This document shows positions 1 through 26,646 of a stretch of DNA of 26,646 bases, in pieces (positions within the stretch are counted from its first letter, which is position 1; each line of letters opens with the position of its first letter). Under the pieces are notes generated by a model. It was not told the origin of the DNA. It searched no databases and saw only the letters and a program-made list of their open reading frames with translations. Origin of the DNA: a virus; the IMG/VR virus record IMGVR_UViG_3300045933_000039, positions 1-26,646 of that record; one strand, 5' to 3'. A program made the translations under genes and the position numbers.

Positions 1-36
1 GGCGCGTAGATAGTTTGTCAGTTTCAGAGATTTCAT

Positions 37-42
37 AAGGGA
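37..42 (+). promoter_or_regulatory. Ribosome binding site of the small terminase gene
   Basis: AAGGGA lies 8 bases before the ATG at 51. The 50 bases in front of the gene are clearly more AT-rich than the rest of the window, as expected for a leader or promoter region, but no convincing -35/-10 pair can be read in the short stretch available. Confidence 0.6.
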
Positions 43-50
43 CGTATTAA

Positions 51-602
51 ATGGCAAGGGGAGGGCGTCGACCTAGAGCGGGTGGACCAAGGAAGCCGAC
101 CGCCATAAAGTTGATTCAGGGGACTTTCCGCGAGGACCGGCACGGGGATGAGATCGTCTCGCCGGTCGGCGCGCTCGGGCAGGACTGGCCGAAGCCTCCG
201 AGATGGCTGACCGCTCGTGAGCGCCAGCTGTGGCGCACGCTGAAGAAGCACTGCGGCGCCTGGAGTACCTCGAGCGACTTTCTGGCGATACATGGGATTG
301 TGTCGCTAACGGACCTGTTCCTTAGGTGCCGCGAGGACGAGGCGACCGAGGGCACCACATCGGTGATGCGCGACGTCATCACCACGGCCCTGCCGAAAGA
401 CCTTGGCACGCAGCAGAAAGTCCAGTTCAAGGAAAGCCCCTATCGCACGCAACAGGTGCGGATCCTGAAGGAGCTCCGCGCCTATCTCGCGCTGCAGGGG
501 TTGTCGGCGGTGGACCGAGCGCGGATGCGACTACCACCGGAGGCGCCGGCGGCGAAGCAGGCGAGCCCGCTCGATGAGCTGATCGCGAACGCCCGCCGCT
601 GA
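51..602 (+). CDS. terS: Terminase small subunit, P27 family
   Basis: This 183-aa protein is the DNA-recognition subunit of the packaging terminase, which binds the phage packaging site and hands DNA to the large subunit. The N-terminus has the typical P27-family opening: a basic Gly/Arg stretch followed by a PRKPTAIKLIQGTFR-like segment at residues 14-27. A helical body with WLTARERQLWRTL at about residues 52-64 follows. The C-terminal tail (about 160-183) is Ala/Pro-rich and ends in a short helix, probably the contact to the large subunit. The ATG at 51 has a good ribosome binding site, and the gene stops 4 bases before the large terminase start. Family membership is by motif and gene order. 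Confidence 0.88.
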   Translation: MARGGRRPRAGGPRKPTAIKLIQGTFREDRHGDEIVSPVGALGQDWPKPPRWLTARERQLWRTLKKHCGAWSTSSDFLAIHGIVSLTDLFLRCREDEATEGTTSVMRDVITTALPKDLGTQQKVQFKESPYRTQQVRILKELRAYLALQGLSAVDRARMRLPPEAPAAKQASPLDELIANARR

Positions 603-606
603 TTCA

Positions 607-2538
607 ATGGCCAAGAAAGCCGCTGCGCCGGATTCAGTCACCGCCTATGCGCGGGCTGTCGTCGATGGGCGGACCATCGCCGGTCGGCTCGTGCGCCTGG
701 CGTGCGAACGTCATCTGCGCGACCTCGAGCACGGGCCCGCGCGCGGGCTCGTCTGGCGCGGCGAGAAGGCCGCCGACGCGATCCGGTTCTACGATGACGT
801 GCTCTACCTGCCTGACGTCGAGCAGCCCATCGACGGCGGCGCCTCGAGCGTCGTGGGCGGCGTCCCGTTCACGTTGTCGCCATTCCAGCGCTTCATCATC
901 GGGAGCCTCTTCGGGTGGTACCGCCGGGATGGCCAGCGCAGATTTCGCGTCGCCTACGTCGAGACCTCGAAGGGATCCGGAAAGACGCCGATGGCCGCCG
1001 GCATCGGGCTGTATGGGCTCGTGGTCGACGGCGGTCGCGGCGCGCAGATTTACGCTGCGGCTGTCAAGCTTGATCAGGCGAAGCTCACCTTCATGGACGC
1101 CGAGAACATGGTCGAGGCGTCGCCGGCGCTGCGCGTCCTGCGCGACAAAGGGACGATCGATAGCACGGTCAATAATCTGGCGGTCCTGCAGACCGGGGCA
1201 TTTTTCCGGCCGATCAGCTCTGAGAAAAGGGGGCTCGATGGCAAGCGTGTGTATATCGGGCTGATCGACGAGCTGCACGAGCACGACACGAACACCGTCG
1301 ACGAGAAAATCCGCGCCGGGACGAAGGGCCGGAAAAACGCGCTCATCTTCAAGGTCACCAACAGCGGATTCAACCGTGAAACGGTCTGCTGGCACAACCA
1401 TGAGATGTCGCGGCAGGTCCTCGAGGGCAGCATCGAGAACGATGCGTGGTTCGCCTACGTCTGCCACCTTGATCCGTGCGAGGCATGCTTCAAAAAGGGG
1501 CATAGACAGCCGAATCCGGAATGCCCGACGCAGACCTGTGATCGGTGGGACCTGGAGGGCCCACACTGGCAAAAAGCGAATCCAAACCTCGGGGTGTCGA
1601 TCACCTTGGAGTACCTGCGCGAGCAGGTCGCCGAGGCGATCGGGATGCCGTCGAAGCAGAACATCGTGCGACGGCTCAACTTCTGCGAATGGACCGATTC
1701 CGAAACGGTGTGGATTCCGGGCGACCGTTGGAAGTCGTGCGAGTCGGCCTTCGACCTCGAGGAGCTACGAGGGCGGGATCTGTACCTTGGCGTTGACCTG
1801 TCGAGCAAGATCGACCTGTCGGCGGTTGTGGCCGTCTCGCCGCGGGACCTGGCGGCCGATGAGGTCCCGATCGACCTCGGGCTCGCGCCGGCGAGTGGAG
1901 ATCCCGACGAACCCGTCGAGCAGCGGCTGCGGGTGGTGAACTTCGCGGTCGACCTCTGGCCGCTGTTCTTCATGCCGAAGGCCACGCTCCGGCGGCGCGT
2001 CGAGCAGGACCGCATCCCATACGACCGCTGGGAGCAAGAAGGGTTCATCACGACGACGGCTGGCGCGATGATCGACCAGTCGGTCATCTTCCGGCGCATG
2101 GAGGCGCTCGGCGCCGTCGGCCGGGTGCAGGCGGTCGGATGCGACCCGACGAACGCCGGCCACCTGGCGACCTGGCTGATCAACTGGTTAGGCAAAGAGC
2201 ACGTCTTAGACATCCAGCAGGGCTTTCGGCAGCTCTCTGAGCCGTCGAAGGTGATCGAGGCGATGATCGTCGCTGGGCGTGCGCGGCACCCGGGCAACCC
2301 TGTGCTGACGATGTGCGTCGCGAACGCAGCGAAGGAAGAAAACTCGTGGGGCGACATCCGGCCGGTGAAGCCCGCCGGAACGAAGCGAATCGACGGGCTC
2401 GTGGCGGCCATCCTTGGGCTCCGGGTGCTGCTCATGAAGCCACCTAAAAAGCGGTCGCGGTATCAGGCTGGACCAGCGCGCATCGTCCGCGCGCGCGGCA
2501 TCTTTGACGCGGTGAGTGGACAGGAGGTCACCACGTGA
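607..2538 (+). CDS. terL: Terminase large subunit (packaging ATPase and nuclease)
   Basis: This 643-aa protein is the motor that pumps DNA into the prohead through the portal and cuts the concatemer. The ATPase domain shows a Walker A motif SKGSGKT at residues 121-127 and a Walker B IDE at about 220-222 (LIDELHEH). The C-terminal RNase H-like nuclease domain begins with LGVDLSSKIDLSAV, where Asp397 is the likely first metal ligand. Asp513 (GCDPTNAG) and Asp596 (RIDGLVAAI) are candidate further ligands. Length and motif order fit the HK97/Terminase_1 type. It follows the small subunit by 4 bases without a clear ribosome binding site, which suggests translational coupling. No inactivating change is visible. 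Confidence 0.96.
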   Translation: MAKKAAAPDSVTAYARAVVDGRTIAGRLVRLACERHLRDLEHGPARGLVWRGEKAADAIRFYDDVLYLPDVEQPIDGGASSVVGGVPFTLSPFQRFIIGSLFGWYRRDGQRRFRVAYVETSKGSGKTPMAAGIGLYGLVVDGGRGAQIYAAAVKLDQAKLTFMDAENMVEASPALRVLRDKGTIDSTVNNLAVLQTGAFFRPISSEKRGLDGKRVYIGLIDELHEHDTNTVDEKIRAGTKGRKNALIFKVTNSGFNRETVCWHNHEMSRQVLEGSIENDAWFAYVCHLDPCEACFKKGHRQPNPECPTQTCDRWDLEGPHWQKANPNLGVSITLEYLREQVAEAIGMPSKQNIVRRLNFCEWTDSETVWIPGDRWKSCESAFDLEELRGRDLYLGVDLSSKIDLSAVVAVSPRDLAADEVPIDLGLAPASGDPDEPVEQRLRVVNFAVDLWPLFFMPKATLRRRVEQDRIPYDRWEQEGFITTTAGAMIDQSVIFRRMEALGAVGRVQAVGCDPTNAGHLATWLINWLGKEHVLDIQQGFRQLSEPSKVIEAMIVAGRARHPGNPVLTMCVANAAKEENSWGDIRPVKPAGTKRIDGLVAAILGLRVLLMKPPKKRSRYQAGPARIVRARGIFDAVSGQEVTT

Positions 2539-2828
2539 GGCGAGCCTTGCAGGGAGTTGCACGCGGTGCGGTGCAGCTGGTCCACCGGATCGGCGGATGG
2601 TTCGGGCCTGGCGACGACCAGATCGGGCCGCAAGAGGTTACACTGTATACCGGCCTCGGGCTGTTCTTCTGTGGCGTCGGCTCTCAGTTCGACTGGCCTG
2701 CGGCGTCCATCATCACCGGCGCGGTCATGATGGGCCTCGGCTGGCCGCGATGCGCCGCTGACCCTGGCGGCTCCTCGACGACGACCCCTTCGTCACGTCC
2801 TGCGGCGGCGCCGCGGAGTCGAGGCTAA
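2535..2828 (+). CDS. Small membrane protein between terminase and portal
   Basis: A 97-aa protein of unknown function. The start is GTG, overlapping the large terminase stop (GTGA), with a strong AGGAGG at 2522-2527 seven bases upstream. That spacing supports real translation. Residues about 35-50 (TLYTGLGLFFCGVGS) and 54-70 (WPAASIITGAVMMGLGW) are hydrophobic and could form one or two membrane segments. The N-terminus is basic and amphipathic, and the C-terminal 25 residues are a low-complexity Pro/Ser/Thr/Arg tail. It ends 4 bases before the portal start. A membrane protein at this place in a packaging operon is uncommon; I do not recognise a family. Confidence 0.7.
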   Translation: MRRALQGVARGAVQLVHRIGGWFGPGDDQIGPQEVTLYTGLGLFFCGVGSQFDWPAASIITGAVMMGLGWPRCAADPGGSSTTTPSSRPAAAPRSRG

Positions 2829-2832
2829 CCGC

Positions 2833-4431
2833 ATGGGATTCCTCGCGCGTTTCAACCGGCCGGCGCTGCGGGCCTCGAGCGGCACGCCGGGCCCGCCGGG
2901 CCCGCTCTCGCCGTTCTGGTACACCGACCCGCAGTCCGGGTTCACGGTCGGCCCGACCGGCAGCGAGGACATCGCGCTCACCCTGTCGGCCTTCTGGCGC
3001 GGCGTGAACCTGATCGCCGGGAACGTGGCGGCGTGCGACTGTCAGATTTTCCAGCGACAGGCGAACGGCGACGAGCGGCTTACCGAGAATCACCCCGTCG
3101 CGGACATCGTCGGCCTTCGGCCGAATGATTTCATGGATGCCCATCAGTTCTGGGAGATGGTCTCCACGCACGTGCTCCTGCGCGGGAACTTCTACGCGCG
3201 CATCATTGCCGACCAGGGCGGCCGCGGGTTCGTCGGACAGCTGCGCCCGATTCATCCCGACCTCGTCGCCGTCACGCTCCTGCCCTCCGGCACCCTTCAA
3301 TACACGGTGCGGCGTAAGGGTGGCGGCAAACCGGAGCTTCTCGGGTCAGAGGACATCTTTCACGTCAAAGGGCTGTCGCTCGACGGCGTCAAGGGCGTCT
3401 CGGTCATCCGCTACGGCACGCAGTCGCTGGGCGTCATGCTCGCGGCCGAGCGCTTCGCATCGCAGTTCTTCGAGGGCGGCGCGACGGCGGCGCTCGCGGC
3501 GATCCATCCGGAGTCGCTCGGCGATGTCGGGCTGAAGAACCTGCACGACTCGATCGCCCGGTATCTGGTCGGCGTGGAGAATGCTTTCGGCGTGCTCGCG
3601 CTCGAGGAGAACATCAAGATCGAAAAGCTCGGCATCAGCCCGGAGGACTCGCAGCTCCTGGCCACGCGGCAATTCGGGCGCCAGCACGTGGCCGACTGGC
3701 TCAACCTGCCGCTCGCAGCGCTCGGTAGCGACGCGACGGCGACGTATGCGGCGACGCGCCAGTTTCGGCAGGACCTGGTCGACCTCACCTTCCGGCCGTT
3801 CGTCGAGCGCCTCGAGATGGCGATCGACAACCAGCTATTCCTCGCGCCGCAGGTCTACTTCTCGCGGTTCGACCTCTGGGAGATCATGCGCGGCAACCCG
3901 AAGGAGCAGGCCGACGTCGATCGCATTTACGTGCAGGATGGCGTGCGCACGCGCAACGAAGTCAGGCGCGACCATCACTGGAACAGCCTCGCCGGTCTCG
4001 ACGATCCGCTGACGCCGCTCAACATGCGCGGCACGAGCGGCGGCGCAGGGTCAGGGGCGCTGGTCGATCGCTGGTGGGCGCAGGCGCACGTGCTCCTGCT
4101 CGACGAGGCCCGCCGGCTGGTGACGGCCGAGCGCGGCGCGGTGCAGCGGCTGGCGCGCCAGCACGCCGGCGATGCCGAAGCGTGGCAGGCCGGGCTCCGC
4201 GAGTTCTATGACGGCTACGCGCCGCGCATCGCCGAGCGCTTGCGGATGCCGCTGGTGCTCTCGCGGGAATACTGCGGGAGTCACGGGCTGGCGGTGGCGA
4301 AGGGCGGTGTGTCGGTCACCGAGGAATGGGAGACGCTCGCGATACCGCAGCTCGCGGCGCTGGCGCTCTGTGGGGACCTGCCAGGGCGCGCGGGCGCGCT
4401 CGAGGACGAGGCGCAGGAGGCAACGTCATGA
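2833..4431 (+). CDS. Portal protein, HK97 family
   Basis: This 532-aa protein would form the dodecameric ring at the capsid vertex through which DNA enters and to which the neck attaches. Typical HK97-portal segments are visible: SAFWRGVNLIAGNVAACDCQ near residue 52, HPVADIVGLRPNDFMDAHQFWE near residue 90, the GNFYARI strand, DIFHVKGLSLDGVKGVSVI and later GRQHVADWLNLPLAAL. The region after about residue 400 is an Ala/Arg-rich helical extension (WWAQAHVLLLDEARRLVTAE) seen in some members of this family. GAGG sits about 8 bases before the ATG. The stop overlaps the protease start (ATGA), as is usual for portal-protease pairs. Confidence 0.95.
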   Translation: MGFLARFNRPALRASSGTPGPPGPLSPFWYTDPQSGFTVGPTGSEDIALTLSAFWRGVNLIAGNVAACDCQIFQRQANGDERLTENHPVADIVGLRPNDFMDAHQFWEMVSTHVLLRGNFYARIIADQGGRGFVGQLRPIHPDLVAVTLLPSGTLQYTVRRKGGGKPELLGSEDIFHVKGLSLDGVKGVSVIRYGTQSLGVMLAAERFASQFFEGGATAALAAIHPESLGDVGLKNLHDSIARYLVGVENAFGVLALEENIKIEKLGISPEDSQLLATRQFGRQHVADWLNLPLAALGSDATATYAATRQFRQDLVDLTFRPFVERLEMAIDNQLFLAPQVYFSRFDLWEIMRGNPKEQADVDRIYVQDGVRTRNEVRRDHHWNSLAGLDDPLTPLNMRGTSGGAGSGALVDRWWAQAHVLLLDEARRLVTAERGAVQRLARQHAGDAEAWQAGLREFYDGYAPRIAERLRMPLVLSREYCGSHGLAVAKGGVSVTEEWETLAIPQLAALALCGDLPGRAGALEDEAQEATS

Positions 4432-5462
4432 GCCAGCCGAACCGATACGAGCGGATCGTGCGCGCGGTGATGGCCGAGCGCTGGGCCATTCAGGAGTCGA
4501 AATTCCGCCAGATCGAGGCGCTGCTCGAGCTCCGGGTGCGCGGCGGCCACGTCGACGAGGAGTCAATCCGCGCGATCGTCGCAGACTCGCGGAAGGCCGC
4601 CGGCGGCACCAGACAGGGGGCGGTCGCGGTCATCCCGATCTTCGGGGTGATCGGTCACCGCATGGATCTTTTCTCGGAGATGAGCGGCGGCACCTCGACG
4701 CTCGGGATCAGCAAGGCGTTTCGCCAGGCGCTGGCCGACCCTGAGATCGGCTCCATCGTGCTCGAGGTCGACTCACCTGGCGGCGCCGTGTCGGGCGTTG
4801 CCGAGCTCGCCGAAGAGGTCTTCGCGGCGCGCGGACAGAAGCCGGTCGTCGCGGTCGCCAACACGCTGGCGGCGTCAGCTGCCTACTGGATAGCCACTCA
4901 AGCCGACGAGCTCGTGGTCTCACCGAGCGGGGAAGTCGGGAGCATCGGCGTCTTCGCGCTGCTCGAGAACTGGCAGGGGTTCTTCGAACGCGAGGGCATC
5001 CAACACACGCTCGTGCGGAACGGCGAGAACAAAGCGGAGATCAACGACTTCTCGGCGCCGACGCCAGAAGCGCTGGCGCATCTCCAGGCGCAGGTCGACG
5101 AGGTGGGCGCGGTGTTCATCAAGGCGGTCGCGCGCGGCCGGAACGTGGCGACGTCGATGGTGCGCGGCGAGTTCGGCCAGGGGCGGACGTTCTTGGCCAA
5201 GCAGGCCGTCAAGCTCGGGATGGCCGACCGCATCGGGACGCTCGACGAGGCGGTGGCGCGCGCGGCGTCGCTGGCGCGCCGAAGGTCGGCAGCCGGTGCG
5301 GCGGCGGCCATGCTCGAGCCACCTCGGCTTGAGCTCGAAGTCGAGCGCGCAGTCGACCTGGAACAGCCGGCGCCTGACCGTGCTGCGGCCGACCGCGATC
5401 GCCTAGCGGTCGCCAGCCTGCGCGCGCGCGCGGTCGGTTTCAACGAGTCGACGACTTATTGA
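4428..5462 (+). CDS. Head maturation protease, peptidase S49 (SppA/ClpP-like) family
   Basis: This 344-aa serine protease is expected to remove the scaffold domain of the capsid protein during prohead maturation. S49 signatures are clear: the DSPGGAVSG loop (D115, S116) and ANTLAASAAYWIA with the probable nucleophile Ser150. These are followed by SGEVGSIGVF at 167-176 and QGRTFLAKQAVKLGMADRIG near 250-268. I did not assign the catalytic lysine with certainty. The ATG at 4428 was chosen because AGGAGG lies at 4415-4420 with 7 bases spacing and the start overlaps the portal stop; the reading frame is open further upstream. The C-terminus is Ala/Arg/Glu-rich. Its place between portal and capsid fits the role. 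Confidence 0.93.
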   Translation: MSQPNRYERIVRAVMAERWAIQESKFRQIEALLELRVRGGHVDEESIRAIVADSRKAAGGTRQGAVAVIPIFGVIGHRMDLFSEMSGGTSTLGISKAFRQALADPEIGSIVLEVDSPGGAVSGVAELAEEVFAARGQKPVVAVANTLAASAAYWIATQADELVVSPSGEVGSIGVFALLENWQGFFEREGIQHTLVRNGENKAEINDFSAPTPEALAHLQAQVDEVGAVFIKAVARGRNVATSMVRGEFGQGRTFLAKQAVKLGMADRIGTLDEAVARAASLARRRSAAGAAAAMLEPPRLELEVERAVDLEQPAPDRAAADRDRLAVASLRARAVGFNESTTY

Positions 5463-5483
5463 AACTATCCAGGTGAGACCACT

Positions 5484-5690
5484 ATGCCGACTGACTTCCC
5501 CGCCCTGCCGCCGCCGTCTGACCTCCTGACGCCGAAGCAGGTCGCGCACGACTTCGGCGTCACGCCGCGAACGGTCCTCAAGTGGATCGATTCCGGGCAC
5601 CTCGAGGCGTTCCGGATCGGCCGCGCGATCCGGATCTCTCGGGTTCAATTGTTCCATGCCGCCACCGGCCGACGGCTGAAAGACGCCTAA
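5484..5690 (+). CDS. Small helix-turn-helix protein, excisionase/MerR-like
   Basis: A 68-aa protein with the compact winged-helix of excisionase-type (HTH_17) DNA-binding proteins. LTPKQVAHDFGVTPRTVLKWIDSG (residues 15-38) is the helix-turn-helix, and EAFRIGRAIRISRVQL (41-55) is the wing with the usual Arg residues. Known members act as recombination directionality factors or small transcription regulators. Here it stands inside the head operon, 21 bases after the protease and in front of a 282-base non-coding stretch before the capsid gene. A local regulatory role on capsid expression is therefore as plausible as excision. AGGTGAG lies about 8-14 bases before the ATG. No integrase is in the window. 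Confidence 0.8.
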   Translation: MPTDFPALPPPSDLLTPKQVAHDFGVTPRTVLKWIDSGHLEAFRIGRAIRISRVQLFHAATGRRLKDA

Positions 5691-5972
5691 ACGCGAATCC
5701 TGCGAATTTCGCGACCGCCATTGCCCGGCGGTGGTCCTATCATCCCCTTCCAAGGAAATGCGGCGCTGACACACGCCGACGCGGTCTGTTGATCACGTCG
5801 AGCCTGCGAGCGCCGGCAGCCGGTCGCCTCTGTTGAGCGCGCCTGTCGCTGCCAGTTACCGCACCACGCACCACGCGACCGCATAAGGTGGCCTGGCTGT
5901 GTGGCGTCGGGGCTGTCAACGGCTCGGCGCGCTTCACGCGTACGGCATCACTTTCTTGGCGAGGGAGCAACG
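5691..5972 (+). other. Non-coding interval between HTH gene and capsid gene
   Basis: No convincing gene is present in 282 bases, which is long for this otherwise tightly packed cluster. It opens with a small inverted repeat (CGCGAA at 5692-5697 and TTCGCG at 5708-5713), directly after the HTH stop codon. TATCAT at 5738-5743 resembles a -10 box but lacks a recognisable -35. A longer in-frame N-terminus for the capsid protein from 5901 is open but unlikely (see capsid entry). Possible contents are a promoter or operator for capsid expression, or a long 5' leader. Confidence 0.45.
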
Positions 5973-7304
5973 ATGTCCGCGTCCATCCGTATCAAGCAGT
6001 TGCGCGACACGGTCAGCAAGATCCACGGGCAATTGACAAAGCTCACCGGCACGCTGGCGAGCGAGAGCCGCGAGATGACCGAGGACGAGCGCAAGCAGTT
6101 CCTCGGCCTCGAGGCGCAGCTCGAGACCACCGAGACCGAACTGCAGATGGTCGAGCGCCAGGCGGCGCGCGAGCGTCGCGCCACCCCGGAGCCAGACGCC
6201 TCGAGCGAGGCGGCGACGGAGGCCGCGCGTCGGGCTGGCGTGCAGGTCGGTCGCGACAACGCCGAGGACGATCCGAAGCGTGGCTTCAAGTCGCATCGGG
6301 AGTTCATGCAGGCGGTCATGGCGGTCGGCCAGGGGCGCCGCGAGGATCCGCGCCTGCGCCCGCTGAAGGCCACGGTCGGATCCGACGAGCAGGGCGAGTA
6401 TTCCGACCCGCACGGCGGGTACCTCATCCCCGTGTCGTTCTCGCCGGAGCCGCGCGAGCTCATGCCGGAGGACGATCCGACCGCAGGCCGCACCACGGCG
6501 GTGCCGATGACCACGCCGACGGTCAAGTTCAACGCGCGCGTCGACAAGAACCACAGCACGAGCGTGAGCGGTGGCCTCGTCGTCTATCGCAGGCCGGAGA
6601 CGGTCGAAGCGACCTCGAGCCGGATGTCGTGGGAGCAGATCACGATGCAGGCAAACGGCCTGTTCGGGCTGACCTACGCCACCGAAGAGATCCTCTCCGA
6701 CTCGCCAGTGAGCTTCATCGCACTGCTGGAGCGCGGATTCAGGCAGCAGTTCGCGAGTCATCTGCTCAACGAGCGCCTCCGAGGAACGGGCGTCGGAGAG
6801 TTCGAGGGCATCCTCAACTCGCCCGCGCTCATCACGGTCACGGAGGAGGGCGGCCAAAGCGCCGACACGATCGAATACGAGAACATCAAGAAGATGCGGG
6901 CGCGGTGCTGGGGCTACGGCTCGGCGATCTGGCTCGCGAATCACGACACGCTGCCGCAAATGCTCTCGCTGGTGCAGACGGTCGGCACCGGTGGCGTGCC
7001 GATTTACCATCCGTCGGCGCAGGACGGCGAGCCGGATCGACTGCTTGGTCGGCCGATCTTCTACAGCGAGTATCCGAGCACGCTCGGCGATCTCGGCGAC
7101 ATCATCCTCGCGAACTGGGGTGAGTACCTCGAAGGCACGCTGCAGGGCCTGCAGTCGGCCGAGTCCATCCACGTGCGCTTCGTCAATCACGAGCGCGCCT
7201 TCAAGTTCTGGGTTCGCAACGACGGACGTGGCTGGTGGCGGTCGGTGCTCACGCCGAAGTATGGCGCGACGATGAGCCCGTTCGTGACGCTGTCGGCGCG
7301 GTAG
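5973..7304 (+). CDS. Major capsid protein, HK97 fold, with N-terminal scaffold domain
   Basis: This 443-aa protein should form the hexamers and pentamers of the icosahedral shell. Residues 1 to about 130 are charged and helical (coiled-coil rich in Glu, Gln, Arg) and match the delta or scaffold domain that the upstream S49 protease would remove. Cleavage is likely close to KATVGSDEQGEYSD (132-145). HGGYLIPVSF (147-156) is the classic beginning of the mature HK97-type subunit. The C-terminal half has the usual LLERGFRQQFASHLL helix and the WLANHDTLPQML segment of the family. The ATG at 5973 was chosen over the open frame from 5901 because GAGGGAG (5961-5967) lies just upstream and the coiled-coil begins there. 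Confidence 0.94.
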   Translation: MSASIRIKQLRDTVSKIHGQLTKLTGTLASESREMTEDERKQFLGLEAQLETTETELQMVERQAARERRATPEPDASSEAATEAARRAGVQVGRDNAEDDPKRGFKSHREFMQAVMAVGQGRREDPRLRPLKATVGSDEQGEYSDPHGGYLIPVSFSPEPRELMPEDDPTAGRTTAVPMTTPTVKFNARVDKNHSTSVSGGLVVYRRPETVEATSSRMSWEQITMQANGLFGLTYATEEILSDSPVSFIALLERGFRQQFASHLLNERLRGTGVGEFEGILNSPALITVTEEGGQSADTIEYENIKKMRARCWGYGSAIWLANHDTLPQMLSLVQTVGTGGVPIYHPSAQDGEPDRLLGRPIFYSEYPSTLGDLGDIILANWGEYLEGTLQGLQSAESIHVRFVNHERAFKFWVRNDGRGWWRSVLTPKYGATMSPFVTLSAR

Positions 7305-7354
7305 GCGCGCCGGCATCAAAGCCTGAGCAGGTCGGACATAGGAGCGAAAGGGTC

Positions 7355-7774
7355 ATGGCGTACACAGCGAATCACCTCCGGTCGCAGTTCGTGTCGCGCA
7401 CCTATGTGCACGACGTGGCCGATGCGACGGTCGCGACCAAGATCGCATGGGTGTCGATGGGGCGCAGGTTCCTCGCGAAAGCGACCCTCGTCTCTGGCAC
7501 GGGGCTGCTGACGTTCAAGATTTTCGCGGCGACTGACAGCTCTGGCACGAGCCCGACCGTCGTCGTGGCGCACGCCGATCCGACCGTCGCGGACGCGGCC
7601 GGTGACCAGGTCGTGCTCGAAGTGGACGCGGCACAGGTGCAGGCCGCGCTCTCCGGCGCGACGCACGTGTCGGTCGAGATGGACTGCGACGCGACGAACG
7701 ACATCGTCGCCGTCGACTACCTGATGGAGCCGATGCGGCAGTACGACGCCCTGACGGCCGACGTCATCGCGTAG
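7355..7774 (+). CDS. Probable head-associated virion protein, unknown family
   Basis: A 139-aa protein directly downstream of the major capsid gene, the usual place for decoration or head-stabilising proteins. After a short N-terminal segment (AYTANHLRSQFVSRTYVHD) it is predominantly beta-strand, with repeated alternating hydrophobic stretches such as LLTFKIFAATD, VVLEVDAAQVQAAL and THVSVEMDCD. It ends in an acidic/hydrophobic tail. The ATG at 7355 is preferred to the frame's earlier ATG at 7235, which would overlap the capsid gene. GGAG at 7341-7344 and AAAGGG at 7347-7352 precede it. A decoration role is inferred from position only. Confidence 0.72.
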   Translation: MAYTANHLRSQFVSRTYVHDVADATVATKIAWVSMGRRFLAKATLVSGTGLLTFKIFAATDSSGTSPTVVVAHADPTVADAAGDQVVLEVDAAQVQAALSGATHVSVEMDCDATNDIVAVDYLMEPMRQYDALTADVIA

Positions 7775-7798
7775 ACACGCGGACTGCGGAGGGAATCC

Positions 7799-7830
7799 GA
7801 GGGCGGCGCGTCCCCTTTTACGCCGCCCTC
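7799..7830 (+). promoter_or_regulatory. Perfect 10-bp GC hairpin in front of the LamG-like gene
   Basis: GAGGGCGGCG at 7799-7808 and CGCCGCCCTC at 7821-7830 are exact reverse complements around a 12-base pyrimidine-rich loop. The hairpin starts 25 bases after the stop of the preceding gene and ends 3 bases before the AGGAG (7834-7838) of the next. No T-run follows, so it is not a canonical intrinsic terminator. Processing, mRNA stabilisation or control of the downstream start are alternatives. Confidence 0.6.
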
Positions 7831-7848
7831 CAGAGGAGCACGCAGCAC

Positions 7849-8577
7849 ATGGCCAACATGATCGGAGGCCGGATCGCCGGCAATCTCGTCTACTTCGACC
7901 GGTCCGCCCACGGCAAGCGCCTGGTCAAAGCCATCGGGCCGGATGTCTTCGAGTGGACCGACGACTTCGTGCGGTCCACCCTGACCGCGGCCGATGCGCC
8001 GCTCGGCGCGACCGTCACGCTCGTCGAGGGCGGCGGCGGGGAGACCACGGTCACCTATGCCGACGTCGCTGGCGGCGCGCTGCTCGTCACCACCGACGCG
8101 AACGAGAACGACGGTGCGAACATTCAATTCGCTGGCGAAGCCTTCAAGCTGACGGGGTTCTCCTACTGGTACTTCGGCTGCCGGGTGAAGGTCTCCGACG
8201 CCACGCAATCGGACCTCTTCATCGGGTTGTCTATCACGGCGACGGACATCCTCGCTGGCGTCACGGATTCGATCGGGTTCCGAAAGGTCGACGGGGCGAC
8301 GACCCTGAGCGTCGTGGTCGAGAAGGACTCGTCGGAGACCACGGCCACGGCCGCGGCCAGCATCGGCACCTCGTACAAGACGCTGGAGCTCGTGCACGAC
8401 GGCTCGACGCTCGAGGCGTTCGTCGATGACGTGTCGGTCGGCACGGTCGCGACCACGAACCTGCCGAACGACGAGGAACTGCGGCCGTCGATTCACTTCC
8501 TGACCGGCAGCGCGAACGCGCGGACCTGTTACGTCGATTGGATGCGCATCATCCAGATCGGAGGCCGGGCCTCGTAA
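7849..8577 (+). CDS. Virion protein with concanavalin A/LamG-like beta-sandwich
   Basis: A 242-aa protein. From about residue 35 (FEWTDDFV) to the end it shows the strand pattern of a concanavalin/LamG jelly roll. It has an early acidic strand, YWYFGCRVKVSDATQSDLFIGL in the middle, TLSVVVEKDS, then SYKTLELVHDGSTLEAFVDD, which is the hallmark hairpin of the fold, and a last strand CYVDWMRIIQIG. Such domains on phage heads usually act as surface decoration that may bind carbohydrates on cells or mucus. AGGAG lies 10 bases upstream of the ATG, after a stable hairpin. Placement between capsid and connector genes supports a head protein. The fold is assigned by pattern only. Confidence 0.72.
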   Translation: MANMIGGRIAGNLVYFDRSAHGKRLVKAIGPDVFEWTDDFVRSTLTAADAPLGATVTLVEGGGGETTVTYADVAGGALLVTTDANENDGANIQFAGEAFKLTGFSYWYFGCRVKVSDATQSDLFIGLSITATDILAGVTDSIGFRKVDGATTLSVVVEKDSSETTATAAASIGTSYKTLELVHDGSTLEAFVDDVSVGTVATTNLPNDEELRPSIHFLTGSANARTCYVDWMRIIQIGGRAS

Positions 8578-8599
8578 CCGGGGGGACCGGGGCGACGCG

Positions 8600-9226
8600 A
8601 TGGCGGGCTGGCTTGAGCTCGTGACGCCGGCGAGTGCTGAACCGCTGGGCCTGACGGATGCGCAGAACCAGGTTCGGCGCTTCGACGGCGACGAGGCGGA
8701 TATTCTGACGGGCCTCATCGGCGATGCCCGTGCCAGGGTGGAAGACGTCACGAATCGACAGGTGATGCAAGCGGCATGGAGACTGCACCTCGATCATCTG
8801 GCGTACGTGGATCAACACGGGTGCATCGGCATCGAGGTCCCGAAACCGCCGCTCGTGTCGGGGACGGTGGCCATCACCTACCTGGACACGGCGGGCGACT
8901 CGCAGACGCTGAGCAGCGCGGACTACGTGGTGACCATTCCGAGTGGGGCGACCGGAGGGCGGGCGTGGATCCGGCCAGCGGCGAACGTGACATGGCCATC
9001 GACGCTCCAGCAGGCAGGGGCGGTACGCGTGGCATTCACAGCGGGATACGCCGCGGCGGATACGTCGGCTGTGCCGCGGTCGCTGCGGCGGGCGATGCTG
9101 CTGCTCATCGGGCATTGGTTCCAGCACGCCGAAGCGGTGGTCATCGGGACGATTGCGGGGGATCTGCCGCTGGGCGTGCGCAGCCTGCTCGCGCCGTTCG
9201 TCTCGAGGGAAACACAGGCCGGGTGA
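8600..9226 (+). CDS. Head-tail connector protein, phiE125 gp8 / HK97 gp6-like
   Basis: A 208-aa adaptor expected to sit under the portal ring as the first connector layer. Features of the phiE125 gp8 family are visible. An N-terminal helical part contains GLTDAQNQVRRFDGDEADILTGLIGDARARVEDVTNRQVM (about residues 16-55), and a beta middle contains PPLVSGTVAITYLDTAGD. A C-terminal helix SLRRAMLLLIGHWFQHAEAV ends near the Leu/Gly-rich PLGVRSLLAPF. It starts 22 bases after the LamG-like gene behind a G-rich ribosome-binding region and is followed after 6 bases by the head closure gene. Confidence 0.87.
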   Translation: MAGWLELVTPASAEPLGLTDAQNQVRRFDGDEADILTGLIGDARARVEDVTNRQVMQAAWRLHLDHLAYVDQHGCIGIEVPKPPLVSGTVAITYLDTAGDSQTLSSADYVVTIPSGATGGRAWIRPAANVTWPSTLQQAGAVRVAFTAGYAAADTSAVPRSLRRAMLLLIGHWFQHAEAVVIGTIAGDLPLGVRSLLAPFVSRETQAG

Positions 9227-9232
9227 CGACCA

Positions 9233-9586
9233 ATGCGCGCGGGCGTCCTGATGCAGCGGATCAGCGTGATGCGGCCGAGCGCGCCGACCAACGTCAACGG
9301 CGTGCCGATGCCAGGGGATCCGGCGATCGTGCAGTCGAAGATCGCCGCCGAGGTGCGGACAGCCACGGGGCAGCGGCTCGAGCGGCTCTTCGCCTCGAGC
9401 GTGCAGGCGCAGGCCACGCACGTGGTGCGCATCTACGCGCCGCGCTCGTGGCGCCTCGAACACACCGACCGGCTGATCTGGCACGACGACGTGCTCGGCG
9501 ATCGCACGCTGCACATCGCCGGCCTGGTCGACCCGGATGGTCGGCACCGGGAGCTCGTGATCGCCGCTCTGGAGCAGCGCGCATGA
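9233..9586 (+). CDS. Head closure protein (SPP1 gp16-like head-tail adaptor)
   Basis: A 117-aa protein that should form the second connector ring closing the filled head. It opens with the family pattern GVLMQRISVMRPS and contains a central beta region (IAAEVRTATGQRLERLFASS). It then has THVVRIYAPRSWRLEHTDRLIWHDD and the end strand DRTLHIAGLVDPDGRHRELVIAALE, typical of this family where the last strand reports on the preceding adaptor. Length matches the usual 105-120 aa. Its stop overlaps the next start (ATGA at 9583), so the connector genes are translationally coupled. Confidence 0.87.
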   Translation: MRAGVLMQRISVMRPSAPTNVNGVPMPGDPAIVQSKIAAEVRTATGQRLERLFASSVQAQATHVVRIYAPRSWRLEHTDRLIWHDDVLGDRTLHIAGLVDPDGRHRELVIAALEQRA

Positions 9587-9999
9587 GCGCCGTGCTCGAG
9601 TGGGATCTGAAGGGCCTGGCGGCCGAACTGGCGCGGCTCACTCCCGAAGCACGGGCGCGCGTGAAGCCGGTGCTCGTCGATGGCGCCGAGCGGATCCGGT
9701 CGCGGTACCTGGCGTCGGTCTCGGGGGACGGCGTCGAGAGCGTAGGGCGGGGCACGAAGGTGGTCGTGCTGCCCGATCCGTCGGATCTCTCTGCGCGGGT
9801 CGCGAATCCGTCACCGCTGGGCCATCTGCACGAGTTCGGGACCGTCGACCGCTACACCGCGACGGGGGCCTATCGGGGCAGGATGCCGGCGCGGCCGCGG
9901 TTCGTGCCCATCGCCGAGGAGGAACGGGCGCGGACGGCGCAGGCCCTGGCAGGCGCCCTGGACGGGCTCCAGGGCGACCGGTACCTGCGGGCAGGGTGA
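9583..9999 (+). CDS. Neck / tail-completion protein, HK97 gp10 family
   Basis: A 138-aa protein starting at ATG 9583, overlapping the head closure stop. The N-terminal helix LKGLAAELARLTPEARARVKPVLVDGAERI and the motif GHLHEFGT (residues about 79-86), followed by RGRMPARPRFVPIAEEERAR, are characteristic of the HK97 gp10 family. The conserved HLxEFGT and MPARPF elements form the loop and final helix. Members take part in the head-tail interface and in attaching the tail. The protein ends 3 bases before the next ATG. The same frame is open far upstream (from 8776), but that part overlaps two well-supported genes and is not used. Confidence 0.88.
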   Translation: MSAVLEWDLKGLAAELARLTPEARARVKPVLVDGAERIRSRYLASVSGDGVESVGRGTKVVVLPDPSDLSARVANPSPLGHLHEFGTVDRYTATGAYRGRMPARPRFVPIAEEERARTAQALAGALDGLQGDRYLRAG

Positions 10000-10002
10000 G
10001 CC

Positions 10003-10467
10003 ATGCCGGTCACCCTGGTCGACAGCCTGACGCCCACGGGCGCGGTCGTGGCGTATCTGGCGGCCGACGTGATGCTCGCGGCGCTGGCGACCGGCGGGGT
10101 GTGGGAGGAACCGGCGCCGCAGGAGGCCACGCCGGTGGTCGTGGGGCAGGCGCCGCCGGTCTTCGTGACGGTGCGGCTCCAGGCCGACACGATGGGGCGC
10201 TGCGGGGGCGGTGGACGCTGGCACGGCGCGCTCTACGCGGTGCAGGCGGTCGGGGTGGCCGAGCGGATCGAGGCGGTCGAGGCGGCGGCGGTGCGGCTCG
10301 ATGCGCTGCTGATGCGGTCCAGGGACGAAGGGCGGGTGCTCATCGGCTGGCATGTCATGGGCCTCGGGCTCGAGCAGCCGATCGAATATCCCGACGTCGA
10401 GACCGAGACCGGGCTGCGGTGGTTGCACCGAGGCGGGCTGTACCGGCTGTTGGCCGAGGCGGCATGA
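10003..10467 (+). CDS. Probable tail terminator / tail completion protein
   Basis: A 154-aa protein located exactly where siphophages encode the tail terminator, between the gp10-type neck protein and the tail tube. The sequence alternates helix and strand: an N-terminal helix with a Val/Ala-rich segment (GAVVAYLAADVMLAALA), a strand PVFVTVRLQ, and ALYAVQAVGVAERIEAVEAAAVRLDALL. The C-terminus is LRWLHRGGLYRLL, resembling the DUF3168/gpU-like plan of input strand, helix and strand. An AGGGTGA precedes the ATG by a short distance. The name rests on gene order and general architecture more than on diagnostic residues. Confidence 0.55.
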   Translation: MPVTLVDSLTPTGAVVAYLAADVMLAALATGGVWEEPAPQEATPVVVGQAPPVFVTVRLQADTMGRCGGGGRWHGALYAVQAVGVAERIEAVEAAAVRLDALLMRSRDEGRVLIGWHVMGLGLEQPIEYPDVETETGLRWLHRGGLYRLLAEAA

Positions 10468-10736
10468 GTCGAGGCTTCGCGCCGGCGCGCCTGCGGGTCT
10501 ATCAGACGCTCTACAGGGCGCGCCGCATGGTCATGAGCGAGCTCGAGTGGGCGCTGCAGCAGGACCTCGACCCGCAGGAACGGCGGCTGTTTCAGGGATT
10601 GCATGCCGCGGCCGCTGAGGAAGTGCAGGACTTGCGCGCCTACCTCGATGCGGAAGGCGCGCTGCACACGATGGCGGCGCGGTCAGGACACGGGCCACGG
10701 CCGGCGGCCAGGGCTCAGGAAGTCGTAACCGACTGA
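10464..10736 (+). CDS. Small helical phage protein of unknown function
   Basis: A 90-aa protein starting at ATG 10464, which overlaps the previous stop (ATGA). It is rich in Arg, Ala and Glu and almost entirely helical by composition (RVYQTLYRARRMVMSELEWALQ, then ERRLFQGLHAAAAEEVQDLRAYLDAEGALH). The basic N-terminus and acidic middle suggest a small oligomeric or nucleic-acid-near protein. I do not recognise a family. The tight coupling within the neck/tail block suggests a role in tail assembly. A 5-bp inverted repeat (AGTCG at 10721-10725, CGACT at 10730-10734) overlaps its end. Confidence 0.65.
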   Translation: MSRGFAPARLRVYQTLYRARRMVMSELEWALQQDLDPQERRLFQGLHAAAAEEVQDLRAYLDAEGALHTMAARSGHGPRPAARAQEVVTD

Positions 10737-10755
10737 ACGTCAGGAGCAGGGAGAC

Positions 10756-11259
10756 ATGGCTGTCACCACGACGATCAAGGCGCTCATCCGCGCGATCGAA
10801 ACCGGCACCGGCGACCTCGCGACGCCGTCGGCGACCCACGAGCTCGCGCTGAGCGACTCGCTGGCGAGCGGCACGAGCAACGGCCAGGCGGACAAAGTCT
10901 GGTCCGACGCGCGCACGCTCACGGCGTCGGCGTCCGAGGCGCTCGACCTCACGGCCCTCAGCGGTGGCGCCCTCGGGGCGACGGTGGCCTTCGCCGAAGT
11001 GGTCGCGATTCTCATCCGCGCGCGCGACACGAACACGAACAGCGTCGAAGTCACGCGAACCGCCACCACCGGCGCGCCGCTGTTCATGGCCGACGGCGAT
11101 GGCATTTCGCTGGGGCCTGGCCAGTGGTTTATGTGGGCGGACGGGTTCGGCGGCGGCAAGAGCGTCACCGACACGACCGACGACACGATCACCGTCACGA
11201 ACAGCGCGGGCGGCACGTCGGTGGTGTACGACATCGTCATCGTCGGCCGCAGCGCGTAA
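10756..11259 (+). CDS. Conserved phage virion protein of unknown role (tail-region beta protein)
   Basis: A 167-aa, Thr/Ala/Gly-rich beta protein. I recognise the general pattern ALDLTALSGGALGATVAFAEV, followed by IRARDTNTNSVEVTRTA, a Gly-rich loop, GPGQWFMWADGFG, then DTITVTNSAGGTSVVYDIVIVGRSA. It recurs in structural regions of many tailed phages and prophages of high-GC hosts. To my knowledge its role is not established; it is usually annotated as hypothetical or virion protein. A GGGAG lies before the ATG. Downstream, after the stop, comes the intergenic hairpin and leader that precede the tail tube gene. Confidence 0.72.
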   Translation: MAVTTTIKALIRAIETGTGDLATPSATHELALSDSLASGTSNGQADKVWSDARTLTASASEALDLTALSGGALGATVAFAEVVAILIRARDTNTNSVEVTRTATTGAPLFMADGDGISLGPGQWFMWADGFGGGKSVTDTTDDTITVTNSAGGTSVVYDIVIVGRSA

Positions 11260-11269
11260 CGCTTCCGGC

Positions 11270-11287
11270 GCGCCCCGACAGGGGCGC
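11270..11287 (+). terminator. 7-bp GC hairpin with GACA loop after the virion protein gene
   Basis: GCGCCCC (11270-11276) and GGGGCGC (11281-11287) form a perfect stem closed by a GACA tetraloop, 10 bases after the stop codon at 11259. Only a short T-run (TTT at 11294-11296) follows, seven bases later, so termination would be weak or partial. It could separate expression of the neck genes from the tail tube gene. Confidence 0.4.
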
Positions 11288-11316
11288 CAGCCGTTTCACA
11301 GGTTGAGCCATGATCT

Positions 11317-11364
11317 CCAGGCCCGCACACGTGCCGCCCTGGTCAGTCGGGAGTCAGACCAGTG
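11317..11364 (+). promoter_or_regulatory. Structured leader, copy C: tail tube gene
   Basis: Hairpin 1 has outer stem CCAGG (11317-11321) with CCTGG (11338-11342), an internal loop CCC opposite CGC, and inner stem GCAC (11325-11328) with GTGC (11331-11334, the apical pair probably open). Hairpin 2 has CTGGTC (11339-11344) with GACCAG (11357-11362), presenting the GGGAG ribosome binding site (11349-11353) in its loop. Its 3' arm reaches the GTG start at 11362. The two hairpins share 11339-11342 and cannot form together. The plan is the same as at 18791 and 23108, but the stems carry compensatory changes. Confidence 0.65.
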
Positions 11365-11763
11365 GCCAGACATGCCGGCGACGATCTCGCCCTCCTGTCG
11401 TCTTCCGCCGAGGGCGGCCCGTACACGTCGATCGGCTGCTTCACGCAGCTGGCGGCGAACAAGACGCGGGACCGCTTCGAGGTGACGTGCGGCGGCGACG
11501 GCAACAAGACGTATGTCCTCGGGAAGCCGGATTTCACGGTCACCGGGACCATGATCTTCGACGACGAGAACACGGCGATCTGGGACGCCGCCGACTCGGA
11601 CACGCCGCTGTTCTACCGGCTGCACCCGGATTTCGCCGACCTGCCGGACTTCTACTGGCAGGGGGAGTTCTACATCGACGCGTCGATCGACATCCCGGTC
11701 GCGGGCGCCATCACGCAAGGCGTGAACCTCGCGGCGGCCGGCACGATCACGCTCAACACGTAG
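11362..11763 (+). CDS. Major tail tube protein
   Basis: This 133-aa protein should stack in rings around the tape measure to make the tail tube. The start is GTG at 11362, with GGGAG 8 bases upstream in a structured leader. The sequence has the pattern of one siphophage tube family: an N-terminal SSAEGGPYTSIGCFT arm, then RDRFEVTCGGDGNKTYVLGKPDFTVTGTMIFDDENTAIWDAADSD. A strand DFYWQGEFYIDASIDIPVAGAI and a closing GVNLAAAGTITL follow. The T/G-rich strand before FDDE and the ending that alternates small residues are typical. Position upstream of the chaperone and tape measure genes agrees. Confidence 0.85.
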   Translation: MARHAGDDLALLSSSAEGGPYTSIGCFTQLAANKTRDRFEVTCGGDGNKTYVLGKPDFTVTGTMIFDDENTAIWDAADSDTPLFYRLHPDFADLPDFYWQGEFYIDASIDIPVAGAITQGVNLAAAGTITLNT

Positions 11764-11794
11764 CCACGGATCAAGTCGTGGCCGGAGGTGGCCG

Positions 11795-12151
11795 ATGAGC
11801 CGCGCGGCCGCCCACGACATCATCTTCAGCGGGCGAGACGGTCAGATCCGCTACCACTCGCATACGGTCGCGCTGCTCACGAAATGGCGGCGCGACCGCG
11901 CCAACCTGGATAAGCGCGTCGGCACCACCGTGGCGCGCCTCACCTTCACCCCCGGCACCATCAATCAATTCTGGGCCAATTTCGGCCAGCCGACGCATGT
12001 CGCCTTGCCCGTGCGACGCAAGAGCAGCGGGACGAATGGGCCGCAGGGGCCGTCACGCCTGCGCGTCTACGAGTTGATCGAGTTCAACCTGGCGGCCGGC
12101 CGTGCGACGTTCCGCACGCCACCGTGCCGCATCGAGGAGCCAATCCGATGA
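11795..12151 (+). CDS. Small tail-region protein of unknown function
   Basis: A 118-aa basic protein between the tail tube and the tail chaperone genes. A GGAGG at 11784-11788 lies 6 bases before the ATG. The middle part (RVGTTVARLTFTPGTINQFWANFGQPTHVALPVRRK) and the end (LRVYELIEFNLAAGRATFRTPPCRIEEPI) look like beta strands with a central helix. I do not recognise a family; a minor tail or tube-associated role is inferred from position. Its stop overlaps the next start (ATGA at 12148), which fixes the start of the chaperone gene. Confidence 0.68.
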   Translation: MSRAAAHDIIFSGRDGQIRYHSHTVALLTKWRRDRANLDKRVGTTVARLTFTPGTINQFWANFGQPTHVALPVRRKSSGTNGPQGPSRLRVYELIEFNLAAGRATFRTPPCRIEEPIR

Positions 12152-13005
12152 CGACGATCGAACAGGCGGACCAGGCCACGGCCTCGCCCGCTGCGCCGCT
12201 GGAGTCCTGGTTTCTGGGGCCGCACGAGCTCGTGCGCCTCGAGGTGGGCGGGCATGGTCTGACCATCTGCCGCGAATTGTCGGCGGTCTCAGAGCACACG
12301 CTCTGGGCGGGCTTCACCGCGGAGAGCGGGCGCGCGGTGCACGACCTCTGGGAAGAGTTCAGCGTGAAGAAGGCGGCTGCCTATCTGGACAGCTGGTCAC
12401 TAGACGTGCCACTGCCACTGGAGTTCGAGGCGAAGGTGGCGATCCTGCGGCAGATGCGGCGCTCGCGATTCGAGCGGCTCTACGAGGCGATCGTCACGCA
12501 CGAGCAGGGGCTGGTGCGGCGGCTGTGGCGGGACCGTTGGTACTCCGCGGCCGAGTGGACCGTCTACCGGGATGGGAATCCCTCCCTCACGCTGCCGGCC
12601 TTCGACGGTTTGCCCGTGCACCTCGAGCCCACCGTCGATGTGAGCGTCGACGACTGGTTCCTGTCGGACGCGCGCCGAGTGCGGCTGATCCTGCCAGGCG
12701 GCCATTGGATCGCGATCCGGCCGGAGCTGACGCAAGGCGAGCACATGGCCATGGTGCTGAGCGCACCGGATCCGAAGGCCGCGACGCCAGCCGATCCGGC
12801 GACGGCCTGGCCTGGCGTGCGCAAGCTCGACGCCTACATCACCGACTGGTCGATGGTCTATCCGAGCGGGAAGCCGGTGCCCATCGGCCGCGACAGCCTG
12901 GCGCAGCTCGACGCCTCGAAGTTCAAAGTGCTGTACGCGACGGTGACCGCGTACGAAACGCAACTGACGCGGGAGCGTGAGGCCCGCCCTATTGGAGCGC
13001 AGTAG
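12148..13005 (+). CDS. Tail assembly chaperone with internal domain duplication (gpG-like)
   Basis: A 285-aa protein directly upstream of the tape measure gene, where lambda-type phages encode the chaperones gpG/gpGT that coat the tape measure until the tube polymerises. The start ATG 12148 overlaps the preceding stop, with GAGGAG about 8 bases upstream. The protein consists of two similar halves. Residues 20-44 (WFLGPHELVRLEVGGHGL, then CREL) match 169-194 (WFLSDARRVRLILPGGHW, then RPEL). Residues 78-119 (AYLDSWSL to RFERLYEAIVTHE) match 229-270 (AYITDWSM to KFKVLYATVTAYE). A usual chaperone has one such domain. The C-terminus overlaps a -1 frame extension. Confidence 0.75.
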   Translation: MTTIEQADQATASPAAPLESWFLGPHELVRLEVGGHGLTICRELSAVSEHTLWAGFTAESGRAVHDLWEEFSVKKAAAYLDSWSLDVPLPLEFEAKVAILRQMRRSRFERLYEAIVTHEQGLVRRLWRDRWYSAAEWTVYRDGNPSLTLPAFDGLPVHLEPTVDVSVDDWFLSDARRVRLILPGGHWIAIRPELTQGEHMAMVLSAPDPKAATPADPATAWPGVRKLDAYITDWSMVYPSGKPVPIGRDSLAQLDASKFKVLYATVTAYETQLTREREARPIGAQ

Positions 13006-13022
13006 TCGACCAGACGCTGCGC
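12987..13022 (+). promoter_or_regulatory. Candidate -1 ribosomal frameshift site with downstream hairpin
   Basis: The zero-frame codons CGC CCT ATT contain CCCT at 12987-12990, allowing a P-site proline tRNA to slip from CCT to CCC. Six bases after CCT begins a perfect 6-bp stem GCGCAG (12997-13002) with CTGCGC (13017-13022), enclosing the zero-frame stop at 13003. A canonical X XXY YYZ heptamer is absent, so the site is a proposal. Confidence 0.4.
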
Positions 13023-13175
13023 ATCTGTCAACGCATGAACGGGTGGACGCCTGCCGACGTGATGCGATTGCCCCGCGGCGTGCACGCGCGCCTCGTGGCG
13101 CTGCTCCTGCAGGATCAGGAACGTGACAAGGCCCCGAGCGGGTTCTCAATGACCGAGGGGTACCGCGACCGCTGA
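12990..13175 (+). CDS. Tail chaperone C-terminal extension in the -1 frame (gpT-like)
   Basis: The -1 frame relative to the chaperone gene is open from 12981 to the stop at 13173-13175. It encodes a plausible protein tail: YWSAVVDQTLRICQRMNGW, then TPADVMRLPRGVHARLVALLLQDQERDK and a short end. The WTPADVxxLP pattern followed by an amphipathic helix resembles the second (T-like) chaperone part in many siphophages. If slippage occurs at CCT 12988, the fusion would be 342 aa. Read as an independent gene it could start at ATG 13035 (46 aa), but no ribosome binding site precedes that ATG and the coding look extends upstream of it. The tape measure ATG follows 13 bases after the stop. Confidence 0.55.
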   Translation, partial: YWSAVVDQTLRICQRMNGWTPADVMRLPRGVHARLVALLLQDQERDKAPSGFSMTEGYRDR

Positions 13176-13188
13176 CCGCTCTCCGACC

Positions 13189-16100
13189 ATGGCCGCCCTC
13201 ACCGCCACGCTGCGCGCCGACATCACGCAATTCGAGCGCGCGCTGACTCAAGCCGAGACGAAAGTCACCGGCCTGCAGCGGTCGACCGCCCAGACGAATC
13301 GCGAGCTCGCGAAGTTCGGCAACGAGTTCGGCGGGGCCACCCTCATCCGTCAAGCCAACCTGATGGCCAAGGCGGTAGAGGACATCGGCGGCGTCACGAA
13401 GCTGACCGCGACCGAGCAGAAACGCCTCGCGGCGTCGGTCGACGAGGCGCTCACGAAGTACCGCGCGCTCGGACAGGAGGTGCCTCCGTCGCTCGTGAAA
13501 ATCTCGAGCGAGCTGACGCGCATCGACAAGGCGAATGAGGAGGCTGCGCGCTCTGCGGCGCACCTGGCCGAACAACAGAAGCGGATGCTCGCCGAGCAGA
13601 AATTCGGATTCGAGCAGGCCGGCGGGGCGGCGTCCACCCTGCGAAACGTCCTCGGTTCTGTCGCTGGGAGTATCGCTGGGGCGTTCACGGTCGGTGCGAT
13701 CGTCAACTTCTCGAAGCAAGTCGTCGCGCTGGGGGGGGAGATCACCGACCTGTCGCAGCGCACGGGCCTCTCCATCGAGGCGGTGCAGGAGTTCAAATAC
13801 GCGGCCGACCAGACGGGCTCCTCGATCGAGACCTTCGCCGGCGCGGTCACGAAACTGAGTGACAAGATCGCCTCCGGCGACAAGGGCGCGGCGAAGGCGG
13901 TCAAGGATCTCGGACTGTCGCTCGCGGCACTGCGCGCCAGCAGCCCAGAAGAGGCATTCACGCAGATCGCCGATGCCATCGGGCAGATTCCCGATCCGAT
14001 GGAGCAGACCCGGCTCGCGCTCGACCTCTTCGGGAAGAGCGGCGCAGAAGTCCTGCCCGCCATCAAAGCCGGATTCTCCGACCTGCGCGAAGAGGCCCGG
14101 CTGACCGGACAGGTCATCTCGAAGGAAGACGTCGCCGCGCTCGACGAGTTCGGCGACCGCTTCGATCGCCTCATGCACCAACTGAAGGTGAGCGCAGCGA
14201 CGGCAGGCGTCGCGATCGGGGACGCGCTCACCTCTGGCTGGCAGCGGTTCCTCCACGCCGTCGACGAGGGGCTGCGCCGCGGGCCGGCCGGCTTCGGGCA
14301 GGGCTTCATGGCGGCGGCCATGGGGCAGCGTGCCGCGGAGAACGCGTCGCAGACCGAGATCGAAAAGGGCCTGGCGCGTCTGGCGCGGATGGATGCGGCG
14401 ATGGGCATCAGGCCGAAGCCGGAATCGTCGGCCGCGGTCGGACCAGACGAAGACGAGCTCAAGCGTCGTGCCGAGGCGGCGAAGAAATACGCCGAGCAGA
14501 TCCGGCTCGCCGTCGAGAAGGCGAACGGGACCGACGTCCAGCGGCAGATCAAGCTCGTTCGCGATGCCTACGATGCGTTGAGCGCCGCAGAACGGCAGAA
14601 CACGACCATCGTGCGGGCGCTGCTCGAGCCGTACGAGCAGCTGCGCCAGCAGGCCCGCGTCCTGCCCATCGAGCTGGAGCGCGCCCGCTCGGCCTTCCAA
14701 AAACCCATCGCGAGCCGTGAGCTCTTCGCTGGTCTCGAGGTCGGCGCCGACGGCGTGGCACGCAGCATCCACAAGATTGCTGGCGCGATGCCAGACCTGC
14801 AGCGTGAGACCGTGCAGGCGCGGAACCTCCTCAACGGGCTGACCGAGGAAGGGCTCATCCCAGCGTCGCGGTCGTTCGCCGGCCTGGCCACGAGCATCGA
14901 CGCCGCCAAGCTGAAGGGGACGGCCGTCACGGGCGTGCTCGTCGAGGCGAAGACGGAAACATTCGACTTGCGCGATGGCCTCGAGGACCTCTCGCGTGCG
15001 TTCGCCGACCTGGCGCAGATCAGCCCGACGGCGCTGGATGGCGCACTGCAAGACTTCGCCGAGTTCGTGGCGCTGGCGAACGTCGCCGCCGCGGCCGGCG
15101 CGCAGCTCAGCGCGGCGCTGAAACAGATAGGCAAGGGTGGCGCGGCGAACGTCGCGGGTGGCCTCATCGGCGGTCTGTCGGGGGCTGTGGGCGCCGTCGG
15201 AGCGCTGGGTGCTGCCACGAACGTGGCTGGCCGCGGGAACCGGGCGGCACGCGGGGCGGTCTCTGGCGGCGCGTTCGGGTTCCAGGTTGGCGGGCCCTTC
15301 GGCGCGCTCGCCGGTGCCGGCATCGGGGCCTTGGTCGGCGCGCTGCGGAATCCCGCATTCGAGGACGTCGGCCGACGGGTGCGCGGCGACTTCGGCGTCG
15401 ACATCCCCGAATCGCTCGCGCGCGCCATCGCCGACCAGGCGAAGGGGTTCAAAGGCGACCGCGCGACAGCGGAGATCGCGAACTTCGCCGGCATTCTCGG
15501 CGCAGCCGGTGGGCCGACGTCCGAGAACCTCGAGCGCTTCAGCAGCAAGCTGCGCGACGTCTTTTCCTTCCTCGAGCGCGGGCAGTTGACGGTCGCGCAG
15601 ACCCGCGACGTCATCGACCAGTCATTCGGCGCCATGGCCGCGGCGGCGCTCGAGGATGGCGGGCTGCTCACCGAGAAGTTGCGCGAGATGATCGCGCTCG
15701 ACGAGCGCTTCGGCACGCAGTCGGCGGCCATCGCCGACGTCGTGCGCGCGTCGCTCACCTCGGGCCTCGGCCACATCACGACATTCCTCGACCACGCGAA
15801 GGTCAGCTCTGAGAGCAGCGCTGCGGCCATCGCCGCGGCCATCGCGGCCAGCTTCGAGAAGCTCGGAGGGGACTCGGAAGCCATCGCCGCGGCCGAATCC
15901 GCCGTAGCGGCCCTGCAGGCGCAGCTCGAGGCGGCTGGTTACAGCGGCGGCGCCGCCTTCGACGCGCTCCGCGAGCGCATCGCGTTCGCGAAGGACGAGC
16001 TCGCCGGGCCAGCCATCACCGCCATTCAGGCGCTCGGCGGCGCACTCACCGACCTGTATAACGGCGGCGTGCTCACCGGCGAGCAGTTCGCCGCCATCGC

Positions 16101-16764
16101 CGGCCAGATCACTGCGACTCGTGCCGAGCTCATCGCGCAGGGAAAGGACGGGAGTCTCGCGACGAAGGCGATCCAGCGCGAACTGCAGGTCGTCTACGAG
16201 TTGCAGCAGCGCTTCGGGGTGAGCCTCGACGACTCCACGCAGGCCCTGCTCGACGAGGCGCGCGCCGCTGGCATCGTCGGCGACAAGTTCAAGTCAGCGC
16301 AGGATCGGATGGCCGACGCCGCCGAGCGCACGGCCGACGCGGTCGAAGCACTGGCGACGGCCTTCGGCTACATCCCGAAGGCGGCCGAGCTCGCGGCGGA
16401 CGGCGCGACGCGTGCGCTGAACAGGATTCCAAAGAACGTCGCGATCGATGTGAACTACAGGACGCCTGACGTCATCATGGGTCCGAACGGCGAGGAGATC
16501 CCGATCGGCGGAGGGAGTGGACGCGAGGGCGTGTGGAATCCCACCGGCGAGGTCATCGGCGGGCCTGGCGGCGACCAGGTCGTCGTCGGGTCGCCGCGTC
16601 GCGACGCGCCCTTCGTGGCGCCCGTGGCCGCTCCGTCGTCGGCGCCGATCGTGGTCAATACCAGCGTGGTCGGGACGGTCGACGGGCGCGTGCTCCTGCG
16701 GTTCGTCTCCACCGAGCTGCCGCGCTACGTCGAAACCATCACCGGCCAGCGCGTGACGGCCTGA
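13189..16764 (+). CDS. Tail tape measure protein
   Basis: This 1191-aa protein sets tail length and is ejected with the DNA. At the family's rough 0.15 nm per residue it implies a tail of about 170-180 nm. Residues 1-135 form a charged, helical coiled-coil start (FERALTQAETKVTGLQ, then NRELAKFG). A hydrophobic stretch follows at about 145-180 (GSVAGSIAGAFTVGAIVNF), then LSQRTGLSIEAVQEFKYA, a segment common in tape measures. Residues about 648-722 are strongly Gly/Ala-rich and hydrophobic (GGLIGGLSGAVGAVGALGA; GAGIGALVGALRNP) and could insert in membranes. The end is beta/Gly-rich. No peptidase or lysozyme domain is evident. The start has only a weak ribosome binding site. Confidence 0.93.
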   Translation: MAALTATLRADITQFERALTQAETKVTGLQRSTAQTNRELAKFGNEFGGATLIRQANLMAKAVEDIGGVTKLTATEQKRLAASVDEALTKYRALGQEVPPSLVKISSELTRIDKANEEAARSAAHLAEQQKRMLAEQKFGFEQAGGAASTLRNVLGSVAGSIAGAFTVGAIVNFSKQVVALGGEITDLSQRTGLSIEAVQEFKYAADQTGSSIETFAGAVTKLSDKIASGDKGAAKAVKDLGLSLAALRASSPEEAFTQIADAIGQIPDPMEQTRLALDLFGKSGAEVLPAIKAGFSDLREEARLTGQVISKEDVAALDEFGDRFDRLMHQLKVSAATAGVAIGDALTSGWQRFLHAVDEGLRRGPAGFGQGFMAAAMGQRAAENASQTEIEKGLARLARMDAAMGIRPKPESSAAVGPDEDELKRRAEAAKKYAEQIRLAVEKANGTDVQRQIKLVRDAYDALSAAERQNTTIVRALLEPYEQLRQQARVLPIELERARSAFQKPIASRELFAGLEVGADGVARSIHKIAGAMPDLQRETVQARNLLNGLTEEGLIPASRSFAGLATSIDAAKLKGTAVTGVLVEAKTETFDLRDGLEDLSRAFADLAQISPTALDGALQDFAEFVALANVAAAAGAQLSAALKQIGKGGAANVAGGLIGGLSGAVGAVGALGAATNVAGRGNRAARGAVSGGAFGFQVGGPFGALAGAGIGALVGALRNPAFEDVGRRVRGDFGVDIPESLARAIADQAKGFKGDRATAEIANFAGILGAAGGPTSENLERFSSKLRDVFSFLERGQLTVAQTRDVIDQSFGAMAAAALEDGGLLTEKLREMIALDERFGTQSAAIADVVRASLTSGLGHITTFLDHAKVSSESSAAAIAAAIAASFEKLGGDSEAIAAAESAVAALQAQLEAAGYSGGAAFDALRERIAFAKDELAGPAITAIQALGGALTDLYNGGVLTGEQFAAIAGQITATRAELIAQGKDGSLATKAIQRELQVVYELQQRFGVSLDDSTQALLDEARAAGIVGDKFKSAQDRMADAAERTADAVEALATAFGYIPKAAELAADGATRALNRIPKNVAIDVNYRTPDVIMGPNGEEIPIGGGSGREGVWNPTGEVIGGPGGDQVVVGSPRRDAPFVAPVAAPSSAPIVVNTSVVGTVDGRVLLRFVSTELPRYVETITGQRVTA

Positions 16765-16767
16765 CAC

Positions 16768-18765
16768 ATGGCCCGGCTCACTACCTTCCAGGTCGATGGC
16801 GTCGAGCTCGCGGCCGACTATCTCATCGACCGATCATTCGCCTTCGAGGAGCAGTTGAGCGGACGCGGGCGCGTGGAGTGCAGCCTCCGGAACTACCGCC
16901 CGGCCGCTCGTGGCGAGATCTTCGTCGGGATGGACGATGAGACGATCTTCGGCGGCGTCCTGTGGGATCAGGAGGAAGACGACATCGCCGGGCCGAGCAC
17001 GGGATACCTGAACCGATCGATCTTCGTCGACCGCTCGGCGCTCCTCGATGTCATCTACTTCAACGAACCGATCGCCGCAGGGTCGCTCCTCTCGCAGTTG
17101 ACCGCCTTCATGGATAACATGGCGCCGCACGGCGTCACGCTCAGCCCTGACCAGGCGACTGGCCCGGATCTGCCGGCGCAAACGTTCGCCTGGATGACGA
17201 TCCGCGAGTGCCTCGAGTCGGTCGGAACGCAGGCCGGCGGGTGGGTCTACACGATCGATCCGAATGGCGTGCTTGAGATGATCGAGCCGGCCGCTTCGGA
17301 TGCGCCTATCACGATCAGTGAGGACCTCGGGAATTATCGGTCGCTCAAGTGGGTCATCAACCGCAACGCCTACCGCAACAACGGCCTCGCGCGCTACGGC
17401 GCGCCAGGGATTCAGCTGATCACGCAGACCTTCGAGGGAGATGGGGCCAATCGCACATACCCGCTGTCTCGCGCGCTCATCCTCACTGGTGGCCTCGTCA
17501 CGCCGACGGGATTGGTCACCGTGGTCCGCGCTGGGCCAGTGACATCAAACGAGACGACCGACGCCGACACGGCTGGCACTGCGCAATGGCATTTCGACTC
17601 GACCGCTGGCACAGTCGGCGCGCTCATCCACGATGACGGGCAGACGGCCCTCCTCGACAACGAAACGATCACGATTAGCTACAACGCCAATTCGCCAGGC
17701 GTCGTGACCTATGAGAACGAAGACGAGGTCGATACCTACGGCCCGTACACGATCGTGCTCGACCTGCCAGACGTCACCGATCTGACGGTGGCGCTCGCGA
17801 TCCTCACTGACGAAGTCAACAAGCGGGTCGGGCTGAACAAACGGGTACGCCTCGTCATCGACGACGCCCGCGTGCGGCCCGGGATGGCGCTGCCGCTCGA
17901 CATCCCATCACGGGATTGCGAGGGAGACTTCCTGGTCCTCTCGCGCCGGGTCATCGAGGAGGCGGTCGGACGCTCCGAGCTGTCCCTCGACGCCGGCGAG
18001 CGGCACTACGCCTTCGAGCTCGACCTGGTTGAAGGGAACCGCTACCGGTCGAACTGGGAGCCATTCTGGGGCCACGACCCTGGCGCGAGCACGGGCGGTC
18101 CGACGCTGACGCCGCCGACGAACACGCCGACGCCAGACTACCCGACGATCCGCGGCACGGATTCCGAGCATACGACCTCGGACACGACAAGCCACGCGAT
18201 CGGGATCCCGACGCACGAAGTCGGCGACTTGATTGTCGTCGTCTTCGCGAACGATGGCAGCGCGACAGTCAGCGTGGCCGGCGGGTCGACGGCTGGGTGG
18301 TCTGAGCTCTGCACGGATCTCGGTTCGGTCAGCTTGGTGCGCGGCAGTGTGTTCACGCTCGTCGCGCCGAGCGCCTCGAGCGTTCTGACACTGACGACGT
18401 CGTCGGCCGAACAGTCGGCGTGGATTGTCTACGTCATCACCGTAGGCACCTTCTCTGGGGTGGACGCCTCGACGGACGGCGGCGGCGGGACCAACTCTGA
18501 TCCTCCGAATCACACGCCGTCGCCGGGGGGCACGCCGAATTACCTCTGGATCGTGACGCGGTGCGGGGATAGCCAGTTCGTGGCATCGGCGCCTCCATCG
18601 AGCTTCGTCTCGATGATCACTGAGCAGGGGACCATCAATGGGGCCAGCGTCAACACGGCGCACCTGGTCGCGGCGGTCTCCTCGCTGAACCCTGGCACCT
18701 GGACGAGCAGTGATTCCGTGTCGTGGGTGACGGCGACGATCGCCGTCTGGCCCACGGGCGCATAG
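16768..18765 (+). CDS. Tail tip / hub protein with extra C-terminal beta domain
   Basis: A 665-aa protein directly after the tape measure, where siphophages place distal tail and hub proteins. Residues 1 to about 430 look like a hub. They begin with a short N-terminal beta domain (TTFQVDGVELAADYLIDRSFAFEEQLSGRGRVEC), then TIRECLESVGTQAGGWVYTIDPNGVLEM, similar to gp27/gpI-like hub segments. A later strand set ends in GDFLVLSRRVIEEAVGRSELSLDAGER. A Pro/Thr linker (about 440-460, TLTPPTNTPTPDYP) leads to a separate beta-sandwich at about 461-665 (VGDLIVVVFANDG, VFTLVAPSASSVLTLTTSS, GTPNYLWIVTRCGDSQF). This appendage resembles the last ORF of the window and may contact the host surface. No separate Dit/Tal pair was found. 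Confidence 0.75.
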   Translation: MARLTTFQVDGVELAADYLIDRSFAFEEQLSGRGRVECSLRNYRPAARGEIFVGMDDETIFGGVLWDQEEDDIAGPSTGYLNRSIFVDRSALLDVIYFNEPIAAGSLLSQLTAFMDNMAPHGVTLSPDQATGPDLPAQTFAWMTIRECLESVGTQAGGWVYTIDPNGVLEMIEPAASDAPITISEDLGNYRSLKWVINRNAYRNNGLARYGAPGIQLITQTFEGDGANRTYPLSRALILTGGLVTPTGLVTVVRAGPVTSNETTDADTAGTAQWHFDSTAGTVGALIHDDGQTALLDNETITISYNANSPGVVTYENEDEVDTYGPYTIVLDLPDVTDLTVALAILTDEVNKRVGLNKRVRLVIDDARVRPGMALPLDIPSRDCEGDFLVLSRRVIEEAVGRSELSLDAGERHYAFELDLVEGNRYRSNWEPFWGHDPGASTGGPTLTPPTNTPTPDYPTIRGTDSEHTTSDTTSHAIGIPTHEVGDLIVVVFANDGSATVSVAGGSTAGWSELCTDLGSVSLVRGSVFTLVAPSASSVLTLTTSSAEQSAWIVYVITVGTFSGVDASTDGGGGTNSDPPNHTPSPGGTPNYLWIVTRCGDSQFVASAPPSSFVSMITEQGTINGASVNTAHLVAAVSSLNPGTWTSSDSVSWVTATIAVWPTGA

Positions 18766-18785
18766 TAGAATACGGGCGACCGAAC
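18766..18785 (+). promoter_or_regulatory. Promoter-like segment preceding leader copy A
   Basis: TAGAAT (18766-18771) directly follows the hub stop codon and resembles a -10 box. AATAC (18769-18773) and GAAC (18782-18785) are shared, with nearly the same spacing, with the segment at 23072-23090. No convincing -35 is visible at 16-18 bases upstream, so promoter function is tentative. Confidence 0.4.
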
Positions 18786-18790
18786 ACACC

Positions 18791-18844
18791 GCAGGCCCGC
18801 GCCGACCGCGCCGCCCTGCAGGATTGACCAGGAGTCCTGCTGTG
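18791..18844 (+). promoter_or_regulatory. Structured leader, copy A: in front of the holin-like genes
   Basis: Hairpin 1 has GCAGG (18791-18795) with CCTGC (18815-18819), an internal loop CCC opposite CGC, and inner stem GCGC (18799-18802) with GCGC (18808-18811). Its apical loop is CGACC. Hairpin 2 has GCAGGA (18818-18823) with TCCTGC (18835-18840), and AGGAG (18830-18834) in the loop. GTG follows at 18842, 7 bases after AGGAG. The two stems share 18818-18819, and the first strand GCAGG could also pair with the last CCTGC. Confidence 0.65.
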
Positions 18845-18952
18845 GCGCGGTCACGTCGTCTCCCTCCTTGCGCGCGGCGTACCGCCATCATCATCGACCA
18901 TCTCGTCGGGTCGTGCCGTCACCAGCGACGCGGCGGCGCGGCCGTGCGCTGA
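18842..18952 (+). CDS. 36-codon ORF behind leader copy A (leader peptide or remnant)
   Basis: GTG at 18842 has AGGAG with 7 bases spacing in exactly the arrangement used by the gene at 23156, so it is probably translated. The 36-aa product begins MARSRRLP, similar to MVRTRSWP of the exported protein at 23156, but then lacks a hydrophobic signal segment and ends after an Arg/Gly-rich stretch. The stop lies 10 bases before the ATG of the membrane protein at 18963, which has no ribosome binding site of its own. Translation of the two could be coupled. It may be a leader peptide or the decayed start of a former signal-peptide gene. Confidence 0.4.
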   Translation: MARSRRLPPCARRTAIIIDHLVGSCRHQRRGGAAVR

Positions 18953-18962
18953 CGCCGCGACC

Positions 18963-19208
18963 ATGCCCACCGCACAGGAGGTCGGATCGTGGGTCACGCT
19001 GGCCGACAAGCTCTCCGTCATCGCGCTCCTGGCTGGGATGCTGGCTGTGGCGCTGATTGGCCTGTATCGAATCTGGTACGTGCCGGGGTGGCTGTACCGG
19101 CAGACCCACGAGGAGCTCGTGCAATCGCGCGCCATGGTGCTGAAGCTGCTGGGGCTCAACGAGCGCCTGGCGGACCTCGCACGATCGCATGGCCCCCGAC
19201 AGGATTAA
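18963..19208 (+). CDS. Small single-span membrane protein, holin-like
   Basis: An 81-aa protein with one clear membrane helix at about residues 17-35 (LSVIALLAGMLAVALIGLY). RIWYVPGWLYRQTHEELVQSR and an amphipathic helical tail (MVLKLLGLNERLADLARS) follow. The pattern of one membrane span, then a VPGxxYR motif and a helical tail, occurs in small proteins beside phage lysis or tail genes that are often annotated as holins. The type is inferred, not proven. It has no own ribosome binding site and probably depends on translation of the short ORF ending at 18952. No endolysin is visible in the neighbourhood. Confidence 0.6.
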   Translation: MPTAQEVGSWVTLADKLSVIALLAGMLAVALIGLYRIWYVPGWLYRQTHEELVQSRAMVLKLLGLNERLADLARSHGPRQD

Positions 19209-19213
19209 GGCCG

Positions 19214-19423
19214 ATGCCCTTGTGCGCCTTGTGGCGGCGGATCTGTCACCGAGTCCGCGAGACGCTGAGGCGCCGCCGGGCCGTTCGAGGTGTCAGCAGT
19301 GTGACCGCCGAACTGTGGGAAGCGATCGCCGAGCGTGAGCGCGCGGTGCGGCGCCTGGAGCTCGAGCTGCAGGTACGCCAGGTCGAGCCGTTGACGCGGA
19401 CACCACCTGGGCCAAGCCGATGA
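19214..19423 (+). CDS. Small basic helical protein
   Basis: A 69-aa protein with an Arg/Cys-rich N-terminus (MPLCALWRRICHRVRETLRRRR) and a short charged coiled-coil (TAELWEAIAERERAVRRLELELQV), ending Pro-rich. A weak TAAGG lies before the ATG at 19214. A GTG at codon 29 (SVTAELWEAIAE) would give a more acidic, purely coiled-coil product and is an alternative start. Its stop overlaps the next gene's ATG (ATGA at 19420). A spanin-like role was considered because of the position beside holin-like genes, but no lipobox or membrane segment is present. Confidence 0.5.
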   Translation: MPLCALWRRICHRVRETLRRRRAVRGVSSVTAELWEAIAERERAVRRLELELQVRQVEPLTRTPPGPSR

Positions 19424-19812
19424 CCGCGCTGCAGGTCGAGATCGGGACGGCGCTCCTCGCTGCGGTTGCCTGCGGCATGCAGATGCGCACGTGCCTGGCG
19501 GCGTGTCGCGACGCCGAGGCGGTCGATCCAGCACGGACTGACCTCGCGCTGCTGGCGCGGGCGCATGCGGTCGCCGCCATCCGGCGGGTCGTCTATTCGG
19601 TGCTCTTCGTGATGGTGACGGTCGTCATGCTGACGATTCCGCCACCGCCTCCAGAATGGGAGGAGCTCGCGCTGCAGCATCGCCTCATGGTGGGGTGGCT
19701 GGCGGCGACGGCCCTCACAAGTGCGTGGGGCGCCGGGGCGGACGCGCTCATGCGGGCGCGCCTGGCGGCGCTCCAGGCCGCGAGTGCGCCGGATGCGACA
19801 CCTGACGCATGA
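19420..19812 (+). CDS. Membrane protein with two to three spans, possible holin
   Basis: A 130-aa protein starting with ATGA overlap at 19420. Hydrophobic segments lie at about residues 8-27 (IGTALLAAVACGMQMRTCLA, moderate), 57-74 (VVYSVLFVMVTVVMLTIP, strong) and 89-106 (LMVGWLAATALTSAWGAG). A PPPPPEWEE loop separates the last two. Two Cys lie in the N-terminal part. The charge distribution and small size are compatible with a holin or antiholin accompanying the single-span protein at 18963, but no family was recognised. It lies in a run of short, overlapping small genes between the hub and the large hydrolase-bearing tail protein. Confidence 0.6.
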   Translation: MTALQVEIGTALLAAVACGMQMRTCLAACRDAEAVDPARTDLALLARAHAVAAIRRVVYSVLFVMVTVVMLTIPPPPPEWEELALQHRLMVGWLAATALTSAWGAGADALMRARLAALQAASAPDATPDA

Positions 19813-20029
19813 GGGCGCCGTGCTCCGCGACCCTCGAGAAACGAAGGCGGCGGCGACTGGCATGGTGCTCAGCCGCACGACTGCGGATGGCCTCGAAACG
19901 TGGTGGTGCTGGCCGGATCGGCTACAGACCTTCGTCCTGGTCTACCGGCATGCGAGCGACGAGCTCGTGACGCGCGTTGAGTCAGGGCGGTGGTTGCGCG
20001 TGCGCGATGCCGCCAAGTGGACGAGCTGA
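19793..20029 (+). CDS. Small protein of unknown function
   Basis: The frame gives 78 aa from ATG 19793. Alternative starts are GTG 19819 and ATG 19862 (55 aa, MVLSRTTADGLETWWCWPDR). None has a strong ribosome binding site, so the start is uncertain. The C-terminal half (TFVLVYRHASDELVTRVESGRWLRVRDAAKW) reads like a small beta-hairpin protein. It overlaps the end of the preceding gene in another frame and stops 4 bases before the large tail protein. No function can be assigned. Confidence 0.45.
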   Translation: MRHLTHEGAVLRDPRETKAAATGMVLSRTTADGLETWWCWPDRLQTFVLVYRHASDELVTRVESGRWLRVRDAAKWTS

Positions 20030-20033
20030 GACC

Positions 20034-22976
20034 ATGAGCGGATTCTTCCCACGGCTGACGCCGACCGGGGTGCACGTCGCGAGCGGGCACGACGTCATCG
20101 ACGTCGACGCGATACCGATCGCCCCGCTCGAGGGCGACCAATTCGCGCACGGGACGAATCCCATTTGGCTCACCGCGAGTGAGATCATCCTCGAGCGCAA
20201 CGTCATCCTGTACACCTACAACCGGCCGAAACACGAGTATGACGGCCGGCTGATGCGCGCCGCGCGGCCGGCCTACATTCCAGAGATCATCGGCCAGTCT
20301 GGCAACGAGCTCGCGGCCGCCGGCGGGCGCTGGTGCGTTTACGAGGCGCCGCCGATCGGCCCGCGCCTGCGCTTCGATGACGGCGTGGTCTGGGCTGGTT
20401 TTTCGCGGCCGGCCTGGAACGATGACGGCCGGCTCTTCGCGTGCACGGTGCAGGCCGACGGCTTGCTGCTCGCGGGCGTGCCGCAAGCAATGGGGCCGAT
20501 CTCGCTTCCCACCGGGATGCCGGCCGTGGGCTGCACAAATCCGACCTGGCGCAGCGGGATGCTGACGTTCGAGGTGGGCGCCCGCATCTACGCTTGGCAG
20601 GACGGTGACGCGTCGGCGACCGACATCACGCTCGGCGCGTGGGAAGCCAAGCCAGTGGCCATCCAGACGCCGACGGGGTGGTGGCTGCTCTCGCACGACC
20701 AGACGCGGGTGATGCTGCGCCCGTGGGGCTCGACGCATGGGATCGTGGTGCACGATGGGCCGACCGATGGCCCGCACGATGCCAGGTGGAACCGGCACAC
20801 CGGGCAGATCCGGGTGGTCTACTCCGTCGGCGGAATCCTGCAGGATCGGTCGTTCGATCGCAACGCGCCGCGCGTTGACCTTCTGGCCGACCCGTGGGCA
20901 CTCGCCGCCGACGGCACGCCGGTGGAGGACTGCTTCGACCTGCTCTTCGGCACGGCGCCAGTCTGGGCGCCAGGGAGCACGCGCGACGACTGCACGATCG
21001 TGATTCATAAGAACGGCGTCCACCCGACCGACCAGCACGAGTGGCGCCGCGTCCTCCCGTCGGCGCCAGTGGATGTCCTGCACTGGTACGACGCCTCACG
21101 AGACCATGATGACGTCGGCTGGTACCTGATCCCCGATCCGATTGGCGTCTACGCGAAGCGTACGTTCCGATCGGGGGACCGCTTCGGCCCGTTCATCGGT
21201 GAGATCGTCGACGTTGACGCCGGCAACGTGCGGAAGTACTGGCAGCACATGCTCGCGTGCTACGCACTCGCGCAGGGCGGCGTGATGTTCGAGATTGACC
21301 CGCGACCCGCGCCGAATCTGTACGGCGATGGGTGGGGTTACGAGAAGTTTTTCAACGCGCCAGGGCGCGTGCGATGGGAGCTCTGGTGCACGGAGCTCAG
21401 CCCTGATGGCAGCACATACGAGCGCCTCCTGCAAACCGCCGAAGACGTCGTCGGGCCTGGCGTGCCAGGGCCCTACGTCGAGTGCCCGCGGCCAGCCACG
21501 CCACCCGACCCACCACCAGATCCGGAGGATCCCGACGTGCCGGTCTACCTGCCGAACGACATCCAGATGGTCAATACCCTCGGCCGCATCCACGTCGAGG
21601 GCTATCTCGGACACCTTCAGCGGGCCCGCGGGATCTTCGACGCACCGAACGGCGCGGTCGGGACAGACATCAAGGATCCGACCCGCGGCGAGGTGTTCAT
21701 CGATGATGATTCGATCAGCGTCTGGACGGGCCGCTACTTCACGTATTTTCAGCAGTTCGCCGGCGACCATGAACGCGCGATCCGCCAGGTGCTCGAGGAC
21801 ATCTACAACAGCGACGAGGCGCGCCAGAAGCGCGGGGAACTGCCGCCACCGCCGACCACGATCGCCGGGCCCATCCAGATCACTGGGCGCACGTTCGCCG
21901 ATGACCGCGGGCCCTACTTCCCACTCGGCGCCTCGGCGCTCTACGCCCTGGCCGACGGTCGCGACCCGCGCGCTCTCTTCGACCAGTACGCGGCCGAGGG
22001 GATCGAGTGGGTGCGCGTCTTCGGCGGCTACCTCGATGGCCGCGGGCAGACGGCGGCCAGCGCGCGCGCGCGCTTCCCGCAGGTCCTCTCGTGGGCGCAC
22101 GAGCGCGGGCTGCGCGTGCAGCTCGACCCGGTGACCGACAGCGCCTACGGGACGTATGACGTCTGGGAGCACGTCTACCTGTCCGCGCTACTCGGCGCCG
22201 ACGTAATGACGCTGGTCAACGAAGTCGGCCACGACACGCAGCGCGACTTCTCGCGCCAGGAACTGCTCGAGCTCCGCGACCATGCGCGCGCCGCTGGGTT
22301 CACGGGCCCGATCGCGCTGGGCGCTCCGGTCGACCTCGACGAGCTCCCTGAGCCTGGCGTCGACTTCCCGCTCGCCGGCGGCGATTACATCCCGGTGCAT
22401 CTGGCACGTGGGAAGACGCCCTGGTACCGCGAGGGCTGCCGAGTCAAAGAGCAGTGGGAGATCAGCAGGCACCACGGCGTGCCGACGCTCAACGAAGAAG
22501 AGAACCGTGTCGAAGACACGGGCTATCCAGTCGGGTTCGCGTACCTGACGGCCATCCTCCCACGCGGGTTCGGGGGCGGCACCCTGTTTCACAGTGCGCA
22601 GGCGCGCGAGGCCACCGCCGCGCTCAGCGGCGTGCAGCTCGACGCGCTGCGAGCCTTTGTGCGGGGGCAGAACGTCCTCCGCGACAGCCGCGGGCCGCTG
22701 ACCTTCTACAACGCGCGCGCCGCCGGATCGCCGGTCGGGACGGCGGCCTTCGTCGAGCCGATACCAGGGGATCCAGAGGGGGAGACAGTCTGGCGCTGTT
22801 ATTCGTTCGTGGCTGGTAACGAAGGCATGGTCGTGATCTGCGGGCCGAATCCCGACGACCCGCGGATCGTGTGGGCGAACGGGTGGGAGCAACGCGGGGT
22901 GCTCGATCGCGTGCCGGTCGGTGGCAGCACGCCGGCCGAGGGCGGAGGGGTGACGGTGCTCTATATCGGGCGCTGA
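20034..22976 (+). CDS. Large tail protein with a clan GH-A-like glycoside hydrolase domain
   Basis: A 980-aa protein. Residues 1 to about 330 are beta-rich with repeated Trp-containing strands (GRWCVYEAP, GRLFACTVQAD, MLTFEVGARIYAWQDGD, GWWLLSHDQ), suggesting a propeller-like domain. A Pro-rich linker lies near 484-505. From about 610 the chain reads as a (beta/alpha)8 barrel: PYFPLGASALYAL, EGIEWVRVFGGYLDG and LSWAHERGLRVQLDPV. These lead to VMTLVNEVGHD with the clan-A Asn729-Glu730 pair (acid/base) and GVPTLNEEEN with Glu821-823 (candidate nucleophile). A beta C-terminus follows. It probably degrades a host surface polysaccharide during adsorption. Substrate is unknown; the fold assignment is by motif and needs structural support. 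The ATG at 20034 follows the previous stop closely. Confidence 0.72.
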   Translation: MSGFFPRLTPTGVHVASGHDVIDVDAIPIAPLEGDQFAHGTNPIWLTASEIILERNVILYTYNRPKHEYDGRLMRAARPAYIPEIIGQSGNELAAAGGRWCVYEAPPIGPRLRFDDGVVWAGFSRPAWNDDGRLFACTVQADGLLLAGVPQAMGPISLPTGMPAVGCTNPTWRSGMLTFEVGARIYAWQDGDASATDITLGAWEAKPVAIQTPTGWWLLSHDQTRVMLRPWGSTHGIVVHDGPTDGPHDARWNRHTGQIRVVYSVGGILQDRSFDRNAPRVDLLADPWALAADGTPVEDCFDLLFGTAPVWAPGSTRDDCTIVIHKNGVHPTDQHEWRRVLPSAPVDVLHWYDASRDHDDVGWYLIPDPIGVYAKRTFRSGDRFGPFIGEIVDVDAGNVRKYWQHMLACYALAQGGVMFEIDPRPAPNLYGDGWGYEKFFNAPGRVRWELWCTELSPDGSTYERLLQTAEDVVGPGVPGPYVECPRPATPPDPPPDPEDPDVPVYLPNDIQMVNTLGRIHVEGYLGHLQRARGIFDAPNGAVGTDIKDPTRGEVFIDDDSISVWTGRYFTYFQQFAGDHERAIRQVLEDIYNSDEARQKRGELPPPPTTIAGPIQITGRTFADDRGPYFPLGASALYALADGRDPRALFDQYAAEGIEWVRVFGGYLDGRGQTAASARARFPQVLSWAHERGLRVQLDPVTDSAYGTYDVWEHVYLSALLGADVMTLVNEVGHDTQRDFSRQELLELRDHARAAGFTGPIALGAPVDLDELPEPGVDFPLAGGDYIPVHLARGKTPWYREGCRVKEQWEISRHHGVPTLNEEENRVEDTGYPVGFAYLTAILPRGFGGGTLFHSAQAREATAALSGVQLDALRAFVRGQNVLRDSRGPLTFYNARAAGSPVGTAAFVEPIPGDPEGETVWRCYSFVAGNEGMVVICGPNPDDPRIVWANGWEQRGVLDRVPVGGSTPAEGGGVTVLYIGR

Positions 22977-23071
22977 ACGGGCTGGCCGGGCGCCGGTTGG
23001 CCGCTGGGAGGGAGGCGCAGCCCCGCGCCTTCGCGGTCAGCTGGCGCCCACCAGGGTGCGTGGGTCAGGGT
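22977..23071 (+). other. Intergenic GC-rich stretch before leader copy B
   Basis: No gene was found in this stretch. It contains a short inverted repeat, GGCGC (23013-23017 region) with GCGCC, and other GC-rich self-complementary bits, but no T-run. A strong intrinsic terminator is therefore not supported. CTGGCGCCCAC near 23041 loosely resembles CTGGCCCAC upstream of leader copy A. Confidence 0.3.
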
Positions 23072-23090
23072 TACAATACAAAGGCTGAAC
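23072..23090 (+). promoter_or_regulatory. Promoter-like segment preceding leader copy B
   Basis: TACAAT (23072-23077) matches a -10 box at five of six positions. AATAC (23075-23079) and GAAC (23087-23090) are shared with the segment at 18766-18785. A recognisable -35 is missing at the usual distance. If active it would start the transcript carrying leader copy B. Confidence 0.45.
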
Positions 23091-23107
23091 GTCCCACCAG
23101 ATTGCAC

Positions 23108-23158
23108 GCAGGCCCGCGCTGGCGCGCCGCCCTGCAGGATGCGAGGAGTCCTGCTGTG
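23108..23158 (+). promoter_or_regulatory. Structured leader, copy B: exported repeat protein
   Basis: Hairpin 1 has GCAGG (23108-23112) with CCTGC (23131-23135), an internal loop CCC opposite CGC, and inner stem GCGC (23116-23119) with GCGC (23124-23127) around TGGC. Hairpin 2 has GCAGGA (23134-23139) with TCCTGC (23149-23154), and AGGAG (23144-23148) exposed in the loop. GTG follows at 23156 with 7 bases spacing. Copy B is nearly identical to copy A in the stems and in the region from AGGAG to the start, but differs in the apical loop and in the spacer between the hairpins. Confidence 0.65.
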
Positions 23159-26100
23159 GTGCGCACACGTTCTTGGCCTGTTCTGCTCGCTGCGATCGGG
23201 CTGTGGCTTGTCGCGCGGCCGGCCTCAGCGCAATCCTTCATCAGCTCGGGTCAGTCGGCGACCATCACGGCGGATGAGGGCTGCGTCATCATCCGCACGA
23301 ATGGCCTCGGCGCCGGGTCCATCCGGTTGTCAGGGTTCGGCACGGCGACGATCCAATTCGAAGCCACGAACATCAACACGAGTGCCGTCGCCTCCTGCTC
23401 GACGACCGGCTGGTCCGCGCTCTCGGTCGTGCCGAGTGGTGGCGGGTCTGCGGTCACGTCCGCAACGGCCGATGGACAGTGGGCGGCGTCGGTCGGCCCC
23501 TACATCATGTTTCGCGCGCGTGCCAGTGACCATTCGAGCGGCACGATCACCGTTACGCTCGCGACCGGCCAGGGCGGTGGCGGGACGCAAGGCGATTTGA
23601 CGCTCGAAGGTGACGTGACGGTCAGCGACGTCACCGTGACGGCGTCGGCCCTCCCGACAGGCGCGTCGACGGAAGCGACGCTCGCGAACGTCCTGACCTC
23701 AGCGAATTACGCCGCGGCGTTCGGCGCCGCCGGCACTGCGGATACGCAGGTCATGTCGGTCCAGGGCATCGCGTCGATGACACCGCTCCAGGTGCAGAGC
23801 AACAGCGCCAACCTCGCGACGGAAACGACCCTCGGCAGCGTGTTGACCTCGACGAACTTCGCCGCGGCATTCGGCACGGCTGGCACGGCTGACACACAGG
23901 TCCTCAGCGTGCAGGGCATCGCGTCGATGACGCCCCTGCTCACGACCACGACGCTCAACGCCGAAACGACCAAAAACATCGGGACGGTTCGCCTCGCGGA
24001 TGGAGCCGGCACCGCGATCACGAGCGCGACCGCCGGAAGTTTCCAAGCGCTGACGATGCACGTCGTTGACAGCTCAGGAAACATCGTCAGCAGCTTCGGT
24101 GGAGCCGGCGGCACCTCGAGTGCGTTCGGTTCGACGTTCCCATCTGGCGCCGGATCTGGCACGGCGGTGGGCTTCACCGACGGCACGAACATGCAGGGGG
24201 CGCGGGTCGTGGACCTCGATACCGGAGGCGGGACGGTCTACGGCCTGATGGCGAACCCGGTGTTCCGTGCCTCTGGCGGGCCGGTCGAGGCGTTCACCAG
24301 CTCTAACCCTGGCATCGTCTCAGGCTCGGGCTCGGCAGGGACGGCGGCCGCTGGTGTCGTCACGGTGCAGGGCATCGCGAGCATGACGCCGGTCCTGGCG
24401 ACGCTGAGCGGCACGAACAACATTACCAACATCAGCGGGACGATCAGCCTGCCGACCGGCGCCTCGACTGCGGCCAAGCAGCCGGCGCTCGGGACGGCTG
24501 GCTCTGCTTCGTCTGACGTCATCACAGTGCAGGGCGTGGCCTCCATGACGCCCCTCCTGGCTACGCTCTCCGGCACGAACAACATCGCGACCGTGACGAC
24601 CGTCTCGACGGTCTCGGCGGTCACGGCTATCTCGAACGCGCTCCCGGCCGGCAACAACAACATCGGTGATGTCGACGTCGCTTCGATCGCCTCCTTCCCG
24701 GACAATGAACCATTCAACGTCGCGCAGTGGGGCGGGACGGCGGTCGTCGCGGGAGGGACCAACGGCACGGTGGCGATCGGTGGTATCCAGGCCGCCGATG
24801 CGGCGATCTCAGGGAATAACCCGGTGCTGGTCGCCGGGTTCGGCTCGAGCACGCTCCCGACCGCAATGAGCGCGAGCGGGGACGTGACGCGCCCCTGGCT
24901 GACGCTGAACGGTGTGCTGAACATCACCGGCCGCACGGTGACGGGTGACTCCACGACGGACGATACGTTGGACGCCGTGAAGGTGACGAACAGCACGGCC
25001 TCCACGGCCACCAGCTATCTGACGGCACGCCTGTCTGACGGGACGAACTTCCTCACGACCGGCACCGACTACACGCATGATGCGGCGCTGACGATTGGGT
25101 CCTCGGCTGGCCCGCTGACGGTGGGCCGGGCCTCGGCGGCGGCGCCGACGAACGTCAGCGCGGACGATGACGCGGTCGCGGCATGGTTCCTTCGGAACGG
25201 CTCGCAGGTCGTCAACCTCGCAGCGGGTGGAACGTTGATCACGGCGACGAGTTCATCGCTGAACGTGGCCTGCACGACCGGCTGTTCGGGTGGGACGCAG
25301 TACGCGGAGGACGCCGCGTTCACGACGGGTGATTCCACGACGCTGGCTGGTGTCGTGCGGGCCGATACCAAGGGGACCGGCATCGGCGCGAATGGCGACG
25401 TAGCGGTCCTGCAAGTCAACAGCTCGGGCGAGTTGTACGTCACGAACACGGGCAACGTGGCGCACGACGCGGCAGGCACGAGCGTGAATCCTGTTCTGGT
25501 GGGCGGCTATGCCTCGCAGGCCGCGCCGAGCGACGTCAGCGCAGACGGCGACGCGACCAGGTTGTGGACGCTGCGCAACGGCTCCATCGTCAGCAACTTG
25601 GCGGCCGGTGGCACCCTGATCACGGCTACGAGCAGCAGCCTGAATGTCAACCTGACGAATACGTCGGTGTCCGTCAATCCAGGCACGGCGGCCAACTTCG
25701 GGATCTATGTCGAGGACGCTGGGGAGACGGCCGGTGGGAATCTGATGATGGCTGGCGCTGTCCGACGTGATACGGCGGCCAGTTCGGCTGGCACCACAGG
25801 AGACAACGCATCATTCAACACCGACGCCAGCGGCCTGCTGTGGGTTCGACACCTGGACCCCTGCGCGGGTGCGTCCGGAAAGACGGCGTTCGTCGTGAAT
25901 ATCTCGTCGGCGGCTACGACCGAGATCACGCCAAGCCTCGCCGGCGCAAGCAATCACTACTACGTGTGCTCGATCAACCTGGTCACGGCCAGCGCGAACA
26001 ATGTGGCGCTGGTCGACGACGACAGCGACGGCTGCGGCTCCGTCTCCTCCGGGCTGGCGGGCGGCACGTCCGCCGCGAGCGGCTGGAACTTCGGGGCCAA

Positions 26101-26230
26101 CGGCGGACTAACACTTGGCAACGGCCAGGGCACGATCGCCCAGACGGCCGGAACCAACCGCGTCCTGTGCCTCGTCACGTCCGCGTCCACGCAGCTCTCG
26201 GGCACGATCATCGCAGTGGCCGCGCCATGA
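23156..26230 (+). CDS. Repeat-rich fibre-like protein with N-terminal signal peptide
   Basis: A 1024-aa protein of low charge, rich in Thr, Ser, Ala and Gly, typical of phage fibre or adhesin-like beta repeats. The start is GTG 23156, with AGGAG at 7 bases. The frame is open upstream, but this start gives a perfect signal peptide: basic MVRTRS, hydrophobic WPVLLAAIGLWLVA, then RPASA before Gln. Repeats include four SVQGIASMTPL-like motifs (residues about 202, 252, 404, 458). Three copies of a P..SA..D....W...NG segment (residues about 556-585, 650-681, 777-808) are followed twice by NLAAGGTLITATSSSLNV. The last 130 residues form a distinct Cys-containing beta domain. Fibre repeats with export signal are unusual; a secreted product is inferred. 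Confidence 0.75.
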   Translation: MVRTRSWPVLLAAIGLWLVARPASAQSFISSGQSATITADEGCVIIRTNGLGAGSIRLSGFGTATIQFEATNINTSAVASCSTTGWSALSVVPSGGGSAVTSATADGQWAASVGPYIMFRARASDHSSGTITVTLATGQGGGGTQGDLTLEGDVTVSDVTVTASALPTGASTEATLANVLTSANYAAAFGAAGTADTQVMSVQGIASMTPLQVQSNSANLATETTLGSVLTSTNFAAAFGTAGTADTQVLSVQGIASMTPLLTTTTLNAETTKNIGTVRLADGAGTAITSATAGSFQALTMHVVDSSGNIVSSFGGAGGTSSAFGSTFPSGAGSGTAVGFTDGTNMQGARVVDLDTGGGTVYGLMANPVFRASGGPVEAFTSSNPGIVSGSGSAGTAAAGVVTVQGIASMTPVLATLSGTNNITNISGTISLPTGASTAAKQPALGTAGSASSDVITVQGVASMTPLLATLSGTNNIATVTTVSTVSAVTAISNALPAGNNNIGDVDVASIASFPDNEPFNVAQWGGTAVVAGGTNGTVAIGGIQAADAAISGNNPVLVAGFGSSTLPTAMSASGDVTRPWLTLNGVLNITGRTVTGDSTTDDTLDAVKVTNSTASTATSYLTARLSDGTNFLTTGTDYTHDAALTIGSSAGPLTVGRASAAAPTNVSADDDAVAAWFLRNGSQVVNLAAGGTLITATSSSLNVACTTGCSGGTQYAEDAAFTTGDSTTLAGVVRADTKGTGIGANGDVAVLQVNSSGELYVTNTGNVAHDAAGTSVNPVLVGGYASQAAPSDVSADGDATRLWTLRNGSIVSNLAAGGTLITATSSSLNVNLTNTSVSVNPGTAANFGIYVEDAGETAGGNLMMAGAVRRDTAASSAGTTGDNASFNTDASGLLWVRHLDPCAGASGKTAFVVNISSAATTEITPSLAGASNHYYVCSINLVTASANNVALVDDDSDGCGSVSSGLAGGTSAASGWNFGANGGLTLGNGQGTIAQTAGTNRVLCLVTSASTQLSGTIIAVAAP
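23640..23935 (+). repeat. Tandem 50-codon repeat in the fibre-like protein
   Basis: Two units, each containing TL, then LTS.N(Y/F)AAAFG.AGTADTQV and SVQGIASMTPL. The SVQGIASMTP cores start around 23759 and 23909, exactly 150 bases apart. Two related cores at 24365 and 24527 are 162 bases apart and share ATLSGTNNI after the motif. Confidence 0.75.
25151..25648 (+). repeat. Repeated 39-codon segment in the fibre-like protein
   Basis: 25151-25267 and 25532-25648 (381 bases apart) encode closely similar 39-residue segments, both ending NLAAGGTLITATSSSLNV. Upstream of each lies a P...VSA motif. A more divergent relative of the first part is encoded near 24850-24910 (SASGDVTRPWLTLNG). Confidence 0.75.
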
Positions 26231-26646
26231 CCCGGCGACTGCTGATCGCGTGCAGCGTCCTCGTGAGCCTGTGCCTCGCTAGTGTCCAGGTGTCGGCAGA
26301 CGTCGCCGTTGTCCAAACGAAGAACGCCGGCACCGCGAATCCATTTGTTACGGACGGGATCGCTGAGATCAGCTTCGACAGTGCTGCCTCGACCGGTAAT
26401 CTACTCATTACCTGCTTCGGGGTCCCGACGGCCGCGCGCAATGTCACGAGCGTGAACGCTACCGGGGATGGCGCACTCACGCTCATGGCTCAGGGCGGGA
26501 CGAACGCGACGGCCGAAGTGGCCGGCAACGCTGAGGTCTGGTGTTACTCGAGGGTCGCTGGCGCGAGCGTGACCGAGATTGTCGTCACGCTCAGTTCTGC
26601 GGTGGCGGCGGACGCGCTGTTCTTCACGATGGAAGTGAGCGGGCAG
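26227..26646 (+). CDS. Signal-peptide protein with beta domain, cut by the window end
   Basis: At least 140 aa; the gene continues beyond the window. ATG 26227 overlaps the previous stop (ATGA), so it is co-translated with the fibre-like gene. The N-terminus is a clear signal peptide: MTRR, then LLIACSVLVSLCLASV, then QVSA before Asp25. The rest is a beta protein with NLLITCFGVP, ALTLMAQGG, AEVWCYSRVAGASVTEIVVTLSSAV and LFFTMEVSG. The order and spacing resemble the C-terminal domain of the hub protein (about residues 485-570 there). Such domains in phages often sit at the tail tip; here it would be exported. No function is known. Confidence 0.65.
   Translation, partial: MTRRLLIACSVLVSLCLASVQVSADVAVVQTKNAGTANPFVTDGIAEISFDSAASTGNLLITCFGVPTAARNVTSVNATGDGALTLMAQGGTNATAEVAGNAEVWCYSRVAGASVTEIVVTLSSAVAADALFFTMEVSGQ

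Follow-up and report, generated by a model that had tools for sequence, protein, structure and literature searches.

A repeated leader element with two competing predicted RNA folds at GTG start codons of a tailed phage

The window analysed here, the whole stretch of 26,646 nt, is a complete IMG/VR record with about 67% GC, and its packaging, head and tail genes are those of a tailed phage known from environmental DNA only. Three copies of a leader element claimed by a first-pass annotation were all present, at 11317-11364, 18791-18844, and 23108-23158 (sites 1, 2, and 3). The genes behind them are listed below; L235 and L241 are sequences of a second, related phage.

11362 to 11763, plus strand: major tail protein (tail tube) gene with a GTG start; 82% identical ortholog at L241:728-1132
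18842 to 18952, plus strand: 36-codon ORF opened by the GTG of site 2, its stop lying 10 nt before the ATG at 18963
18963 to 19208, plus strand: gene of an 81-aa protein with an ATG start, one apparent membrane helix and a holin-like position
23156 to 26230, plus strand: exported late protein gene with a GTG start and the signal peptide VVRTRSWPVLLAAIGLWLVARPASA; ortholog at L235:8480-11548

The assignment of the site 1 gene to the tail tube was supported by its ortholog, which matches phrog_1407, a major tail protein family, with an E value of 7.5e-10; a predicted structure of the tail protein was discarded at a mean pLDDT of 29. All three GTG starts had been placed in front of genes. This applies to sites 1 and 3, which begin long genes, but the GTG of site 2 opens just 36 codons, and therefore two sites, not three, lead straight into long genes. 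The ATG at 18963 has no evident Shine-Dalgarno sequence, and the 81-aa protein is possibly translationally coupled to the 36-codon ORF. No family match was found for the 81-aa protein, and the label 'lysis-type' given to the site 2 gene is unproven. The exported protein shares 49% identity with its ortholog over 114 aa at the N-terminus, and the two genes have the same leader.

Several neighbouring features were also observed. Late genes with apparent signal peptides stand in a row in the window (23156-26230 and 26227-26646) and in the second phage (L235 7338-8341, 8480-11548, 11561-11962, and 12552-13346), and such a row of products is unusual for a phage tail region. The 23156 gene contains tandem-like repeats at 23667-24585 with a spacing of 150-162 nt (families D1 and D2), probably corresponding to repeated protein domains. 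The 12148 gene had no family match and is followed by a 184-nt gap before the tape measure gene (window 12148-13189); this stretch may encode a frameshifted tail assembly chaperone. A GC-rich hairpin, GGCGCGCCCCGACAGGGGCGCC (11266-11290), stands after the 10756 gene and ahead of the site 1 leader; it has no U-tract and may be a weak terminator or a processing site, and its reading as a terminator proper was set aside because of the missing U-tract. Likewise, TAGAAT/TACAAT, located upstream of sites 2 and 3, lacks a matching -35 and was not kept as a promoter. Neither intrinsic terminators (GC-rich hairpin with U-tract) nor sigma-70 -35/-10 hexamers were found in the three leaders.

A structure descriptor (5-bp stem, CCC, stem of at least 3 bp, loop, CGC and 5-bp stem, followed by a second hairpin, a Shine-Dalgarno sequence and a start codon) had exactly three matches in the window. 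A covariance model of the upstream hairpin, hairpin 1 (H1; model R2), which the first-pass annotation had suggested as a check, scored the three sites at 45.5, 42.8, and 39.7 bits and the next best position in the window at 16.9 bits, a separation of more than 20 bits. The pattern CAGGCCCGC(2-16)GCCGCCCTG appeared in 0 of 300 dinucleotide shuffles of the whole window. Given this separation and these shuffles, we conclude that the repeat is real. Its conserved blocks are CAGGCMCGC (block A) and GCYGCCCTG (block B), spaced 6-9 nt apart in the window copies, and sites 2 and 3 are near-duplicates. The leader sample comprised five copies from two related phages, three in the window and two in the second phage. 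The distance from Shine-Dalgarno to start was 7-8 nt in all five, in agreement with what had been claimed for the GTG starts. All five leaders begin with GTGG, compared to GTG at 1 of 29 other starts, an excess that is no more than suggestive because the comparison starts were picked by hand and one retrieval pattern demanded GTGG.

A retrieval pattern for the 3′ half of the element returned 47 contigs, most of them coding-like by inspection. L235, from IMGVR_UViG_3300046482_000283, is a related phage carrying the element at the ortholog of site 3, and its metagenome also holds L121, a contig identical to the window phage. The tape measure of this second phage is 57% identical to that of the window, and its major tail protein 82% identical. 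At the site 3 ortholog the element precedes the GTG at L235 8480, with the blocks CAGGCACGC at 8387 and GCCGCCCTG at 8449. At the site 1 ortholog, located in L241 (the first 2.6 kb of the second-phage contig), CAGGCCCGC at 645 and GCTGCCCTG at 696 occur in order (L241:645-704) before the GTG at 728. The search for further copies in related phages, another check suggested at first pass, therefore yielded the element at two orthologous genes, those of sites 1 and 3. A counterpart of site 2 was not seen in the second phage, whose contig begins inside the tail region. The blocks are 42 and 53 nt apart in the second phage, where the same H1 outer stem and internal loop lead into an extended inner hairpin. 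Both blocks in order were found in 0 of 40,000 shuffles of either second-phage leader, and the fairer figure for the site 3 ortholog leader is block A alone, found in 358 of 40,000; since that ortholog was retrieved by its block B, full independence holds for the site 1 ortholog alone.

Wider searches covered several other sets. Exact-pattern scans of IMG/VR and GTDB genomes with the full window motif gave chance matches in coding sequences among those inspected, and the covariance model R2 gave nothing convincing in 24 relatives selected by terminase, portal or tail-protein similarity. The element was absent from the distant tail-protein relatives L125 and L242, and a tail-protein search of about 1,900 genomes from five phyla found no close provirus.

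H1 was located in the three window copies as follows.

11317 to 11342, plus strand: H1 of site 1, CCAGG-CCC-GCA-CACG-TGC-CGC-CCTGG; minimum free energy (MFE) fold of the segment, with outer pairs at P 0.88-1.0
18791 to 18819, plus strand: H1 of site 2, GCAGG-CCC-GCGC-CGACC-GCGC-CGC-CCTGC; from descriptor, covariance model and fold
23108 to 23135, plus strand: H1 of site 3, GCAGG-CCC-GCGC-TGGC-GCGC-CGC-CCTGC; from descriptor, covariance model and fold, with its ortholog at L235:8386-8458

The unconstrained MFE of the 5′ segment was H1 in all five leaders, including those with 42 and 53 nt between the blocks. The internal loop is near-invariant, CCC or CAC standing opposite CGC or TGC between invariant pairs. 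The site 1 copy had been described as altered in the outer stem, the inner stem and hairpin 2 (H2) with pairing kept in each, and this was confirmed apart from the length of the inner stem, which is limited to 3 pairs because GCAC/GTGC would leave a 2-nt loop. Over the five leaders, 95% of H1 cells were paired, two pairs were changed on both sides, and the covariation score of the five rows was equalled by 3 of 500 shuffles. These pair counts give modest support to RNA pairing. Covariation had been asserted for all three stems; the H1 pairs are indeed kept, but the covariation in H1 amounts to two base pairs and is weaker than asserted.

The second fold, H2, places the start codon within a stem. 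Its positions in the window are as follows.

11333 to 11366, plus strand: H2 of site 1, CTGGTC (11339-11344) with GACCAG (11357-11362); from folds and pairing by eye
18804 to 18852, plus strand: extended H2 of site 2, GACCGCGCCGC (18804-18814) with GTGGCGCGGTC (18842-18852), and GCAGGA (18818-18823) with TCCTGC (18835-18840)
23120 to 23168, plus strand: extended H2 of site 3, GCGCGCCGC (23122-23130) with GTGGTGCGC (23156-23164), and GCAGGA (23134-23139) with TCCTGC (23149-23154)

At site 1 the Shine-Dalgarno sequence GGGAG (11349-11353) lies in the loop, and GCC/GGC or GCCGC/GTGGC spans the GTG at 11362. AGGAG lies in the loop region at site 2 (18830-18834), where the GTG is wholly paired, and at site 3 (23144-23148), where the GTG is also paired. 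H2 is thus longer than first noted: the bases just 5′ of its first arm pair with the start codon and the next codons, GCCGC pairing with GTGGC or GTGGT that contains the start codon, and this pairing is extended by 6 further pairs at site 2 and by 4 at site 3. The proposal that H1 and H2 exclude each other stands by way of this longer H2, but not for the 6-bp H2 as drawn. That hairpin overlaps H1 by 4 nt at site 1; at sites 2 and 3 the overlap is just 2 nt, and the two hairpins largely coexist there (-21.8 vs -22.0 kcal/mol at site 2).

As assessed by eye, the H2 stem has been rewritten with pairing kept: site 1 has GGTC/GACC, sites 2 and 3 share GCAGGA/TCCTGC, and the ortholog of site 3 has GCAAGGA/TCTTTGC (start hairpin at L235:8449-8484). 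Each of these sits within the GCCGC/GTGGC(T) stem, with CCT opposite one nucleotide. The competing fold at the site 1 ortholog differs in both sequence and layout, consisting of CTCGACAT/ATGTCGAG, GGTCAC/GTGACC, and CCGC/GTGG, yet the outcome is the same, H1 being lost and the start codon paired. Among 23 window starts, sites 2 and 3 had the lowest folding z-scores (-4.03 and -3.11), and the site 2 hairpin alone reached z -5.4 (0 of 1000 shuffles). The folding energy of site 1 was ordinary (z -0.4) and not significant alone, and the z-scores of the second-phage leaders were unremarkable.

Fold preference changed as the RNA was lengthened. The third outer pair of H1 had P of at least 0.96 in the 5′ segment and at most 0.05 past the start codon in all five leaders; in four of them P(H1) began near 1 and was under 0.1 by a point -3 to +2 nt from the start-codon end, and in the fifth by -16. 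H1 lost by 3.3-12.9 kcal/mol to the competing fold, which in all five leaders pairs bases of the start codon. Compared with shuffled downstream parts, this loss had p values of 0.26, 0.0025, 0.047, 0.018, and 0.018 in the five leaders (Fisher 6e-5), the downstream competition at site 1 not being significant alone. When one of the near-duplicate sites 2 and 3 was left out, the combined value became 1.5e-4 or 1.6e-3 (1.6e-3 without site 2). A heuristic path search put the refolding barriers at 10-15 kcal/mol, a rough figure that would allow H1 to last for seconds to minutes. When H1 was imposed on the fold, the orthologs of sites 1 and 3 had an unpaired start codon and site 1 a partly unpaired one. 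At sites 2 and 3 of the window, much of the start codon still paired within a small local hairpin downstream, and at the ortholog of site 3 the imposed H1 left the Shine-Dalgarno sequence paired. The model thus does not give a clean open state in every leader. Without constraint, the start codon's middle U was mostly unpaired in two ensembles, those of site 1 and of the site 3 ortholog. The alternative-fold computation, which had also been suggested at first pass, found two competing folds at the start codon. These computations show a repeat that is conserved at orthologous genes and forms both folds, with a preference that changes with RNA length.

On balance, we hold with moderate confidence that each copy is a cis-acting leader RNA with two folds that would control translation initiation of the next gene, and that the element probably controls the timing at which these proteins are produced. 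The middle segment, made up of GCYGCCCTG and the bases immediately 5′ of it, would pair either upstream, forming H1, or downstream, forming a fold that would hold the GTG start region in a stem with the Shine-Dalgarno sequence in or beside the loop inside that stem. H1 would form first on the nascent RNA. Since the start-sequestering fold is far more stable once the start codon has been made, the start would by default be closed or poorly used. Initiation would rise with anything that stabilised H1 and so kept the middle segment off the start region. The CMC/YGC internal loop is nearly invariant and lies between invariant pairs, and is thus a candidate binding site for an H1-stabilising factor; its conservation suggests that such a factor may recognise H1. 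We infer that both folds exist in the cell, that translation drops when the closed one forms, and that the balance between them is set by a phage or host factor. The translational switch proposed at first pass is upheld in part, as to selected RNA structure, competing folds and action at the start codon, though not as to the lysis-type label.

The main rival is a timer that works without any factor, in which a metastable H1 would keep the start open for seconds to minutes until refolding shuts the gene off, as in the MS2 maturation gene. H1 does form ahead of the competing fold and loses to it thermodynamically as soon as the start codon has been transcribed, the refolding barriers fit a delay, and both MS2 and hok provide a precedent. 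However, a timer leaves the conservation of the CMC/YGC loop, which goes beyond pairing, unexplained, ribosomes following the RNA polymerase in a tailed phage would upset the timing, and the barriers stem from a heuristic search, so we regard this explanation as unlikely. It is more doubtful still that the leaders are a conserved or duplicated ribosome-binding region whose alternative folds arise by chance at 67% GC. Many GC-rich segments fold, and the z-scores of site 1 and of the second-phage leaders are unremarkable, but conserved blocks 45-95 nt upstream of the start reach past a plain ribosome-binding site, H2 stems are altered and still paired, the downstream competition exceeds that of shuffles, and sites 2 and 3 are outliers among the 23 starts.

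If the inverted repeat were a DNA operator or part of a promoter, as suggested for ESAS (a repeat associated with phage start codons, described below), the RNA pairing would be a by-product of its symmetry. Comparable repeats upstream of start-associated sequences in cluster K were judged likelier to be DNA sites, and in Adephagia they overlap SigA-like promoters. We consider such an element very unlikely; the window sites have no sigma-70-like promoter. A half-site spacing ranging from 6 to 53 nt is implausible for a dimeric DNA-binding protein, and since H1 is kept with 6-53 nt between the blocks, an RNA hairpin is favoured over a DNA operator; besides, the two halves are consistently unlike (CCC vs GCG as DNA half-sites), and copy-to-copy differences mostly keep pairing, unlike in ESAS. 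The lowest probability of all was given to an RNA-processing or stability element, such as an RNase III-type site between late genes, with secondary effects on translation. Long near-perfect hairpins between late-operon genes, especially at site 2, would suit such a role, but it gives H1 no obvious task, the start codon, always GTGG, is built into the stem, and the hairpins at sites 1 and 3 and in the second phage are shorter or irregular.

Returning to the two-fold leader, we advance only tentatively the broader idea that it may represent a new class, a phage-encoded two-state switch with a conserved internal-loop receptor that is reused across the late operon, so that translation of the major tail protein would be opened or closed by one phage or host signal, along with that of other late proteins. 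If confirmed, this would mean that a DNA phage sets the dosage or timing of its late proteins with an RNA switch used several times over, and the element would found an RNA family not yet in Rfam.

The first-pass annotation recognised no described motif of this shape. Rfam agreed, with zero matches at the gathering threshold over the whole window and only far sub-threshold ones at permissive settings, but start-associated repeats of this general kind (SAS/ESAS) have been described in actinophages. As in translational riboswitches and protein-responsive leaders, an upstream hairpin with a conserved internal loop is accompanied by an exclusive start-sequestering hairpin, and two exclusive folds, one of them closing the start, were predicted in all five leaders. 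Unlike the cis-regulatory leaders in Rfam, the element matches no family, is very small and precedes genes that are not metabolic. Leader hairpins and delayed folding control translation of the MS2 maturation and lysis genes (PMC6071253; PMC6582335), where a transient upstream hairpin likewise opposes a stabler fold closing the ribosome-binding region; the window element, in contrast, belongs to a dsDNA tailed phage, is reused before several genes and has a conserved internal loop, and its kinetics are estimated by computation.

SAS/ESAS elements, found in cluster K mycobacteriophages (PMC3203893, PMC11373665) and cluster EF Microbacterium phages (PMC7302621), are the closest described elements. 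They too are repeated intergenic elements of one genome that lie directly before several starts and hold the ribosome-binding site, and the window element, like SAS, occurs within a few nt of several start codons in one genome. Upstream, both carry an imperfect inverted repeat whose spacer varies in length, a likeness that is partial. ESAS is an imperfect 17-bp inverted repeat upstream of SAS with a spacer of usually 4-13 bp; the inner spacing in the window is 6-9 nt (42 and 53 nt in the second phage), with arms shorter than the 17 bp of ESAS. The 13-bp SAS sequences GGGATAGGAGCCC (K) and GGGAAAGGACCCC (EF), with up to 3 mismatches, had 4 and 2 scattered matches in the window where 8.4 and 7.1 were expected, and no match fell at any of the three sites. 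Changes in the ESAS repeat were judged not to support RNA pairing (PMC3203893), a trait not shared here, with 95% of H1 cells paired and two pairs changed on both sides. SAS/ESAS lie in the non-structural half of the genome, whereas the window element precedes late structural and exported genes; its start is always GTGG and part of the fold, and its apical insert reaches 53 nt. Judged by arrangement, the element would work like an SAS/ESAS pair while not being a member by sequence. For more than ten years start-associated repeats of actinophages have been known but have lacked a mechanism, and competing hairpins, one of which contains the start codon, kept at orthologous genes of two phages, offer a testable one.
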